From the NCBI GenBank assembly GCA_021324435.1, contig JAJPIZ010000030.1, forward strand, positions 1 to 61,441: a stretch of 61,441 nucleotides of DNA, in the 5' to 3' direction. The notes beneath the pieces are model-generated. The model had not been told where the DNA came from. It was given only the letters and a program-made list of their open reading frames with translations, and searched no databases. Within the stretch, counting starts at the first letter, position 1. Each line of letters opens with the position of its first letter. A program made the translations under genes and the position numbers. This DNA is from Anaerolineae bacterium (GTDB taxonomy: Bacteria; Chloroflexota; Anaerolineae; Anaerolineales; Villigracilaceae). Positions 1 through 61,441 of the stretch are shown here, piece by piece.

Positions 1-123
1 GTGGAGCCGGGGATTTATCTTCCCGACCGGGGCGGCGTGCGCATCGAGGATAATGTGGTTGTCACGAAAGATGGTGTGGATGTCTTGAGCGACATGACGC
101 GGGAACTGAGGAAGGTGGGGTAG
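1..123 (+). CDS. C-terminal end of an M24 (Xaa-Pro aminopeptidase-like) metallopeptidase, partial
   Basis: Only the last 40 codons are present; frame 1 is open from the window edge to the TAG at 121-123. The peptide begins [20 protein letters not shown], which matches the C-terminal signature of pita-bread M24 peptidases (PepP/PepQ, EPGxY...GxRIEDxV). In that family the Glu of RIED is a ligand of the di-metal centre. These enzymes remove an N-terminal residue preceding proline, or cleave X-Pro dipeptides; the fragment cannot say which. The upstream part lies outside the window. Confidence 0.8.
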
Positions 124-152
124 TTTTTTCGCCAAGGATTATGCTGGTCTCA

Positions 153-1403
153 TTATCTCTTTCGATAAATCTGCGTAGATTTTTTTATCGCCCAGAATAG
201 AAGCCACAAGTTCAATCCGAATTCGACCGCGCCGCGCAGAAAATTGAGTAGCGGATCAAAGCCGGGTGGCAGAATAGCAACTTGTACGAGGGATGCCAGG
301 ATAATAACCAGCACATAAATGCTTGCAGGCAAGAAGACCCATAAGTTCAGGATTCTGCTGGGCAATAGATTCTGTTCAAGCAAATAAGCCATGGACGGAA
401 TCAGAATCATAGCCATGTGAACGTGAGAATGCCATGCCACTGTGCCAGTGGCGGCCAGCGTTCCCAAAAGTGCGATGATAAACGACGGCGAATCGGGTTC
501 AATGCGCCGATGCCAAAGATAAAGAGTGGCCGTTGCAGTTGTCAGGAGGCCGATTCCGGCTATCGTCCAGGCGAAGAGCGGCGGAGTAAAAGTGGAGAGG
601 TGTAGCCCGATCATGCGCCAGTTCATCATGATCTCAATATCGTTGGTTGGAAGACCGCCCGCATATCCCAGCCACAGATCGAAGAGATTTTTCAGGCCAT
701 CGGTCCCGGCCAGAGCAATGGATGTGCCAATCAGAATAGAGGAAGAAATTGTTAACCCGGCCAAGGTTTTGATTGCGCGTTGGATTAACAATGCAGGCGC
801 GATGAGAATCAAGATTTGCGGCTTGAGAAGAAATCCGCCTAGCCATAAGCCAGCTTGAAAAGGTCTTTCTGTCATCATGGCTCGTATAAATTCGCCAGCG
901 CAGATGACGAGCCATACATTAACTTGTCCGGTGAAGACATTGATAAAAGTAGGGACCGATAAGAGTAACATCAATAGTAAACGTGACGAAATGGCCCTAC
1001 CGGTCAATTTCACAGAAAAGAAGAGAAGATAAAGAACGAGAATCGCCAAATTCAGAAATGTCCATACCCAGAAGCTCAACGATGGATGGAGCAAGGCCAA
1101 CAACTGAAATGGAATAACAAATACTGGCAAAAAAGGAGTCGGCGTAACGGCGATGAGTTTAGGGAATATCTCCTTTTGAATATCGTGCATCAGGCTTAGG
1201 TTGTAAATTGCCACGTAGCCTTTTAGATTGGCCAGATATCCTGCACTCCAGAATGAACAATAATCAATTGCGAGATGCCCGCAGATATTTCTCCAAAACA
1301 AATCGAAGCAGATTTGAAGCGCATAAAAAAGACAAAGTGCGGCCAGCCCAAGATTTTGCCAGCTTTCCGCGGACATATTCTGGAAGGGCAGTTTTATTTT
1401 CAT
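153..1403 (-). CDS. GT87-like (DUF2029) polytopic membrane protein, paralogue 2 of a tandem pair
   Basis: This 416-aa integral membrane protein has about nine or ten hydrophobic segments. Near residues 45-70 is a DYCSFWSAGYLANLKG stretch, which resembles the D-x-x-x-x-W region after the first membrane segment of GT-C fold mannosyltransferases of family GT87. Such enzymes move a sugar from a polyprenyl-phosphate donor outside the membrane. The protein is clearly related along its length to the next gene (1410-2672), starting with matching KLPFQNMSAESWQNLGLA and RLPFQGMTIENWKNLGLA stretches. The gap between the two is only 6 nt, so they are probably co-transcribed. Substrate and acceptor are unknown. 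Confidence is good for the fold and low for the reaction. Confidence 0.6.
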   Translation of the reverse strand: MKIKLPFQNMSAESWQNLGLAALCLFYALQICFDLFWRNICGHLAIDYCSFWSAGYLANLKGYVAIYNLSLMHDIQKEIFPKLIAVTPTPFLPVFVIPFQLLALLHPSLSFWVWTFLNLAILVLYLLFFSVKLTGRAISSRLLLMLLLSVPTFINVFTGQVNVWLVICAGEFIRAMMTERPFQAGLWLGGFLLKPQILILIAPALLIQRAIKTLAGLTISSSILIGTSIALAGTDGLKNLFDLWLGYAGGLPTNDIEIMMNWRMIGLHLSTFTPPLFAWTIAGIGLLTTATATLYLWHRRIEPDSPSFIIALLGTLAATGTVAWHSHVHMAMILIPSMAYLLEQNLLPSRILNLWVFLPASIYVLVIILASLVQVAILPPGFDPLLNFLRGAVEFGLNLWLLFWAIKKSTQIYRKR

Positions 1404-1409
1404 TCTGGA

Positions 1410-2672
1410 TTAACTGGTTTGGCGTGATGTGCTTACAGCCCACCAGAACAAATAAAAATTCACTGCGAATTCAGATGCGCCGATGGGGAAATAAAGGAAG
1501 TTTCCAAGGTCAGTAAGAACATTTATTTTTATCATTGTTTCTGGAACGAATACAACAAACAGAAAGATAAATGCTGGCAGGAAGGCCCAATAATCTAATA
1601 CTTTTTGTGGCAGGCTCTTTGCCTGATAAAGATAAATCATGGGCGGGATCAAAATCATCGCGGTGTGAATGTGTGAATGCCAAGCGGTCATTGTTGTAGC
1701 TGTCAAAAGACCCAACACTGACACGGGGAAAGATTTCAAATTTTGAGCGAAAGGCCGCCTCCACACCCAGAGCGTGAGGATAACCATGGCAATCATACCA
1801 ATCTCCACGATTCCCCAAGCAGTCTGTGGATAGATCAGGGCGGATAAATGAAATCCCAGCATGCGCCAGTTCATCATGCCTGCCACCCAGTTGCTGGCTT
1901 GACCATTTGCATATATCGTCCATAGTTTGAACATTTGGACAAGGCCTGCTGGCCCGCTGAGCAGGGTAGAAAGGATCACAAGAAATAAAGAGGAGGTTGC
2001 CAATCCTGCTAGCACCTTGGCAGAACGCTGCAACAGTAAAACCAACCCAATTAGGACCAGCATCTGTGGTTTGATCAATAGCCCCCCTAACCACAGACCG
2101 GCACGAAAGAATTTCTTATGGATACATGCTCTCATAAATTCCCCCATGCAGATGGCCATCCATATTCCCACCTGCCCGCTGAAGAAGTTTAAATATACTG
2201 GCAGAGAAACAAGGAGCAACAAACCCAACCGAATGGATGGAGGCGGCAGGTTCAGATTTCGAGTGAAATATCGAAGATATAAAATCAATGTTAAGAAGTT
2301 AATGACGCTCCAAATCCAAAAACCGATTTCGGGTGTGATAAAAGATAAAAACTGGAAAGGCAGAACGAATACAGGAAGGTAGGGGAACGGGACAACCGCA
2401 GTTCTTGAGGGATCTGACGTTGACGGTAATATGCTTCTCTCGACCTGTTCAATAAGTTGCAAGTTGTAGACGTCAGCATATCCGTGCAGGTTGGCTACTT
2501 TTCCGGCGCTCCAATAATCACAATAATCTGCACCAATCTGACCGCACATCATGTGTGAAGCCACCTCCCAGATCGTGAAGATTAAATAGAAGAGCAAAAG
2601 ACACGCCAAGCCAAGGTTTTTCCAGTTTTCAATTGTCATGCCTTGGAATGGCAGTCGAGCCTTTTTCTGCAT
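1410..2672 (-). CDS. GT87-like (DUF2029) polytopic membrane protein, paralogue 1 of a tandem pair
   Basis: This 420-aa protein shares the layout of its downstream neighbour: a short basic N-terminus, a first membrane helix, then ADYCDYWSAGKVANLHG in an external loop, followed by many hydrophobic helices. The conserved acidic residue in this loop is expected to be catalytic in GT-C glycosyltransferases of the GT87/PimE type. The ATG at 2672 is preceded on the minus strand by TAAAAT ending 6 nt before the start and no Shine-Dalgarno motif, suggesting a leaderless transcript that also carries the second paralogue. The gene is divergent from the GNAT gene at 2719. A role in glycolipid or surface-glycan assembly is an inference. 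Confidence 0.6.
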   Translation of the reverse strand: MQKKARLPFQGMTIENWKNLGLACLLLFYLIFTIWEVASHMMCGQIGADYCDYWSAGKVANLHGYADVYNLQLIEQVERSILPSTSDPSRTAVVPFPYLPVFVLPFQFLSFITPEIGFWIWSVINFLTLILYLRYFTRNLNLPPPSIRLGLLLLVSLPVYLNFFSGQVGIWMAICMGEFMRACIHKKFFRAGLWLGGLLIKPQMLVLIGLVLLLQRSAKVLAGLATSSLFLVILSTLLSGPAGLVQMFKLWTIYANGQASNWVAGMMNWRMLGFHLSALIYPQTAWGIVEIGMIAMVILTLWVWRRPFAQNLKSFPVSVLGLLTATTMTAWHSHIHTAMILIPPMIYLYQAKSLPQKVLDYWAFLPAFIFLFVVFVPETMIKINVLTDLGNFLYFPIGASEFAVNFYLFWWAVSTSRQTS

Positions 2673-2678
2673 TCTGTG

Positions 2679-2684
2679 ATTTTA
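2679..2684 (-). promoter_or_regulatory. -10 box for the GT87-like pair (probable leaderless)
   Basis: TAAAAT on the minus strand ends 6 nt before the ATG at 2672, so the expected transcription start coincides with the start codon. A weak TTGTAT lies 19 nt further upstream as a possible -35. Confidence 0.5.
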
Positions 2685-2704
2685 TCTTAAACAATATACC
2701 CTGA

Positions 2705-2710
2705 TACAAT
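2705..2710 (+). promoter_or_regulatory. -10 box for the GNAT gene (probable leaderless)
   Basis: TACAAT ends 8 nt before the ATG at 2719, with no Shine-Dalgarno sequence between. It is divergent from the minus-strand -10 box at 2679-2684, so this short gap holds two promoters. Confidence 0.5.
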
Positions 2711-2718
2711 CAGATCCG

Positions 2719-3174
2719 ATGAACATTCAGATTCGTCGTGCAGCCCCCAGGGATGCAGAAATCTTAACCGAAATTGCCCTTTCCTCCAAGCGTCACTGGA
2801 GTTATCCCGAAGGCTGGATGCAAATTTGGACTCCGGCGTTGACGTTCAAGCCGCAGGATATTGAGGAAGCGGACATCTTTGTTGCGGTTGCACAGGAAGA
2901 GATCCTTGGCTTTTATCGTCTGTTTTTTCGCGAGTCGCGCTCCATCCTCGAAGATTTGTGGATCAAACCGCTTTTCATTGGCCAAGAAGTTGGGCGCGCG
3001 TTGTTTGAGCATGCCCTGACGCGTTGCCGTTGGGTTGGAGCGGATATCCTTGCAGTTGAGTCCGATCCGCACGCGCAGGGCTTTTATGAGAAGATGGGAA
3101 TGCACAAGGTCGGTGAGCGCCCATCGGAGGTGGATGGTCAGCGCAATTTGCCAATTTTGGAGATGGATTTGTGA
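2719..3174 (+). CDS. GNAT-family N-acetyltransferase
   Basis: This 151-aa protein has the GNAT layout: an N-terminal IRRAAPRDAEILTEIA stretch (beta1-alpha1), the acetyl-CoA binding motif A region LWIKPLFIGQEVGRALFEHA at about 90-110 (Q/R-x-x-G-x-A-type loop), and a late motif with DPHAQGFYEKMGM. These enzymes transfer an acetyl group from acetyl-CoA to an amine; the acceptor here cannot be told. Its stop codon overlaps the GTG start of the DNA glycosylase gene (GTGA), so the two form an operon with coupled translation. Confidence 0.85.
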   Translation: MNIQIRRAAPRDAEILTEIALSSKRHWSYPEGWMQIWTPALTFKPQDIEEADIFVAVAQEEILGFYRLFFRESRSILEDLWIKPLFIGQEVGRALFEHALTRCRWVGADILAVESDPHAQGFYEKMGMHKVGERPSEVDGQRNLPILEMDL

Positions 3175-3713
3175 CCAGTTATTGTGATTATGTCAACTCT
3201 CATCCTGAAGATGAATATAACCGCATCTATCACGACACGCAGTATGGCTTTCCATTGAAGGACGACAATGCCTTGTTCGAGCGTTTGATGCTGGAAGTCA
3301 ATCAAGCCGGGCTTTCGTGGATCACGATTTTGAAGAAGGCTGACAATTTTCATCGCGCCTACAGCGGTTTCGACATTGACAAAATTGCCTCCTACGGCAA
3401 ACGCGACGTCGCGCGTCTGCTCTCGGATGCGGGCATTATCCGTAATAAACTGAAGGTCAACGCGGCGATTGAGAACGCGCAGCGAATTGTCGTCTTGCGC
3501 GGCGAATTTGGCTCATTCCAAGGCTGGTTAGACGCGCATCATGCACTTTCGTTGGAAGATTGGGTGAAATTGTTCAGGAAGACGTTTGTCTTCACAGGCG
3601 GGGAGATCGTGCGCGAGTTCCTCGTCAGCACGGGATACTTGGCGGGAGCGCATGATCGGGGTTGCCCAATTTATCAAAAGGTAGCCGCTTTACGTCCCGC
3701 GTGGATGCGATGA
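3171..3713 (+). CDS. tag: DNA-3-methyladenine glycosylase I
   Basis: This 180-aa HhH-superfamily base-excision enzyme removes 3-methyladenine from alkylated DNA. Family hallmarks are visible: Cys5 and His21 (in YHDTQYG) near the N-terminus and the HDRGC motif near the C-terminus correspond to the Cys/His/His/Cys structural zinc site known in E. coli Tag (Cys4, His17, His175, Cys179). ALFERLMLEVNQAGLSW corresponds to the typical LFExLxLExFQAGLSW region, with N-Q in place of F-Q. The GTG start overlaps the upstream stop by four bases, favouring this start. Length is normal for the family. It is co-transcribed with a GNAT protein. Confidence 0.93.
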   Translation: MTSYCDYVNSHPEDEYNRIYHDTQYGFPLKDDNALFERLMLEVNQAGLSWITILKKADNFHRAYSGFDIDKIASYGKRDVARLLSDAGIIRNKLKVNAAIENAQRIVVLRGEFGSFQGWLDAHHALSLEDWVKLFRKTFVFTGGEIVREFLVSTGYLAGAHDRGCPIYQKVAALRPAWMR

Positions 3714-3727
3714 AGTCGTAGTCAAGA

Positions 3728-3733
3728 TATAAT
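3728..3733 (+). promoter_or_regulatory. Consensus -10 box for the esterase-MFS operon (probable leaderless)
   Basis: A perfect TATAAT ends 7 nt before the GTG at 3741. There is no Shine-Dalgarno motif and no clear -35. Confidence 0.5.
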
Positions 3734-3740
3734 CTCTTTC

Positions 3741-4517
3741 GTGTCTGAAATCATCCGCACGGCTGAACCCTTTTTCTTTCCCGGAAATCGAATAGGATGC
3801 CTCCTCGTTCACGGATTCACCGGCGCGCCGAAAGAGATGCGCTGGATGGGCGAGTATTTTGCCACGCAGGGATTCAGTGTGCTCGGAGTTCGATTGGCCG
3901 GACACGCCACACATCCTGATGATATGATCCGTTCGCGCTGGACCGATTGGCTGGCCTCCGTTGAAGATGGCTATCATCTGCTCCGCGGCGCGGCGGATCG
4001 AATCTATCTCGTCGGCCTTTCGATGGGTGGGGCGCTGGCTTTGCTCATATCCACGCAGTTGAATACAAAAGGTGTGGTTGCCATATCCACGCCATATCGC
4101 CTGCGAGAAGATTGGCGGTTGAACTATATAAACCTGTTCAGCAAGGTCAAACCATATTTGCCAAAGAGTAATGAGCCTCCCGGCTCCGGCTGGTTTGACA
4201 AGGAAGCGTGGAAAGATCATGTTTCGTACCCGGAGAATCCGGTTCGTTCGATTGGCGAGTTGAACAAGCTGATCATCGAAATGTGCAACGCATTGCCTAA
4301 AGTAAACACGCCTGTCCTGCTTATTCATTCGAAAGACGATACCTACGTTCCGCCTGAAAATTTGGAACGCATCTACGCGGAACTGGTCAACGCTCGGGAC
4401 AAGACAAGGCTTTATGTAACGGGATCAGGGCACGTGGTCACGCGCGACGCGGCGCGCCGACAGGTCTTTGAAGCCGCGGCAAATTTCATTCATCGAGTGG
4501 AGTCGCAAACGAAATGA
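3741..4517 (+). CDS. Alpha/beta-hydrolase, Est30-like carboxylesterase
   Basis: This 258-aa serine hydrolase has an oxyanion-hole LLVHGFTGAPKEMR stretch at about 21-34 and the nucleophile elbow GLSMGG with Ser94. The acid and base come late: a DDTYVPPENLE stretch and SGHVVTRD near the C-terminus. This arrangement is that of the small carboxylesterase/monoacylglycerol lipase group (Est30, Est1E). It probably hydrolyses short- to medium-chain esters in the cytoplasm. The GTG start lies 7 nt after TATAAT, so the mRNA is probably leaderless. The stop overlaps the ATG of the MFS gene (ATGA), so translation is coupled. Confidence 0.85.
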   Translation: MSEIIRTAEPFFFPGNRIGCLLVHGFTGAPKEMRWMGEYFATQGFSVLGVRLAGHATHPDDMIRSRWTDWLASVEDGYHLLRGAADRIYLVGLSMGGALALLISTQLNTKGVVAISTPYRLREDWRLNYINLFSKVKPYLPKSNEPPGSGWFDKEAWKDHVSYPENPVRSIGELNKLIIEMCNALPKVNTPVLLIHSKDDTYVPPENLERIYAELVNARDKTRLYVTGSGHVVTRDAARRQVFEAAANFIHRVESQTK

Positions 4518-5668
4518 ATCGTTCCATCATCTGGCTGGGCGCGTCGTTGTTTCTGTGGGGCATTGGCGAGGGCATGTTTCTGTTATTTCAACCGATCTAT
4601 CTTCAGCAATTGGGCGCAAACCCAATTCAGATCGGCGCGATCCTGGGCGCGTTCGGCGCGGTGATGACTCTGGCCCACATTCCAGCGGGTCATCTTTCGG
4701 ATCGGCTCGGACGAAGGCCGATGTTGATCGCGGCCTGGATCACCGGCATTGTCGCCACCTTGTTGATGGGGCTTGCGCAAAATCTGACGATCTACATCGT
4801 TGCCATTTTGATCTATGGATTCACTGCATTTGTCGCATCGCCGCTCGACAGTTATGTGACCGCGGCGCGCGGCAATTGGTCGGTGGCGCGCGCCATCACG
4901 TTCATCTCCATGACGTTCAATGCCGGCGCAGTGCTTGGCCCGATCACCGGCGGATGGATCGGCGATCATTTTGGTTTGCGCCGGGTCTTCTTCATCGCCG
5001 CTGGGATTTTTGTCGTTTCGACTTTCTTTATTTTGTTCATCGCGCCTCAACCGCGTGACCATCATGATCCTCAGGACCCTCCCAAGAGCTTGTTCACGAA
5101 TTGGCGTTATCTTGGGTTTCTATCCGTTTTCTTTGTGGTTGCATTTGCGACCTATCTGCCTCAACCGCTGACGCCGAATTTTTTGCAAAATCAGCGCGGG
5201 CTGTCGCTCAGCGTGATCGGACAGTTGGGTTCGATTGGAAGTATCGGCAACACTCTTCTCAATCTTTTGCTGGGTCAGTTGGAAGCGCGCTCCGGCTTTG
5301 TGCTTGGCCAGGTGGGCGTTGCCGCCTTTTCATTTATTCTTTGGCGCGGCACTGGCTTTACATGGTTCGCGCTTGCTTACTTTTTGCTCGGCGGCTTTCG
5401 CGCTCTGCGTGGTCTCGGCGTCGCGCAGGTTCGCCCGTTCGTGCATGAATCACAGATGGGACTCGCCTATGGCATCACGGAGACGCTCGGTTCCTCGACG
5501 GTTCTCCTCGCTCCGCCTCTCGCGGGATATTTGTATTCGCGCGATCCCGCTCTGATGTATCCCGTTGGACTCGCGTTGATCGGACTCGGTATCATCATCA
5601 GTTTGATCTTCATCCCGCGCTCGAAAAAACTCCCGCCGGATCATATCGAACTCGCTCCGGACCTGTGA
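4514..5668 (+). CDS. MFS transporter
   Basis: This 384-aa protein has about twelve hydrophobic segments. The MFS signature between helices 2 and 3 is present as GHLSDRLGRRPML at about 58-70 (G-x-x-x-D-R-x-G-R-R/K). The start overlaps the esterase stop by four bases, so the two proteins are made together; the transporter may export a product of the esterase or handle an unrelated drug or metabolite. Substrate cannot be inferred. A dispersed palindrome follows about 10 nt after the stop. Confidence 0.88.
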   Translation: MNRSIIWLGASLFLWGIGEGMFLLFQPIYLQQLGANPIQIGAILGAFGAVMTLAHIPAGHLSDRLGRRPMLIAAWITGIVATLLMGLAQNLTIYIVAILIYGFTAFVASPLDSYVTAARGNWSVARAITFISMTFNAGAVLGPITGGWIGDHFGLRRVFFIAAGIFVVSTFFILFIAPQPRDHHDPQDPPKSLFTNWRYLGFLSVFFVVAFATYLPQPLTPNFLQNQRGLSLSVIGQLGSIGSIGNTLLNLLLGQLEARSGFVLGQVGVAAFSFILWRGTGFTWFALAYFLLGGFRALRGLGVAQVRPFVHESQMGLAYGITETLGSSTVLLAPPLAGYLYSRDPALMYPVGLALIGLGIIISLIFIPRSKKLPPDHIELAPDL

Positions 5669-5676
5669 ACGGACAT

Positions 5677-5752
5677 GTCATTCTGAGCCGCGAAGCGGCG
5701 AAGAATCTCTTCACCAAAATAAAAAGGAGATTCTTCGCTTCGCTCAGGACGA
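5677..5752. repeat. Dispersed palindromic repeat (CTGAGC...GAAGAATCTC type)
   Basis: The left arm (GTCATTCTGAGC...GAAGAATCTC) is inverted in the right arm (GAGATTCTTCGCTTCGCTCA) around an AT-rich centre. Related arms occur at 36758-36830 and, more loosely, at 40621-40708; a single arm occurs inside a gene at 6201-6220. It lies between the MFS and MBL genes and could fold as a long hairpin in RNA. Confidence 0.75.
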
Positions 5753-5763
5753 AACCCTAAACT

Positions 5764-6429
5764 ATGTTGGAAATCGTCACTCTTACCCTTGGCCCCGTCC
5801 AAACCAATGCCTACCTCGTTGCAGACTCTGAAACCCGCGACGCGGCAGTCATTGACCCAGCCTGGGATGGTCATATCATTCTGGCCGAGGCGCAGAAACG
5901 CGGCTGGCGCCTCGCGCATCTATGGTACACGCACGCGCACTTCGATCACATCGGCGGCGCGGGCGCGATTGCCGATGCGTTGAATCCGCTGCCTCTGGTT
6001 GCTTTACATCCGGACGATCATGTTTTGTGGCGCGCCGCGGGCGGCGGGCCACTGTTCGGATTCGACATTGATCCCGGCCCCGAACCGACGATTGACCTAT
6101 TTCAAGGTCAGATTTTGAGATTAGGCAATGTTCAATTTGAAGTGCGTTTCACGCCGGGACACACGAAAGGTCATTGCATTTTTTATGTGGCCAATATTCG
6201 CGCTGAGCGTAGTCGAAGCGCGGGTGTATGTTTCTGCGGCGATTTGATATTTGCTGGCTCGGTGGGTCGCACCGACTTGCCCGGCGGAGACTGGAATGCG
6301 TTGGTCAACAGCATCAAGACTCAAGTATTCACCCTGCCCAATGACACGCGCCTGCTCTCCGGTCACGGTCCGGAGACGACGGTGAGGGAGGAGAAGAAAT
6401 ACAATCCGTTTGTGGGTGAGCAAGCCTGA
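5764..6429 (+). CDS. MBL-fold metallo-hydrolase (glyoxalase II-like)
   Basis: This 221-aa protein has the full metallo-beta-lactamase set: THAHFDHIGG at about 58-67 (T-H-x-H-x-D-H metal ligands), TPGHTKGHCIFY near 135, the GDLIFAGSVGRTDLPGG loop with a metal-bridging Asp, and a final SGHGPETTVREE His ligand. This is the YcbL/glyoxalase II-like branch that hydrolyses thioesters such as S-lactoylglutathione-type substrates; the true substrate is unknown. Between CIFYVA and VCFCGD an additional IRAERSRSAG segment is encoded by one arm of the dispersed CTGAGCGTAGTCGAAG repeat, in frame and in what should be a surface loop. Confidence 0.88.
   Translation: MLEIVTLTLGPVQTNAYLVADSETRDAAVIDPAWDGHIILAEAQKRGWRLAHLWYTHAHFDHIGGAGAIADALNPLPLVALHPDDHVLWRAAGGGPLFGFDIDPGPEPTIDLFQGQILRLGNVQFEVRFTPGHTKGHCIFYVANIRAERSRSAGVCFCGDLIFAGSVGRTDLPGGDWNALVNSIKTQVFTLPNDTRLLSGHGPETTVREEKKYNPFVGEQA
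6201..6220 (+). repeat. Arm of the dispersed repeat inside a coding region
   Basis: CGCTGAGCGTAGTCGAAGCG matches the CTGAGC...GTCGAAG core of the intergenic palindromes but sits inside the MBL gene, where it encodes about ERSRS without breaking the frame. Confidence 0.6.
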
Positions 6430-6444
6430 CAATTACAAAATAAA

Positions 6445-6471
6445 AGCCCGTCATCTTCAAGGTGACGGGCT
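6445..6471 (-). terminator. Rho-independent terminator of the CpXC gene
   Basis: Perfect 9-bp stem AGCCCGTCA/TGACGGGCT with a 9-nt loop, followed on the minus strand by TTTTATTTTG. It lies just after the minus-strand stop codon at 6478 and between convergent genes, so it may also stop plus-strand readthrough. Confidence 0.85.
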
Positions 6472-6477
6472 GATTGT

Positions 6478-7839
6478 TCATGCCATTTTCTTCTTCATCG
6501 AAAACTTCAAGGCAGTTTTATAAACCAGACCAAGCCTCTCCGAGAGAGTCTTTGCTTCCGCGTTGCCCTGACCCGCCGCGGCGTCCACTTGCGCGACCAG
6601 CCCGTTCAGCGCTTCCATGAACGCGTCATTGATCATGGCCTGATTGGCTTCCAGCATCTTTGTGATGCCGGCCTCGTCGGGCGCGTCCAGCAATTGTTCA
6701 ATGAAGGCCACTTCCGGCGGCGATGCAGACGCGGCCTGCAAAACTTCCAGCATCTTTTGCAGTTTTCCCATCCGCGCGTAGTCATTTTTTTCTGAAGCCT
6801 GCCGTAACAGCGTCTGCGCGATGTCCACCGCATCTTGTGTAAAACCTTCCAGATTATCTTGTGTGGCCTTCGCAACATCTTCCTGCGCCAGTAATTTTTC
6901 CACGAACTCCTGAGCTTGCTTGTAGCGTGCTTCCAGCTGTTTATCCATCTCGTTCGTAAAATCCAAAAGTTTCTGGCGCAGGTCGGTGAGTTTTTTCTTT
7001 TCGTCCCCCGCGGCCTTTTCAATTCTCTCGGATAAATTCTGGAAGAAGACGTAATCCATGCCGTTGCGCGCCAATGAGACGTACGCTTTGACGCGTGCTT
7101 CGTTCGGAGCCTGGACGACTAACTCAAGCAATTTCTCGCGCGTCAGATTCTGCCCCGCCTCTTGCAGGGACTTTGCGGCGGCTTCCAATTCACCGACCGA
7201 TTCCTGCAACTTGCGGCCGTACTCCGTCTCCGTCAGCAGTTGCTTTTGCACTTCCGACATTTGTTTTGCAAGTTGTTCCTGCCCGCTTTGCATTCCGGCC
7301 TGCAAAAGGCGGCTGAACAACGCGAAGAATTGCTCATCGAACAACCTGATGTTTTGTTTGATAAGTTCACTACGCACATCTGCTGTGGTGGATTGAAGCA
7401 GGCGGTCAATCAAGTTAAGCCGCTCCTGCTGGGCCTTGATCATCTCAGGCGTGATGCCGTCCTTGCCGAGAATGGTTTCCATCATAGACTCAAAGGTCAG
7501 GTTTGCCACCGGCTTGAACAGATAGGCTTTGCGTTTTTCTGCGGGCAGGCGGTTGGTGATCTGTGTGATCAGGGGGCCGATCATTTTTTCCTGATCGTTG
7601 AGCGGCACATTCAGTTCGGGCGGGAAGTAGGTGAGCAGAAGTTCCTTGTCTGCATCGTGATAGACGATGGGCGTGGCGAGGCGGCCTTCATATCCGCAGT
7701 GCGGACAGCGCGCCATGTTCGAGATGCCGCCCAGCAGGCGTTGTTTCGCGCCGGGATCGGAGGTCACGTCGAAGAGTTGCTCGACGTTGGCGGTGATCAT
7801 CTGTTTACAGCGTGGACAGGCGATTTGAGTTTGAGGCAT
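6478..7839 (-). CDS. CpXC domain protein with a long coiled-coil tail
   Basis: This 453-aa protein opens with a zinc-ribbon-like CpXC domain: CPRC at 8-11 and CPHC at 45-48, as expected for two CPxC knuckles. CpXC proteins are uncharacterised and often found in Chloroflexota and Firmicutes. After about residue 150 the sequence is rich in Gln, Glu, Leu and Ala, with long predicted helices (SVGELEAAAKSLQEAGQN, LLDFTNEMDKQLEARYKQA) that suggest coiled coils. There is no signal peptide, so it should be cytoplasmic. The stop is followed by a strong terminator; upstream is a 7-bp-period tract. Function is unknown. Confidence 0.75.
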   Translation of the reverse strand: MPQTQIACPRCKQMITANVEQLFDVTSDPGAKQRLLGGISNMARCPHCGYEGRLATPIVYHDADKELLLTYFPPELNVPLNDQEKMIGPLITQITNRLPAEKRKAYLFKPVANLTFESMMETILGKDGITPEMIKAQQERLNLIDRLLQSTTADVRSELIKQNIRLFDEQFFALFSRLLQAGMQSGQEQLAKQMSEVQKQLLTETEYGRKLQESVGELEAAAKSLQEAGQNLTREKLLELVVQAPNEARVKAYVSLARNGMDYVFFQNLSERIEKAAGDEKKKLTDLRQKLLDFTNEMDKQLEARYKQAQEFVEKLLAQEDVAKATQDNLEGFTQDAVDIAQTLLRQASEKNDYARMGKLQKMLEVLQAASASPPEVAFIEQLLDAPDEAGITKMLEANQAMINDAFMEALNGLVAQVDAAAGQGNAEAKTLSERLGLVYKTALKFSMKKKMA

Positions 7840-7843
7840 TTAG

Positions 7844-7927
7844 CGATTTCCGATTGACGATTTATGATTTCAGATTGACGATGCCCAATATTCGAAAATC
7901 GAATTGCGAACATCGAGCATCGGGTTT
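7844..7927. repeat. Intergenic heptad tract (CGAnnnn core), 12 units
   Basis: Twelve consecutive 7-bp units fill almost the entire gap between two minus-strand genes. Units begin CGATTTC, CGATTGA and drift through CGAATTG to CGAGCAT and CGGGTTT. The first three bases are mostly kept while the last positions vary, so the period survives but the units are not identical. It abuts the stop codon of pepF at 7928. Confidence 0.8.
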
Positions 7928-9739
7928 CTATCCAACCAGTTCTTCCAGCCGGTCAATGTAACTTTCCATCACGGCGAAGGTCTCTTCCACAGGCTTGGGA
8001 CTTCGCAAATCCACGCCGGCTCTTTGGAGCACATCCAGCGGGTACCGCGATGATCCGGATTTGAGGAAGCCGAGATAATCTTCCACAGCGTTCTTTTCTC
8101 CGCGCAGGATGCGTCCCGAAAGCGCGTGCGCGCCCGAGATGCCGGTGGCATATTGATAGACATAATAATCCGCGAAGAGATGACTGAAGGTAGACCAAAC
8201 CATCCCGACGCGCGGCCGATCTACTTTCACCTTGGGGCCGAAGCCCTCGGTGAACAAGTCCGCCATCAGGTCAATCATGGAATCGGCGGTCAGCGGTTCG
8301 CCGCGTTCGACTCGCTGGTGAGTCTCGAGTTCGAAGCGCGCCAGAGTCGGCATCTGAAAGAAATATCTAAAGAAGTTTCCGCCGACGGCCTCCTCGATCA
8401 GCGCGATCAAAAAGTTTTTATCGGTGATGGTCTTCAACAGATGACCGCGCATCATGGCCTGATTAAAGTTCGATGCAACCTCCGCCACGAAGAGCGAATA
8501 ACCGGAATACGTGAAGGGCTGATTCTTCCACGTGAGATATGAGTGCATGGAATGGCCGAGTTCGTGCGCCAACGTGGACATGCTGTTGACTTCATCTGTG
8601 TACGACATCATGATGAAGGGGAAGGTGCCGGGCGCGCCATAGGAGAACGCGCCGTTCTGCTTGCCCTGATTCGGATACACGTCCACCCAGCGATCTTTGA
8701 GCGTGCCCTGCCGGATCGTGTCGGTGTATTCTTTGCCAAGCGGCGCGAGCGCCTCGCAGATATATTCCACGGCCTGCTCAAACGGAATCTTCGGCTTCTT
8801 TTTTGTGATGGGCGCCCACATGTCGTAGTAAGTGATTTCGCGCAAGCCCAATGCCTTGCGGCGCAGTTCAAAATAGCGATGCCAGATGGGAAGTTTCTTC
8901 TTGAAGGTTTCGATCAGGTTGTAGAAAACCTCGACCGGAATGTTGTTATTGAACAGCGAGGCTTCAAGCGATGATTTATGCTTGCGAGCGCGCATGTTGA
9001 AGACATTGCTCTTGATGGAGGTGGAAAGATTCGTCGCCAGCGTGTTCTTGAATTCGAGGTGCTTGTCCATGTAACTTTCAAAGGCGGTCTGCCGCACCTT
9101 GCGGTCGGGACTCTCCATCAATGCGGTGTGAATGTTGCCCTGAGTCACGTCTATCTTTTTGCCCTTGCTGGTTTTTGCGGGCGCGAATTTAAAATCTGCG
9201 TTGACCAACATGCTGGTACTCTCCGACGCGCCGCTCAATGGGTCAGCCAACATGCCGAGGATTTCCTCCACTTCCGCGGAGCGGACGTGTTCCTGCTGGC
9301 GGAAGAGATCATCGAAACTGTGACGGTACTCGGCGAGTATTTCGTTTCGATTCATCCATTCGTCTAATTTGGCTCTGCCAATTTCCAATAACTCCGGGTT
9401 GACGAAGGAAACCGCGCCGGCCACCTGACCATACATACTGCTGGCCTTGCCGTACATTGCCGACGACTTTTGATTGGTCGTGTCCACGCTGTAAGAGAAG
9501 GCCGCGTACATGAACGCGCGCTGGACGCGCTTCATCAATGCTTCGACTGCTTTCAGACCGTCAATCAGACTTTCTGGGTCTTCGCCCAATTTTCCCTGAT
9601 GCTTTTTGATTTCCGGCAGTTCTTTCAGAATGCTCTGGACTTCGGACTCCCAATCTTTTGGAGATTTGAAGACGCTTTCCGCGTTCCATGTATATTTTTT
9701 GATTGCCTTACTGCGAGGAGGAATTGTTGAGATTGCCAT
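7928..9739 (-). CDS. pepF: Oligoendopeptidase F (M3B family)
   Basis: This 603-aa cytoplasmic zinc endopeptidase cleaves short peptides. The active site is HELGH at 392-396 (HExxH), followed by a third-ligand region with VAEVASNFNQAMM (E-x-x-S in M3B enzymes). The N-terminal YTWNAESVFKSPKDWESEV and LIDGLKAVEALMKRVQRAF stretches match the PepF helical lid domain, and the C-terminal YYVYQYATGISGAHALS stretch with its tyrosines is a substrate-binding signature of the M3 family. Length is typical (about 600). The ATG at 9739 has an upstream GGACTC-type weak ribosome-binding site. It stands alone between two heptad tracts. Confidence 0.93.
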   Translation of the reverse strand: MAISTIPPRSKAIKKYTWNAESVFKSPKDWESEVQSILKELPEIKKHQGKLGEDPESLIDGLKAVEALMKRVQRAFMYAAFSYSVDTTNQKSSAMYGKASSMYGQVAGAVSFVNPELLEIGRAKLDEWMNRNEILAEYRHSFDDLFRQQEHVRSAEVEEILGMLADPLSGASESTSMLVNADFKFAPAKTSKGKKIDVTQGNIHTALMESPDRKVRQTAFESYMDKHLEFKNTLATNLSTSIKSNVFNMRARKHKSSLEASLFNNNIPVEVFYNLIETFKKKLPIWHRYFELRRKALGLREITYYDMWAPITKKKPKIPFEQAVEYICEALAPLGKEYTDTIRQGTLKDRWVDVYPNQGKQNGAFSYGAPGTFPFIMMSYTDEVNSMSTLAHELGHSMHSYLTWKNQPFTYSGYSLFVAEVASNFNQAMMRGHLLKTITDKNFLIALIEEAVGGNFFRYFFQMPTLARFELETHQRVERGEPLTADSMIDLMADLFTEGFGPKVKVDRPRVGMVWSTFSHLFADYYVYQYATGISGAHALSGRILRGEKNAVEDYLGFLKSGSSRYPLDVLQRAGVDLRSPKPVEETFAVMESYIDRLEELVG

Positions 9740-9761
9740 GTGAGTCCTTTCGGTTTCGCGT

Positions 9762-9817
9762 TCAGCAGTCAGCCTTCAGCGATTAAGGCTGATCGCTGAA
9801 TCCTGTGCGCTGATTTT
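9762..9817. repeat. Intergenic heptad tract (TCAGCnn / TGAnnnn core)
   Basis: Consecutive 7-bp units such as TCAGCAG, TCAGCCT and TCAGCGA pass through a divergent unit into TGATCGC and TGAATCC. The tract fills most of the gap upstream of pepF and ends at the stop of the sensor kinase gene. Confidence 0.65.
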
Positions 9818-11348
9818 ACCTCGGAAGTGAGAAACAAATTCTTGCACCGGCATCCGGCTTGGGGTCCGCCCAGATGCGGCCTCCATGCGCCTCGACAATG
9901 GCGCGCGCCAGATAAAGTCCCAGCCCCGCGCCTTTCGTCTGCTTGACGGCGTTGGTCGAGCGATAGAAACGATCGAAGATGTGCGGCAGGTCGCGCGCAT
10001 CAATGCCCGGGCCCTGATCGCTGACGCAAATCACAACTTGTTCAGGCCGCGCTGTGCCGCTGATTTTGATCTCGCCTTTCGGCGCGTATTTCAGCGCGTT
10101 CGAAACGAGATTAGAGAGTACTTGTTCGAGTCGCGTTTCATCCGCGACGATAACCGGAAAATTTTTTGGAAAATCAGTGACGAGTTTGTGCTTCGGCGAT
10201 TGCAATGCAAAGCGCTCGGTCACGCGGGACGCCAGAGCGGCCAGCGACACATCGGCCCGATTCAAGCTGAGGCCTCCGGCTTGCAAACGCGAGGCGTCGA
10301 GCAGATCATCCACCATCTTCGACAAACGATCCGCCTCTTCTTCGATAACGGCCAGCGAATCGCTGATGGTGCGTTTGTCCCATTTCGCATCGTCGCGCCG
10401 CAATGTGGAGGCGTAGCCTTTGATCAATGCAACCGGTGTGCGCAGTTCATGACTCACAATCGAAATAAAAGTGGATTTGATTTCTTCCGCGGTGCGGAAG
10501 TGTGTGATGTCGCGCACGCTGACAATAATGTTGCGAAGCTTTCCATCTTCAGAAAGTAGCGGCGCGTAGGTCACGCCAACAGGAATGGATGGAGGCTGGG
10601 GCCGTTCGAGATCGCCTTCCACGTAAAGCGTTGCATTCGGCGTCAACGGCCAGCCGCTGGATTCAGCCTCCTCGAGCGTTGTGCCTTGCGGTTCATGCGC
10701 CCAACGGATGATCTCGTCGTGAGTCTTGCCCTTGATTTCTTCACGTGATTGCCCGAACATCTTTTCAAAAGCCGTGTTGACCCGCTCGACGGTATGATCT
10801 GCATTGAGAATTAGGATGCCGTCCGCGGCGGAGTCCAGAAGCGCATCCAGTCTCTGTTTTTCGTAACTGATCTGTCCGTACAGCTGCGCGTTGAAGACGG
10901 CCACCGCGGCCTGGTCCGCGAAAGATTGAAGCAGGACGCGGTCGTTGGGCGTGAACAGGTCCGGATAGTTGCGGAAGATGAAAATCACGCCGATGACCTG
11001 GCCGTGCGCGGCGAGGGGCAACCCCGTGCCGTTGAGCAAACCCATGCTGGCGGTGTACGTCAGGTCTTTCAACATGCGGTTGAGTTCGCGCACGTCCAGT
11101 TCGCGGACTTTTTCCTCGGCCAGTAAAGGCGTGAGATAACTCAGAAAGGCCGGGGCAATTCCATACGCGGCGGCCACGCGCCAGCCCTCGGCTTCCTTCA
11201 ACGCGATGAGGCCTGCTTGTCCGGCCAGCATCTCAATGGAGACGCGGAGAATACGCGCCAGCAATTTCTCAAGGTCAAGTTCTTGTGTGAGCAAGCGCGC
11301 GATTTCGAGCAAGTAGTCGCGTTGACGAACGCGGAAGTCGGGGAGCAT
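9816..11348 (-). CDS. Sensor histidine kinase with GAF and PAS domains
   Basis: This 510-aa protein has no evident membrane segment. Domain order: GAF at about 20-160, PAS at about 170-290 (DSAADGILILNADHTVERVN), HisKA phosphoacceptor near 300 in SIVSHELRTPVALIKG, and a HATPase_c domain with the N-box LVSNALKYAPKGE, the G1 box SDQGPGIDARDLPHIFDRFY and the GAGLGLYLARAIVEAHGGRI G2 region. It should autophosphorylate in response to an intracellular or redox/ligand signal. No response regulator gene is adjacent, so it is an orphan in this window. Confidence 0.9.
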   Translation of the reverse strand: MLPDFRVRQRDYLLEIARLLTQELDLEKLLARILRVSIEMLAGQAGLIALKEAEGWRVAAAYGIAPAFLSYLTPLLAEEKVRELDVRELNRMLKDLTYTASMGLLNGTGLPLAAHGQVIGVIFIFRNYPDLFTPNDRVLLQSFADQAAVAVFNAQLYGQISYEKQRLDALLDSAADGILILNADHTVERVNTAFEKMFGQSREEIKGKTHDEIIRWAHEPQGTTLEEAESSGWPLTPNATLYVEGDLERPQPPSIPVGVTYAPLLSEDGKLRNIIVSVRDITHFRTAEEIKSTFISIVSHELRTPVALIKGYASTLRRDDAKWDKRTISDSLAVIEEEADRLSKMVDDLLDASRLQAGGLSLNRADVSLAALASRVTERFALQSPKHKLVTDFPKNFPVIVADETRLEQVLSNLVSNALKYAPKGEIKISGTARPEQVVICVSDQGPGIDARDLPHIFDRFYRSTNAVKQTKGAGLGLYLARAIVEAHGGRIWADPKPDAGARICFSLPR

Positions 11349-11351
11349 GAT

Positions 11352-11393
11352 TCAGTAATCAGTGTTCAGTAACCAGTGTTCAGTTTCCAGTGA
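11352..11393. repeat. Intergenic heptad tract (yCAGTnn core), 6 units
   Basis: Six perfect-register 7-bp units, including TCAGTAA, TCAGTGT and CCAGTGT, lie directly upstream of the sensor kinase start. The yCAGT core is kept and the last two bases vary. The same core reappears at 28890-28917. Confidence 0.8.
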
Positions 11394-11668
11394 GATTTTA
11401 TCACCTGCGATTCGCGAGCGACGTATGAGTTGTATTAACAAATCCTTTTGAGGCCTGCTAACAGATTCCGAAGGCCGCTTTTCAAATCTGTCCATTGACA
11501 GGATTGACAGGACATTAACCGCCCACTAAAATTGATGCCAGTAAAAAAAACAGGGGAAATGCGGATGTGATGACCCCAAGTCTGAGTTTGGTCGCTTCCC
11601 TTTTGGGATAAGGCTTGGGCGAGCAAGCAGCGAAACCGGCCGCAAACTTTATTTTTGAGAGGGTCTAC
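11394..11668. other. Long intergenic region with promoter and leader of the giant surface gene
   Basis: With the heptad tract, this gap exceeds 300 bases. It holds the promoter at 11504-11532 and a leader of about 130 nt. The leader can form an outer stem CCCAAG/CTTGGG near 11575-11625 enclosing a CTTCCC-TTTT-GGGATAAG hairpin. I could not match it to a known riboswitch consensus. No small ORF is convincing here. Confidence 0.45.
11504..11532 (+). promoter_or_regulatory. Sigma-A type promoter of the giant DUF11-sortase gene
   Basis: TTGACA (11504-11509), 17-nt spacer, TAAAAT (11527-11532). The -35 box lies in the second copy of a tandem 9-bp repeat, TTGACAGGA at 11495-11503 and 11504-11512, so there are two possible -35 boxes 9 bp apart. 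The predicted start is near 11539. Confidence 0.65.
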
Positions 11669-14600
11669 ATGGGACACGACCGGTTTTTTCTGAGATCGTT
11701 GCTCCGCTATCTTTTATTTGGGGCGGTATTAATTTCGATGGCCGCGCCACAATCTCCGGCATCTGCCGCGGCAAGCCTGACGATCACTCCAATTACCTGG
11801 AACATCATCGGCCTTGACAGCAATAACGTCAATGTTGGGCCGAACGATTTTCCAGTGGGTGCGCGTGTTTGTAACACGGGGGATGTCGCCGCGACCAACG
11901 TTACTTCATCTTTTATTTGGGATACAACTGATACGTACATCAATCTGAGACCCGGCACTTTAACAAGTTTCACCGGGCCGAATGCCGTTTCCAGTCTGGC
12001 GGCCGGGACTTGTACCGATTTCTATTATGAAGTTGAGATCACGCGCAATTCTTCCGCCTATGACCATACCGCGCGCTATCACATCACGGCTTCTGCCACT
12101 TCGCTGGGAACGGTCAGCACGCCCACCCCGCGTGAAATTTATGTGGAACACCTCGTCTCACAGAGTCGCAACGGCGTGCGCACCGTGGAATACGGTACCT
12201 CGCTGGGTAGCATGACTTCTGTGGCGGCGGGCGGAACCATGACCCTCGTGGTCGGGAACACGTATTACATTCGGATGTCTGGTTTCACCGCTACCAACGG
12301 ATACGAGCAAATCGAGAGTTTTATCAATATCCCCAACACCATTTTTCAAGTGCTCTCTGTTCAAACCAGTTATAACGTGGATTCTTCCGCGTATGTGTCT
12401 AACCCTAATGACAAACTTTATGGAGATGGCTGTAAATGGGAGAACGATCCGAACAGTCCTAACTATCGTGCCTGTTTGGACGTTGGGAAAGATGGCGGCG
12501 ACCCAATTGTGGTCACCTATCAGGTGAAGATCCTACAAGTGCCTTCTTCTCCACTGGTAAATCCTGAGCCTCTTACCAACTTAATCTATGATTTTTCGGG
12601 AAGCAGTTATCACTATAATTCGGATTTCAGCCTTTCGACGCGCTATGCCAATGTTGTAAATGCCGGCATTGCCAAGTCATTTTCTCCGAAGACCATCAAT
12701 CCGGGTGGAACCTCAACACTGACCTTTACGATTACCAATCCCGGCACAAGCTCGATTTCTAGTGTCAACTTTACAGACACTCTGCCCTCAAATGTGACCT
12801 TGGCGAATACCACAGTAACTTACACTGGCTGCGGAGCCTCGCCTTCGCCATCTACATTGACCGTTAATGGGCCTCCACAGTCGCTCTCGTTTTCGAATAT
12901 AACGGTCAGTGGCAACAGCACATGTTCGATCGCAATCACGGTCACTTCGTCCACGAATGGCACGTATAACAACACCACCGGCCATCTGTATATTGACACA
13001 ACGGATACCGGCAGTTCTGCTTCAGACACACTTGTTGTGAGTTCTCAGCCGTCGCCGCCTTCTTCTTGTGGGACTAGCACAACAATGGCGACGTGGACTT
13101 TTGAGAATTATACGGCCAGCACCTCGACCAACAACGGACCGTTTAGCGCATCGTCACAAGCATCGGATGTGTCTACTGCAACAGGAACATACGGTTCAGC
13201 TACCGGAAGTTCGTCGGCCATCGTAAACACAACGACATTTCCCGCCGGATGGAGTGCTCCGTCCTCAACTGGCAATAGCGGAAATTCATGGGGCATACAA
13301 GGCGGATGGCTAGATGCGAATCCCGGGAGCCCAACAACTGCTACAACGCCCTATTTCCAGTTTCAAGTTGACGCAAGCAATTATGGCGGCCTGTCCGTTA
13401 CTGCGAATTACAACATGCAGGGGAACTGGTCGAACTCTGGTAACTATTATGTTCTTTATAGCACCAACGGGAGCACATGGAATTTAGCAAATTCGGCCGC
13501 GTGGGATAAATCCAGCGGCTGGAAGACTAACGGCATTACAGGTTCAACGACAAATACTGGTATCACCACGATGTACTTTAGGATCTTTGCGGCGGGTGCT
13601 CAATATTCAGGTAATCCTTCCGCAACGACCGGGACGTTGTACCTTGATGGCGTGACGGTCAAAGGCTGTCCTCGCCCGACCGTGCCGACGATGTCGAAGA
13701 GTTTCTCGCCCACCTTGGTCGCGACAGGCAATACCAGCACGCTGACATTCACACTCAACAATCCAAATTCAACCACTTCATTAACTGGTGTCTCCTTCTC
13801 CGATGTCTTACCTTCCGGCTTGACGGTCACGTCTGGATCCTCCACGGCTTGCACAACCGGCACGCTGACGCGAACCTCGCCGCGCACAATTTCTCTTTCA
13901 GGTGGAACGATTGCCGCAAGTGGGACGTGTACGATTAACGTCACGGTCACCGGCGCAACTGCCGGGTCGTATACGAACGTCAGCAGTAGTATCTCCTCCA
14001 CCGAAACGGGACCCAACACCATGGGAGGTGCGAACGTTGGCTATGGTCAAGCCAGCCTCACAGTTGTTGATCCGCCCGTCATAGCCAAATCCTTTACGGC
14101 CAATCCAATCTTTACTGGCAATACCACGACGCTGACCTTCTCCATCAATAATCCCAACACCTCCACGGGGCTGACGGGGGTGAGCTTTACTGACACTCTG
14201 CCAAGCGGCTTGACGATAGCAAGTTCATCCTCCTCACAATGCGGCGGCACGTTGACGACAACCTCTCCATCCACCATATCGCTTAGTGGCGGTTCGATCA
14301 GCGGCGGAGGCAGTTGCTCTTTCAGCGTAACCGTAACGGGCACAACCACCGGCCTCAAAACCAACACAGTTACGGTTAGTTCGACCAACGGTGGAACAGG
14401 CAATACCTCAACGGCCACTGTACTTGTAAAAGATCCCGCGCCAGCCATCAATCTATTGAAACAGGTTGGCACTTCTTCCAGCGGCCCATGGAATTCATTC
14501 CTGGCTGTGTCTGCGGGCGCAAACATCTATTACAAATTCACGGTTGAAAATGTCGGCGATGTTGCATTGAGTTCGGTCAGCGTGAGCGACAATACCCTCA

Positions 14601-17600
14601 GCCTTGCAGGTTGTTCGTGGAAGGATGGTTCCGGGGCGTCGCTCACGTCTCCATTTACATTGCCTGTGGCAGATGCCAGTGACAATCAAATCGCGACCTG
14701 CGTGCTCGGACCGTTCACGGCCGCGTCTGGTTCGCATCAAAACACGGCCACTGCGTCTGGCACATACAACAGCACGACGGTGACTGACACATCCTCCGCC
14801 ACATACGGTACACCCGCATTGACGCTGGCCAAGAGCGTGACCGAATCCAATTTCACGACCGCGGGTGATGTCTTGCACTACAGCTATCTCGTAACGAACA
14901 GCGGCTACGCGTCTTTGCTTGGGCCCATAACGGTCACCGATAACAAAACGACAGTGACATGCCCGGCTGTCAGCACGCAAGGTGACAGCGATGATTGGCT
15001 GGATGTGGGCGAGAGCCTCACTTGTACCGCGCCCTATACGGTTACTCCGGGCGACGTTACGACCGGCTATGTGACAAACACTGCTTCTGCTACAGCGAGC
15101 GGCGTGACCTCGAACACAGATAGCAAGACGGTCAGCGTGCCTCCTGATCTGACCGTGACCAAGACGGATAATGTCAGCGGCAGTGTCGCGCAGAATGGAA
15201 CTTTCAATTGGACGATCACAACCAGTAACAGCGGTGCCACAGGCATTGCATCGTTTGCAGATACTCAAACAATCATGAGTGACACTCTGCCTGGCGCGTC
15301 AAGTTATTATCCGCAAGGTTCGCTGACTCCAACGAACGGCGCGACTCCGCCCACAGGCACGATCAACTGCTCAATATCGGGAACCACTTTGAGTTGCGTT
15401 GCGAACGGCGCAGTCACGTTACCGGCTGGCGCGTCGTTTAGCGTCGCATTCGCCGTGACCCCGACCTCCGCAGGCAGTCTCGCCAACACGGCGACGGTTG
15501 ACCCGAATGGAAACATCACCGAAAGCAATGAAGCCAACAACACCGGCTCCGATACAGTGACGGTCGTCGCGCCACCCTCGATCTCCAAATCCTTTGGCGC
15601 GGTGTCGTTCAATCTTGGCGATACAACTACGTTGAGTTTCACGATCACGAATCCAAATACCACAACAACACTGACCGGTGTCGCATTTAGCGACACACTT
15701 CCTGCTGGATTGACCGTGCCCGATTCTTCTGCATCACAATGCGGCGGTACACTTGCCACCACAGCCGCGACCAATGCAATCGCCTTGAGCGGCGCGAGCA
15801 TTGCCCCCAGTGGAACCTGCACCTTCAATGTCACGGTGACAGGCTCGACGCTTGGTTTGAAAAATAACACCACTGGCAATGTATCCTCAACCAATGGTGG
15901 CACAGGAAATACCGCCAGCGCATCCACGACTGTGGTCGCGCCTGACTTGACAGTGACCAAATCTGATAATGTCAGCGGGAGCGTCGCGCAGAATGGTACT
16001 TTCAATTGGACGATTACCGTCAACAACAGCGGTGATGGCATTGCTTCATTTGCAGACACTCAGACTATCCTGAGTGATACTCTGCCCGGCGCGTCGGGAT
16101 ATTATCCGCAAGGCTCATTGACTGTGAGCAATGGTGCAACTCCGCCCACAGGCACAATCAACTGCTCGATAACGGGAACCGCTTTGAGTTGCGTCGCGAG
16201 CGGCGCGGTCACACTTCCAATAGGCGCATCTTTTAGCGTCACGTTTGCTGTGACACCTAGCGCGGCAGGCAGTCTTGTCAACACTGCAACGGTTGACCCG
16301 AATTCGAACGTGACAGAAAGCAATGAAGCCAACAACACCGGCTCGGACACGGTGACAGTGGTTGCGCCTCCTTCGATCAATAAGACTTTCACACCGAACA
16401 CGATTGCTCAAGGCTCGACCTCAAGTTTGTCCTTTACCATTACGAACCCAAATGCTTCGACAACTCTGACCGGCGTCGCATTCAGCGATACTCTGCCAGC
16501 CGGTTTGACGGTCACTGACTCGACCACTTCACAATGTGGCGGCACATTGACCGTGACGGATGCGACGCATATCATCGCTTTGAGCGGCGCAAGCATCCTG
16601 GGAGGTGATACCTGCACCTTCAGCGTAACGGTCACAGGCTCGACCTCGGGAGTAAAGAACAACACAACAGGAAATGTCACCTCCACCAATGGCGGAACAG
16701 GCAACACGGCCTCTGATACTCTCACTGTTGTCGCGCCGCCCTCTATCAGCAAGAACTTCTCGCCCGATCCCATTTTCGTGAATGGAACATCTACTTTAAC
16801 ATTCACCATCACTAATCCAAATACCACCACGGCATTGACTGGCGTTGGATTTACTGACTCGCTTCCTTCCGGACTTCAAGTTGCCTCTCCACCCAATGAC
16901 TCGATCTCAGCGGATTGCGGATCAGCCACCTTCACGCCTCTTGCAACTGAAACCTCGCTGACCTTCACCAACGGAAACATTCCTGCCTCTGGGACTTGTA
17001 CCGTTTCCGTGGATGTGAAAGCCACCTCTACCGGAGTGAAAAACAATACTTCCGGCAATGTGACATCCACGAACGGCGGGATTGGCAACACGGCCAGTGA
17101 TTCACTGACCGTAAATCCGCTAATTGATGTGTCCCTCGATAAGCAGGTCAGCAATGCAACCCCGAACGTGGGTGACACCGTCACTTTCACGCTCGTGATT
17201 GCCAATGCTGGGCCAAGCACAGCCACGAATATCGTTATGACCGATGTGATTCCAAGCGGCTACACCTACGTTGCTTCTTCCATCACGGGCGGAGATTCCA
17301 ATAATGACTCGAATCCCTTCACAACTGGCCTGACGTGGACAATCAACTCGCTCGCTTCCGGCTCCAGTATCAATCTGACCTATCAAGCCACGGTGCTGGC
17401 GACTGGCACGTACGACAACTACGCTGAAATTACATCGCATACACAGACCGATTCCGATTCCACTCCGGGCAACAATTCCACCACGGAAGACGATGATGAC
17501 ACAGTCGTGGTGACGCCTGTCCCGGTTGCGGATCTGGCCATCACCAAGGCCGATGGCGTGACCAGCGTCGCGGTTGGCGGTACGACAACGTACACCATCC

Positions 17601-20600
17601 GCGTCACCAACAACGGACCGAGTAGCGTGACCAGTGCGATCCTGAGCGATCCCGCCGCAACCGGCCTTAGTAAGACAAGCATATCTTGTTCGGCGACGCC
17701 CGGACAATGTAGCACGCCGCCTACTGTCGCCCAGTTGGAAGCAGGAACCTTTGCTTTGCCTGCATTGGCAAACGGCCAGTTCTATGAAATTACGGTCACC
17801 GCGAACGTGACGGCTTCAAGCGGCAGTGTCACCAACACTGCAACCATCGCGGCTCCAAGCGGCACAACCGATTCAAATAGCGCAAACAACTCCGCGGATG
17901 ATACGGATACAGTGGCCTCGGCTCCCAGCATGACAGTTGTGAAGAGTTCAACCACCACGAGCCTCAATGCGCCGGCAACTGTGAACTACAATTACCTGGT
18001 CACAAATACAGGCAATGTGTCTCTGACGGGAATCAATCTGAGTGACGACAATGATAACAACGACATGAGTTGTCCGGCGACCAGTCTCGGTGCTGGTGCG
18101 AATATGACTTGTACGGCGACTCATACCTTCACGCAAGCCGAACTGGATGCAAACGGTTCGCCGACCGCGGCCAGCGGCAAGCTGACCAACACTGTGACTG
18201 CCAGTTCCAACGAGGCGCCGGATGCAACTGATAGTCTTGATATTCCGATCACACAGAGCCCAGCGTTCACGATTGCCAAGAGCATCACTTCCACTGGACC
18301 CTATGATTCGGCAGGCGATGTCATTGCTTATCAGGTGCTTGTGACAAATACCGGCAACATCACGTTGACCGGCGTGAACGTCAGCGATCCATTGCTATCC
18401 AACCTGGATTGCGACGGGACTGCCGGCGCGCCCTACGTTTCCACTGGTCTGACGATCAATGTCGGTTCGAGCCTGACCTGCACCGGCTCATACACCTTGA
18501 CTCAATCCGATCTCGACAACAATGGTGGAGGAGACGGCGATATTGATAACACCGTCACGGGCGATACCGATCAGACCACGTCGAAGACCTCCAGTGCCGC
18601 CGCGCCTTTGACCATTAATCCTTTGATGACGGTGGCAAAGAGTTCGACGACTACCAGTCTCAGCGCGCCGGGAACAGTCACTTATAGTTATCTGGTGACG
18701 AACGCTGGTAATGTGACGCTGACAGGTATCAGCCTGAGTGACGACAACGACAACAATAACATGAGCTGTCCGTTCACAACTCTGGCTCCGTCCGCGACGA
18801 TGACGTGTTCGGCAACCCATATCTTCACCCAGGCGGAGTTGGACGCGAATGGTTCACCCACAGCGGCCAGCGGGAAACTAACGAACAATGTGACCGCCAG
18901 CTCTAACGAAGCACCGAATGCCACTGACAGCCTGGATATTCCGATCACACGGAATCCGGCGATGACCGTTGCGAAGAGTTCGGCAACTACAAGCCTCAGC
19001 GCGCCGGGAACGGTGAATTATAGTTATCTAGTCACGAATACCGGCAATGTGACATTGACGGGCATTGGCTTGAGCGATGACAACGATAACAACGATCTAA
19101 CCTGCCCATCCAATACTCTCGCCCCATCCACGGCGATGACCTGTACCGCGACGCATACTTTTACTCAGGCTGAGCTGGATGCAAATGGTTCACCCACCGC
19201 GGCCAGTGGGAACCTGGCGAACAACGTTACAGCCAGTTCCAATGAGGCGCCTGATGCAACGGATAATCTTGATATTCCCATCACATATAATCCCGCGATG
19301 ACTGTGGCAAAGAGTTCGACCACGGCCAGTCTCAGCGCTCCTCAGACGGTCAACTATAGTTACCTGGTGACCAATACCGGGAATGTGACATTGACGGGAA
19401 TCATCCTGTCGGATAACAACGACAACAATGACATGAATTGCCCAGCCGCCGCACTGGCTCCATCAGCGACAATGACCTGTTCGGCCACTCACACCTTCAC
19501 CCAGGCCGAATTGAATGCAGGCGGATCACTGGACAATACGGTGACAGCTTCCTCGAATGAGGCGCCTGACGCGACCGACAATCTGAGCATCCCGATCATA
19601 CAAAATCCTTCAATGACGGTGACCAAGAGTTCAACGACTTCGAGCCTCAGTGCTCCTGCCACTGTGAGCTATAGTTATTTGGTGACAAACGCCGGCAACA
19701 TAACCCTGACCGGCATCAGCTTGAGCGACGACAATGACAACAACAACATGAATTGCCCGTCCACCACGCTGGCCCCATCCGCGGCGATGACCTGTACCGC
19801 AACGCATACCTTTACACAGGCTGAACTGGATGCAAACGGCTCACCCACCGCTTCAAGCGGCAACCTGACCAATAATGTGACCGCCAGCTCCAATGAAGCG
19901 CCGGACGCCACTGATAGCCTCGATATTCCAATTACGCAGAATCCTGCAATGACCGTCGTGAAGAGTTCCACTACTTCGAGTCTGAGCGCCCCGGGAACGG
20001 TGAATTATAGCTACCTGGTAACCAACACAGGCAATGTGACCCTGACGGGCATTAGCTTGAGCGACGACAACGACAATAATGACATGAGCTGTCCGTCCAC
20101 GACGCTGGCGCCCTCTGCCACGATGACCTGTTCGGCAACGCACACTTTCACCCAAACCGAATTGAATGCAAATGGTTCGCCCACTGCAGCCAGCGGCAAT
20201 CTGACGAACAATGTCACGGCCAGCTCCAACGAAGCGCCGGATGCCACGGACAGCCTCGATATTCCGATTACTCAGAATGCCGCGATGACAGTAGCCAAGA
20301 GTTCGACGACCATGAGTTTGTCCTCCGCTCCTCAGACGGTCACGTACAGTTATTTAGTGACAAACACCGGTAACATAACCCTGACCGGTATCAGCCTGAG
20401 CGATGATAATGACAACAATGATATGAGTTGTCCGTCTACGACACTGCTCGTTGGTGCAAATATGACTTGCTCCGCCACGCACAGTTTCACACAAGCAGAA
20501 CTGGATGCGGGCGGATCACTGGATAACACTGTGACGGCTTCTTCAAATGAAGCACCGGACGCGACCGATAGTTTGAGTATCCCAATTACGAACAACCCTG

Positions 20601-22033
20601 CCATCAACGTGACCAAGACCATCACCAATGTCAATTTCGTCAATCCATCTGTCATTACCATGACCTACTCGATTGTTGTTCAAAATACAGGCAACACGAA
20701 CTTGAGTAATGTACAAGTCGTGGATGATTTGACTACTGCGTTCCCTTCGCCTGCCACTTATGCTGTCAATAGTGTGTCGAGTAGCACCTTCTCGGTCAAT
20801 TCAGGCTTCAATGGTAACAGCGACAAGAATTTGTTGGTAGGAACTGACGCACTTGCCCCAACCGCGAGCGGCACCATCACGCTCGTCGTGACGGTCACCA
20901 CGAATGGCGGGGATGCCAGTTACACCAACACCGCTACAGGTAGTGGAACGTCTGGCAGTCGCACCGTCAATGATTCCGGTTCCGCCTCAGGACCGAGTTT
21001 CATTGACCCGGCCCTCACCAAAGCAGTTGATCCATCACAGGCCGGGATTGGCGACACCGTGACATTTACCATTACGGTTACGAACAATGGCACAGTGGAT
21101 GCAACGGGTGTGGTTGTCACTGATCCTTTGCCGGGCAATTTGGATTACGTCAGCGCCTCCGCTATTAGGAACGGCGTCACACCAATACCACTCGCTGACA
21201 TTACCTTCAATTCTCTGACAAACACTGTACGGGTTGACATTGGATCGCTTGCTACCACCGACACAGTAGTTATTACGATTGTTACCACTGTAAATGGTCT
21301 TGGCCAGCCGCCGATTCAAAACCGTGCAACGGTCGTCGCGGATCCGCCTCCAGCGGGAGTCTCACCGGATCCGACTCAAAATAATACAGCTGCAGTCACG
21401 CTTTCCATCCCCGGCGGTGGAGGAGGTGGTGGGGGAGGCGGTGGTGGTGGTGGAGGGGGCGGAGGCGGTAATGGAGGCGGAGGCACAGGCGGGCTGATCC
21501 CCGTGACCGGCTTCGCGCCGAACGTCCTCACGACGTTGCCATCGCAACCGATGGATAAAACTTACATTGCTCAAGGCGGTGTATGGCTGGAAATTCCACG
21601 CCTGAGTGTGCGCATGCCTATTGTCGGTGTGCCCTTCTCAAATGGCACATGGGATGTGACCTGGCTTTCAGATCAAGCCGGATGGTTGCAAGGCACGGCC
21701 TTTCCAACCTGGAACGGTAACAGCGCGCTGACCGGTCATGTCTATCTTTCCAACGGTCAGCCCGGCCCCTTTGTCAATTTGCACAACCTGAAATGGGGTG
21801 ACAAGGTCATTGTGCATGCCTTCGGCCAGCGCTACATCTATGAAGTGCGCGAGAATCGTGTGGTCCAGCCGAATGATGTCTCTGTCTTCAAGCACGAGAC
21901 CAACCCGTGGCTCACGTTGTTGACTTGCAAGGATTATGATCAGGCCAGCAACTCCTACTCGCATCGCGTGGCGATCGGTGCGGTCCTGATCAAGGTCGAG
22001 GAAGATCACAACACTGATTCGTCCAAACGCTGA
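11669..22033 (+). CDS. Giant secreted DUF11-repeat protein with polyglycine linker and C-terminal sortase domain
   Basis: About 3,454 aa from the ATG at 11669, chosen because GAGAGGG precedes it at good spacing and a signal peptide follows immediately (LLRYLLFGAVLISMA, cleavage near SASAA). Order: a unique N-terminal region; DUF11-type beta-sandwich domains (SFSPxxIxxGxTSTLTFTI) from about 12.66 kb; a non-repeat insert at 13.05-13.68 kb that looks like a jelly-roll domain; a duplicated two-domain unit (15.14-16.74 kb); a block of 112-aa repeats (17.93-20.60 kb); final DUF11 domains; about 19 glycines; IPVTG; then a sortase fold. The sortase has the catalytic His in LTGHVYLSNG (about residue 3357), Cys in LTLLTCKDYD (about 3420) and Arg in SHRVAIG (about 3433). 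Composition is rich in Ser, Thr, Asn and Asp, as for an extracellular stalk. It is monocistronic, with a strong terminator. I infer a cell-surface fibre that carries its own transpeptidase. Confidence 0.88.
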   Translation: MGHDRFFLRSLLRYLLFGAVLISMAAPQSPASAAASLTITPITWNIIGLDSNNVNVGPNDFPVGARVCNTGDVAATNVTSSFIWDTTDTYINLRPGTLTSFTGPNAVSSLAAGTCTDFYYEVEITRNSSAYDHTARYHITASATSLGTVSTPTPREIYVEHLVSQSRNGVRTVEYGTSLGSMTSVAAGGTMTLVVGNTYYIRMSGFTATNGYEQIESFINIPNTIFQVLSVQTSYNVDSSAYVSNPNDKLYGDGCKWENDPNSPNYRACLDVGKDGGDPIVVTYQVKILQVPSSPLVNPEPLTNLIYDFSGSSYHYNSDFSLSTRYANVVNAGIAKSFSPKTINPGGTSTLTFTITNPGTSSISSVNFTDTLPSNVTLANTTVTYTGCGASPSPSTLTVNGPPQSLSFSNITVSGNSTCSIAITVTSSTNGTYNNTTGHLYIDTTDTGSSASDTLVVSSQPSPPSSCGTSTTMATWTFENYTASTSTNNGPFSASSQASDVSTATGTYGSATGSSSAIVNTTTFPAGWSAPSSTGNSGNSWGIQGGWLDANPGSPTTATTPYFQFQVDASNYGGLSVTANYNMQGNWSNSGNYYVLYSTNGSTWNLANSAAWDKSSGWKTNGITGSTTNTGITTMYFRIFAAGAQYSGNPSATTGTLYLDGVTVKGCPRPTVPTMSKSFSPTLVATGNTSTLTFTLNNPNSTTSLTGVSFSDVLPSGLTVTSGSSTACTTGTLTRTSPRTISLSGGTIAASGTCTINVTVTGATAGSYTNVSSSISSTETGPNTMGGANVGYGQASLTVVDPPVIAKSFTANPIFTGNTTTLTFSINNPNTSTGLTGVSFTDTLPSGLTIASSSSSQCGGTLTTTSPSTISLSGGSISGGGSCSFSVTVTGTTTGLKTNTVTVSSTNGGTGNTSTATVLVKDPAPAINLLKQVGTSSSGPWNSFLAVSAGANIYYKFTVENVGDVALSSVSVSDNTLSLAGCSWKDGSGASLTSPFTLPVADASDNQIATCVLGPFTAASGSHQNTATASGTYNSTTVTDTSSATYGTPALTLAKSVTESNFTTAGDVLHYSYLVTNSGYASLLGPITVTDNKTTVTCPAVSTQGDSDDWLDVGESLTCTAPYTVTPGDVTTGYVTNTASATASGVTSNTDSKTVSVPPDLTVTKTDNVSGSVAQNGTFNWTITTSNSGATGIASFADTQTIMSDTLPGASSYYPQGSLTPTNGATPPTGTINCSISGTTLSCVANGAVTLPAGASFSVAFAVTPTSAGSLANTATVDPNGNITESNEANNTGSDTVTVVAPPSISKSFGAVSFNLGDTTTLSFTITNPNTTTTLTGVAFSDTLPAGLTVPDSSASQCGGTLATTAATNAIALSGASIAPSGTCTFNVTVTGSTLGLKNNTTGNVSSTNGGTGNTASASTTVVAPDLTVTKSDNVSGSVAQNGTFNWTITVNNSGDGIASFADTQTILSDTLPGASGYYPQGSLTVSNGATPPTGTINCSITGTALSCVASGAVTLPIGASFSVTFAVTPSAAGSLVNTATVDPNSNVTESNEANNTGSDTVTVVAPPSINKTFTPNTIAQGSTSSLSFTITNPNASTTLTGVAFSDTLPAGLTVTDSTTSQCGGTLTVTDATHIIALSGASILGGDTCTFSVTVTGSTSGVKNNTTGNVTSTNGGTGNTASDTLTVVAPPSISKNFSPDPIFVNGTSTLTFTITNPNTTTALTGVGFTDSLPSGLQVASPPNDSISADCGSATFTPLATETSLTFTNGNIPASGTCTVSVDVKATSTGVKNNTSGNVTSTNGGIGNTASDSLTVNPLIDVSLDKQVSNATPNVGDTVTFTLVIANAGPSTATNIVMTDVIPSGYTYVASSITGGDSNNDSNPFTTGLTWTINSLASGSSINLTYQATVLATGTYDNYAEITSHTQTDSDSTPGNNSTTEDDDDTVVVTPVPVADLAITKADGVTSVAVGGTTTYTIRVTNNGPSSVTSAILSDPAATGLSKTSISCSATPGQCSTPPTVAQLEAGTFALPALANGQFYEITVTANVTASSGSVTNTATIAAPSGTTDSNSANNSADDTDTVASAPSMTVVKSSTTTSLNAPATVNYNYLVTNTGNVSLTGINLSDDNDNNDMSCPATSLGAGANMTCTATHTFTQAELDANGSPTAASGKLTNTVTASSNEAPDATDSLDIPITQSPAFTIAKSITSTGPYDSAGDVIAYQVLVTNTGNITLTGVNVSDPLLSNLDCDGTAGAPYVSTGLTINVGSSLTCTGSYTLTQSDLDNNGGGDGDIDNTVTGDTDQTTSKTSSAAAPLTINPLMTVAKSSTTTSLSAPGTVTYSYLVTNAGNVTLTGISLSDDNDNNNMSCPFTTLAPSATMTCSATHIFTQAELDANGSPTAASGKLTNNVTASSNEAPNATDSLDIPITRNPAMTVAKSSATTSLSAPGTVNYSYLVTNTGNVTLTGIGLSDDNDNNDLTCPSNTLAPSTAMTCTATHTFTQAELDANGSPTAASGNLANNVTASSNEAPDATDNLDIPITYNPAMTVAKSSTTASLSAPQTVNYSYLVTNTGNVTLTGIILSDNNDNNDMNCPAAALAPSATMTCSATHTFTQAELNAGGSLDNTVTASSNEAPDATDNLSIPIIQNPSMTVTKSSTTSSLSAPATVSYSYLVTNAGNITLTGISLSDDNDNNNMNCPSTTLAPSAAMTCTATHTFTQAELDANGSPTASSGNLTNNVTASSNEAPDATDSLDIPITQNPAMTVVKSSTTSSLSAPGTVNYSYLVTNTGNVTLTGISLSDDNDNNDMSCPSTTLAPSATMTCSATHTFTQTELNANGSPTAASGNLTNNVTASSNEAPDATDSLDIPITQNAAMTVAKSSTTMSLSSAPQTVTYSYLVTNTGNITLTGISLSDDNDNNDMSCPSTTLLVGANMTCSATHSFTQAELDAGGSLDNTVTASSNEAPDATDSLSIPITNNPAINVTKTITNVNFVNPSVITMTYSIVVQNTGNTNLSNVQVVDDLTTAFPSPATYAVNSVSSSTFSVNSGFNGNSDKNLLVGTDALAPTASGTITLVVTVTTNGGDASYTNTATGSGTSGSRTVNDSGSASGPSFIDPALTKAVDPSQAGIGDTVTFTITVTNNGTVDATGVVVTDPLPGNLDYVSASAIRNGVTPIPLADITFNSLTNTVRVDIGSLATTDTVVITIVTTVNGLGQPPIQNRATVVADPPPAGVSPDPTQNNTAAVTLSIPGGGGGGGGGGGGGGGGGGGNGGGGTGGLIPVTGFAPNVLTTLPSQPMDKTYIAQGGVWLEIPRLSVRMPIVGVPFSNGTWDVTWLSDQAGWLQGTAFPTWNGNSALTGHVYLSNGQPGPFVNLHNLKWGDKVIVHAFGQRYIYEVRENRVVQPNDVSVFKHETNPWLTLLTCKDYDQASNSYSHRVAIGAVLIKVEEDHNTDSSKR
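15143..16738 (+). repeat. Duplicated two-domain unit, period 798 bp, within the giant gene
   Basis: The segment starting PDLTVTKTDNVSGSVAQ at 15143 recurs as PDLTVTKSDNVSGSVAQ at 15941, exactly 798 bp (266 codons) later. Each copy contains one DUF11-type domain (TILSDTLPGAS...) and one SFSP-type domain. The nucleotide copies are similar but clearly diverged, mostly at third positions. Confidence 0.8.
17930..20602 (+). repeat. Array of eight DUF11/DUF7507-like repeats of about 112 aa
   Basis: Unit starts are at 17930, 18266 (divergent), 18626, 18962, 19298, 19613, 19949 and 20285. The typical unit reads MTVAKSSTTTSLSAPGTVNY, then YLVTNTGNVTLTG, a DDNDNNDMSCP stretch and THTFTQAELDANG. Six units are 336 bp or longer; two (19298 and 20285) are shortened to 315 and 318 bp by a shorter GGSLDN loop. 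The DDNDNN stretch is a plausible calcium-binding or turn segment. Confidence 0.88.
18626..20602 (+). repeat. Higher-order duplication: three-unit block repeated with 987-bp period
   Basis: Units at 18626/18962/19298 correspond one-to-one with 19613/19949/20285, each exactly 987 bp apart. Both first units have LVTNAGN instead of NTGN. Both third units have APQTV instead of AP(G/A)TV, and the short GGSLDN ending. Synonymous positions differ widely, so the block duplication is not recent. Confidence 0.8.
21413..21511 (+). other. Polyglycine tract followed by IPVTG sorting-like motif
   Basis: Nineteen consecutive Gly codons (21413-21469) use all four GGN codons in mixed order, so the tract is not a simple slippage product. 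Asn, four Gly, Thr and two Gly follow. Then comes L-IPVTG-F with IPVTG at 21497-21511, which fits the [LI]-P-x-T-G sortase recognition pattern. The sortase domain starts about 25 residues later. Confidence 0.75.
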
Positions 22034-22060
22034 CCATTGAGTTCAATCCCCAAAACAAAA

Positions 22061-22087
22061 ACGAGCGAGAGGAACTCGCTCGTTTTT
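22061..22087. terminator. Bidirectional rho-independent terminator
   Basis: Perfect 9-bp stem ACGAGCGAG/CTCGCTCGT with a 5-nt loop, flanked by AAAA on the left and TTTTT on the right. It serves both the giant gene (+) and the convergent aminotransferase gene (-). Confidence 0.9.
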
Positions 22088-22095
22088 GTTGTTGC

Positions 22096-23418
22096 TTACA
22101 TCAACTTCTTTTCGGCCAGCGTCACTGCTTCCTCGAAAATGCCCAATCCTTCGTCTGCTTCTTTCTTGGTGATGCACAACGGCGGCGCGATGCGGATCAC
22201 GGACTTTCCGCAACCGAGCATCAAAGCGCCGCGTTTGAAGCTTTCCTCTTCGATCATATTGCGGATCTCATCCGCGGGTTCTTTCGTCCCCTTGTCTTTG
22301 ACAAATTCCACGCCGATCATCAGGCCGATGCCGCGTACGTCGCCCATGCTCGGATGCCGCACCTGGATTTCTTTCAGCGCGTCCAGCATGTACTCGCCAA
22401 CTTCCGCCGCGTTGGCGAGATATTCGTTTTCGATCAGATCAATCGTTGCGAGGGCCGCGGCGCACGCGATTGGGTTTCCGCCGTAGGTGTTGCCGTGGGA
22501 ACCCTTGGGCCAGGTCATGACCGATTCGCGCGCGATGCACGCCCCGAGGGGCATCCCCGATGCGATGCCCTTGGCGGAGGTCACGATATCCGGTTCCGCG
22601 CCGAAGTTCTTGATGGCCCACCATTTGCCGGTGCGTCCCATCCCGCTTTGCACTTCGTCCGCGATCAAAAGGATTCCATATTTATCGCACAGTTTTCGCA
22701 GGGCAGGGAAGAATCCCGGCGACGGTAAAATATATCCGCCCTCGCCCTGAATCGGCTCGACCAAAATTCCAGCGACTTCATCGCCTGGTACGTTGTGCGC
22801 GAAGACTTCCTCTTCGATGTAGCGCACGACGGTTTCTCCATAATCTTCGCCGGGCTTGCGCTCGAGGATCGGGCGGTACGGATCGGGGAAGGGCACATGC
22901 GTGACGCCGGGCATCAGCGGATAAAAACTGCGATGATAATGCGGTTTGCTGGCGGTAAAGGCAACGGAGCCCATCGTACGTCCGTGAAACGCGCCGGTGA
23001 ATCCGATGAAGTTCGTGCGCTTGGTGTGGAAGCGCGCCAGTTTGATGGCGCTCTCCACAGCCTCGGTCCCCGAATTGCAAATGAAAGTCTTTGCATTTTC
23101 TGTGAACGGCGCGATCTCATCCAGCTTCTCACTCAGTCGAATCCAGCCCTCATGATAGAAGTCGGATGAAATGTGCAGAAAATTTTCCGCCGCATCTTGG
23201 ATGGCTTTTACGACTTTGGGGTTGGCGTGCCCTGTTGAAACAACGGCGATGCCAGACATCAAATCAATGAAACGATTGCCATCCGGGTCCCACACTTCCA
23301 CCCCTTTGCCGTGATCCATCACGAACGGATAACCGCGCGGATACGATGGCGAAACCACTTTCTGGTCGCGTTCGATCAGCGCGCGGGCCTTTGGCCCCGG
23401 TAAATTCATGGGTTCCAT
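22096..23418 (-). CDS. Class III pyridoxal-phosphate aminotransferase (GABA/acetylornithine aminotransferase type)
   Basis: This 440-aa fold-type I PLP enzyme has the class III pattern: FICNSGTEAVESAIKLAR for phosphate binding, GAFHGRTMGS, the cofactor-ring contact ILLIADEVQSGMGRTGK, and the Schiff-base Lys283 in TSAKGIASGMP. Overall layout resembles 4-aminobutyrate aminotransferases (about 430-450 aa) more than the shorter ArgD. It would move an omega-amino group to 2-oxoglutarate or pyruvate. The ATG at 23418 has an AGGAGAG ribosome-binding site. The ROK kinase gene lies 20 nt upstream on the same strand, so the pair is probably an operon. Substrate is not certain. Confidence 0.85.
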   Translation of the reverse strand: MEPMNLPGPKARALIERDQKVVSPSYPRGYPFVMDHGKGVEVWDPDGNRFIDLMSGIAVVSTGHANPKVVKAIQDAAENFLHISSDFYHEGWIRLSEKLDEIAPFTENAKTFICNSGTEAVESAIKLARFHTKRTNFIGFTGAFHGRTMGSVAFTASKPHYHRSFYPLMPGVTHVPFPDPYRPILERKPGEDYGETVVRYIEEEVFAHNVPGDEVAGILVEPIQGEGGYILPSPGFFPALRKLCDKYGILLIADEVQSGMGRTGKWWAIKNFGAEPDIVTSAKGIASGMPLGACIARESVMTWPKGSHGNTYGGNPIACAAALATIDLIENEYLANAAEVGEYMLDALKEIQVRHPSMGDVRGIGLMIGVEFVKDKGTKEPADEIRNMIEEESFKRGALMLGCGKSVIRIAPPLCITKKEADEGLGIFEEAVTLAEKKLM

Positions 23419-23438
23419 AGCACTCTCCTTTTGAAAAA

Positions 23439-24371
23439 TTACAATGAAATTTCTGCCAGCGCCAGCGCGCCGAGCAGGCCTGCATCATCGCCGAGCGCGG
23501 CCATCTCGATCTTCAGGTTTTCGAGATAACGCGGATGAAAGACGCGCTTCTTCAAACTGGCGTGGAACGAATCGAACAGCAACGGGCCCACCTGCGAAAC
23601 GCCGCCGCCGAAAATCACAATGGACGGATCAAAGGCGTGCAGGAACGTTGCGACCGCGATTCCCAGATATTCACCTGCGCGGCGATATGCGGAAATGGCC
23701 AGCGCGTCCCCGTGAATGGCCGCGTCGGCCACCACGCGCGCCGTCAGGTTTGCATCCCGCTTCATACTGGACCTTGCGCCGAATTCCATTTCCTCCAGCA
23801 CATACTTGACGATAGCCGGGCCAGACGAAAACGCCTCGAGATGACCGGCGAATCCGCATGAGCAGATCGGCCCATCCGGATCAACGATGACATGACCGAG
23901 TTCGGTCGCCAGTCCGTGGTAGCCCTGCAGGAGTGCGTCATTCGCGATCACACCTCCGCCCACGCCCGTGCTGATCGTCAGATACAAAACATCATGATGG
24001 CCGCTTCCCGCGCCGAATTTCCATTCTCCCAACGCGGCTAGATTTGCATCGTTATCCAGGAAGGTGGGAACATTGAAATGTTTGGAAAGATTTGGCCCCA
24101 GGGGAAAGTTCTGCCATTCCTTGATGTTTGGCGTTTTCAAGATGTAACCGGTATGCGGGTCGAGCGGACCCGGCGAGGCCAGCCCAATGGCTACGACCTC
24201 ATTGTTCTTCGGCCATATCGATTCGATCACTGCTTCGAGCCGGTCATAGACTCCCGGTTCGTTGGCGCGCGTCTCCACACGTTGATGGGAAATGGGCTTG
24301 GTGTTATCCGGTTCATAAAGTGCGGCTCGCAAATGCGTCCCGCCGATGTCAACTGCGATGATTGTGCCCAT
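23439..24371 (-). CDS. ROK-family sugar kinase (glucokinase-like)
   Basis: This 310-aa protein has the ASKHA phosphate loop IIAVDIGGTHLRAALYEPD at the N-terminus, a LDNDANLAALGEWKFGAG catalytic region with Asp, the ISTGVGGGVI phosphate-2 motif and a ROK zinc segment, GHVIVDPDGPICSCGFAGH. The usual third cysteine of C-x-C-G-x-x-G-C is replaced by His. It probably phosphorylates glucose or a related hexose in the cytoplasm. TATAAT lies 7 nt before the ATG on the minus strand, with TTGGCA 18 nt further upstream, so the transcript is probably leaderless. Confidence 0.88.
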   Translation of the reverse strand: MGTIIAVDIGGTHLRAALYEPDNTKPISHQRVETRANEPGVYDRLEAVIESIWPKNNEVVAIGLASPGPLDPHTGYILKTPNIKEWQNFPLGPNLSKHFNVPTFLDNDANLAALGEWKFGAGSGHHDVLYLTISTGVGGGVIANDALLQGYHGLATELGHVIVDPDGPICSCGFAGHLEAFSSGPAIVKYVLEEMEFGARSSMKRDANLTARVVADAAIHGDALAISAYRRAGEYLGIAVATFLHAFDPSIVIFGGGVSQVGPLLFDSFHASLKKRVFHPRYLENLKIEMAALGDDAGLLGALALAEISL

Positions 24372-24378
24372 GTTTTCA

Positions 24379-24408
24379 ATTATACCGTCCCTTATCAGCC
24401 ACTGCCAA
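24379..24408 (-). promoter_or_regulatory. Promoter of the ROK kinase-aminotransferase operon (probable leaderless)
   Basis: On the minus strand: TTGGCA (24403-24408), 18-nt spacer, TATAAT (24379-24384), then 7 nt to the ATG. Confidence 0.6.
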
Positions 24409-24426
24409 CCTGTGGCCTCCCTGCAA

Positions 24427-24432
24427 TATAAT
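24427..24432 (+). promoter_or_regulatory. -10 box of the TPR gene (probable leaderless)
   Basis: A perfect TATAAT ends 6 nt before the GTG at 24439. It is back-to-back with the ROK promoter, giving a compact divergent promoter pair. Confidence 0.5.
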
Positions 24433-24438
24433 GGCCTT

Positions 24439-25845
24439 GTGAATCAGCGAAGTCTTCTCAATCTTCTTTTTGTTGTTTTGATTGTGGCCGCCGCCATCCT
24501 CGGCTCGATCATTTATTCAGGTTATCGCGATCTTCGCGCGGCACAATCGGCAACACAGCAAGCGCGTTATTCCGACGCCGCCCAACTCTATGAATCCGCC
24601 GCAAACAAATTGATCTGGCGCAGGGATTTGTGGGAACAGGCCGGGCTGGCCGCGTATCGCGTTGGCGACAAGGGTAATGCCATTCGTCTGCTGGATATTG
24701 CACGCGAGAAGAATTCTCTTTCTCCACAAGGCTGGGACGCGCTCGGCCTTTTGTATTGGACGAACGACAATCGCAAATCTGCGCTTTCCATTTGGCAGGC
24801 TGGCCTGCAAGCCAATCCAACGTATGCGTCATTGTTCGACAGACTTGCCATCGCTTATCACGAGCAGGGCGATTATGCCTCCGAACAGGATATTTTGATT
24901 AAACGTCTTGCGGTTGCAGATGACGCCTCCGCGCGTTATCGCCTCGGTTTGATCTTGACGTTGAGCGATGCGGACCGCGCCCAGAAGGAATTTACAGCCG
25001 CGTCTTCATTGGACCCTCAATTTGATTCCGTTGTTCGAACCTTGAACACCGCCTTGAACATCGCCGCGCTCGAGCCTGATTCCGCGCGCAAACTCGTCAT
25101 CCTCGGCCGCGGGCTGGGACTGGTTGAAGAGTGGGGATTGGCTGAACAAGCCTTCGAGCAAGCCGTCGGCGCGGACGCGCGTAACGCCGAGGCGTGGGCG
25201 TGGCTCGGTGAGGCGCGCCAGCATCAGGGTCAGGATGGAAGCGCAGAATTGGACAGGGCTTTGTCCATTGATCCGCGCGACACGGTCGTGCGCGCCTTGC
25301 GCGGTCTGCATTGGAAACGTCTGGGACGTTACGCGGACGCGTTGAATGAATATTTGCAGGCCGCGCAGATCGAGCCGCAGAATCCGGCCTGGCAGGCCTC
25401 GATTGGCGAAGCGTATGTGCAAACCGGCGACCTGGTATCTGCGTTGGACGCGTATCAAAAAGCCGCCGCGCTCGCGCCGAATGATGCCACCTATTGGCGC
25501 CTGCTTTCCATGTTTTGCGCGGACAATAGTTTGCAAGTGATGGACATCGGCCTGCCCGCCGCGAAAAAAGCCGTCGAACTCGCGCCGCAAGACCCGCAGA
25601 CATTGGACGCGCTGGGCTGGTCGTACATGCAGGCCGGCTATCTTTACAACGCCGAGCAGACTTTGCTTTCAGCGATCCAGATCGCGCCCGACTTGGCAAT
25701 TGCACATTTTCATCTGGCGCAAACGTATTTGCGCAAGGGCGACAATGCGTCTGCGTTCAATGAATTGAATCTCGCGCGGCAACTGGATGAGAATGGTCCG
25801 GTCGGCGAACTCGCCAGCCAAATGTTGAAGCAGTATTTTCCGTGA
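24439..25845 (+). CDS. Membrane-anchored TPR-repeat protein
   Basis: About 468 aa from the GTG at 24439. I chose this start because TATAAT lies 6 nt upstream and the next residues are a single membrane anchor (SLLNLLFVVLIVAAAILGSI); a longer frame begins inside the divergent promoter. The rest is a chain of tetratricopeptide repeats, with typical A-x-x-Y-x-x-A and W-x-x-L-G patterns (NAEAWAWLGEARQHQGQ, PAWQASIGEAYVQTGDLVSA, TLDALGWSYMQAGYLYNAEQ). Orientation suggests an outward-facing scaffold, but partners are unknown. Confidence 0.82.
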   Translation: MNQRSLLNLLFVVLIVAAAILGSIIYSGYRDLRAAQSATQQARYSDAAQLYESAANKLIWRRDLWEQAGLAAYRVGDKGNAIRLLDIAREKNSLSPQGWDALGLLYWTNDNRKSALSIWQAGLQANPTYASLFDRLAIAYHEQGDYASEQDILIKRLAVADDASARYRLGLILTLSDADRAQKEFTAASSLDPQFDSVVRTLNTALNIAALEPDSARKLVILGRGLGLVEEWGLAEQAFEQAVGADARNAEAWAWLGEARQHQGQDGSAELDRALSIDPRDTVVRALRGLHWKRLGRYADALNEYLQAAQIEPQNPAWQASIGEAYVQTGDLVSALDAYQKAAALAPNDATYWRLLSMFCADNSLQVMDIGLPAAKKAVELAPQDPQTLDALGWSYMQAGYLYNAEQTLLSAIQIAPDLAIAHFHLAQTYLRKGDNASAFNELNLARQLDENGPVGELASQMLKQYFP

Positions 25846-25852
25846 GAGATTT

Positions 25853-25882
25853 CCCTCTCCCGTTTTGGGAGAGAGGTGAGGG
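25853..25882. repeat. C-rich/G-rich stem-loop after the TPR gene
   Basis: CCTCTCCC-GTTTT-GGGAGAG forms a tight hairpin just after the stop codon, followed by GAGGTGAGGGAG. It belongs to the same loose family as 34955-34988, 41752-41806, 52341-52398 and 54942-54974. It lacks a clean T-tract. Confidence 0.6.
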
Positions 25883-25899
25883 AGAAAAGGCCTGCATGA

Positions 25900-25905
25900 T
25901 AAAAT
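25900..25905 (+). promoter_or_regulatory. -10 box of the lipoprotein gene (probable leaderless)
   Basis: TAAAAT ends 6 nt before the ATG at 25912; there is no Shine-Dalgarno motif. Confidence 0.45.
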
Positions 25906-25911
25906 CGTGCA

Positions 25912-26556
25912 ATGTCGTTTCGTCGTCATTTTCGTCTCGTAAATTTCCTTTTGCCGCTGATGATCCTTGCCTGCGCCGCGCCTTCGTTTACAGCAACTCC
26001 GTCAACGGGCGCAATTCTTTTCAAAGACGATTTCTCTTCACGAGCCTCCGGCTGGGATCACACCAAATATGCCGAAGGCATCATGGACTACGACGCGGGC
26101 GGCTATCGAATACTGGTCAATGCCTTGCAGGTCAACTTCTGGGCCACGCCGCAAAAAGATTTCAGCGACGTGCGCATCGAAGCGGATGCGGGCAAACTGG
26201 CCGGCCCGGACGAGAATCGCATTGGCTTGATCTGCCGCTTCAACGGCGAGGATTATTATTTCTTCATCCTCAGCAGTGATGGTTACTCTGGCCTTGGCAT
26301 CTTTTCCAAAGGTGAAGCCACTTTGCTCGGGCAAACCGAAATGCAATACAGCGAGAAGATCAAGACCGGCGCGGCGGTGAATCATCTGCGCGCAGACTGC
26401 AACGGCGACACGCTGACTTTTTACGTCAACGGATTTAAAATTGCCGAAGTCCACGACTCAACGCTGACGCGCGGTGATGTGGGATTGCTGGCGGGAACGT
26501 TCGATCAGCCCGGCGTGGATGTGATCTTCGATAATTTTGTGGTGATAAAGCCGTAA
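25912..26556 (+). CDS. Secreted lipoprotein with a LamG/GH16-like beta-sandwich domain
   Basis: This 214-aa protein begins with a lipoprotein signal (LVNFLLPLMILAC, lipobox LAC-A, Cys20). The mature part reads like the concanavalin-like fold seen in DUF1080/LamG proteins: FKDDFSSRASGWD at the start, RIGLICRFNGEDYYFFILSS in the middle, LTFYVNGFKIAEVHDST and GDVGLLAG, ending VIFDNFVVIKP. Such domains usually bind carbohydrate or act as structural modules. No catalytic residues can be assigned. It would be membrane-tethered on the outside. Confidence 0.78.
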   Translation: MSFRRHFRLVNFLLPLMILACAAPSFTATPSTGAILFKDDFSSRASGWDHTKYAEGIMDYDAGGYRILVNALQVNFWATPQKDFSDVRIEADAGKLAGPDENRIGLICRFNGEDYYFFILSSDGYSGLGIFSKGEATLLGQTEMQYSEKIKTGAAVNHLRADCNGDTLTFYVNGFKIAEVHDSTLTRGDVGLLAGTFDQPGVDVIFDNFVVIKP

Positions 26557-26575
26557 TTCGATATTGGGCGCGATG

Positions 26576-26638
26576 ATCGAATACCGAACATCGAGTACCG
26601 AGTATCGAGTATCGAGTATCGAATATCGAATATCGCTT
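26576..26638. repeat. Intergenic heptad tract (AyCGAnn core), 9 units
   Basis: Nine in-register 7-bp units, several being ATCGAGT or ATCGAAT, fill the gap between the lipoprotein gene and mtaB. Because 7 is not a multiple of 3, an apparent N-terminal extension of mtaB through this tract is unlikely to be coding. Confidence 0.85.
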
Positions 26639-26650
26639 ATTGGAAAAGTT

Positions 26651-27916
26651 ATGAAAATCTACCTCGATACCATCGGTTGCAGGTTGAATCAAAGCGAAAT
26701 CGAATCCATGGCGCGACAGTTTCGCGCCGCGGGGCATGAGATCGTCGCAACGGCCGCGGGCGCGGACACGGCGGTGGTCAACACCTGCGCGGTGACCGCG
26801 GAGGCCGCCTCCGATTCGCGCGGCAGGATTCGGCGCATTGCGCGCGCCGGCGTCAACGAGATTGTCGCGACGGGTTGCTGGACAACGCTTCAACCCCGCG
26901 AAGCCGCGGCGCTTCCGAATGTGATCCGTGTGATCTCGAATGACCGCAAAGAATTTCTGGTTGCAGAAACGCTCAACCTTCCTCTTGAAACGTTCGATCT
27001 CGAACCTTTAAACCGCGTTCCTCTGCCCGGCATTCATCGCCGCACGCGCGCCTTCATCAAAGCGCAGGACGGTTGCGATAATCATTGCACGTTTTGCATC
27101 ACCACCGTAGCGCGCGGGGTGAGTCGTTCGCGCCCGGTGGCTGATGTCGTCAATGATGTTCAATTTGCCCTCGATGGCGGCTCAAAAGAAATCGTGCTCA
27201 CCGGCGTGCATCTCGGTTCGTGGGGACAGGATTTCAATAAGCACTTGCGCGATTTGGTCAAAGCCGTTTTGCGCGAGACGGATGTGCCGCGCCTGCGACT
27301 CTCTTCACTCGAGCCGTGGGATTTGGACGCGGACTTCTTTGCGCTGTGGGAAGACCCGCGACTCTGCCAACATCTTCATCTGCCCCTGCAAAGCGGATGC
27401 GCCGCGACGCTCAGGCGTATGGCGCGTAAAACAACTCCCGCGTCTTTTCGGGACCTTGTAGCGGACGCGCGTCAAGCCATGCCGGACGCGGCCATCACCA
27501 CCGACGTCATCGCGGGCTTCCCCGGTGAGACCGAGGCCGAGTTCGCCGAGTCATTGGATTTCATCCGCGAGATGAATTTCGCGGGCGGTCATGCCTTCAC
27601 GTATTCGCCGCGGCCCGGGACAGGCGCCGCGCGCATGGGAGGGCAGGTCCGGCCCGAGGTCCGGAAGGAACGGAATCACATCCTGCACGAAGTGTTCGAA
27701 GAGTCCGCAAAAGCCTACCGCCAAAAATTCGTCGGCAAGGTGTTGTCTGTCCTGTGGGAATCCACAACTCAACTTGATGAACGCGGCTGGCAAATGGAGG
27801 GCTTGAGCGGAAATTATCTGCGCGTGACCGCGCCCGCGCCGAAACCCATATGGAATGAAATTTCGCTGGTCGAACTTGGAGAAGATGGAACGAGCGGCGT
27901 GATTCGCAACGCGTGA
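26651..27916 (+). CDS. mtaB: MtaB-like tRNA t6A37 methylthiotransferase
   Basis: This 421-aa radical-SAM enzyme of the MiaB family adds a methylthio group to t6A at position 37 of ANN-decoding tRNAs. An N-terminal UPF0004 domain starts MKIYLDTIGCRLNQSE, with Cys residues in TIGCRLN, VVNTCAVT and VATGCW that bind the auxiliary cluster. The radical-SAM CDNHCTFC motif (C-x3-C-x2-C) is at about 142-149, followed by GGSKEIVLTGVHLGSWG and the LHLPLQSGC motif. A short C-terminal TRAM-like region follows. The start at 26651 is preferred over upstream in-frame codons that lie in the heptad tract. Confidence 0.9.
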   Translation: MKIYLDTIGCRLNQSEIESMARQFRAAGHEIVATAAGADTAVVNTCAVTAEAASDSRGRIRRIARAGVNEIVATGCWTTLQPREAAALPNVIRVISNDRKEFLVAETLNLPLETFDLEPLNRVPLPGIHRRTRAFIKAQDGCDNHCTFCITTVARGVSRSRPVADVVNDVQFALDGGSKEIVLTGVHLGSWGQDFNKHLRDLVKAVLRETDVPRLRLSSLEPWDLDADFFALWEDPRLCQHLHLPLQSGCAATLRRMARKTTPASFRDLVADARQAMPDAAITTDVIAGFPGETEAEFAESLDFIREMNFAGGHAFTYSPRPGTGAARMGGQVRPEVRKERNHILHEVFEESAKAYRQKFVGKVLSVLWESTTQLDERGWQMEGLSGNYLRVTAPAPKPIWNEISLVELGEDGTSGVIRNA

Positions 27917-27970
27917 GGTATATTACGAATTACATGTCAAGTGTCACTTTTGCGGGGCGGGGGAGGTTTG

Positions 27971-27976
27971 TATAAT
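27971..27976 (+). promoter_or_regulatory. -10 box of folD
   Basis: A perfect TATAAT lies 34 nt before the folD ATG. The predicted start near 27983 gives a leader of about 28 nt that contains the AAAAGGAG ribosome-binding site. No good -35 is seen. Confidence 0.5.
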
Positions 27977-28010
27977 TTCTGTGTATTGGAAAAATCAAAA
28001 GGAGCAAACC

Positions 28011-28889
28011 ATGACGGCTCAACTCATTGACGGAAAATTGATCGCGCAACAAGTGCGTGACGAAGTGGCGGCGACGGTGGCGAAGCGCGTGGCGGCCGGC
28101 AAATCCAAGCCAACACTGGCAACGGTGCTGGTCGGTGACCGACCCGACTCGGCGGCGTATGTTCGATCCAAAGGCAAGGCTTGCGAGGAGTTGGGAATGG
28201 GTTCGGTCAGCCATCATCTTCCGGCAGACATCAGCCAGGAAGAACTGGAAAAACTGATCAAGAGCCTGAATGACGATAAAACGGTCAACGGGATTTTGGT
28301 GCAACTTCCCCTGCCTTCGCATTTGAACGAAGAGCGTGTCCTGCAATTGATCAGCATCGAAAAAGATGTGGATGGATTTTCTCCGATCAACATTGGCCGC
28401 CTCGCACAGAAAGGGCGCGAGCCTTTGTTTGTTCCGTGCACGCCGTATGGTTGTATCTATTTGCTTGAAAAATCGGGTGTGAAAATTGAGGGTGCGAACG
28501 CGGTCGTGTTGGGACGCTCAAATATCGTGGGTATGCCCGCCGCGCTGTTGTTGATTGGCAAGAATGCCACAGTGACGGTCTGCCACTCGCGCACCAAAGA
28601 TTTGCCCGCGGTTGTGCGCCAGGCCGACATTCTGATCGCGGCCATCGGCAAGACCGAAATGGTGCGCGGCGACTGGATCAAGCCCGGCGCGGCGGTGATT
28701 GACGTGGGCATCAACTCCGTGCCCGACGCGACCAAGAAGAGCGGTCAGCGGCTGGTGGGCGATGTCAATTTCAATGAAGCGAAGGAAGTGGCGGGCTTCA
28801 TCACGCCTGTTCCCGGCGGCGTCGGCCCGATGACGATTGCGATGTTGATGAAGAATACGCTGAGAGCGGCGGAGATACAAGATAAGTAA
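28011..28889 (+). CDS. folD: Bifunctional methylene-THF dehydrogenase / methenyl-THF cyclohydrolase
   Basis: This 292-aa cytoplasmic one-carbon enzyme interconverts 5,10-methylene-THF, 5,10-methenyl-THF and 10-formyl-THF with NADP. Family motifs: SAAYVRSKGKACEELGM with the catalytic Lys, VNGILVQLPLPSHLNEERV, the dinucleotide-binding VVLGRSNIVGMPAALLL, and the C-terminal TPVPGGVGPMTIAMLMKNT. The ATG at 28011 has AAAAGGAG at good spacing, favouring it over an in-frame GTG at 27981 that lies at the predicted transcription start. A heptad tract and a terminator follow. Confidence 0.95.
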   Translation: MTAQLIDGKLIAQQVRDEVAATVAKRVAAGKSKPTLATVLVGDRPDSAAYVRSKGKACEELGMGSVSHHLPADISQEELEKLIKSLNDDKTVNGILVQLPLPSHLNEERVLQLISIEKDVDGFSPINIGRLAQKGREPLFVPCTPYGCIYLLEKSGVKIEGANAVVLGRSNIVGMPAALLLIGKNATVTVCHSRTKDLPAVVRQADILIAAIGKTEMVRGDWIKPGAAVIDVGINSVPDATKKSGQRLVGDVNFNEAKEVAGFITPVPGGVGPMTIAMLMKNTLRAAEIQDK

Positions 28890-28917
28890 TCAGTGTCCAG
28901 TGAGCAGTAACCAGTAA
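28890..28917. repeat. Intergenic heptad tract (nCAGTnn core), 4 units
   Basis: TCAGTGT and CCAGTGA are followed by GCAGTAA and CCAGTAA, starting at the base after the folD stop codon. The core is the same as in the tract at 11352-11393, some 17.5 kb away. Confidence 0.75.
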
Positions 28918-28946
28918 GCGGGAGATGTTTTGTTCTCCCGCTTTTT
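28917..28946 (+). terminator. Rho-independent terminator of folD
   Basis: Perfect 9-bp stem AGCGGGAGA/TCTCCCGCT with an 8-nt loop and a TTTTT tract. It sits between the convergent folD and S9 peptidase genes. Confidence 0.88.
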
Positions 28947-28950
28947 GTTT

Positions 28951-30876
28951 TCATAAGTTTTCGATCTGCACCGGCTCTATTTGATCAGCCAGTTCAAAGC
29001 CGAAGACCTTCGAGTAGAAATACAATTCCGCTTCGAGCGAACGCTTGATGTTCTGCGCTTTGCGGAATCCATGTTGCTCGCCTTCAAACAGCAAATAAGC
29101 CACAGGCAATTCCTTGGCGCGCACGGCTTCGAACATCATCTGCGATTGGGCAGGCGGGACGATCTTATCTTCATCGCCCTGGAACAGAATCAACGGGCAG
29201 GATAGATTCTTCAAATAGGTGATGGGAGAACGTTCATCATACAATGCCTTCTGTTCAGGATACTTGCCGATCAATGAAAACAGATACCGCGACTCGAACT
29301 TGTGCGTGTCGGTGACAAAATCTTCCAATCTACTCAGACCATAATGACTCGCCCCTGCTTTGAACACATCCGGACGGAACGTCAAACAGGCCAGCGTCGT
29401 GTAACCTCCTGCGCTTCCGCCGTGGACCGTGAGGCGGTCGCGGTCTGCCAGACCTTTTTCAACCAGATAGAGCGCGCCGTTGCAACAATCGTCCACGTCC
29501 ACGATGCCCCAGTTACGGTTCAAACGCTGACGATACGCGCGCCCATAACCGGTCGAGCCGCCGTAGTTGACATCCAGCACGGCGAAGCCGCGGCTGGTCC
29601 AATATTGGACGGTGAGACGCAAATCGGTTTTGGCTGAACTGGTCGGCCCGCCGTGGCTGATGACCATCAATGGCGCCTTCTCGCCATCAGGCGCGACGTA
29701 ATCTTTGTTTTTCGGCGCGTAATAAATGGCGTAGGCTTCCTTTCCATTCGTGGTGGGGAATGTGATCGGCTCAGCAATGGAAAGATACCCCGCGTCCACT
29801 TTGACTTCAGACGCCTGCTGGACGAATTCCATTTTGCCGGTGACTGTGTCCATGCGCGTGACCGCCAGCGGCTGGGTGGGAGAACCCGCGAAGAACGCGG
29901 CGAAACCTTTTCCCACACGCACTTCTGAGATTTCAGTAAATGGATTTTCGATGGTCGTCAATTTTTTCGATGAGGTATCCAGCCATGCCAGATGCCATGT
30001 TCCGTTTTGGGAGTAGGAGCAAAGAATTTTATTGGCTGAAACAAAAGTATAAAGAGACTGGCCAAAGACCCATTGCGGCTGGCCGAATTCGGCCTGCATT
30101 GGATGGAGCGCTTCTACTTTGCCATCTTTCCAGCGATACAGATTCCACCAGCCTGTCGTTTCGGCAACAAAATGCAAGACGCCATCCGGCGACCATTCGG
30201 GTTGAAAAACGGATTCGGTCGCGGAGCCCGCTGCTCGGTCCGCGTGATGAAGCGTGCCGTCCGCGTGGAGATCCGCTATCCAGAGTTCGCATCCATCCCA
30301 TGGCATATTGGGATGATTCCAGGTTTGATAGGCGAGTTGGTTTCCATCCGGACTGAGTCGCGCGAAGGCATAGAAGTTGTTGCCCTCGACCAAAATTTTT
30401 CCGTTGTCGCCGCCCTTCACGTCAATACTCACGATGGTGTTGACCGCTTCGCCTTTGCCTGTGTGATCTTCACGGATGCAGATCAGGCGATTTCGTTTGC
30501 GATCCACGACGAGATCGGCGTAACGATAGCCATCACCAGGCGTGAGCAGTTCGGGCTGACCGCCGATGCGCTGACGATAAAGATGCTGGTCTTTGAAGTT
30601 GCAAAAATAGATGACGCCATCTGCGACGGTGAACGCGCCGCCGCCGTATTCATGGACGGTGGTGCGTGCATAGAAATCAGGCGGCGTACATTCGCTGATC
30701 TTTCCGTCGGGTGAGCGGCGCATGATGATGTATCGTCCTGATTCGGCGGGGCGCGATTCGATCCAGTAAATATCTTCGCCATCCACGGCGAGTTCGATCA
30801 AGGTTGCGGCCTTGGCGGTGATGAGTTCAGTGGTGATGGGAGATTTCCAACTGCCGTAATGTGCTTGTATGGGCAT
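28951..30876 (-). CDS. S9-family serine peptidase (prolyl oligopeptidase / acylaminoacyl peptidase type)
   Basis: About 641 aa. An N-terminal beta-propeller region has repeated SPDG-type blades (MRRSPDGKISECT, RLSPDGNQLAYQTW, QPEWSPDGVLHFVAE). It is followed by an alpha/beta-hydrolase domain with LMVISHGGPTSSAKT, the nucleophile in TVHGGSAGGYTTLAC (G-x-S-x-G), the acid near FQGDEDKIVPP and the base in GEQHGFRK. It cleaves peptides after a selected residue, probably in the cytoplasm because no signal peptide is seen. The start at 30876 has GAGG eight bases upstream; a longer frame running to 30999 overlaps the upstream gene and is rejected. Confidence 0.9.
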   Translation of the reverse strand: MPIQAHYGSWKSPITTELITAKAATLIELAVDGEDIYWIESRPAESGRYIIMRRSPDGKISECTPPDFYARTTVHEYGGGAFTVADGVIYFCNFKDQHLYRQRIGGQPELLTPGDGYRYADLVVDRKRNRLICIREDHTGKGEAVNTIVSIDVKGGDNGKILVEGNNFYAFARLSPDGNQLAYQTWNHPNMPWDGCELWIADLHADGTLHHADRAAGSATESVFQPEWSPDGVLHFVAETTGWWNLYRWKDGKVEALHPMQAEFGQPQWVFGQSLYTFVSANKILCSYSQNGTWHLAWLDTSSKKLTTIENPFTEISEVRVGKGFAAFFAGSPTQPLAVTRMDTVTGKMEFVQQASEVKVDAGYLSIAEPITFPTTNGKEAYAIYYAPKNKDYVAPDGEKAPLMVISHGGPTSSAKTDLRLTVQYWTSRGFAVLDVNYGGSTGYGRAYRQRLNRNWGIVDVDDCCNGALYLVEKGLADRDRLTVHGGSAGGYTTLACLTFRPDVFKAGASHYGLSRLEDFVTDTHKFESRYLFSLIGKYPEQKALYDERSPITYLKNLSCPLILFQGDEDKIVPPAQSQMMFEAVRAKELPVAYLLFEGEQHGFRKAQNIKRSLEAELYFYSKVFGFELADQIEPVQIENL

Positions 30877-30890
30877 GAGCGATCCTCGTG

Positions 30891-31724
30891 TCATGGTGTG
30901 GGTGTGATGGCCGTGTACGGCGGCCACGGAATTTCGGTCGGCCCGGCGAAGCCATGTTTCTCTTGCACAAAGACGCGGCCATGCGAAGGCTGACTGCATC
31001 CGGGTTCATCCACAAACGCGATGGACAAATCATTCGTGGCGAGCGGATCGAAGATGATCTGTCCGCCTTCACAGCGCCAGACCTCGATGATGTAATGCAA
31101 CATGCTCTCGTCTTCTTCATCCCCGGCGCGCAAAGGAACATCGTTCCATGAGACTTCAACCATGTTCTTGTTGCGCGTCGCGCCGACCCAGTCCGTGGGT
31201 GGATAGTAAGGCGAGATCGGTAACCTGGCGTTGCCCGGATAAACAATCGGCAAAGCCGCGGGGTCGCCCTGTATCTCAATTAATTTTTTGTTGACCCAGC
31301 ATTTGTTCTTGCCATCCACCCACACCCAGTTGTTTCCGTCCGTGCGGCCAATCAATTTGATGTTTGCGCCTTTTCTCAATCCATACAGGAAAAGATATTC
31401 CGGGCCGGGGCCATAGCGGCAACTCAGCGGATCCGCGGTGACGGTGGCTTTCAGACTCGCGACCGTTGGAATGGGCGTGATCGTTTCGGTCGGTGTTCGC
31501 GAAGGCGTAGCCGTAGCAGTCGGTGTGAGCGTGGCCGATGGCGTGAGAGTCGGTGTATCGGTCGGGAAAAGCGGCGTGAACGAGGGCGGGGTGATCGTCG
31601 CAGTTAGCGCGTCCGTCATCGTGGCCGTTGAGATGGCAGTCGCGGCCGGCGCACAAGATGTCACCGCGACGGAAAACAGTATGCAAACAAAGAACCGCTT
31701 CGTTCCGGACTTCATGTTGGCCAT
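30891..31724 (-). CDS. Lipoprotein with Thr/Pro-rich linker and SH3-like domain
   Basis: About 277 aa from the ATG at 31724. That start is supported by TACAAT 6 nt upstream and by the signal sequence that follows (RFFVCILFSVAVTSCAPA, lipobox TSC-A). A Pro/Thr linker (TPTLTPSATLTPTATATPS and similar) leads to a bacterial SH3-type domain (ADPLSCRYGPGPEYLFLYGL, then KLIGRTDGNNWVWVDGKNKC). A C-terminal region with fibronectin-like character follows (VEVSWNDVPLR). SH3-type domains of this kind bind cell-wall or peptide ligands. It lies 14 nt upstream of the S9 peptidase on the same strand, so the two may be co-transcribed. Confidence 0.78.
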   Translation of the reverse strand: MANMKSGTKRFFVCILFSVAVTSCAPAATAISTATMTDALTATITPPSFTPLFPTDTPTLTPSATLTPTATATPSRTPTETITPIPTVASLKATVTADPLSCRYGPGPEYLFLYGLRKGANIKLIGRTDGNNWVWVDGKNKCWVNKKLIEIQGDPAALPIVYPGNARLPISPYYPPTDWVGATRNKNMVEVSWNDVPLRAGDEEDESMLHYIIEVWRCEGGQIIFDPLATNDLSIAFVDEPGCSQPSHGRVFVQEKHGFAGPTEIPWPPYTAITPTP

Positions 31725-31730
31725 CGCTGA

Positions 31731-31736
31731 ATTGTA
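31731..31736 (-). promoter_or_regulatory. -10 box of the SH3 lipoprotein gene (probable leaderless)
   Basis: TACAAT on the minus strand ends 6 nt before the ATG at 31724. Confidence 0.45.
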
Positions 31737-31770
31737 GATGAAATTCTGTTTCGACACAAGCGGAATAAAA

Positions 31771-31805
31771 AATCCCCGCCTCAGGCTTGGATTGAGGCGG
31801 GGATT
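31771..31805 (-). terminator. Rho-independent terminator of the YggT gene
   Basis: Perfect 13-bp stem AATCCCCGCCTCA/TGAGGCGGGGATT with a 9-nt loop, followed on the minus strand by TTTTTTATT. Confidence 0.9.
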
Positions 31806-31817
31806 CAAACGGAGATG

Positions 31818-32219
31818 TTACTTCACATGAGTGAACAACAGCCAGATCACGCGGATGGTGATCCAGCCGAGCATCGCGTACACAGCGATGGCGATCAGGT
31901 CGTGGAATTCGATCACGATACCCTCAAACGATGGGTTGTGAGTCAGACCGCTGAAAATCCACAGGAAGGGCGCGGTGATGAGGTAGATGAAACTGGCAAA
32001 GGGGTTATCGGGATTAGCGGCCATCAATTTGAGCAGGAATCGCAAAGCGATTACGCCGTTCAGAATGCCGAAGCCCAATTGAATCAGGCCCGTGATCTTG
32101 CGCAGAGTTTCCTGATTGAGAATGAACAACTCTGAGAGCGAGGTCTGCGCAGGCGGCGGCATTGTGGGGCGATTGTTCGTCATGCTCCGAGAGCGGTCAG
32201 TAGTGCCAAGTTGAGTCAT
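31818..32219 (-). CDS. YggT-family integral membrane protein
   Basis: This 133-aa protein has a polar, proline-rich N-terminus (NNRPTMPPPAQTS) and two or three hydrophobic segments (ITGLIQLGFGILNGVIALRF; FASFIYLITAPFLWIFSGL; LIAIAVYAMLGWITIRVIWL). The FIYLITAPFLWIFSG stretch matches the YggT signature (two helices with a central P-F/L motif). YggT proteins are linked to osmotic tolerance and cell division-associated loci, but their biochemical role is unclear. The ATG has AGGAG at good spacing and a leader of about 60 nt with small hairpins. Confidence 0.75.
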   Translation of the reverse strand: MTQLGTTDRSRSMTNNRPTMPPPAQTSLSELFILNQETLRKITGLIQLGFGILNGVIALRFLLKLMAANPDNPFASFIYLITAPFLWIFSGLTHNPSFEGIVIEFHDLIAIAVYAMLGWITIRVIWLLFTHVK

Positions 32220-32287
32220 GTCGTACTCCTTTCTCTAGCCGGAGAAGAGGTAATCACTCCGGAATTTCGGAGGCATTCGTTAAAACG

Positions 32288-32293
32288 ATTCTA
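32288..32293 (-). promoter_or_regulatory. Possible -10 box of the YggT gene
   Basis: TAGAAT on the minus strand, about 68 nt before the ATG. Two small hairpins (one with stem CTCCG/CGGAG at 32257-32272) lie in the leader. No clear -35. Confidence 0.3.
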
Positions 32294-32310
32294 TCCACCC
32301 CGTGTTATGA

Positions 32311-32341
32311 CATAGACCCCGCATTGGTTGCGGGATCTATG
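32311..32341. terminator. Stem-loop between minus-strand genes
   Basis: CATAGA-C-CCCGCA / TGCGGG-A-TCTATG forms a 12-bp stem with one C/A mismatch and a 5-nt loop. It lies 28 nt after the stop of the gene at 32369-33154. There is no T-tract, so the terminator role is uncertain. Confidence 0.45.
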
Positions 32342-32368
32342 AGATGTGTATTTATCTTATGAAACGGC

Positions 32369-33154
32369 TCAATTGACTTTGTTCGGGTCAACTACTGGCG
32401 GAAACCATGCAGGTTGCAACGCTGTGACCCAGGCGACCTCATCCTGCCCATATTCCGCGCCGCCGGGCTTGCGATGCACCGTGCCCTTCGTCAGCAGGAA
32501 TTGTTCATAATCATTCTTCGGCGCGGACATGGCCGCCGCGACTGGCGGCTGTGGAGAATATAACTGTTGCAGGAAAGCGGTCGCGCCAAACTGCCGCGCC
32601 AGAATGCTTTCAGCGCGGTGGCCGAAGTCGTGCACCATTTCCTTTACGTCGCGTTGATAGTTGAATCCCATCATCACGAAGCGCCGCGTGTTCTGTTCGA
32701 TGGCGGGCGCGTTGCACCAGAACGCGCCTTTGCCGACCATGCGGCTTTCGTAAAAACCGAAGTACGGTCCGCCGAACATCCAAACTTCATCTATTTGTTT
32801 GCTTTGGATTTGACTGAGGATGTTGAAATCCTGCATGATGCGCAGGTAATCGGCCAGCATGTAATTTCCATGCGAATCGCGGAAGGCGGCTTGATCATTC
32901 TGCACGGCTTGAGTCCAGGTTGTGTCATTGTAGCGGCGGCCATCCAACAGCAGGGGATAATCCGTCACGGTCACTTTGTTTTTCAACTGATAAACGAGTT
33001 TGTCGCCGCTGGCCTGACGCATGGTCGCGATGTATTTTTGAATCAGGTCGTCGGTTTTATTCCAATTGTTTGGGATGGCCGCGGGGCGAAAATCAATGGC
33101 TAACACTTTGGCCGCCAACAAAGATGAGGGCTTGCGTAGAAAATTGAACGGCAT
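32369..33154 (-). CDS. Conserved-looking hypothetical protein
   Basis: About 261 aa from the ATG at 33154, which has a strong AAAGGAGG ribosome-binding site; a longer frame to 33262 is rejected. I do not recognise the family with certainty. Notable stretches are DEVWMFGGPYFGFYESRMVG followed by KGAFWCNAPAIEQNTRRFV, then FNYQRDVKEMVHDFGHRAES with a His-rich helix (H-D-x-x-H), which could bind a metal. No signal peptide or membrane helix is evident, though the N-terminus is basic and hydrophobic. It stands alone between the YggT and XRE genes. No function is proposed. Confidence 0.65.
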   Translation of the reverse strand: MPFNFLRKPSSLLAAKVLAIDFRPAAIPNNWNKTDDLIQKYIATMRQASGDKLVYQLKNKVTVTDYPLLLDGRRYNDTTWTQAVQNDQAAFRDSHGNYMLADYLRIMQDFNILSQIQSKQIDEVWMFGGPYFGFYESRMVGKGAFWCNAPAIEQNTRRFVMMGFNYQRDVKEMVHDFGHRAESILARQFGATAFLQQLYSPQPPVAAAMSAPKNDYEQFLLTKGTVHRKPGGAEYGQDEVAWVTALQPAWFPPVVDPNKVN

Positions 33155-33265
33155 GGTTCCTCCTTTGGAATTTCGCCTATCATAATCCAAATTGAGATGC
33201 CAGGAATGGGAAAAACAAGATGGGATTGCTTCGGATTCGCCCTCGCAACGACCTAAAAACAAAAA

Positions 33266-33282
33266 TCCCGCGTCAAACGGGA
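33266..33282 (-). terminator. Possible short terminator of the XRE gene
   Basis: Small stem TCCCG/CGGGA followed on the minus strand by ATTTTTGTTTTT. The stem is only 5 bp, so confidence is low. Confidence 0.4.
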
Positions 33283-33354
33283 CCTTGAGTCGGAATCGGC
33301 TTCGGAAAGCTTCTTCGAAACCTCATCAAATTATCGGGGCGGGAAGAGGCGGTT

Positions 33355-33735
33355 TTACTTCCCGAGCTTGCCTGTGCGTTGCTCCTCCTCGTCTTCAATG
33401 GCAAGGGCTTTGAGCAAGGTCAATGCGGTGGCCCGGCGTTGTGGATTCTGAAATCGGCGAAAGATATGCGCGACTTCCTCGAGAAAACCGTCGCCCTCCG
33501 GTATCTCCGGCAAAAGGCCTGCGGCGCGATAGGCGCTTTCCAGCGGGATGCGAAAGGCCCTGGCAATGGCCTCGATGGTGGAGGGTTGCGGGCTGGTCTT
33601 TCCGTTCAGGAGTTTGTTGATGACGGCCCTGTTTAAATCGGCATATCGGGCCAGGTCAGCCTGCGACCAGTGGCGCTGATTGATTTCAGATTGTAGCCAC
33701 GATGAAAATTCGATCTTTCTGCCCACGGCTTTCAT
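33355..33735 (-). CDS. XRE-family helix-turn-helix regulator
   Basis: This 126-aa protein has a Cro/C1-type HTH at about 13-70: SWLQSEINQRHWSQADLARY then ADLNRAVINKLLNGKTSPQP and IEAIARAFRIPLESAYRAAG. The C-terminal 50 residues are charged helices (FLEEVAHIFRRFQNPQRRA), probably for dimerisation. It should bind DNA as a dimer. Target genes are unknown; no partner toxin or metalloprotease gene lies next to it. Confidence 0.85.
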   Translation of the reverse strand: MKAVGRKIEFSSWLQSEINQRHWSQADLARYADLNRAVINKLLNGKTSPQPSTIEAIARAFRIPLESAYRAAGLLPEIPEGDGFLEEVAHIFRRFQNPQRRATALTLLKALAIEDEEEQRTGKLGK

Positions 33736-33949
33736 TTTGTCACAACCCTGGTTTCTGTTGGGAGTCTATTTGTTTCCACAAGAATCTCTGTGCTTGGAGG
33801 TTGAATTCTCTTGCGTCAGAGAAGGCGCGCCAATGATGGATGAATGTGGATACTTTTAGTCCGAATTCTAACTAAGAGCAGTTTCCAGCCTGTTTTCATT
33901 ATAGTCATTTTTGGAAGAAGATAAAGAGGGAAATTTTGGACTATAAAAA
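33736..33949. other. Intergenic region without a recognisable gene
   Basis: About 210 AT-richer bases. The only motif I see is a minus-strand TATAAT at 33898-33903 that could drive the XRE gene with a leader of about 160 nt. Confidence 0.35.
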
Positions 33950-33972
33950 GTCCCCGCTTCTTCAGCGGGGAC
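33950..33972 (-). terminator. Rho-independent terminator of the small membrane protein gene
   Basis: Perfect 9-bp stem GTCCCCGCT/AGCGGGGAC, 5-nt loop, then TTTTTATAG on the minus strand. Confidence 0.88.
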
Positions 33973-33977
33973 ATGGA

Positions 33978-34367
33978 TCACGTTGGATCGGATTTGCTTT
34001 CTGCAGGTAAGAGACACCAGATGGATGAAGCGCCCTGCATCATCAAACTCCCGCCGTAGAGGAACATCTGATTTTTGAGAATCCCGCTGACCAGGCCCAC
34101 ATGAATCGTCCATACGGCGGAGGCGGTTCCGAGTGCGACCAAAAATAATCCGGCCAGCAAAAAGAGATTCGGGCTGGCTTCGAGGCGGCCGGCCCTGGTC
34201 CACGTCAGGATTCCCACGACGATGATCCCAAGGCTTGCCATCACCTTGGTTGCATTCCACAGCGAGGAAGCCGGATGCAGGATTTGAATCGCCGGAAGCG
34301 AGGCGGCAATCACCAGCCCGGCGGCCAAAGAATTTACCAGCGCAAGAAGGATCGAGATGGTTTTCAT
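33978..34367 (-). CDS. Small four-helix membrane protein, hypothetical
   Basis: This 129-aa protein is made almost entirely of four hydrophobic segments (ISILLALVNSLAAGLVIAAS; TKVMASLGIIVVGILTW; LFLLAGLFLVALGTASAVW; LYGGSLMMQGASSIWCLL). Polar loops are short. The ATG at 34367 has AGGAGG at good spacing. I cannot assign a family. It has its own terminator and appears monocistronic. Confidence 0.7.
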   Translation of the reverse strand: MKTISILLALVNSLAAGLVIAASLPAIQILHPASSLWNATKVMASLGIIVVGILTWTRAGRLEASPNLFLLAGLFLVALGTASAVWTIHVGLVSGILKNQMFLYGGSLMMQGASSIWCLLPAESKSDPT

Positions 34368-34548
34368 GTTTGTACCTCCTGATGTAAAACTGCTCGAAAC
34401 AACCGCGTGGATTTCATGCGGTTCGAACTCTCTTATTCATAACTCCAGTGAACGGGGGGTTTACGTTAAGATTATAGTGATTTACAACCTGCGATGTTTC
34501 GACGCATGCCCGTCGAAAAACCTACGAACAATATACGTACAAACAAAA

Positions 34549-34575
34549 GCCCCTCGTTCTTTCGGGACGAGGGGC
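34549..34575 (-). terminator. Rho-independent terminator of the L12-C-like gene
   Basis: Perfect 9-bp stem GCCCCTCGT/ACGAGGGGC with a 9-nt loop and TTTTGTTTG on the minus strand. Confidence 0.85.
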
Positions 34576-34598
34576 GGTGCACGCAAAACTAGAATGGA

Positions 34599-34868
34599 TC
34601 AAAGCCCGAGCCTGCCTTTGATTTCCTCCACAGCAAGGCGGGCTTCATCCGCGCTGACGGTGAGCGTGGCATTGCTGTGCAGTTCACGATAGATTTTCAT
34701 CGCCTCCAGCAAATTGCCCTTCTTGAGGGCCGCCACAATGCGTGGATCATCGCCGGGCGAGGCCTCGGGTACAAAAGTCAATCCAAGGTGACGATATAAA
34801 AACGCAACCTGACCTTCCAATTTGATGAGACGTCCTTTCAAGTCCTGATAATCTTTATCTGTGACCAT
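34599..34868 (-). CDS. Small protein with ribosomal L7/L12 C-terminal-like domain
   Basis: 89 aa from the ATG at 34868, which has AAGGAGAAG upstream; a longer frame into the neighbour is rejected. The N-terminal half is a short helical segment (YQDLKGRLIKLEGQVAFLYR, coiled-coil-like). The C-terminal half, IVAALKKGNLLEAMKIYREL and later SADEARLAVEEIKGRL, resembles the bL12 C-terminal pattern (K-x-G-x-L-x-E-A-[IM]-K-x-[YV]-R-E). Stand-alone proteins of this kind are not ribosomal stalk proteins as such; the role is unknown. A clear terminator follows. Confidence 0.65.
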   Translation of the reverse strand: MVTDKDYQDLKGRLIKLEGQVAFLYRHLGLTFVPEASPGDDPRIVAALKKGNLLEAMKIYRELHSNATLTVSADEARLAVEEIKGRLGL

Positions 34869-35236
34869 ATTCTTCTCCTTGTTGATTTGAATTTCACGAA
34901 GTGTATTTGGTTTGCCGGGGAATGATGATCCACCAAAAGTATTATGTTGTAACGTGCCCCCCACCAAAAGGAGAGGGCAGGGTGAGGCCAACAAGAATCC
35001 GACTGTGAGATGGGAACCAGGACAAAATTGTATTTTTTTCCTTCCGCGATCTGCTTGCGCGCCTCGCGTGCCGCATAAACCAATTTCTTCAGCGACTTGG
35101 CAAAAGACTCATTCCGCTTATCTTCATTTTCCAATTCAGCGAGATACTCGCGCAAGTGTTCAACGACTCGCTCCTGCTCAGTTTCGGGCAATTGCTCAAT
35201 CATTTTCAGAATGATGTTTATAACAGGTATTACCAT
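34838..35236 (-). pseudogene. Antitoxin-like ORF with its C-terminus replaced by repeat sequence
   Basis: The first 70 or so residues (IILKMIEQLPETEQERVVEH, EYLAELENEDKRNE, REARKQIAEGK) resemble small helical antitoxins of toxin-antitoxin pairs, which normally stop soon after a short K/E-rich tail. Here the frame runs on through a C-rich/G-rich repeat (34955-34988, translated as about WPHPALSFWWG) and overlaps the next gene's start by 31 nt. I read it as a remnant truncated and extended by the repeat, with no toxin gene adjacent. It could also be a real but unusual 132-aa protein. Confidence 0.35.
34955..34988. repeat. C-rich/G-rich palindromic element, degenerate
   Basis: CCCCCCACC followed by AAAAGGAGAGGGCAGGGTGAGG resembles the arms of the stem-loops at 54942-54974 and 25853-25882. 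One arm is degenerate. Confidence 0.45.
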
Positions 35237-35296
35237 AATTTGCTCTTTGCTTAATTCCGGCGCGGTTACAAGGATTATTTCATGATCTCTGTGGAT

Positions 35297-35325
35297 TTGA
35301 CATCCTCTCTCTCTTCTGCTAAACT
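35297..35325 (+). promoter_or_regulatory. Sigma-A promoter of the purine/ureide operon
   Basis: A perfect TTGACA (35297-35302), exact 17-nt spacer and TAAACT (35320-35325). The predicted start is near 35332, inside the palindrome described next. The leader to the ATG at 35378 is about 45 nt. Confidence 0.75.
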
Positions 35326-35328
35326 ATA

Positions 35329-35343
35329 AGTTGTCAGACAACT
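35329..35343 (+). promoter_or_regulatory. Perfect palindrome, probable GntR-family operator
   Basis: AGTTGTC-A-GACAACT is a perfect 7-1-7 inverted repeat covering the predicted transcription start. The TTGTCnGACAA form fits the GT...AC half-site style of FadR/HutC-type GntR regulators. The operon encodes a GntR/UTRA protein at 38636, so autoregulation is likely. Confidence 0.6.
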
Positions 35344-35345
35344 AG

Positions 35346-35373
35346 GCAAATCGCTAAAAGTTAATTGCTAACG
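35346..35373. repeat. Short heptad tract (GCTAAnn-like core), 4 units
   Basis: GCAAATC and GCTAAAA are followed by GTTAATT and GCTAACG in 7-bp register just before the 8-oxoguanine deaminase start. It is the weakest of the heptad tracts. Confidence 0.4.
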
Positions 35374-35377
35374 GCTC

Positions 35378-36757
35378 ATGTCCACTCTCCTCATCAAAAA
35401 CGCCTACCTCGTCACGATGGATGACCACCAACGGGAAATTCCCGAGGGTGGTCTTTTCATTCGCGATGGCTTCATCGAACAAGTAGGGCAGACTGCCAAT
35501 CTGCCCAACACTGCGGATGAAGTTCTCGATCTCAAAGGTCACATCGTTCTGCCGGGGCTGGTCAACACACACCATCACTTTTATCAGACCCTCACGCGCG
35601 CTGTGCCCGCCGCGCAGGACGCCAATCTCTTCAACTGGCTCAAGACCCTCTATCCCATTTGGGCGCGCATGAACGCCGACGACATTTTCATTTCGACTCA
35701 GACCGCGCTTGCCGAACTGGCTCTTTCGGGATGCACGACTGCCTCCGATCACCTCTATCTTTTTCCTAACGGCTCAAAACTGGACGATGAAATTTCAGCC
35801 GCCAAAGAAATGGGACTCCGTCTCCACGCCTCGCGCGGTTCGATGTCCCTCGGCGAATCCAAAGGCGGACTTCCGCCGGATTCCGTTGTGGACAGCGAAG
35901 ACTCCATCCTGAAAGATTCCCAGCGGCTCATTCAAAAATATCACGATTCGAAACCCGGTGCGTTTGTGCAAATTGTTTTGGCTCCCTGCTCACCGTTCAG
36001 TGTGACTGGCGACTTGATGAAACAATCCGCAAAGTTGGCGCGCGAGTATGGCATCCATCTTCACACTCATCTCGCCGAGACCGAAGATGAAGAACAATTC
36101 TGTTTGCAGAAATTCGGGCATCGTCCAGTTGGATATATGGAAGAATTGGGTTGGATCGGCGACGACGTCTGGTTCGCGCACGCGGTATGGGTCAATGCCG
36201 AAGAGATCAAAGTCTTTGCCAAACATCACTGTGGGGTGGCGCACTGTCCCACCTCGAACATGCGGCTTGCTTCCGGCATCGCGCCGATCAAAGAATACCG
36301 CGCGGCAGGCGTCAACGTTGGCCTCGGCGTGGATGGCTCTGCTTCCAACGATGGCTCGCATCTGCTGGCAGAAGTGCGGCAAGCAATGCTGATGTCGCGT
36401 GTCAAAGAAGGAATCACCGGTTATTCATTATCCACTGATCCGAATCGAAAATTGATGACAGCCAGAGAAGCTTTATATTTGGGAACTCGCGGCGGCGCGG
36501 CCGTCCTCGGACGCAATGATATCGGCTCCCTCGAACCCGGCAAATGCGCGGACTTCTTCGCGGTCAACCTCAATCGCCTCGAGTTTGCCGGGATGCACGA
36601 TCCTGTGGCGGCGTTGGTTTTCGGTCAGCCTGTCCGCGTGGATTACACCGTCGTTGGTGGAAAGTTTATTGTCAAAGAAGGTCAATTAGTGACAGCAGGT
36701 GAATGTAAGCTAGTGGAGAAACATAATCGAGCGTCAAAGAGATTATTGGCAGGGTGA
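35378..36757 (+). CDS. 8-oxoguanine deaminase (SsnA/AtzB-type amidohydrolase)
   Basis: This 459-aa metal-dependent amidohydrolase has VLPGLVNTHHHFYQTLTRA (H-x-H metal site), then NLFNWLKTLYPIWARMNADD and HTHLAETEDEEQF. The metal/acid-base part is HCPTSNMRLASG with GLGVDGSASND. Length and the FYQTLTRAVPAAQD stretch fit the 8-oxoguanine deaminase/hydroxydechloroatrazine hydrolase group, related to E. coli SsnA. The expected reaction is 8-oxoguanine (or a guanine analogue) to urate plus ammonia. It is the first gene after the strong promoter and operator and lies about 90 nt before adenine deaminase, in keeping with purine catabolism. No Shine-Dalgarno motif precedes its ATG. Confidence 0.85.
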   Translation: MSTLLIKNAYLVTMDDHQREIPEGGLFIRDGFIEQVGQTANLPNTADEVLDLKGHIVLPGLVNTHHHFYQTLTRAVPAAQDANLFNWLKTLYPIWARMNADDIFISTQTALAELALSGCTTASDHLYLFPNGSKLDDEISAAKEMGLRLHASRGSMSLGESKGGLPPDSVVDSEDSILKDSQRLIQKYHDSKPGAFVQIVLAPCSPFSVTGDLMKQSAKLAREYGIHLHTHLAETEDEEQFCLQKFGHRPVGYMEELGWIGDDVWFAHAVWVNAEEIKVFAKHHCGVAHCPTSNMRLASGIAPIKEYRAAGVNVGLGVDGSASNDGSHLLAEVRQAMLMSRVKEGITGYSLSTDPNRKLMTAREALYLGTRGGAAVLGRNDIGSLEPGKCADFFAVNLNRLEFAGMHDPVAALVFGQPVRVDYTVVGGKFIVKEGQLVTAGECKLVEKHNRASKRLLAG

Positions 36758-36830
36758 TGTCACCCTGAGCCGTAGCGAAGGGTCTCGTTCTTATTAAAAT
36801 GCGGATGCTTCGCTTCGCTCAGCATGACAC
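36758..36830. repeat. Dispersed palindromic repeat (CTGAGC...GAAG type)
   Basis: The left arm, TGTCACCCTGAGCCGTAGCG, is matched by an inverted right arm, CGCTTCGCTCAGCATGACAC, around an AT-rich centre. It lies between the 8-oxoguanine deaminase and adenine deaminase genes and is closely related to 5677-5752. Confidence 0.75.
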
Positions 36831-36848
36831 CCTCAGGAGTAATACCTC

Positions 36849-38636
36849 ATGCCGAATTCCTCCAAACTCACTCGCTCGCTCGTGGATGTCGCCATGGGCC
36901 GCAAGCCCGCTGACCTCCTGATTCGCAAAGGGAAATGGGTCAGTGTGCAATCGGGCGAGATCATCCCCGATACCGATGTTGCGATTGTGGATGGTCATAT
37001 CGCCTTCGTCGGCGCGGACGCGAAACATACCATCGGGCCAAAAACAAAAGTCATCGAAGCGGCTGGCCGCTTTCTCGTCCCGGGCCTGCTCGACGCGCAC
37101 ATGCACGTTGAGTCCGGCATGGTCACGGTCACAGAGTTTGTGCGCGCTGTCGCGCCGCACGGCACCACCGGTATGTTCGTTGATCCACATGAAATGGCAA
37201 ACATCTTCGGACTCAAAGGCGTGCGGCTCATGGTGGACGAAGCCGCCAAACAACCGATCCATGTTTGGGTGCAGATGCCGTCCTGCGTCCCGTCTGCGCC
37301 GGGGTTGGAAACGCCCGGCTCCTCGATTGGACCAAACGAAGTCGCGGAAGCCATGACTTGGCCCGGCATCATCGGATTGGGTGAGATGATGAACTTCCCT
37401 GGCGTGTTCAATAGCGACGAAAAGATGCATGCTGAGATGGCCGCCACACACGCTTCAAACAAGACCGTGGGCGGTCACTACGCTTCGCCGGACCTCGGCC
37501 TGCCCTTTCACGGATACGTGGCGGGCGGCGCCGAAGATGACCATGAAGGCACGCGCATGGAAGATGCGATCGCGCGCGTTCGGCAAGGCATGAAACCGAT
37601 GTTGAGGTATGGTTCGGCCTGGCTGGATGTGGCTTCGCAGGTCGGCGCGATCACCGAGAAAGGCATTGACCCGCGCCGCTTTATCTTGTGCACGGATGAT
37701 TCTCACGCGCAGACCCTGGCCGAAGACGGCCACATGGACCGCGTCCTGCGACACGCCATCAGCCAGGGACTTTCTCCGATCACCGCGATTCAAATGATGA
37801 CGATCAATGCCGCGGAACACTTTGGCCTGTCGCGCGAGATGGGCATGATCGCGCCGGGTCGCTGGGGCGATGTGGTGCTGGTCAAGGATTTGAAGAACTT
37901 CAAAGCTGAGGTCGTGATAGCCAAAGGACAGGTCATCGCAGAGAATGGCAAATGGAAAATGGATTTGCCGCAGTTCAAATATCCTTCCTGGGTGATCAAC
38001 TCGGTGCATCTCAAGAAGTCATTGAAGGCGCAAGATTTTGTGTTGAACGTTCAAAGTAAAAAGTCCAGGGTGAAGGCCAATGTGATTGGGGTCATTGAGA
38101 ATCAAGCCCCAACAAAACATTTGACTTTTCACCTTGAGCCGATAAATGGGGAGATTCGGGCGGACATCAAAAATGACATTGCCAAGATTGCAATTGTTCA
38201 GCGGCACAAAGGCATGAATGGAATCACGCTCGGGCTGGTTAGCGGTTTTGGCTTCACTGAGAGATGTGCCATCGCCTCCACGGTCGCGCATGACAGCCAT
38301 CATATGGTCGTCGTCGGCACGGATGATGAGTCAATGGCGGTGGCCGCCAACAGTCTCGCGCGAAGCGGGGGAGGGCAGGTCGTCGTCAAGAATGGAAAAG
38401 TCATTGGTATGGTCGAACTGCAGATCGCGGGTCTGATGTCCACAGAAAGAGTGGATGTGGTCGCGCGAAAAGCAGAGACAGTGCTGGCCGGTTTCAAAGC
38501 CTGCGGATGCAAACTCAATAATCCCAATATGCAGTTGTCATTGCTGGCGTTGGTTGTTATTCCCGAACTGCGCATTTCGGACAAAGGGCTGGTGGATGTG
38601 ACCAAATTCAGTTTCATTCCGGTATTGGAGGAGTAA
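36849..38636 (+). CDS. ade: Adenine deaminase
   Basis: This 595-aa enzyme hydrolyses adenine to hypoxanthine and ammonia. Ade-family features: an N-terminal beta-sandwich followed by VPGLLDAHMHVESGMVTVTE (H-x-H), the VDPHEMANIFG loop, PSCVPSAPGLETPG, the IIGLGEMMNFPGV region, ILCTDDSHAQTLAEDGHMD, and a C-terminal domain with HKGMNGITLGLVSGFG and STVAHDSHHMVVVG. Length is typical (570-600). AGGAG precedes the ATG. Its TAA overlaps the ATG of the GntR gene (TAATG), so regulator and enzyme are translationally coupled. Confidence 0.95.
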   Translation: MPNSSKLTRSLVDVAMGRKPADLLIRKGKWVSVQSGEIIPDTDVAIVDGHIAFVGADAKHTIGPKTKVIEAAGRFLVPGLLDAHMHVESGMVTVTEFVRAVAPHGTTGMFVDPHEMANIFGLKGVRLMVDEAAKQPIHVWVQMPSCVPSAPGLETPGSSIGPNEVAEAMTWPGIIGLGEMMNFPGVFNSDEKMHAEMAATHASNKTVGGHYASPDLGLPFHGYVAGGAEDDHEGTRMEDAIARVRQGMKPMLRYGSAWLDVASQVGAITEKGIDPRRFILCTDDSHAQTLAEDGHMDRVLRHAISQGLSPITAIQMMTINAAEHFGLSREMGMIAPGRWGDVVLVKDLKNFKAEVVIAKGQVIAENGKWKMDLPQFKYPSWVINSVHLKKSLKAQDFVLNVQSKKSRVKANVIGVIENQAPTKHLTFHLEPINGEIRADIKNDIAKIAIVQRHKGMNGITLGLVSGFGFTERCAIASTVAHDSHHMVVVGTDDESMAVAANSLARSGGGQVVVKNGKVIGMVELQIAGLMSTERVDVVARKAETVLAGFKACGCKLNNPNMQLSLLALVVIPELRISDKGLVDVTKFSFIPVLEE

Positions 38637-39349
38637 TGGCCAATTTTCCCTTTCAACGTTTGCAAGCAGATCTCGCTACATTGATCGGAAAGACCGGCGC
38701 GGGGGAGCGATTGCCATCGGAACCCGAATTATCGAAACAGCTGGGCGTGTCGCGCGCCACGTTGCGCGAGGCCATGCGCACCTTTGAGGCGCAGGGACTC
38801 ATCCGCCGCCGTCAGGGTTCGGGCACGTTCGTGGTGGGGCAGGTCCCTGTGATTGATGCGGGGTTGGAGGTGCTCGAGAGTTTGGAGACGATGGCAGACC
38901 GTTTGGGATTGGAAGTATCAGTCAGTGATTTGCGTGTGGAGGTGGTTGCCGCGGATCAGGACCACGCGCAAGTGTTGAGCGTGCCCGCAGGCGCACGATT
39001 GACGCGTGTCCAGCGCGTCATGCGTGAAGAGAGTCGACCGGTAGCGTATCTTGAGGATACTTTGCCCGAGGAAATCCTCAAGGCCGATCATCTGCCCGCC
39101 GACTTCAAAGGCTCGGTCCTTGACTTTTTGCTGGGCCGCGGCGATCCGCTCACGACTTCACGAGCGGCCATTTCCGCTATCACCGCGCCCGCTGACGTTG
39201 CCAAGCAACTTCAAATCCAGCGCGGCGACGTTCTGCTGGAGTTCGTATCGAAACTTTATAACGTCAGTGGAAAAGTGATTGATTATTCGTCGAGTTACTT
39301 TATCCCGGGCTATTTCCATTTTCATGTGGTGCGCCGCGTGGGAAGTTAA
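38636..39349 (+). CDS. GntR-family (HutC/UTRA type) transcriptional regulator
   Basis: This 237-aa protein has an N-terminal winged HTH at about 5-70 (GERLPSEPELSKQLGVSRAT, LREAMRTFEAQGLIRRRQGS, GTFVV) and a UTRA ligand-binding domain from about 90 onward (RLTRVQRVMREESRPVAYLE; FVSKLYNVSGKVIDYSSSYF). The family usually represses and is released by a pathway metabolite. Location inside the purine operon and a matching palindrome at the operon's predicted start suggest that it controls this operon, with a purine breakdown product as effector; that is inference. The start overlaps the ade stop codon. Confidence 0.9.
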   Translation: MANFPFQRLQADLATLIGKTGAGERLPSEPELSKQLGVSRATLREAMRTFEAQGLIRRRQGSGTFVVGQVPVIDAGLEVLESLETMADRLGLEVSVSDLRVEVVAADQDHAQVLSVPAGARLTRVQRVMREESRPVAYLEDTLPEEILKADHLPADFKGSVLDFLLGRGDPLTTSRAAISAITAPADVAKQLQIQRGDVLLEFVSKLYNVSGKVIDYSSSYFIPGYFHFHVVRRVGS

Positions 39350-39353
39350 TTTT

Positions 39354-39382
39354 GCCACAGAGCTCTCTGCGGTCTCTGTGGC
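39354..39382 (+). repeat. Stem-loop between the regulator and the YgeY-type gene
   Basis: Perfect 9-bp stem GCCACAGAG/CTCTGTGGC with an 11-nt loop, followed by TATAAATTTTT. It could be a partial terminator, a processing site or another dispersed palindrome. Confidence 0.5.
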
Positions 39383-39408
39383 TATAAATTTTTCATTACG
39401 AGGTAAAG

Positions 39409-40614
39409 GTGAAAGTTCAGGAAATCAAAAACAACGTTGAAAAACATCGCGACGAGATCATCAAATTCATGCGCGAGATTGTTGCCATTCCCAGCATGGA
39501 AGGCAAGCTCAAGGATGTGGGCGAGCGTATTGGCGCGGAGATGAGCAAACTGGGCTTCGAGGAAGTCCGTTTCGACAAGATGGGCAACATCATGGGACGT
39601 GTCGGAAAGGGTAAGCGAGTGCTCGTCTATGACTCACATGTAGACACGGTAGGCGTCGGCGATCCATCCACGTGGGGCTGGGATCCGTTCAAGGGCAAAG
39701 TCGAGAATGGAATCTTGTATGGACGCGGCGCGTGCGATGAAAAAGGTTCCACGCCGGGCATGATCTACGGCCTGGCCTTTGCGCGCGATCTTGGCTTGCT
39801 GGATGGCACGACCGCCTATTATTTTGGCAATATGGAAGAATGGTGTGACGGCATCGCCCCGAACACGTTTGTCGAAGTTGATCCGAAGATCAAACCGGAC
39901 TTTGTGGTGATCGGTGAGCCGACCAAGATGCAAGTCTATCGCGGTCACAAGGGCCGCGTGGAGTTGAAGGTCACAGCCAGCGGCAAATCAGCGCACGCCG
40001 CGTCGCATCATCTCGGCGACAGCGCGTTGTATAAAATGCTCTCGGTCATTTCGGGAATTCGCGATCTTGACGCGCATCTGCACACCGATCCGTTTTTGGG
40101 CAAGGGTACGATCATGGTGACGGATACAAAAATCAGCACTGCCTCCATCAATGCTGTTCCGGATGGCTTCACCATTTTCATTGATCGCCGCGTGACGTTT
40201 GGGGAAACAAAAGAAGAAGCCATTCAGCAGATCAAAGATTTGATTCCCGGATATTTGCGCGATCAGATCAGGGTCGAGGAATTGTTTTACGATGATCCAA
40301 GTTATACGGGCTTTGTATTTCCGGTAGATAAATATTATCCCGCGTGGGCATTGGAAGAATCACATCCCATTGTGCAGGCCGGGCAGGAGACGATCAGGCA
40401 ACTTTGGAATCAAACGCGTCCGACCGGTAAATGGAGTTTCTCCACGAACGGAACCTATTGGGCTGGCAAGGCGAAGATTCCATCCATTGGTTTTGGTCCC
40501 GGCGATGAAGAATATGCACATACATCCATGGAACAAGTGCCGCTCGATGAGGTTGTCGCCGCCACGGAATTTTATGCGCTCTTTCCCGGACTGCTGGCGG
40601 AGAAAACGAAGTGA
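39409..40614 (+). CDS. ygeY: YgeY-type M20-family hydrolase
   Basis: This 401-aa member of the M20 di-zinc hydrolase family has LVYDSHVDTVGVGDPSTWGW (first metal His/Asp), GRGACDEKGSTPGMIYGLAF (bridging Asp), GNMEEWCDGIAPNTFVEVD (catalytic and metal Glu) and VVIGEPTKMQVYRGHKGRVE, then a dimerisation domain with ASGKSAHAASHHLGDSALYK. The EEWCDG and WGW-type patterns match YgeY, which in E. coli sits with ygeW, ygeX and carbamate kinase in a purine/selenium-linked cluster. It probably opens an amide or ureide intermediate. The GTG start has GAGGTAAAG upstream. Confidence 0.87.
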   Translation: MKVQEIKNNVEKHRDEIIKFMREIVAIPSMEGKLKDVGERIGAEMSKLGFEEVRFDKMGNIMGRVGKGKRVLVYDSHVDTVGVGDPSTWGWDPFKGKVENGILYGRGACDEKGSTPGMIYGLAFARDLGLLDGTTAYYFGNMEEWCDGIAPNTFVEVDPKIKPDFVVIGEPTKMQVYRGHKGRVELKVTASGKSAHAASHHLGDSALYKMLSVISGIRDLDAHLHTDPFLGKGTIMVTDTKISTASINAVPDGFTIFIDRRVTFGETKEEAIQQIKDLIPGYLRDQIRVEELFYDDPSYTGFVFPVDKYYPAWALEESHPIVQAGQETIRQLWNQTRPTGKWSFSTNGTYWAGKAKIPSIGFGPGDEEYAHTSMEQVPLDEVVAATEFYALFPGLLAEKTK

Positions 40615-40620
40615 TCTATG

Positions 40621-40708
40621 CCCTGAGCGGAATGTAGAGAAGTCGAAGAGCGCTTCGACTGCGGGTTTCGATACGCCGCTTCGCGGCTACTCAACCCTCC
40701 GCTCAGCG
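40621..40708. repeat. Dispersed palindromic repeat, divergent copy
   Basis: It begins CCCTGAGCGG and ends CCGCTCAGCG, with internal GTCGAAGAGCGCTTCGAC and CGCCGCTTCGCGGC palindromes. It lies between the ygeY and carbamoyltransferase genes and is a more complex relative of 5677-5752. Confidence 0.65.
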
Positions 40709-40792
40709 CGAAAATAAGCCAAAGAAGGAAAATTTTAGAAGCATCGGAGGATGTCAACGTCGAAACCAACCACAATTGAATAGGAGGTTCGT

Positions 40793-41749
40793 ATGCGCAG
40801 TTTTGCAGGTCGTGATATTCTGTCGCTGAAGGATTTCGAGCGCAATGAGTTTTTCCATGTGCTGGATGTGGCCTCGAAAATGGAACCCATCGCCAGGTCC
40901 AGAAAGAACGTGGACATGCTCAGGGAAAAGACGCTCGTAACCGCCTTCTATCAGCCTTCCACGCGGACTCGTCTCGCGCATGAAGGCGCCATGCACCGCC
41001 TCGGCGGTCATGTGACCGGTTTCTCGGATGCCAAGATGACGCGCGCCGGCGACTTCTATCAGGAGTCGATCAAAGACACAGTCAAGATGCTGGAGTTCTA
41101 TGGCGATGTGATCGTGATGCGTCACTTTCAGCAGGGCGCGCCGCATGAAGCCGCACGCTGGGCCAGCGTGCCAATCATCAATGGCGGCGATGGTTGGGGC
41201 GAGCACCCGACTCAAATTCTGACAGACCTTTACACGGTCTGGCGCGAGAAAGGCCGCATTGATGGACTCAAGTGGCTGGCCGTTGGCGATATGCGCATGC
41301 GAACGATGCATTCTCTCGCGTACGCGTTGACGCAGTTCGATTGCCCGATCACGTTTGTCTCGCCGCCCGATATGTCGCTGACAGCGGAGTTCAAAGATGA
41401 ACTCAGGCAATTCAGTTTGAACTACAAAGAAGCGGATCATGTGGAGAAGGCCATCGGCGAAGCGGATGTGATTTTGGTCGAGCCGGTGGTTCAGCCGGAC
41501 TACACCAAATCGCGCGACGAACGCTCCGGCAAGGATGTTGGGCTGACGCCCGCCAACTACAAGATCACGCGCGAACTGCTGGAGAAGAAAGCCAAGTCCG
41601 ACGCGATCTTGCTTCACTCCCTGCCGCGCATGGACGAGATTCCAACCGATGTGGACATCACACACTGGTCGCGCTACTGGCAGGAGGCTTTCAATGGCGT
41701 GGTGATGCGCATGGCGCTGTTAGCGCTTGTGCTCGGCGCGATGGAATAG
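40793..41749 (+). CDS. Aspartate-carbamoyltransferase-like enzyme of probable altered specificity
   Basis: This 318-aa carbamoyltransferase has the carbamoyl-phosphate site: STRTR at 56-60, Arg110-His111, H-P-T-Q at 138-141 and HSLPR at 275-279 (usual HPLPR). The fold and RMRTMHSLAYAL at 168-179 resemble PyrB, and Arg170 aligns with E. coli ATCase Arg167. By my hand alignment, the aspartate side-chain Arg229 is Val232 (in PVVQ) and the Lys84 loop is not conserved. The true substrate is therefore probably not aspartate but another amino or ureido compound. In this operon the enzyme may run towards carbamoyl phosphate. AGGAGG precedes the ATG. Confidence 0.78.
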   Translation: MRSFAGRDILSLKDFERNEFFHVLDVASKMEPIARSRKNVDMLREKTLVTAFYQPSTRTRLAHEGAMHRLGGHVTGFSDAKMTRAGDFYQESIKDTVKMLEFYGDVIVMRHFQQGAPHEAARWASVPIINGGDGWGEHPTQILTDLYTVWREKGRIDGLKWLAVGDMRMRTMHSLAYALTQFDCPITFVSPPDMSLTAEFKDELRQFSLNYKEADHVEKAIGEADVILVEPVVQPDYTKSRDERSGKDVGLTPANYKITRELLEKKAKSDAILLHSLPRMDEIPTDVDITHWSRYWQEAFNGVVMRMALLALVLGAME

Positions 41750-41751
41750 AT

Positions 41752-41806
41752 TTTGACCCAATCCCACCCCTTCTCTTTTAGGGGAGGGGTGGGGAGATAG
41801 GTCAAA
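41752..41806 (+). repeat. C-rich/G-rich stem-loop with outer TTTGACC/GGTCAAA stem
   Basis: The inner arms TCCCACCCC and GGGGTGGGGA pair around CTTTTAG. The outer arms TTTGACC (41752-41758) and GGTCAAA (41800-41806) extend the structure. It lies between the carbamoyltransferase and the 96-aa gene, ending just before AAAGGAG, so it could influence translation of that gene. Confidence 0.6.
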
Positions 41807-41815
41807 GGAGTCCAT

Positions 41816-42106
41816 ATGTCAATCTACGATGATCTTCGCAAGCATTATGGCACGGCCAGCGCGGAACAGAAGTTGCAGGTTCTGCGACGCGAGTTATTGC
41901 GGCCCATCGTCACGGTTCAGACCTCCGCAAAACTTTTGCGGGATACGGGTGATCAAATTTATAATTGCCTGCCCGAAGAGATCAGCCCGGATGAATTCAA
42001 GAACACGATCAAATGGCTTTCGGACGCGGCGCGCGACCTTCAGGATATTTTGGATGCGTTGACCAGTGACCGCTCCAAGGTCCAGGAACAGCACGGCAGT
42101 GAATAG
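41816..42106 (+). CDS. Small helical protein resembling a histidine-kinase DHp domain without its His
   Basis: This 96-aa protein is predicted to be two long helices. The segment RRELLRPIVTVQTSAKLLRD aligns with the HisKA H-box (S-H-E-L-R-T-P-L-x-x-I-x-x-x-x-x-L-L), but the phosphoacceptor His is Arg25. The second helix, DEFKNTIKWLSDAARDLQDI, fits the remainder of a dimerisation hairpin. There is no ATPase domain. A four-helix-bundle dimer that binds another protein is plausible. AAAGGAG precedes the ATG. It sits inside the purine/ureide operon. Confidence 0.6.
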   Translation: MSIYDDLRKHYGTASAEQKLQVLRRELLRPIVTVQTSAKLLRDTGDQIYNCLPEEISPDEFKNTIKWLSDAARDLQDILDALTSDRSKVQEQHGSE

Positions 42107-42238
42107 AGGTCAATGTCGAAGCGCATTGTGAATGTTATGAAGGGGTAAGACTGTTCTGGGATCGAAATCGTTTTGTGCGCGCAGAAGTATTACGCGTCTC
42201 AAAAAATATCACTGATAAATTTTGGAGGAGCATTTTTG

Positions 42239-43222
42239 ATGAGTAAAAAACGGTTATTGGTATGTTTTATTCTTACCCTGCTTCTTTCAGGTTGCTCGGG
42301 CGCATCCAAACCCAAGGTCGCGCTGATGCTGGCGCGCGGCGGGTTGGGAGACAAAGCGTTTAATGACAGCGCGTACACCGGCTTACAAAAAGCGCAAAGC
42401 GATTTGGGCGCGGAGATCAAGACATACGACTATCAGGATGGTGATGCACAAATAGAGAACGTCCGGCAGGCCGTCAAAGACGGCAACACTCTGATCATTG
42501 CGCTTGGCTCTGAAAATTCCAAAGCCATCACGACGGTCGCGGCAGAAAATCCGAATCTGAGTTTTGTGATTGTGGATACGACTGCGACCGGTTCGAATGT
42601 TACATCCGTGACGTTCGTTGAAACGCAGGGAGATTTTCTGGCAGGCGCGTTGGCGGCTTTGCTCAGCCCGAACGGCAAGATCGGTTACCTCGGCGGCGCG
42701 GATGTGACCGTCATCCGCCGCATCGAATTTGGATTCGAGCAGGGCGTGAAATATGTCAACCCGAATGCACAGATTGACTCTCAACTCATTACGGGCAAGG
42801 ACGATTTCAGCGGATTCGCCAAGCCGGATGTGGCAAAGCAATTAACCGCGCAGATGTACGCGAACGGCGACGAGATTGTCTATGCCGCGGCGGGCGGTTC
42901 AGGTCTGGGCGCGATCGAGGCGGCGAAATCCGCCAATAAACCCATCATCACCACCGGCTCCGATCAGCGCTGGATCGCGCCGGAAGTGGTCGTGACCAGC
43001 CGCACCAAGAATATGGACAGTGCCGTGTTCATGGCGATTCAACAGTTTGCCCAGGGCAAACTTCAGCCTGGGACCATCACGCTGGATTACAAATCCGGCG
43101 GGATTGGTCTCGCTCCAATTTCGACTACACTTGTATCTGCCGACATTATCAAAAAGTTCGAACAAATCCGTTCGGACCTTGAAGCCGAAAAAATCACTGT
43201 TCAACCCTACACAGGAAATTAA
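42239..43222 (+). CDS. BMP-family substrate-binding lipoprotein
   Basis: About 327 aa from the ATG at 42239, chosen because GGAGGAG lies 8 nt upstream and a lipoprotein signal follows at once (RLLVCFILTLLLSGCSG, lipobox LSGC). An in-frame ATG at 42173 lacks both. The mature protein has the PBP1/BMP pattern: KVALMLARGGLGDKAFNDSA, then QAVKDGNTLIIALGSENSKA, GDFLAGALAALLSPNGKIGY and YAAAGGSGLGAIEAAK. BMP proteins (such as BmpA, PnrA, RnsB) bind purine nucleosides. No ABC genes are adjacent; the importer genes lie at 51-56 kb. It follows the pseudo-DHp gene and precedes the YgeW-like gene by 18 nt. Confidence 0.88.
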   Translation: MSKKRLLVCFILTLLLSGCSGASKPKVALMLARGGLGDKAFNDSAYTGLQKAQSDLGAEIKTYDYQDGDAQIENVRQAVKDGNTLIIALGSENSKAITTVAAENPNLSFVIVDTTATGSNVTSVTFVETQGDFLAGALAALLSPNGKIGYLGGADVTVIRRIEFGFEQGVKYVNPNAQIDSQLITGKDDFSGFAKPDVAKQLTAQMYANGDEIVYAAAGGSGLGAIEAAKSANKPIITTGSDQRWIAPEVVVTSRTKNMDSAVFMAIQQFAQGKLQPGTITLDYKSGGIGLAPISTTLVSADIIKKFEQIRSDLEAEKITVQPYTGN

Positions 43223-43240
43223 GACAAGGAGACTAAAATC

Positions 43241-44230
43241 ATGCAAACCAATCTACGCGGTCGCGATTTGATCGGCGACCTGGATTTCTCCAAGGAGGAA
43301 GTCGAAACGGTTATGGATGTGGCATTCGACCTGAAGCGCAAGCGCGCGCTGGGCGAACTTCATCCATACCTGCGCGATAAAGTTCTGGCGATGTTGTTCT
43401 TTTTCTCGAGCACGCGCACGCGCGGCTCGTTCGAAGCGGGCATGGCTCAGCTTGGCGGTCACGCGGCATTCATTGAGAGCAAGACGACTCAGATCGCGCA
43501 TGGCGATACGCCGGTTGAAATCGGTCAGATCTTCGGGCGCTATTTCGATGGCATTGCCATCCGCCACGTGGACTGGAAGATCGGCAACAAATACATCAAT
43601 GATGTGGCCAGGCATTCGCGGTCGCCGGTGCTCAACATGCAATGCGAAGTCTACCATCCGTTTCAATGCCTCGCGGATTTGATGACCGTCATGGAAAAGA
43701 AGGGCCGCGACCTGCGAAAGAAAAAGATGGTTGTCTCGTGGGCGTACGCGGCGTCGTACCAGAAACCGATTTCAGTCCCTCAATCGCTGATTCTGCAAAT
43801 GCCCCGCTTCGGCATGGACGTTGTGCTGGCTCACCCGCCCGAGTTTAAACTCATGCCCGACATCGTCGACGCGGCGCAGGAGCAGGCGAGGAAATTCCAC
43901 ACCGGCTTTGAAATAATCTCTGACCCGAACGGCATGGAAAAGGCCTTTAAGGATGCCGATGTGATTTATGCCAAGTCGTGGGGAGCCATGATGACGACCG
44001 AAGATGCCAACGAAGGCGCGAAGATCATTGACAAGTACAAACATTGGATCACCGATGAAAAAAAGATGAAACTTGCCAAAGATGACGCCATCTACATGCA
44101 TCCGCTCCCCGCGGATCGCGATATTGAAGTGACCAGCGCGGTGATGGACGGTCCGAATTCGGTGGTTTTCGATCAGGCAGAGAATCGCCTGCACGCGCAG
44201 AAGGCCGTCATGGCATTGACGATGGCATAG
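43241..44230 (+). CDS. YgeW-like knotted carbamoyltransferase
   Basis: This 329-aa transcarbamylase has STRTR at 57-61 and KTTQIAHGDTPVEIGQIFG, followed by NMQCEVYHPFQCLADLMTV (HPTQ is HPFQ at 139-142). The stretches WAYAASYQKPISVPQSLILQ and PRFGMDVVLAHPPEF are almost a signature of YgeW, then YMHPLPAD near the C-terminus. E. coli YgeW is longer (396 aa); this protein lacks part of the variable insert. YgeW is thought to phosphorolyse a ureido compound to carbamoyl phosphate and an amine. An AAGGAGAC ribosome-binding site precedes the ATG. The next gene is carbamate kinase, which would use the carbamoyl phosphate. Confidence 0.85.
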   Translation: MQTNLRGRDLIGDLDFSKEEVETVMDVAFDLKRKRALGELHPYLRDKVLAMLFFFSSTRTRGSFEAGMAQLGGHAAFIESKTTQIAHGDTPVEIGQIFGRYFDGIAIRHVDWKIGNKYINDVARHSRSPVLNMQCEVYHPFQCLADLMTVMEKKGRDLRKKKMVVSWAYAASYQKPISVPQSLILQMPRFGMDVVLAHPPEFKLMPDIVDAAQEQARKFHTGFEIISDPNGMEKAFKDADVIYAKSWGAMMTTEDANEGAKIIDKYKHWITDEKKMKLAKDDAIYMHPLPADRDIEVTSAVMDGPNSVVFDQAENRLHAQKAVMALTMA

Positions 44231-44240
44231 GAGAAGAATT

Positions 44241-45197
44241 ATGGCGAAGCGCAAACTCGCAGTCATTGCAATCGGCGGCAATTCGCTGATCAAAGATGAA
44301 AAACATAAAACGGTCGAAGACCAATATTTGGCCGCCAAAGAGACCACGTACCACATTGCCGATATTATCGAGGCCGGTTGGGACGTGGCCATCGGTCACG
44401 GCAACGGGCCGCAGGTTGGGTTCATTCTGCGCCGCTCGGAGATTGCCGCCAAAGTCGAAGGGATGCACGAAGTCCCGCTGGATGTGTGCGGTGCGGATTC
44501 ACAGGGCGCGATCGGTTACGCCCTCCAGCAAAACTTGCAGAATGAATTATATCGGCGCGGCATCCAGAAGCATGTTGCCACCATAGTCACGCAGGTGCTC
44601 GTGGACAAGAATGATCCGGCCTTCAAAAATCCGTCCAAACCGATTGGCGGATTTATGGACGAGGCCGAAGCGAAACGCCGCGAAAAAGAGATGAATTGGA
44701 ACGTAGTCGAAGATGCAGGCCGTGGCTGGCGTCGCGTTGTCGCTTCGCCGCTCCCGAAAGAAGTCGTGGAACTTGACGCGGTGCAAACGCTGATTAAGGC
44801 GGGCACCATCGTCATTACGGTGGGAGGTGGAGGCATCCCGGTTGTTGATGTAGGCGATCACGAATACAAAGGTGTCGCAGCGGTCATTGATAAAGATTAT
44901 GCCTCGAGTCTTTTAGCGAGACTCCTCAAGGCCGATCTGTTCCTGATTTCCACTGCAGTCGAAAAAGTTGCCATCCACTTTGGCAAGCCCGATCAAAAGT
45001 GGCTGGATAAAATGACGCTTGCCGAAGCGAAGGCATATCTGACCGAAGGCACGCATTTTGCCAAAGGTTCGATGGCTCCCAAAATTCAGGCCATCATTTG
45101 GTATTTGGAGAACGGCGGCAAACAGGCGCTCATCACCAACCCCGAAAATATTGGCCGCGCCCTCAAAGGCGAGACGGGTACATGGATTGTGCCATAG
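44241..45197 (+). CDS. arcC: Carbamate kinase
   Basis: This 318-aa amino-acid-kinase-family enzyme converts carbamoyl phosphate plus ADP to carbamate plus ATP. Family motifs: LAVIAIGGNSLIKDEKHKTV at the start, VAIGHGNGPQVGFILRR, the long VVEDAGRGWRRVVASPLPKE stretch, ITVGGGGIPVVD, AVIDKDYASSLLARLLKADL and a TEGTHFAKGSMAPKIQA C-terminal loop. Length is typical (about 310). It is 10 nt after the YgeW-like gene, with AGGAGAAG between them. Two carbamoyltransferases plus this kinase would give one ATP per ureido group. It is the last gene of the operon. Confidence 0.95.
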   Translation: MAKRKLAVIAIGGNSLIKDEKHKTVEDQYLAAKETTYHIADIIEAGWDVAIGHGNGPQVGFILRRSEIAAKVEGMHEVPLDVCGADSQGAIGYALQQNLQNELYRRGIQKHVATIVTQVLVDKNDPAFKNPSKPIGGFMDEAEAKRREKEMNWNVVEDAGRGWRRVVASPLPKEVVELDAVQTLIKAGTIVITVGGGGIPVVDVGDHEYKGVAAVIDKDYASSLLARLLKADLFLISTAVEKVAIHFGKPDQKWLDKMTLAEAKAYLTEGTHFAKGSMAPKIQAIIWYLENGGKQALITNPENIGRALKGETGTWIVP

Positions 45198-45214
45198 TTT
45201 GGACCTATTCTTGC

Positions 45215-45243
45215 TTGACACTCCTTTCTCGAAACGGTAACAT
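45215..45243 (+). promoter_or_regulatory. Sigma-A promoter of the envelope cassette
   Basis: A perfect TTGACA (45215-45220), 17-nt spacer, TAACAT (45238-45243). The ATG at 45253 is 9 nt after the -10 box, so the leader would be at most a few bases. Confidence 0.75.
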
Positions 45244-45252
45244 ACCAACCTT

Positions 45253-46140
45253 ATGCCAATTTCAACCGTGACGAACCCGCCGGTCTCTCCGCGCGTTTTG
45301 CTCAGCATTGACTATGAACCGTGGTTTGCATTCATCCGTCGCTATGACGGTATCATAGCGAGCGAGACGCGCCGGGAGTTGGATGATGACTTTTCGCGTT
45401 CGGCGATTAATGGCATATTGGAACTGTTGAAAGATGTGAAGGCCAGTTTCTATCTGGTGGGCGAGATTGCAGATTGGTACCCGGAGGTGCCGCGCAAGAT
45501 CATATCTGCCGGGCATGAGCTTGGCCTTCATTGCCAAATTCATCGGCCATTGGTTAGTGTTTCAGAGTTGGAGAAAGACATTCTCGCTTCGCGAAAGTGG
45601 CGCGATGAATTCAACGTGCGCGGTTATCGTGCGCCAATGGTTGGCATTAGCGAACAGGCATATCCGCTGTTGAAAAACGCTGGTTTTTATTACAGTTCAT
45701 CCATCTATGCGCGGCCCGGGTTGCTTCTTCAAAAAGATGGCGTCTGGGAATTGCCTGTGAGTACCACGCGGATTTTTGGTCGACGCGAAATGTCTCTCGC
45801 CGCCCCGCGCGATTTTACGCTCGGATTGTTGCTCAACGGTGAGATGCCATACGGATCCAGTTTCACTATTGGCCTGATGAGTGACGTTATTTTCCGCATC
45901 ATCGAGCGGGACCTGAAGCGTGGACTCAGCCCTGCTATCATTTTGCATCCCTACGAATTGATTCGCCCGCGAGATTTCGTGCGGCGTACACTCCCAGACC
46001 TTTTCAGACATCCCGAACTTTTGCCTTTTGTCGTCGACAAATCGAAATTCTTGAAAAGGCTCGTTCAGGCTTTCCCTGTTTCGCCCCTCGGAACCTATCT
46101 GGATGAGGTTCTCTCGTTGCAGAAAGTCGCGCATGTCTGA
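45253..46140 (+). CDS. Polysaccharide deacetylase (NodB-like) family protein
   Basis: This 295-aa carbohydrate esterase family 4-like protein has VLLSIDYEPWF as the first motif (an Asp-x-Glu version of the usual DD), SFYLVGEIADWYPEVPRKI and GHELGLHCQIHRPL (the H-x3-H metal motif) and RGYRAPMVGISE for motif 3. A C-terminal IILHPYEL His fits the last motif. This form resembles the deacetylases found in exopolysaccharide loci. It would remove N- or O-acetyl groups from a surface glycan. No signal peptide is visible, so action on a cytoplasmic or lipid-linked intermediate is possible. It is the first gene after a strong promoter; the next gene overlaps its stop by 8 nt. Confidence 0.82.
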   Translation: MPISTVTNPPVSPRVLLSIDYEPWFAFIRRYDGIIASETRRELDDDFSRSAINGILELLKDVKASFYLVGEIADWYPEVPRKIISAGHELGLHCQIHRPLVSVSELEKDILASRKWRDEFNVRGYRAPMVGISEQAYPLLKNAGFYYSSSIYARPGLLLQKDGVWELPVSTTRIFGRREMSLAAPRDFTLGLLLNGEMPYGSSFTIGLMSDVIFRIIERDLKRGLSPAIILHPYELIRPRDFVRRTLPDLFRHPELLPFVVDKSKFLKRLVQAFPVSPLGTYLDEVLSLQKVAHV

Positions 46141-47176
46141 TTTGCAAGTTCGGTTGCTGAACGAGGATGAAGCAGCGCAATGGCCCGAAGATCTTTCCCG
46201 TATGGCAGGCTTTGTATCGCAGGATACTTGGATGTTCTTCCTGCAAAAAGTCTATGGCTACAATGTCTATCGGCTCGAAGCCCGCGAGGACGGTAAAGTC
46301 AAAGGCCTGCTTGTATTCCTCCATATCCGGCATCCTCTTTTTGGAAACTATCTTGCTACCGCGCCGTTCGCGAGTTACGGCGGGTTCGCCTTCGAATCGT
46401 CAGCGGCGCGCGATGCCCTTTTAACAGAGGCCAGTTCGCTGGCTCAGAGATTGAACGTGGATTATGCGGTGGTCCGTTTTGAGTCTGGAGCCATGTCCAT
46501 GCCCAAGGGTTGGATGCAACAGCCAATTTACGCAACATACCTCGTGGAGCTTAACAAAGACATGGAATCCGCACTTGCCCAGTTTGGCTCGGATCACCGT
46601 AACCATATTCGCAAGTCTTTGAAAAAGGGTTTTACAATTTCGTTCGGCCACTTTGATTTGTTGGATGATGCCTATGAGGCGCTGGTACGCAGCATGCACG
46701 AGCTTGGCTCACCATATCATTCTAAAAATTATTTACGTGAAATGATTGTCTCGCTTGGAGACAAGTTGGAACTTGCGGTTGTTTATGATGCGCGGGGAAG
46801 AATTGCAGGCGCGGGCGCGTTTATCTTCCACGAGCGCGTTGTCACTAATCTTCATGCGAACATTCTTCGTCGTGTCCGCTCAGATTATGCCGGTGAATTT
46901 CTCTACTGGTCAGCAATGACGCGCTACGCCCAGAAAGGCTTCGGCTATTTTGATATGGGACGTAGTTTGATCGGTTCAGGCAACGAGATATTCAAAATGA
47001 AATGGAGGCCGTACAAGCGCGCGCTGTCTTACTGGTATTTTTTGAACGCGGGCAAGGAGGCACCTGAGTTGAACCAGAAAAGCCCTAAATTCCGCCTCGC
47101 CATCTGGACCTGGAAGCGGCTCCCGGAATTCCTTGTACGTTTTCTCGGTCCAAGCCTGATTCGCGGGGTGGCATGA
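46133..47176 (+). CDS. FemAB/GNAT-fold peptidyl- or acyl-transferase-like protein 1
   Basis: 347 aa from the ATG at 46133, preferred because it overlaps the deacetylase stop (translational coupling). Features of the FemAB family: QDTWMFFLQKVYGYNVYRLE at the start, LFGNYLATAPFASYGGFAFE, then a long basic helix (GSDHRNHIRKSLKKGFTISF) and a second GNAT module with VVTNLHANILRRVRSDYAGE, and YFDMGRSLIGSGNEIFKMKW at the end. FemAB proteins add amino acids to peptidoglycan or to related carriers; in exopolysaccharide loci their role is not settled. It is followed by a second member of the same family. Confidence 0.8.
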   Translation: MSDLQVRLLNEDEAAQWPEDLSRMAGFVSQDTWMFFLQKVYGYNVYRLEAREDGKVKGLLVFLHIRHPLFGNYLATAPFASYGGFAFESSAARDALLTEASSLAQRLNVDYAVVRFESGAMSMPKGWMQQPIYATYLVELNKDMESALAQFGSDHRNHIRKSLKKGFTISFGHFDLLDDAYEALVRSMHELGSPYHSKNYLREMIVSLGDKLELAVVYDARGRIAGAGAFIFHERVVTNLHANILRRVRSDYAGEFLYWSAMTRYAQKGFGYFDMGRSLIGSGNEIFKMKWRPYKRALSYWYFLNAGKEAPELNQKSPKFRLAIWTWKRLPEFLVRFLGPSLIRGVA

Positions 47177-47195
47177 GATCACCCCCAGTGATTTT

Positions 47196-48236
47196 ATGAT
47201 TAACGTCGTCACAGTAAACGAAGATACCTACGACCGTTACACCACGTATCTGGCTAATCACCCTCATGCTCGCTTTGGGCATGATCTTGAATGGGCGTGG
47301 ACTCTACGCGATACATATGGCGTAACTGTTGAGCATCTGATTGCCCTGGACGGGGAAAAAGTTATGGGGATATGCCCACTGTTCCTGTGCAAGCCATTAG
47401 TTGGCAGAGCACATTATCAAACGAGTTTGTTTCCGAGTTATTTTGGCCCTCTCTACGACTCCGAACAAGCACTTGACCGGATTCTGGATGAAATTGTCTC
47501 TCGTACGTCTGAGGTAGAAAATGCAGAGATTTTGTCGCCATTGCCATTGCCCGAAGACAAACGCCTGCCATATCTTGAGCGGCTTGATTTAACCTATCGG
47601 TTACCGCTGGGCAAAGCCCCCGAAGAAATCTTCGGGAATTTCAGACGCAACTACAAAAGAATTCTTCGCGACCCTAAACTTGGTGAAGGATTGGAATTGA
47701 TCATAGACCCCGATGGGCATTTGGTGAATGAATTTTATCGCTTATATGCGCATCTGTATGCGCACAAACATGGCTTCATTCCGCATGTCGAAGGGCTCTT
47801 TCGTAAAATTTTTGTTTATTATAAGGACAACACCGCCCGAATCTATATGGCAAGGCATAACGGTAGATATATCGGAGGGATATTTACTTTCTGGAAATAT
47901 GGAGAAGTTTATTGTGGATGGTCAGCGCAGGATTTGAGCACAGAGCATGCTCCAATGCACTTTTTGATCTGGAAGATCATACAAGATGGCATAACCGGCG
48001 GCTATCGCTGGTTCAATCACGGTGAGTCGCCTCGGGACAATGAAAGTTTGAAACTGTTTAAACAGGGATGGGGCATGGATGCCGCGGATACTTTCCGATA
48101 TTTCATTCCAGGTAAATTATCGAAACCAAACGTTCGTCTCTATGATCGTTACCCCTGGACGAAAAAAGTAATATCCCTCCTGCCTGCTTCCCTCACCAGC
48201 AGGTTCGTCTCGCCGTTGATTCGGTTCTTTCTGTAG
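47196..48236 (+). CDS. FemAB/GNAT-fold peptidyl- or acyl-transferase-like protein 2
   Basis: This 346-aa protein is related in layout to its upstream neighbour: HPHARFGHDLEWAWTLRDTY, then FPSYFGPLYDSEQALD, a basic FRRNYKRILRDPKLGEGLEL stretch, and a second module with GGIFTFWKYGEVYCGWSAQD and WFNHGESPRDNESLKLFKQG. The last part is the FemAB-type substrate region. The two are paralogues but clearly diverged, suggesting sequential transfers or a heterodimer. No good Shine-Dalgarno motif precedes the ATG. It lies 19 nt after the first FemAB gene. Confidence 0.78.
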   Translation: MINVVTVNEDTYDRYTTYLANHPHARFGHDLEWAWTLRDTYGVTVEHLIALDGEKVMGICPLFLCKPLVGRAHYQTSLFPSYFGPLYDSEQALDRILDEIVSRTSEVENAEILSPLPLPEDKRLPYLERLDLTYRLPLGKAPEEIFGNFRRNYKRILRDPKLGEGLELIIDPDGHLVNEFYRLYAHLYAHKHGFIPHVEGLFRKIFVYYKDNTARIYMARHNGRYIGGIFTFWKYGEVYCGWSAQDLSTEHAPMHFLIWKIIQDGITGGYRWFNHGESPRDNESLKLFKQGWGMDAADTFRYFIPGKLSKPNVRLYDRYPWTKKVISLLPASLTSRFVSPLIRFFL

Positions 48237-48264
48237 GATTCTTGCATGAAAAGGAATATGAGGA

Positions 48265-48951
48265 ATGAAGTTGTTTCAAATATTGAATCTTAGGAACTTG
48301 ATGATGGTATTTCGGAACATACGAAGAGCGGGGCTTGTTACCACGCTTCGATATGTGATTTCCGATCTGCTCTTCGATTTCAAATACGGGGTCGAAACGA
48401 TCAACACAAAAATGCTCGACGAACTCGAGATTGATTCTCCAAATAAAATACACGGTCGTTACTATGAGGGTACGAATGCTTACGTCTTTGCGACCATGTT
48501 TTCCTTGATCAAGCTGGATGTGGCTAACAGTTGCTTTGTCGATTTTGGAAGCGGAAAAGGGAAGGCCATCATCTTGGCGGCAGAAAAAGGATTTCGCAAA
48601 GTCATTGGCGTTGAATTTTCGATTGAACTGGTTGATATCTGCCGCAATAATATTGAGATATTCAAACGAAAGACCAAGAGCAAAACGGAATTTGAAATCG
48701 TTCATATGGATGCGGCGGAATATGAAATCCCAGCCGAGGCCAATTTGCTGTACTTTGCGAATCCGTTCGATGAAACATTGATTGCAAAAGTCATTGAAAA
48801 CATCCTGACGTCACTGCAAAAATACCCTCGTCAGATCACTGTCATGCATTTATATCCGCAGGGAAACATGGCCTTTGTACAGCATCCGCGATTTCATCTC
48901 GAACAGGAGATGACATACGGATATATATTTCGCGTGGAGCCGGATCGTTAA
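48265..48951 (+). CDS. Class I SAM-dependent methyltransferase
   Basis: This 228-aa protein has motif I SCFVDFGSGKGKAIILAAEK at about 90-109, the acidic end of beta2 in VIGVEFSIELVDICRNNI, and motif III-like ANLLYFANPFDETLIAKVIE. The N-terminal 60 residues are basic and may bind a membrane or a partner. The substrate may be a glycan or lipid-linked intermediate of the same cassette (inference). GC content appears lower than in the surrounding housekeeping genes. Confidence 0.82.
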   Translation: MKLFQILNLRNLMMVFRNIRRAGLVTTLRYVISDLLFDFKYGVETINTKMLDELEIDSPNKIHGRYYEGTNAYVFATMFSLIKLDVANSCFVDFGSGKGKAIILAAEKGFRKVIGVEFSIELVDICRNNIEIFKRKTKSKTEFEIVHMDAAEYEIPAEANLLYFANPFDETLIAKVIENILTSLQKYPRQITVMHLYPQGNMAFVQHPRFHLEQEMTYGYIFRVEPDR

Positions 48952-48983
48952 AGCATTATGAATTACATGTCTTGGATAAGGTT

Positions 48984-50984
48984 ATGGCGAATCTGATAAA
49001 GAGACTCAGGGCACTTCTCTCGAAACCGTTGGCTGTTCCATTCACGCTTATGATCGTGACCTTCCTTACCTATGGCCTTGCGTTCTGGCGGATGGGCTTT
49101 TATTGGGACGATGTAGCCATTTCATGGATTCGATATCAGTTTGGCCCCCAAGCGACCACAAAATATTTTTCCGATTCGCGTCCGGTGTGGGCGTTACTCT
49201 ACCAATTGACGGCATATCTGCTTCCGCTAAAGCCGGCATACTGGCAATTATTTGCCATGTTCTGGCGCTGGGCTGGTGTTTGGGCCTTCTGGCTCGTTTT
49301 AGAGAAATTATTTCCTCGACGCAAGGACCTTGCGTTGATTTTGTCTTTATTGGTTTTGGTGTACCCGGGTTTTAACCAGCAGTGGGTAAGTTATGTATAC
49401 TCGCATTTCTTTATCGTCCTTTTCTTCCTGTTGATTTCCTGGTATCTGATGCTTCGTGGACGGACCATTCCCGCCATGATCTTCTCCGCTTTGAACCTTT
49501 TGATGTTCGAGTATTTCTTCACGCTTGAGTTCATTCGCCCGCTGATCATTCTAAAGTCTTTGCAAGATGAACCGATGACCAAACGTGACCGGTACATGAA
49601 GGCTTTCAAAATGTGGCTTCCATATGCTGGAGTCATCATATTTGCCGTCTTGTATCGGTTGTTGGTATACACTCATCCCGGTTTTGGATATAGTCTGACC
49701 GATGAGCTGGTCCGTGAGCCGATCTCAACATTTACTCAACTCGTCCAGAATGTGTTTTCAGGTCTGTGGGTCGCGACGGTTGCGGCGTGGTCGCAGGCTT
49801 TTCAATTTCCTAATCCAGTCCTAAGTGGGATCCGTACAAGCCTTGTGTATGTTGTTGTGATCCTGGCAGTCGCAGGCCTCGTCTTTCTCTTCAAACGCGT
49901 GCATGAGAATCAAATGGGTTCGGACAGCAAACGCGATGCACTGTGGCTGCTCGGGGTCGGCGCAATTTTGCTTGTATTTGGCGGTGTTCCATTTTGGATA
50001 GCCAATGTACCTGTGTCGCTGGGTTTTCCGGCGAACCGCGCATTGCTGTCCTTTATGCTTGGATCGTGTTTATTCCTGATAGGCTTGATCGAGCTTTTAC
50101 CGATGCATTTCCGATACCTGGCCGCGATATTATTTATCTCACTTTCTGCTGGGCGTCAGTTTCTTTGGTCAGTGGATTATCTGCGCGATTGGGAGTCACA
50201 AAAAAATCTGTTTTGGCAGATGGTATGGCGCGCGCCGGGCCTCAAGCCGGGCACGATGGTAATGATGAACGAAGAGTTGCAGTTCTACGCAGATAATTCT
50301 CTCAGCCCCGTGCTCAATTGGATTTACGCGCCGAATCTTCACTCGGATCAAATTCCATATGTGTTGTTTTATCCCACGAATCGGGTCGGCGGTTCATTGC
50401 CGCGACTTGAGCCAGGTTTGCCGGTCACATATCACTACTGGATTGGAGATTTTACAGGTAATACATCTCAAACCATCGCTTTCTATTATCAGCCGCCGGG
50501 CTGTCTGCGTTTGCTGGACCCGGAGATTGATTCTCAATATCATTTGATCTCGGATGCAAGCCTGATGCGCGAAGCCGCCGCGTTATCCTCGTCAGCGTGG
50601 ATCACAACCGATCAAACGGGGCACATGCCCGAAGTCTATGGCCCCGAACCGGCGCATGGCTGGTGCTATTACTTCGAGCAGGCTGATTTGGCGCGTCAAA
50701 TGGGGGACTGGGTACGCGTCGCACAATTGGGGGATCAGGCATTTCAATTGGATGACCATCCCAATGACCCAATCGAGCGTTTCGTTTTTATCGAAGGCTA
50801 TGCCCATGATGGGAATTGGATGCGTGCCAGGGAGTTGGCGATCCAATCCTACAAAGTCTCTCCAGTTTATGTCGGCCCGCCGTTGTGCAATTTGTTGAAT
50901 CGTATGGATCGTGAGATTCCGGCCAACCATGAAAAGCAAGCCAATTTGGATGAACTGCGTGCCAAGTTTTCCTGTTTGCCGTAA
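48984..50984 (+). CDS. Large polytopic membrane protein, GT-C-like, with TPR-like tail
   Basis: About 666 aa from the ATG at 48984 (a TTG at 48972 is an alternative). About ten hydrophobic helices come first (FTLMIVTFLTYGLAFWRMGF; LALILSLLVLVYPGFNQQ; FFIVLFFLLISWYLM). An external WRMGFYWDDVAISWIRYQ loop has two acidic residues after helix 1, as in GT-C glycosyltransferases. The C-terminal 150 residues are soluble and helical (YYFEQADLARQMGDWVRVAQ; FIEGYAHDGNWMRARELAIQ), like TPR repeats. I infer a glycosyl- or oligosaccharyl-type transferase for surface glycan; the reaction is not proven by any motif I can see. Confidence 0.65.
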   Translation: MANLIKRLRALLSKPLAVPFTLMIVTFLTYGLAFWRMGFYWDDVAISWIRYQFGPQATTKYFSDSRPVWALLYQLTAYLLPLKPAYWQLFAMFWRWAGVWAFWLVLEKLFPRRKDLALILSLLVLVYPGFNQQWVSYVYSHFFIVLFFLLISWYLMLRGRTIPAMIFSALNLLMFEYFFTLEFIRPLIILKSLQDEPMTKRDRYMKAFKMWLPYAGVIIFAVLYRLLVYTHPGFGYSLTDELVREPISTFTQLVQNVFSGLWVATVAAWSQAFQFPNPVLSGIRTSLVYVVVILAVAGLVFLFKRVHENQMGSDSKRDALWLLGVGAILLVFGGVPFWIANVPVSLGFPANRALLSFMLGSCLFLIGLIELLPMHFRYLAAILFISLSAGRQFLWSVDYLRDWESQKNLFWQMVWRAPGLKPGTMVMMNEELQFYADNSLSPVLNWIYAPNLHSDQIPYVLFYPTNRVGGSLPRLEPGLPVTYHYWIGDFTGNTSQTIAFYYQPPGCLRLLDPEIDSQYHLISDASLMREAAALSSSAWITTDQTGHMPEVYGPEPAHGWCYYFEQADLARQMGDWVRVAQLGDQAFQLDDHPNDPIERFVFIEGYAHDGNWMRARELAIQSYKVSPVYVGPPLCNLLNRMDREIPANHEKQANLDELRAKFSCLP

Positions 50985-51002
50985 AATAAGAATGTAGGTT
51001 TC

Positions 51003-51031
51003 TTCACGAAACGATGTGTTGTTGATACAAT
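51003..51031 (+). promoter_or_regulatory. Probable promoter of the BMP/ABC importer operon
   Basis: TTCACG (51003-51008), 17-nt spacer, TACAAT (51026-51031). The leader to the ATG at 51128 is about 90 nt. Confidence 0.5.
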
Positions 51032-51068
51032 CATCCATACAAATGGAAAGGAGGCGGCAGAAAGGTCA

Positions 51069-51102
51069 GAATTCTCGAAATACGTTTCGGCTCATAGAAT
51101 TC
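51069..51102 (+). promoter_or_regulatory. Symmetric element in the importer leader
   Basis: CGAAA-TACG-TTTCG (51076-51089) is a perfect inverted repeat flanked by two GAATTC copies (51069-51074 and 51097-51102). It could be an operator or a leader hairpin. It does not match the palindrome at 35329. Confidence 0.4.
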
Positions 51103-51127
51103 CATTTTCACACAGGAGAAGAAGACA

Positions 51128-52327
51128 ATGCGTAAGATAATTTTGCACGTCGCCTTGCTTGTTGTGGCTGTCGCTTTGGTCTTGTCGGCTTGCGGACCCG
51201 CTCCTCTTCCAAAGGCCACCGGTTATACGTTCGGCATGTTGCTGGTCGGCCCGTACAATGACCAGGGGTGGAGTCAGGCGCACTATGAGGCGGGGCAGTA
51301 TGTCGAACAGAAACTCGGCGCGAAGATGGTCTATATTGACAAGGTCAACCCGGCAGACCGCCCCGGCACGACCGCTTCACAACTGGCTGAGCAACTCGTC
51401 AGCCAGGGCGCGAAACTCGTCATCTTCAACTCGGACGATATGAAGGACGAGGCCCTGAAGTTCGCGCAGGCTCACCCCGATATTTATGTGATCGGCTCCT
51501 CGGATGACTGGACCTGGAAGGACGGCAAGAACTACAAAGAGTCGCCCAATCAGACCGACATCATGGGTCGCATGGAATACGGCAAGATGATCGCCGGATG
51601 CGCCGCGGCCCTCACCACGCAGACCGGGCAGATCGGTTATCTTGGCCCACTGATCAACGATGAAACCCGCCGCCTGGCTTCCTCCGTGTATCTCGGCGCG
51701 AAGTATTGCTGGACCAACTATCTCAAGAAGGATGCCAAGGACCTCAAATTCAAAGTAACCTGGATCGGTTTCTGGTTCAACATCCCGGGTGTGACCTCCG
51801 ACCCGACTCAAGTTGCAGATGATTTCTACAACAGCGGTTACGATGTCGTCGTCTCGGGCATTGACACGACCGAAGCCAGCAAGGAAGCCGCCAAGTTCGC
51901 GGGACAGGGCAAGAAGGTTTGGGCCATCCCCTATGATTACGTCGGCGCTTGCGAGGCCGCGCCCGATGTCTGCCTCGGTGTGCCGTACTTCAACTGGGGT
52001 CCCGCGTACGCGCAGGTCATTGCCGCGGCGGCCAACGGCACCTTCAAATCTGAATTTCAGTGGAACGGCCCGGATTGGAAGGACATCAACAACAAAGACA
52101 CCAGCGCGGTCGGCTTCGTGAAGGGCAAAGCCCTCTCTGCCGATGCCAGCGCGACTCTGGATAAGTTCATTGCTGAACTCGCCGGTGGACTCAACTTGTG
52201 GAAAGGCCCGATCAATCTGCAGGATGGCAGCCCCTATTTGAAAGATGGCGAAGTTGCCACCGATCAGCAGATCTGGTACCTGCCTCAATTGCTCCAGGGC
52301 ATGGAAGGCCAGAGCGTTCAACCATAA
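51128..52327 (+). CDS. BMP-family nucleoside-binding lipoprotein of the importer
   Basis: This 399-aa protein has a lipoprotein signal (ILHVALLVVAVALVLSAC, lipobox LSAC-G) and a long BMP domain: FGMLLVGPYNDQGWSQAHYE, then AEQLVSQGAKLVIFNSDDMK, MEYGKMIAGCAAALTTQTGQ, and a C-terminal LQDGSPYLKDGE stretch. BMP proteins deliver purine nucleosides or related bases to an ABC importer. It is longer than the second BMP lipoprotein (42239-43222) and is directly followed by the ATPase and two permeases, so it is the cognate receptor here. AGGAG lies 10 nt before the ATG. Confidence 0.88.
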   Translation: MRKIILHVALLVVAVALVLSACGPAPLPKATGYTFGMLLVGPYNDQGWSQAHYEAGQYVEQKLGAKMVYIDKVNPADRPGTTASQLAEQLVSQGAKLVIFNSDDMKDEALKFAQAHPDIYVIGSSDDWTWKDGKNYKESPNQTDIMGRMEYGKMIAGCAAALTTQTGQIGYLGPLINDETRRLASSVYLGAKYCWTNYLKKDAKDLKFKVTWIGFWFNIPGVTSDPTQVADDFYNSGYDVVVSGIDTTEASKEAAKFAGQGKKVWAIPYDYVGACEAAPDVCLGVPYFNWGPAYAQVIAAAANGTFKSEFQWNGPDWKDINNKDTSAVGFVKGKALSADASATLDKFIAELAGGLNLWKGPINLQDGSPYLKDGEVATDQQIWYLPQLLQGMEGQSVQP

Positions 52328-52340
52328 GTTTGTTTGATTG

Positions 52341-52398
52341 CCCCCACCCCTGCTTCGCGACCCTCCCCCAAAGTTGAGGGAGGGTGCAGGGGTGGGGG
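52341..52398 (+). repeat. C-rich/G-rich stem-loop before the ATPase gene
   Basis: CCCCCACCCCTGC (52341-52353) pairs perfectly with GCAGGGGTGGGGG (52386-52398) over 13 bp, with an inner CCCTCC/GGAGGG stem. It lies between the abundant receptor gene and the ATPase gene. It may limit readthrough or protect the upstream mRNA. Confidence 0.75.
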
Positions 52399-52412
52399 TG
52401 GGAAACCTGCCC

Positions 52413-53906
52413 ATGAACGTTGAACTCAAACACATCCACAAACACTTCGGCAAAGTCCACGCCAACAACGACATCGTGCTCAACGTTCCCTCGGGCACCA
52501 TTCAAGGCATTCTGGGGGAAAATGGAGCGGGCAAAAGCACGCTCATGAAAGTTCTTTCCGGATTCATTCAAGCCGACAGCGGAGAGATTCTGCTGGACGG
52601 TCACCCTGTCACTATTCATTCTCCTGCAGACGCGATTCAACATGGCATCGGCATGTTGCATCAGGATCCCCTCGACTTTCCGCCGATGCGCGCACTTGAT
52701 AATTTTTTACTCGGCCATTCGGGCGGACTCTTCCCTGATCGTAAAGCGGTCGCGCGGGACTTCAAGCGGCTCGCCGCGCAATTTGATTTTTCCCTCGACC
52801 CGGACTCGTACGTCGACTCGTTGACGGTAGGCGAGCGTCAGCAACTTGAGATTCTGCGTCTGCTGTGGCTCGGCGCGCGCGTTTTGATTTTGGACGAGCC
52901 GACAACCGGAATCAGCGCCATTCAAAAAGCCAAACTCTTTGAGACGCTTCGCAAACTGACCGCGCAAGGCATGACGGTCATCTTCGTCTCACACAAACTG
53001 GAAGATGTGGAAGTGTTATGTCACACCGTTGCTGTTTTGCGCGCCGGAAAATTGGTTGGTGAAGTCAAAGCTCCGTTCCAGACGAAGAAACTGGTGGAGT
53101 TGATGTTCGGCAAGGAAATTTCGCTCGGAGCGCGGCAGGCCGCAGGTCCGGGACGAAGCGTGCTTGAACTGCGCGGGGTCGCCATCGAAGATATCCGTTT
53201 GCGCATGTCTGATATTAATTTGAGTGTGCGCGGCGGCGAAGTCATCGGTCTGGCGGGGATGGAGGGGAGTGGACAGGGGCCGTTCATCCGCGCCTGCGCG
53301 GGCTTGATGCGCACGGTCGGCGGACGTGTGCTCGTGAACGATCGCGATCTGACCGGCAAGTCGTATCATGCCTTCAAGCGCAACGGTGTTTCATTTTTAC
53401 CCGCCTCGCGTTTGGAGGAAGGACTCGTCCCCGGCCTGACGTTGACGGAGCATTTTGTTTTGTCGGAGGAAACAAAAGGACTCTTCATTGACCGCGAAGG
53501 CGGACGCAAACTGGCCGAAGATCGCATCTCATCGTTCAATATTCGCGGCACACCGCTCAGCACCGTGGAATCGTTATCCGGCGGCAACCAGCAACGCGCT
53601 CTTCTGGCTTTGCTTCAAGATCCGTTATCGCTTATCCTGCTTGAGCATCCCACGCGCGGACTCGACATCGAATCCACGATTTACATTTGGAATAAGTTGA
53701 AGGAACGTTGTAAACAGGGCGCGGCCATCATCTTCATTTCATCTGACCTTGAAGAAATTTTGCAATACAGCGACCGCGTGCTGGTCTTCTTCAGTGGAAA
53801 GGTTTCGTCTCCGCTTGACGCATCGAAGACGACCGTAGAGCAGTTAGGCAATCTGATCGGCGGCAAGGGCTGGGAATCTTTGAAGACGGAGAAGGCGCAT
53901 GGTTAG
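52413..53906 (+). CDS. ABC transporter ATPase, duplicated NBD, nucleoside importer type
   Basis: About 497 aa from the ATG at 52413; the longer frame through the hairpin is rejected. The first NBD has Walker A GILGENGAGKSTLMKVLSG, a modified signature (SLTVGERQQLEILRLLWLGA) and Walker B RVLILDEPTTG. The second NBD has a degenerate Walker A (GLAGMEGSGQGPFIRACAG, Lys changed to Gln), signature SLSGGNQQRALLALLQDP and Walker B LILLEHPTRGLD, where the usual Asp-Glu-Pro is Leu-Glu-His-Pro. One inactive site is common in RbsA/NupO-like double ATPases. The permease gene overlaps its stop by 8 nt. Confidence 0.93.
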   Translation: MNVELKHIHKHFGKVHANNDIVLNVPSGTIQGILGENGAGKSTLMKVLSGFIQADSGEILLDGHPVTIHSPADAIQHGIGMLHQDPLDFPPMRALDNFLLGHSGGLFPDRKAVARDFKRLAAQFDFSLDPDSYVDSLTVGERQQLEILRLLWLGARVLILDEPTTGISAIQKAKLFETLRKLTAQGMTVIFVSHKLEDVEVLCHTVAVLRAGKLVGEVKAPFQTKKLVELMFGKEISLGARQAAGPGRSVLELRGVAIEDIRLRMSDINLSVRGGEVIGLAGMEGSGQGPFIRACAGLMRTVGGRVLVNDRDLTGKSYHAFKRNGVSFLPASRLEEGLVPGLTLTEHFVLSEETKGLFIDREGGRKLAEDRISSFNIRGTPLSTVESLSGGNQQRALLALLQDPLSLILLEHPTRGLDIESTIYIWNKLKERCKQGAAIIFISSDLEEILQYSDRVLVFFSGKVSSPLDASKTTVEQLGNLIGGKGWESLKTEKAHG

Positions 53907-54939
53907 AAGCAATCGCTGGGTGAATCTGGGATTTCAATTGGCGGCGCTTGTTTTGGCATTATTGTTTACAACATTGATTTTGCTCGCGGCGGGCGCGCCG
54001 CCGTTCGATGCGTATGCCAACATTCTGCGCGGCGCATTTGGCTCGATGATCAATTTTACAGATGTGCTTGCGGCCTGGGTTCCGTTGTTATTGACGACAG
54101 CCGGATTATTGATTACCTTCGCGGCGGGACTGTGGAACATCGGCGTGGAGGGACAGATCATGCTCGGCGCGATCTTCACGACGTGGGTCTTGCGTGAATT
54201 GCAGGATACCTCCATGCCGCCCGCCTTGATCATCACGCTGGGAATTCTGGCGGGCATGATCGGCGGCGCGTTGTGGGCCATGCTGGCCGGCGCGCTCAAA
54301 ACCTTCGGCGGTGTAAATGAAATTTTCGGCGGTCTCGGCTTGAACTTCGTCGCCACCGCGCTGACCTTGTGGCTGATCTTCGGCCCGTGGAAGCGACCCG
54401 GCGTGGCTTCGATGTCCGGCACGGTTCCCTTTGATGACAAACTGGCTTTGCCTGCCTTCACCGGCTTGCGGTTGAGTCCGTGGGCGCTGGGGATCGCTAT
54501 GATTGCCATTGTCATCGTTTATCTGCTTTTGCAGGGCACATATTTCGGTCTGCGATTGAAGGCGGTCGGTAAAAATCCAAAAGCCGCATTTCTGCTCGGC
54601 ATCCCGACCTGGCAATACATGATGTTTTCCTTTGTGCTCTGCGGACTCTTTGCAGGCGCGGCAGGCGCGATGCAGGTTGTGGCGGTCTATCATCGGCTCA
54701 TTCCCTCGATTTCGAGCGGCTACGGGTACCTCGGCTTGATGGTCGCGATGCTGATCAACTATCAAGCCTTGTGGGCCGCCCCGATTGCCTTCTTTTATGC
54801 CGCACTGAACATCGGGAGCATTCAATTGCCCATCGTGCTTCATCTTGACTCGTCTTTATCCGGCGTTCTGCAGGGAATGCTGGTCTTGTTTGTATTGCTG
54901 GTCGAAGGCGCGCGTCAACGCCTGATGAAGAAAGCGTGA
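53899..54939 (+). CDS. ABC transporter permease, nucleoside importer subunit 1
   Basis: This 346-aa protein has about nine hydrophobic helices and the BPD_transp_2 pattern: AWVPLLLTTAGLLITFAAGL, then WNIGVEGQIMLGAIFTTWVL (the N-I-G-x-E-G-Q signature of RbsC/NupP-like permeases), and LKAVGKNPKAAFLLGI, the G-x-N-x-x-A-A EAA-like loop that contacts the ATPase. It is the larger of two permeases, probably forming a heterodimer. The start overlaps the ATPase stop, consistent with tight coupling. Confidence 0.92.
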   Translation: MVRSNRWVNLGFQLAALVLALLFTTLILLAAGAPPFDAYANILRGAFGSMINFTDVLAAWVPLLLTTAGLLITFAAGLWNIGVEGQIMLGAIFTTWVLRELQDTSMPPALIITLGILAGMIGGALWAMLAGALKTFGGVNEIFGGLGLNFVATALTLWLIFGPWKRPGVASMSGTVPFDDKLALPAFTGLRLSPWALGIAMIAIVIVYLLLQGTYFGLRLKAVGKNPKAAFLLGIPTWQYMMFSFVLCGLFAGAAGAMQVVAVYHRLIPSISSGYGYLGLMVAMLINYQALWAAPIAFFYAALNIGSIQLPIVLHLDSSLSGVLQGMLVLFVLLVEGARQRLMKKA

Positions 54940-54941
54940 CC

Positions 54942-54974
54942 TCACCCCCAACCCCTCTCCTAAAAGGAGAGGGG
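54942..54974 (+). repeat. C-rich/G-rich stem-loop between the two permease genes
   Basis: CCCCTCTCCT (54952-54961) pairs perfectly with AGGAGAGGGG (54965-54974) around AAA, preceded by CTCACCCCCAA. The 3' arm runs into GAGAGGAAC, the likely ribosome-binding site of the next gene, so folding could control its translation. Confidence 0.7.
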
Positions 54975-54987
54975 AGAGGAACTATTT

Positions 54988-55986
54988 ATGGATACGCAGA
55001 CTTTGATTACTGGATTGGCTGGAGTTCTATTCGCCGCCGCGCCGATTGTGTTCGCGGTGCTTGGCGAGACGTTCTCGGAACGCGCGGGCGTGATCAACCT
55101 TTCGATGAATGGAAGTATTTTGCTTTCCGCCATGGGCGGCTTTGCCGTGGCTTATTCTACCGAAAACATTTTTCTTGGCTTTTTGGCCGGTGTTTTGATC
55201 GGCGCGTTCGTGGCGCTCATCGTGGCCTTCGCTTCGATCACGTTGAAGCAGTCTCAAGTCGCGGTGGGGTTCGTGTTGACGCTCGTCTGCCGCGACCTTT
55301 CCTACTTCCTCGGCAATCCATTCATGGGATTGCCCGGGCCGCGTCTCCCTTCTCTGCCAATTCCACTCCTCAGCAAGATTCCTGTAATTGGCCCGCTTCT
55401 TTTCAACGCGGACCTGATGACGTATTTCAGTTACCTTTTGATTTTCCTCGCCTGGGCCTGGATCTATCGCACGCGTCCCGGCCTGATGTTGCAGGGCATC
55501 GGCGAACGTCCCGCCGCGGCCTTTGTGCGCGGCGCGAATGTCAACTTGATGCGTTATGTGTATACGGTGCTGGGCGGCGGGTTCATTGGTCTGGCTGGCG
55601 CGACATATTCGCTCTCGGTCAAGGCGGGTTGGAACGGGACCATCTCCGGTCTGGATGGCATCGGCTGGATCGCGCTCTCGATCACCATCTTTGGCGGATG
55701 GAATCCGTTGCGGGCCGCGTTCGGCGCATATTTGTTCGCATTACTTCAATGGCTTGGGTTGGTGCTTCAGCCCAGTTTGCCGGGCATCCCATCACAGGTC
55801 TTGCAAGTTGCGCCTTTTCCGCTCATGATCCTGACTCTGCTCTTCGTCAACATCGGCAACGCCGAATGGGTCGAGCGGACTCTGGCGGCCATGCCCGAGT
55901 CGACGCGGCGCGTGCTGGCGCGATTATTGCGCGCCTTGCGCGCTTCTCCGCCCGCCGCGCTGGGCGTGCCGTTTGAATCTGAATAG
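54988..55986 (+). CDS. ABC transporter permease, nucleoside importer subunit 2
   Basis: This 332-aa protein has about eight helices: AGVLFAAAPIVFAVLGETFS, ERAGVINLSMNGSILLSAMG (the N-L-S-x-N/E-G signature), LMLQGIGERPAAAFVRGANV (the cytoplasmic EAA-like loop) and GLDGIGWIALSITIFGGWNP (a conserved segment near the C-terminus of NupQ-like permeases). It completes a receptor-ATPase-permease-permease importer (BmpDEFG/NupNOPQ type). A longer ORF exists in another frame but lacks any family match. The threonine-synthase-like gene starts 1 nt after its stop. Confidence 0.92.
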   Translation: MDTQTLITGLAGVLFAAAPIVFAVLGETFSERAGVINLSMNGSILLSAMGGFAVAYSTENIFLGFLAGVLIGAFVALIVAFASITLKQSQVAVGFVLTLVCRDLSYFLGNPFMGLPGPRLPSLPIPLLSKIPVIGPLLFNADLMTYFSYLLIFLAWAWIYRTRPGLMLQGIGERPAAAFVRGANVNLMRYVYTVLGGGFIGLAGATYSLSVKAGWNGTISGLDGIGWIALSITIFGGWNPLRAAFGAYLFALLQWLGLVLQPSLPGIPSQVLQVAPFPLMILTLLFVNIGNAEWVERTLAAMPESTRRVLARLLRALRASPPAALGVPFESE

Positions 55987-55987
55987 A

Positions 55988-57256
55988 ATGCCCAAATTCA
56001 TTGGCTATCGCTGTTCAATTTGTGGAGAAGAATATTTGCCGGGACAAGTGACTTACACTTGTCCAAAGGATGGCGGCAATCTCGATGTTGTGCTCGATTA
56101 CGATTCCATCCGCAAGAAATATCAGCCGGAGGATCTTCTCTCGCGGGATGACCCTTCGCTCTGGCGTTACCTTCCGCTTTTGCCTGTGAATGAACCCAAA
56201 GGCGATTCGACTCCGCTTCACGCCGCGGGCGGGACGCCGGTCTTTTCCCTTGCGCGTTTGAGCGAGGAGATGGGGTTGAAACAGGTCTGGCTTAAAGACG
56301 AAAGCCGTAACCCGACCGCTTCCTTCAAAGATCGTGCCAGCGCGATTGTGGTGGCGCGTGCGCTTGAAATCAAAGCAGAGGTGATCGTCACAGCCTCGAC
56401 CGGCAACGCCGGGGCCGCGCTGGCCGGGATGTCTGCGGCGGTGGGGCAGAAGGCGGTGATCTTCGCGCCGAAGAATGCGCCGCCTGCGAAAGTGGCGCAA
56501 CTTCTCATCTTTGGCGCGCAAGTTATTCTTGTAGATGGCACATACGATGATGCTTTCGACCTGAGCATCAAAGCCGCCGATGAATTTGGATGGTATTGCC
56601 GCAACACCGGTTACAATCCTTTTACCGCAGAAGGGAAGAAAACCGCCGCGTTCGAGATTTCAGAATGGTGGCGGTCGGCGCATCAGGAATTTCACAAGAA
56701 GGTTGGTGAGAGCGCTGACCATCCGCCTTTGACGATCTTCGTCTCTGTGGGGGATGGAAACATCATTTCAGGAATTCATAAAGGCTTCAAGGATTTGCTT
56801 GAACTGGGCTGGATCAAGCGCCTGCCGCGTCTCATCGGAGTGCAGGCGGAGGGTTCCGCCGCGATTGCCGACGCGTTCTATGCGAACACGGAGAAGATCA
56901 GGCCTGTCTCTGCAAAAACGATTGCAGACAGCATCTCCGTGGATTTGCCGCGCGACGGAGTCCGCGCGGTGCGCGCCGCACGCGAAACGAACGGAACATA
57001 TGTCACCGTTTCAGATGCAGAGATTCTTTCTGCCATTGCAGGACTCGGCAAATGTGGAATCTTTGCAGAGCCAGCCGGGGCCGCCGCGTATGCCGGTTTA
57101 ACGCGCGCCGCGGCTCAGGGTCTGGTACGAGGCGATGAACCCATCCTGGTGTTGAATACAGGGAGCGGACTCAAAGATGTGCGCGCCGCGATGCAGGCCG
57201 TCGTTGAGGCGCCGATCATCGAACCGACGTTGAATGCCTTGAAGCGGGTGTTATGA
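55988..57256 (+). CDS. Threonine-synthase-like fold-type II PLP enzyme
   Basis: About 422 aa from the ATG at 55988. The N-terminus has a small Cys-rich motif (YRCSICGEEY and YTCPKDGG: Cys9, Cys12, Cys25), as in many ThrC proteins. PLP-binding Lys114 lies in TASFKDRAS, with TASTGNAGAALAGMSAAVGQ for phosphate and NTGSGLKDVRA at the end. Threonine synthase makes threonine from O-phosphohomoserine. It is immediately coupled to a purine-nucleoside importer, which is unusual for a biosynthetic enzyme. A related fold-type II enzyme, YgeX (2,3-diaminopropionate ammonia-lyase), acts in the E. coli purine cluster, so a lyase role is an alternative. Confidence 0.8.
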   Translation: MPKFIGYRCSICGEEYLPGQVTYTCPKDGGNLDVVLDYDSIRKKYQPEDLLSRDDPSLWRYLPLLPVNEPKGDSTPLHAAGGTPVFSLARLSEEMGLKQVWLKDESRNPTASFKDRASAIVVARALEIKAEVIVTASTGNAGAALAGMSAAVGQKAVIFAPKNAPPAKVAQLLIFGAQVILVDGTYDDAFDLSIKAADEFGWYCRNTGYNPFTAEGKKTAAFEISEWWRSAHQEFHKKVGESADHPPLTIFVSVGDGNIISGIHKGFKDLLELGWIKRLPRLIGVQAEGSAAIADAFYANTEKIRPVSAKTIADSISVDLPRDGVRAVRAARETNGTYVTVSDAEILSAIAGLGKCGIFAEPAGAAAYAGLTRAAAQGLVRGDEPILVLNTGSGLKDVRAAMQAVVEAPIIEPTLNALKRVL

Positions 57257-57257
57257 A

Positions 57258-58427
57258 ATGAATCGAATCTGGGATGCGCCTTTTCGTTACATTGTCCTCA
57301 CAGCCTTGCTGATTTTGCTGGCAGGGCTGTTGTGGTATATCCGTGAGATTTTCAAGCCCTTGCTTACCGGCGCGCTGATTGCTTATTTTCTCAGCCCGGG
57401 GGTTAGCTTTTTGATCTCGCGTTATCGTCTGCGCCGCAGGACGGCTGCAAGTATTGTGTATGTCTCCACACTGGCGATCGTTGTGATTATTTCGGTCACT
57501 CTTCTGCCTGAGATGTTCGAGCAAATCAAATCCATTTTGACCGACATCACAGCGGCTCTCACCGACCTTGAAACCTCTTTTAGCGCGCCCTTGACTTTTG
57601 GCAGTCTGCGCGTTGATTTGCGCTTGCTTGTGCTCGCGTTGCGCGGCCTGGTGGATCAGAACGCGATCGTGCCTCAACCTGCTGATGCTCTGCGCTTCCT
57701 GCAAGTCACCTCGCGCGGCTTTCTGTGGTTTCTTGTCATTCTCGTCACGGCGTATTATTTGATGGCCGAATGGGACCGGCTGCGCAATTGGCTGATCGAG
57801 CTTGCGCCTGCTCGTGAGCAACGCGATCTGATTCAACTTTATCGCCGCGTGCGCGGTGTGTGGACGGGTTATCTGCGCGGCCAAATTCGTCTGATCATCA
57901 TCCTTGCCATCATCTATTCCATCGCGTGGCAGATCATCGGTCTTCCGGGCGCGTTGCCGCTTGGAATGTTCGCGGGTCTGCTCAACCTTCTGCCCGAAGT
58001 GGGTCCGGCAGGGATCGCGCTTCTTGCAACCATCGTTGCATTTCTTGAAGGTTCTTCCATTTTTACGCAACTGCCTCATCTTTGGTTTGCCGCGCTCACG
58101 CTCGGTGTGTATCTCCTGCTCAACACATTCAAGACGGTTTTCATCCAGCCGCGTATTCTGGGACACAGCGTCCTGCTTCATCAGGGAGTGGTGTTCATAG
58201 CCATCGTGGCCGCGGTGGTTTTGCAGGGCGTGCTGGGTGTGCTGATCGTTGTCCCTCTTCTCGCCAGTATCGTAATTGTGGGAAAATATATCCGCCGCCG
58301 ACTTTTGGGTCTGCATCCGTTTGATGATGAAGAGCCCGCTTCTTCCCGGGACCTCGAACCTGCCGCGGCCTCAAAGGCCAGACCTGCCCGAAAGCGGACA
58401 CCCGCTCGAGAAAAGACTCGAAAATGA
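57258..58427 (+). CDS. AI-2E-family (TqsA/PerM) membrane transporter
   Basis: This 389-aa protein has about eight helices in the AI-2E family arrangement: IVLTALLILLAGLLWYIREI at the start, a long central hydrophilic segment, LVILVTAYYLMAEWDRLRNW, then GLPGALPLGMFAGLLNLLPE followed by VGPAGIALLATIVAF (conserved P-x-x-G in the family) and VFIAIVAAVVLQGVLGVLIV. The C-terminal 40 residues are charged (RPARKRTPAREKTRK). Members export autoinducer-2 or act in ion homeostasis; the substrate here is unknown. The ATG starts one base after the upstream stop, and its end overlaps the next start. Confidence 0.88.
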   Translation: MNRIWDAPFRYIVLTALLILLAGLLWYIREIFKPLLTGALIAYFLSPGVSFLISRYRLRRRTAASIVYVSTLAIVVIISVTLLPEMFEQIKSILTDITAALTDLETSFSAPLTFGSLRVDLRLLVLALRGLVDQNAIVPQPADALRFLQVTSRGFLWFLVILVTAYYLMAEWDRLRNWLIELAPAREQRDLIQLYRRVRGVWTGYLRGQIRLIIILAIIYSIAWQIIGLPGALPLGMFAGLLNLLPEVGPAGIALLATIVAFLEGSSIFTQLPHLWFAALTLGVYLLLNTFKTVFIQPRILGHSVLLHQGVVFIAIVAAVVLQGVLGVLIVVPLLASIVIVGKYIRRRLLGLHPFDDEEPASSRDLEPAAASKARPARKRTPAREKTRK

Positions 58428-59374
58428 AAATCACTTATTCGATCATTGCGCCGATTTACAACGAACTCGACAACTTGCCCGAACTGTATCGCCGCATCAA
58501 AGATGTGATGGATTCATCCGGCGAGCCTTGGGAACTGATACTTGTGGATGACGGCTCCACCGACGGCTCGACCGATAGGATTCGCGAACTCGCCAAACAG
58601 GATGAACGTGTCCGCCCGGTGATTTTTGCGCGCAACTTCGGTCATCAGATTGCCATCACTGCGGGATGGGATTATTCCCGCGGCGAGGCGGTCGTCATCA
58701 TTGACGCGGATTTGCAGGACCCGCCCGAAGTCATCCTCGACCTGGCAAAGAAATGGAAGGAAGGCTATGAAGTAGTCTACGCGGTGCGCGCTGAGCGCGA
58801 GGGGGAGACCTGGTTCAAGAAATTCACTGCCGCGATGTTTTATCGTATCATCTATCGCATCACGGACGTGAAAATTCCGGTAGACACGGGCGACTTCCGC
58901 CTGATGGATCGCAAAGTGGTGGATGTGCTCAAACAAATGCGGGAACGTCATCGCTTTCCGCGCGGCATGTCGGCCTGGGTGGGCTTCAAACAGATTGGCG
59001 TGGAATACAAACGCGCCGCGCGCTTGTCGGGCGTTACAAAATATCCGTTCCGAAAAATGCTCCTGCTGGCATTGAATGCCATCACCAGTTTTTCATATTT
59101 CCCGTTGCAGGTCGCCACTTTCTTCGGGTTTGTCTCGGCGGGCATTGCCATCCTTGCGATTCCAGTGGTTGTGTATTTGCGCATGGCTGGCATCCCACAG
59201 TTCACCGGCCAGGCCACAACGTTGATCGCAGTGCTGTTCCTTGGCGGCGTGCAATTGATCTCGCTTGGAATTTTAGGCGAATACATTGGCCGCTTGTATG
59301 ATGAGGCCAAAGGCAGGCCGCTCTACATCGTCAGGGACGCGCCGGAGTCAAAAAATGAAAACGAGGGCGGCTAA
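58424..59374 (+). CDS. Glycosyltransferase family 2, GtrB/DPM1-like polyprenyl-phosphate glycosyltransferase
   Basis: This 316-aa protein has a GT-A domain: YSIIAPIYNELDNLPELYRR, LILVDDGSTDGSTDRI, then VIIDADLQDPPEVILDLAKK with the D-x-D, DTGDFRLMDRKVVDVLKQMR and ERHRFPRGMSAWVGFKQIGV. Two C-terminal membrane helices follow (LPLQVATFFG-type and LIAVLFLGGVQLISLGILG). It should move a sugar from a nucleotide onto undecaprenyl phosphate, giving donors for the GT-C-type proteins found at 0.2-2.7 kb and 49-51 kb (inference). The start overlaps the AI-2E stop (ATGA). Confidence 0.92.
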   Translation: MKITYSIIAPIYNELDNLPELYRRIKDVMDSSGEPWELILVDDGSTDGSTDRIRELAKQDERVRPVIFARNFGHQIAITAGWDYSRGEAVVIIDADLQDPPEVILDLAKKWKEGYEVVYAVRAEREGETWFKKFTAAMFYRIIYRITDVKIPVDTGDFRLMDRKVVDVLKQMRERHRFPRGMSAWVGFKQIGVEYKRAARLSGVTKYPFRKMLLLALNAITSFSYFPLQVATFFGFVSAGIAILAIPVVVYLRMAGIPQFTGQATTLIAVLFLGGVQLISLGILGEYIGRLYDEAKGRPLYIVRDAPESKNENEGG

Positions 59375-59398
59375 AAAACGCCTTCGTTTATTTTATTC
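59360..59398 (+). terminator. Rho-independent terminator of the importer-to-glycosyltransferase operon
   Basis: AACGAGGGCG/CGCCTTCGTT forms a 10-bp stem with one mismatch, an AT-rich loop and a TTATTTTATT tail. The left arm lies in the last codons of the glycosyltransferase gene. Confidence 0.75.
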
Positions 59399-59434
59399 GC
59401 CCCTTTATCCATTCTGTTTTAGTGAGGACAAACG

Positions 59435-60604
59435 ATGGCACATGACTTTGACCGCGTCCCCAACCGGCGCGACCCCAACGTCTTGAATAAATGGACCTGG
59501 TATCCGAACGATGTACTCCCCATGTGGGTGGCGGACATGGACTTCCCGTCACCCAAACCGATTTTGAATGAGCTTCATAAAGCTGTGGATCAAGGCGTGC
59601 TGGGATATGAACTGCCTTCAAAAGCGTTGTACGAAGTTGTCTCCGCCCGAATGGACAGGCTGTACGGCTGGAAGGTCGAGCCTGAGGCGGTTGTGGCAGT
59701 CACCGGCATCGTCAGCGGGTTCAGCGTCGCGGCGCGGACTTTTTGTACTCCAAAAAGGGGACTATTGATCCAAACACCGGTTTACAATGAGTTTCACGAA
59801 GTCAAGAATCATGTGAGCATTCCGCAACTTGACGCGCCGCTGGTGAAAAGTGTACACCGGAATCTTCTTCATTATGAGATTGATTGGAATATCTTTGAAA
59901 AGCAAATCAGGAAGGCGGGCATGTTTCTGCTCTGCAATCCGCATAACCCGCTGGGTATCATCTTCTCGCGCAAAGACCTGGCGCGCATGGCGGAGATTTG
60001 CATCAAAAATAATGTCCTGATCGTCTCGGATGAAATTCACTCAGAACTGTTGCTCGATGATAATACATTCACGCCAATGGCAAAACTTTCAGCCGAGATT
60101 GCAAGCCATACAATCACACTGATTGCTCCGTCAAAAACGTTCAACGTGCCGGGATTATTTTGCGGCTTTGCGATCATTCCAAACAAGGACTTACGCGAGC
60201 AATACGTGAAGACTGTCGAGCGCCTGAGATTGCATGTGAGCAGTCTGGGACTGCACGCGGCGCGCGTTGCCTTCGGCGGTCAATGCGAGGGGTGGCTGAA
60301 AGACTTGCGCCGTTATCTCACCGCCAACCGCGACTTTCTTGTAAACTATGTTACGGAGTTCATGCCCGGCGTCTGCACGACAGTGCCGCAGGCAACGTAT
60401 CTTGGCTGGCTGGATTTCTCAACGTACAAATTGAAAGACTCGCCGTACGATTTCTTTTTGAAGGAAGCCAGGGTCGCTTTGAGCGATGGAAGGATATTTG
60501 GCAAGGAAGGAGAGGGCCACGTCCGCATCAATTTTGGCACGACGCGGAAATTGCTTGAGCAGGGATTGGAACGAATGCGGAAAGCTCTCAAACGAATTCA
60601 ATAG
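59435..60604 (+). CDS. PatB/MalY-type aminotransferase-fold C-S lyase
   Basis: This 389-aa fold-type I PLP enzyme of the PatB branch opens with FDRVPNRRDPNVLNKW and VLPMWVADMDFPSPKPI. It continues with AVTGIVSGFSVAARTF, LLCNPHNPLGIIFSRKDLAR, VLIVSDEIHSELLLDD and the PLP Lys234 in APSKTFNVPGLFCGFAIIP. Usual members cleave cystathionine or cysteine conjugates to a thiol, pyruvate and ammonia (cystathionine beta-lyase activity). Length is typical (about 390). It has AGTGAGGAC upstream of the ATG. It lies 60 nt after the terminator of the previous operon. Confidence 0.9.
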   Translation: MAHDFDRVPNRRDPNVLNKWTWYPNDVLPMWVADMDFPSPKPILNELHKAVDQGVLGYELPSKALYEVVSARMDRLYGWKVEPEAVVAVTGIVSGFSVAARTFCTPKRGLLIQTPVYNEFHEVKNHVSIPQLDAPLVKSVHRNLLHYEIDWNIFEKQIRKAGMFLLCNPHNPLGIIFSRKDLARMAEICIKNNVLIVSDEIHSELLLDDNTFTPMAKLSAEIASHTITLIAPSKTFNVPGLFCGFAIIPNKDLREQYVKTVERLRLHVSSLGLHAARVAFGGQCEGWLKDLRRYLTANRDFLVNYVTEFMPGVCTTVPQATYLGWLDFSTYKLKDSPYDFFLKEARVALSDGRIFGKEGEGHVRINFGTTRKLLEQGLERMRKALKRIQ

Positions 60605-60636
60605 TCTGCTGAAACATTACTGGTAAAGGAGAATCC

Positions 60637-61275
60637 ATGAGCGGAATAAATTATCAAGTTGTGCAGGATTTTCTCATCTCGCTCGTCCCGCCGCGCGCAG
60701 AAGTGATGAAGAAGATGGAACAGTACGCGCAGAAAACCGATTTTCCCATCATCGGTCCCGCCGCGGGATATTATTGTTATCAAATTGCGCGGATGATTGG
60801 AGCAAGGTCTGTGTTTGAGTTGGGATCAGGCTACGGGTATTCCACCGCGTGGTTTGCACAGGCCGTCAAGGAAAATGGTGGGGGAGTAGTGCATCATGTC
60901 GTCTGGGACGCGAAACTGTCCGAAATGGCGACCCGCCATCTGTCCAGGTTGGGATACGGGGATTTGATCCAATATCACGTCGCGGAAGCCGTCGAGACTC
61001 TTCGCCAAACATCCGGCCCCTTTGATCTTATCTTCAACGACATTGAAAAACAGGATTATCCCAAGTCGCTTCCGCTCATCAAAGAAAAGTTGCGGCACGG
61101 CGGCATGTTGATCATTGATAATATTTTGTGGAGCGGGCGCGTCTTCGACAAGAAAGATAAAACGCCCGCCACACAGGGCGTGCGCGAGTTCACGCGGTTG
61201 ATCACAAAAGATTCTGATTGGATCGTTTCGCTCGCGCCAGTGCGCGATGGAATGATCGTGGCTTATAAAAAGTGA
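60637..61275 (+). CDS. O-methyltransferase, family 3 (COMT-like)
   Basis: This 212-aa SAM-dependent enzyme has SVFELGSGYGYSTAWFAQAV (motif I) at about 60-79, DLIFNDIEKQDYPKSLPLIK (metal-ligand Asp region) and GGMLIIDNILWSGRVFDKKD (conserved D-N-x-L-W-x-G motif) with TRLITKDSDWIV late. Members use a divalent metal to methylate catechol-type hydroxyls, but bacterial members act on several targets including tRNA (TrmR). AAAGGAG precedes the ATG. The gap to the PatB-like gene is 32 nt, so co-transcription is possible. Confidence 0.9.
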   Translation: MSGINYQVVQDFLISLVPPRAEVMKKMEQYAQKTDFPIIGPAAGYYCYQIARMIGARSVFELGSGYGYSTAWFAQAVKENGGGVVHHVVWDAKLSEMATRHLSRLGYGDLIQYHVAEAVETLRQTSGPFDLIFNDIEKQDYPKSLPLIKEKLRHGGMLIIDNILWSGRVFDKKDKTPATQGVREFTRLITKDSDWIVSLAPVRDGMIVAYKK

Positions 61276-61428
61276 TTACGTTGCCGCTGGCTTCTTTCTC
61301 ATACTGTTCAACAATTTGGTGATGATGGCCCCGGCAGGCGCGGCGATGATGAAAGCCACGATCACGCTCAATAGAATGAACCAGATGATGCAACCGGAAA
61401 TCGCGCCGACCGACGCTGATTGTTTCAT
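61276..61428 (-). CDS. Small 50-aa membrane protein
   Basis: The ORF reads MKQSASVGAISG, then a single hydrophobic segment of about 25 residues (CIIWFILLSVIVAFIIAAP) and a basic tail (LLNSMRKKPAAT). It is convergent with the O-methyltransferase gene and ends one base after that gene's stop codon. The topology of a single-span protein is clear, but the short length and absent family make it uncertain. The 5' region is cut by the window edge. Confidence 0.5.
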   Translation of the reverse strand: MKQSASVGAISGCIIWFILLSVIVAFIIAAPAGAIITKLLNSMRKKPAAT

Positions 61429-61441
61429 GGCTTTTTCTTCA

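Follow-up and report, generated by a model that had tools for sequence, protein, structure and literature searches.

Degenerate tandem tracts with a period of seven nucleotides occupy both intergenic gaps and coding DNA in the genome of an Anaerolineae bacterium, and at orthologous sites of related species the period is retained while the heptads themselves differ. The reading that we favor, albeit with considerable reserve, is that the tracts result from slippage in seven-nucleotide steps combined with fold-back copying, which together would rewrite change-tolerant DNA in a mostly neutral fashion; hereby, we infer both the events and their neutrality.

The window, i.e. the whole stretch of DNA that was analysed, is the entire contig C30 (61,441 bp) of a host genome of 3,110,871 bases (3.11 Mb) in 51 contigs. 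The nearest named relatives of its MtaB/MiaB-like protein are found in Chloroflexota MAGs, mostly Anaerolineales, with 81% identity to the best of them. In the following, C denotes contigs of the own genome, G denotes genomes and L denotes loci of relatives.

Heptad tracts in the window and in the genome

Each gap named in the initial annotation was scored at lags 4 to 12, and lag 7 was additionally compared with 1000 dinucleotide shuffles (floor p = 0.001). The six tracts are given below together with their lag-7 scores.

7836 to 7928, no strand assigned: degenerate heptad tract filling the gap from the ORF 6478-7839(-) to the M3 peptidase ORF 7928-9739(-); score 23.4, p = 0.001
9753 to 9805, no strand assigned: inverted heptad tract GTTCAGC AGTCAGC CTTCAGC ... 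GCTGATC GCTGAAT, upstream of the M3 peptidase ORF; score 12.1, p = 0.001
11350 to 11391, no strand assigned: direct heptad array NNYCAGT in six copies, without hairpin; score 13.8, p = 0.001
26571 to 26642, no strand assigned: heptad array CGAATAT/CGAGTAT repeated ten times, in the gap preceding the MtaB/MiaB-like ORF; score 38.3, p = 0.001
28891 to 28923, no strand assigned: direct heptad array CAGTNNN in four copies; score 12.3, p = 0.001
35346 to 35378, no strand assigned: weak heptad tract GCAAATC GCTAAAA GTTAATT GCTAACG; score 7.1, p = 0.010

Lag 7 is the top lag in all six gaps, the best other lag scoring 5.9, which bears out the 7-bp period proposed for them as well as the weakness ascribed to the tract at 35346, the weakest of the six. 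The core sequence had further been described as changing. This holds between species; within the tracts first listed at 7844 and 9762, however, much of the change is found because the arms of a heptad hairpin are complementary (TCAGC and GCTGA at 9762, a 16-bp hairpin at 7844). Read on the minus strand, the first half of tract 7836-7928 forms this 16-bp hairpin (RNA fold z -2.35), and the second half consists of AAATCGGAAATC-like heptads reaching the next start codon. The ORF 7928-9739(-) was assigned to the M3 peptidases by Pfam. Among the eight genomes with a readable 7836 gap, the AATCGGAAA heptads by the start codon are kept in seven and changed in G004, the rest of the gap being variable. 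The inverted tract 9753-9805 (palindrome z 4.6, RNA fold z -3.23) is absent from the orthologous gap in G005, G012, G006, G004 and G011. Tract 11350-11391, for which Tandem Repeats Finder gives a period of 14 with 89% matches, shows no folding (RNA fold z 0.01), tract 26571-26642 reaches a fold z of -2.36 with flanks, and at 28891-28923 a separate terminator-like hairpin (approximately 28912-28947) overlaps the end of the tract and carries the fold z of -4.33. At gathering scores, Rfam gave no known RNA family at the tracts.

Apart from the tracts, Rfam placed a c-di-GMP-II-GAG riboswitch (42.7 bits, gathering score 40) at 11554-11650 (+), where it either directly precedes a giant ORF (11615 or 11669 to 22033) or overlaps its first bases. 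The interior of this ORF holds about five copies of a 336-bp tandem repeat (18625-20310, 72% matches) and a GGT/GGA-rich repeat at 21413-21477. A hairpin-like repeat of another kind, with a GTCATTGCGAG start and a near-complement end, was seen 3' of the M3 peptidase in L251 (G005) and before MtaB in L025, L042 and L087; this GTCATTGCGAG-type repeat occupies gaps where other species have heptad tracts.

Beyond the window, the own genome was sampled as stretches of its 3,110,871 bases, comprising 1,141,866 bases at first and 1.34 Mb later. In the gaps of the first sample, 72 lag-7 segments score at least 9 compared to a mean of 1.8 in five shuffles, and among lags other than multiples of seven, lag 9 has the most segments (23); at scores of at least 16, lag 7 yields 22 segments versus at most 2 at these other lags. 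Intergenic DNA thus contains the lag-7 excess over shuffled sequence on which the initial annotation had staked its proposal. Averaged over all gaps, the autocorrelation at lag 7 exceeds that of shuffled sequence by little (0.266 versus 0.254), and lags 2 to 6 equal it or come close. This is because a limited number of tracts carry the signal, for which reason segment scoring was used. The larger sample contains 119 lag-7 tracts in 1.34 Mb (89 per Mb), and in four stretches of E. coli K-12 (200 kb) no lag-7 tract was found. The gaps of 75 loci of relatives (1.17 Mb) contain 72 lag-7 segments versus 5.0 in shuffled sequence, 19 segments being found at lag 8 and 30 at lag 9.

That tracts lie only in gaps is true of the six in the window and fails genome-wide: at a score of at least 12, the 1.34 Mb hold 49 tracts in gaps (169 kb in total) and 47 in coding DNA (1,065 kb). 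Similarly, the claim that they fill their gaps exactly applies to a minority, 20 of 56 tracts covering at least 70% of their gap, with a median of 42%. By gap type, the density is 0.52 tracts per kb in co-directional gaps (48 tracts), 0.27 in divergent gaps (8 tracts) and 0.13 in convergent gaps (3 tracts). A terminator role for the tracts was considered and is not favored, as convergent gaps are the poorest, with small numbers (3 tracts).

The 195 arrays in 1.34 Mb have many cores within one genome, the commonest consensus, AATATCG, accounting for only nine of them. A restriction to one or a few fixed heptads per genome, as expected of STRR-like heptanucleotide repeats, is hence not found here; the tandem seven-nucleotide period itself is above chance. 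Arrays of the GACNRTN type occur in 18 of 301 genomes of the phylum, namely in 12 of 17 from the window's own family versus 6 of 284 elsewhere. Of the two kinds of clustering that had been put up for testing, clustering by lineage is thus partly seen. Clustering by position is not, because one site has different cores in different species. The reversed pattern CAGNTRN was dropped as a clean negative control, since it is itself a heptad core and occurs in more of the 301 genomes (37) than GACNRTN (18); other cores are therefore more widely spread. The highest number of GACNRTN matches, 197 (106 forward, 91 reverse), was counted in G202 (4.4 Mb; same phylum, another family), and the next highest of the 301 genomes is the window's own with 45.

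Tracts within genes and at orthologous sites

Coding tracts were counted at least 45 nt from gene ends and at a lag-7 score of at least 12, with codon shuffling as the null; since genes were called with a home-made coding model, gene borders are approximate. Hereby, coding DNA yields 47 tracts at lag 7, 3 at lag 8 and 20 at lag 6, while codon-shuffled DNA yields none at lag 7. In total, 32 called genes in 1.34 Mb carry an internal tract with a score of at least 12, and 25 of the 27 scanned with Pfam match a family. The tracts are in frame within MutS2, MutL, RecJ, PheT and MoeA homologues, and in many genes Pfam domains run on at both sides of them. In the MutL homologue the tract lies between the two C-terminal domains, in the RecJ homologue it lies inside DHH, and the MutS2 and PheT homologues carry four and two tracts, respectively. 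Further bearers are an MnmA-type tRNA enzyme, two MoeA proteins, two 2-oxoacid dehydrogenase E2 proteins, a glutamine amidotransferase, a heavy-metal P-type ATPase, a poly(A)-polymerase-type enzyme and a ComEC-type protein.

We note that genes for mismatch repair or ssDNA processing (MutL, MutS2, RecJ) are themselves tract-bearing (C19:9610-11367, C23:62282-64690, C2:7658-9388), comparable to REPs in repair genes. An apparent second type of in-frame insert (peptides LRHTQGG, ALSEAEG and PSTPLRAG) was observed at the MtaB coding site of L045, at C11:28238-30424 and at C19:22200-24824, in coding DNA that also bears heptad tracts.

For RNase P RNA, matches were obtained in 39 of 41 genomes. Among the 30 loci read, heptads with a score of at least 10 are found in one (L203), where they form a heptad hairpin with GATTNNN arms (z -7.92).

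In-gene tracts were compared between orthologues for PheT (read in 37 genomes), MutS2 (30 genomes) and MtaB (coding site in 71 of 75 loci plus the window). PheT site 2 measures 51 nt in 19 of 37 genomes, among them the congener G004, and 108-240 nt with heptads in the congeners G000, G001, G002, G003 and G005 as well as in G007 from another genus; the long variants of G020, G025 and G039 (87-96 nt) have no heptads. Relative to 51 nt, the added length is divisible by 21 in G000 and G007 but not in G001, G002, G003 and G005. Of the sites of G001, G002 and G005, two measure 108 nt and one 111 nt, with gap-free alignment of the left arms and flanks at 0.71-0.89. The left arm of G001 resembles that of G005 (0.90) more than that of G002 (0.63), whereas its right arm resembles that of G002 (0.82) and differs from that of G005 (0.14 unshifted, 0.54 shifted by 3), so that the arms of G001 are split between the two. 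PheT site 1 is 66 nt long in 29 of 36 readable genomes, contains GACCGTN-type heptads in G000 and G002 (90 nt) and TGAAAGN heptads in G019 (129 nt). Based on shuffles with uncorrected p values, p ≤ 0.02 is reached for lag 7 in 5 of 37 genomes at site 1 and 13 of 37 at site 2, and for inverted repeats in 2 and 5 of 37, respectively.

At MutS2 site A the corresponding counts, likewise at uncorrected p ≤ 0.02, are 19 of 30 for lag 7 and 11 of 30 for inverted repeats, and 10 of 30 genomes combine lag-7 p ≤ 0.02 with inverted p ≤ 0.05. Sites B and C show lag-7 p ≤ 0.02 in 9 and 13 of 30 and inverted p ≤ 0.02 in 2 of 30 each, again uncorrected. The MutS2 heptads differ by species (ATGGATC/AACCATC, GTTGAAG/AACCTTC, GGACGAT/TCGTCTG, GTCAAAG/GACCTTC). 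Across the 139 stretches of the PheT and MutS2 sites, a score of at least 11 is attained 44 times at lag 7, seven times at lag 8 and once each at lags 5, 6, 9 and 11. Because species differ in their heptads at these fixed sites, the period does outlive the sequence, as had been proposed.

The third gene compared contains the following site.

26930 to 27013, plus strand: site in the MtaB/MiaB-like CDS, residues 94-121; radical SAM/UPF0004 by Pfam

In the window's genome this site has a score of 0, and several relatives carry in-frame heptad arrays there. Its length (n = 72) is 84 nt in 53 cases, shorter in 2 and longer by 9 to 45 nt in 17, and 10 of the 17 longer alleles have heptads (score at least 11). 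Among these ten, an excess of 21 nt is found in L055 only, the rest being longer by 9, 12, 24, 30 or 45 nt; the sister locus L049 (89% identical) is without the 21 nt of L055. In the 200 nt before MtaB, 17 of 72 loci reach a lag-7 score of at least 10 with varied heptads, and several others show non-heptad hairpins by eye. L047 and L050 (85% identity) bear CAGTGNT versus GTAATTN heptads at one anchor, and the gaps of L035 and L067 differ by 11 nt.

Hairpin anatomy and proposed origin of the tracts

Inverted tracts, which are only part of all tracts, consist of heptads, a loop and the reverse-complement heptads. Out of 121 tracts (score at least 11, 25 nt flank), 31 have a palindrome score of at least 10 and 17 of at least 12, a few of the 31 palindromes being neighboring structures such as the terminator at 28891. 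Perfect 17-bp arms are found at C22:161366 and C23:108878. When whole heptads are permuted within one arm, pairing of the arms in register is above the permutation mean in 28 of 37 inverted tracts, with an average of 13.3 versus 12.3; as this excess is modest, we do not claim compensatory change. A purine-rich first arm was discarded as a trait of heptad hairpins, since it is seen in 30 of 41 untied heptad hairpins but also in 98 of 144 untied non-heptad ones and is thus not specific. In 60 direct arrays, the identity between heptads falls from 0.77 through 0.72, 0.67 and 0.64 to 0.60 at one to five heptads apart, as expected from local duplication.

Sequence is shared between tracts to a limited extent. 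No pair among 139 own-genome tracts has a common 26-mer, and one tract searched against the whole own genome gave a best other match of 85% over about 60 bases. Common words of 10-14 nt are in excess of a block permutation (0 of 50 permutations reached the observed value), which could mean some copying between loci. Against a column-shuffle null, 12 pairs share a 20-mer versus 2. The case for strong inter-locus copying is weakened by a heptad-block null, in which 6 of 50 permutations reach the 20-mer count and 2 of 50 the 17-mer count.

According to our preferred reading, the tracts would be products of a mutational process and not one sequence family. DNA that tolerates change, such as gaps, protein linkers and RNA loops, would grow and shrink in seven-nucleotide steps via strand slippage. 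The nascent strand may then fold back, whereby the array would be copied as a complementary second arm, giving rise to a heptad hairpin. A point change in one heptad could be spread through its arm by more slippage, so that the core would be rewritten and the period would persist, and in coding DNA the survivors would be the frame-keeping changes only. Since the period is present in reading frames without a protein reason for it (seven is not a multiple of three), it is imposed on DNA or RNA. Slippage is likely part of the process because array identity decays with distance and because one sister pair shows a length difference of exactly 21 nt in the MtaB coding sequence. Of the statement that the tracts are not simple recent slippage, what stands is that the core is rewritten as well. 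Several observations speak against the mechanism in this form. Clean steps of 7 or 21 nt were seen rarely, the length differences at MtaB, at PheT site 2 and between L035 and L067 being mostly other. Hairpins are not general, the MutS2 sites B and C and the PheT sites 1 and 2 being mostly without them and the tracts at 11350 and 28891 being direct only. The modest excess in arm pairing and the surplus of common 10-14 nt words count on the same side. Moreover, as seen for the right arm of G005 at PheT, some arms are too different for point change and slippage alone. With regard to the step of seven, PMC4679880 and PMC4692102 cite a proposal by Mrazek which invokes the contact length of the polymerase.

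A further-reaching reading is conceivable, though we lean against it: the heptad hairpin might be an element by architecture alone, i.e. by its seven-nucleotide period and complementary arms, that is retained, exchanges one arm at a time and forms anew at the same loci, among them in-frame sites in core genes and a catalytic RNA, without conserved sequence or transposase. A dedicated replication or repair activity of these lineages would then have to impose the seven-nucleotide step.

Alternatively, the tracts could be selected RNA hairpins, kept for a role in the mRNA (3' end protection, pausing or the spacing of genes in operons) and free in sequence if both pairing and length hold. Strong folds such as those of the L040 gap (z -6.56) and of the RNase P insert, the top tract density in co-directional gaps and the 17 of 72 loci with lag-7 signal before MtaB, for which no chance level was computed, next to others with non-heptad hairpins, are all in line with such a role. 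We nevertheless regard it as unlikely to account for the tracts, as hairpin selection predicts no seven-nucleotide period and the in-frame copies in enzyme genes have no obvious RNA role. In addition, of the five window tracts folded, the one at 11350 is unfolded and the fold at 28891 is that of the neighboring terminator. Folding of the L067 gap is weak (z -1.48), the five genomes named above lack the tract of the 9762 gap, and the few tracts in convergent gaps speak, in small numbers, against a role as terminator.

REP/RPE-like palindromes that are mobilized by a Y1 transposase (RAYT) and inserted in gaps as well as in frame in genes appear improbable as the source, even though REPs do include in-frame palindromic inserts, many of which lie in genes of replication and repair (PMC3733652). 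Y1_Tnp (PF01797) matches are present in 21 of 21 genomes searched, with 2 in the window's genome, but also in 5 of 14 control genomes, and the excess of common 10-14 nt words has to be set against the lack of a common 26-mer and the 85% best match of the one tract searched. A dispersed single palindromic family with a consensus, as is typical of REP/RPE, was thus not found among the 139 tracts. Furthermore, the compared sites differ in their heptads and gave no family consensus, and the REP descriptions in the passages considered from PMC3733652 are without a seven-nucleotide period.

Sites at which a translational or transcriptional regulator binds, a role proposed for TAACTGA repeats, would fit the retention of the AATCGGAAA heptads before the start codon in the 7836 gap and the tracts at 11350 and 28891, whose core is of the TAACTGA/TCAGTNN kind that lies near start codons in Beggiatoaceae (PMC4679880). 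This explanation is highly improbable in view of the many cores in one genome, the near-equal counts of tracts in genes and gaps (47 versus 49) and the loss of the core at orthologous sites. Finally, an assembly or binning artefact can practically be dismissed: the named genomes are nearly all metagenome assemblies, in which repeats can be misassembled, but tracts are present in MAGs of many isolates and projects and in the single-contig genome G012, and Pfam domains continue on both sides of them in many genes.

Relation to known heptad repeats

By the title of a 1997 article, Vioque is said to have described a short tandemly repeated repetitive (STRR) heptanucleotide in the gene for RNase P RNA in heterocyst-forming cyanobacteria. 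The cyanobacterial STRRs of Mazel (1990) are reported to be built on few fixed heptads. Our sites, which comprise gaps, protein genes and RNase P RNA, share with these STRRs the seven-nucleotide units in gaps and in RNase P RNA, here in 1 of 30 loci. By description, they are set apart in that one genome has many cores, that arms form hairpins and that protein-coding sites are included.

In the P6b stem of the Nostoc trnL intron, Class I (TDNGATT) and Class II (NNTGAGT) heptads form a stem of complementary heptads, and the classes were repeatedly swapped at one site (PMC4476775). There, one intron site and two classes are concerned; the present tracts have many cores and lie at many loci, protein genes among them. 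Complementary heptad arms in one stem are found in part of our tracts only. The heptamers GGGAATC of Xanthomonas and GGGGA(C/T)T of Nostoc are mostly intergenic and differ in length and sequence between close species at the same sites; two Xanthomonas have 70 and 75 convergent pairs from which stem-loops could form (PMC4692102). Unlike the present tracts, they have one G-rich core per organism with G-quadruplex potential; the passages considered from that paper mention coding-region repeats without detail and make no mention of changing cores. TAACTGA repeats of Beggiatoaceae, cyanobacteria and Bacteroidetes are also mostly intergenic, some arrays being split by related heptads, and resemble the CAGT-type core of the tracts at 11350 and 28891. 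They differ by one favored heptad, by the rarity of related heptads as repeats and by a single inverted case, and the word Chloroflexi is absent from the text considered of PMC4679880.

REP/RPE elements share in-frame palindromes with our tracts, and different REPs sit at approximately the same recB site in two Xanthomonas; their families are tagged GTAG or CGTC, and the passages considered from PMC3733652 mention no seven-nucleotide period. Borg tandem repeats are likewise fast-evolving and located in gaps and ORFs; however, their units in ORFs are perfect and all divisible by three (PMC9879509), in contrast to the degenerate units of seven found here. Heptad repeats, class-swapping heptad stems, inverted heptad pairs and in-frame palindromes are hence already known separately. 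Among the best literature matches listed, none reports their combination, in which one genome has many cores, arms form hairpins, tracts lie in frame within core genes and fixed sites carry different cores; nor is there, among the same matches, a description of changing-core heptad hairpins in Chloroflexota.

In conclusion, orthologous sites allow a period to be traced despite changes in sequence, and this within reading frames that offer no protein reason for a seven-nucleotide unit. As it is traceable at orthologous sites, the source of the step is testable, with length steps, phase and arm identity being measurable. The tracts also illustrate a route by which the proteins and RNAs of one bacterial group gain linkers of near-arbitrary sequence.
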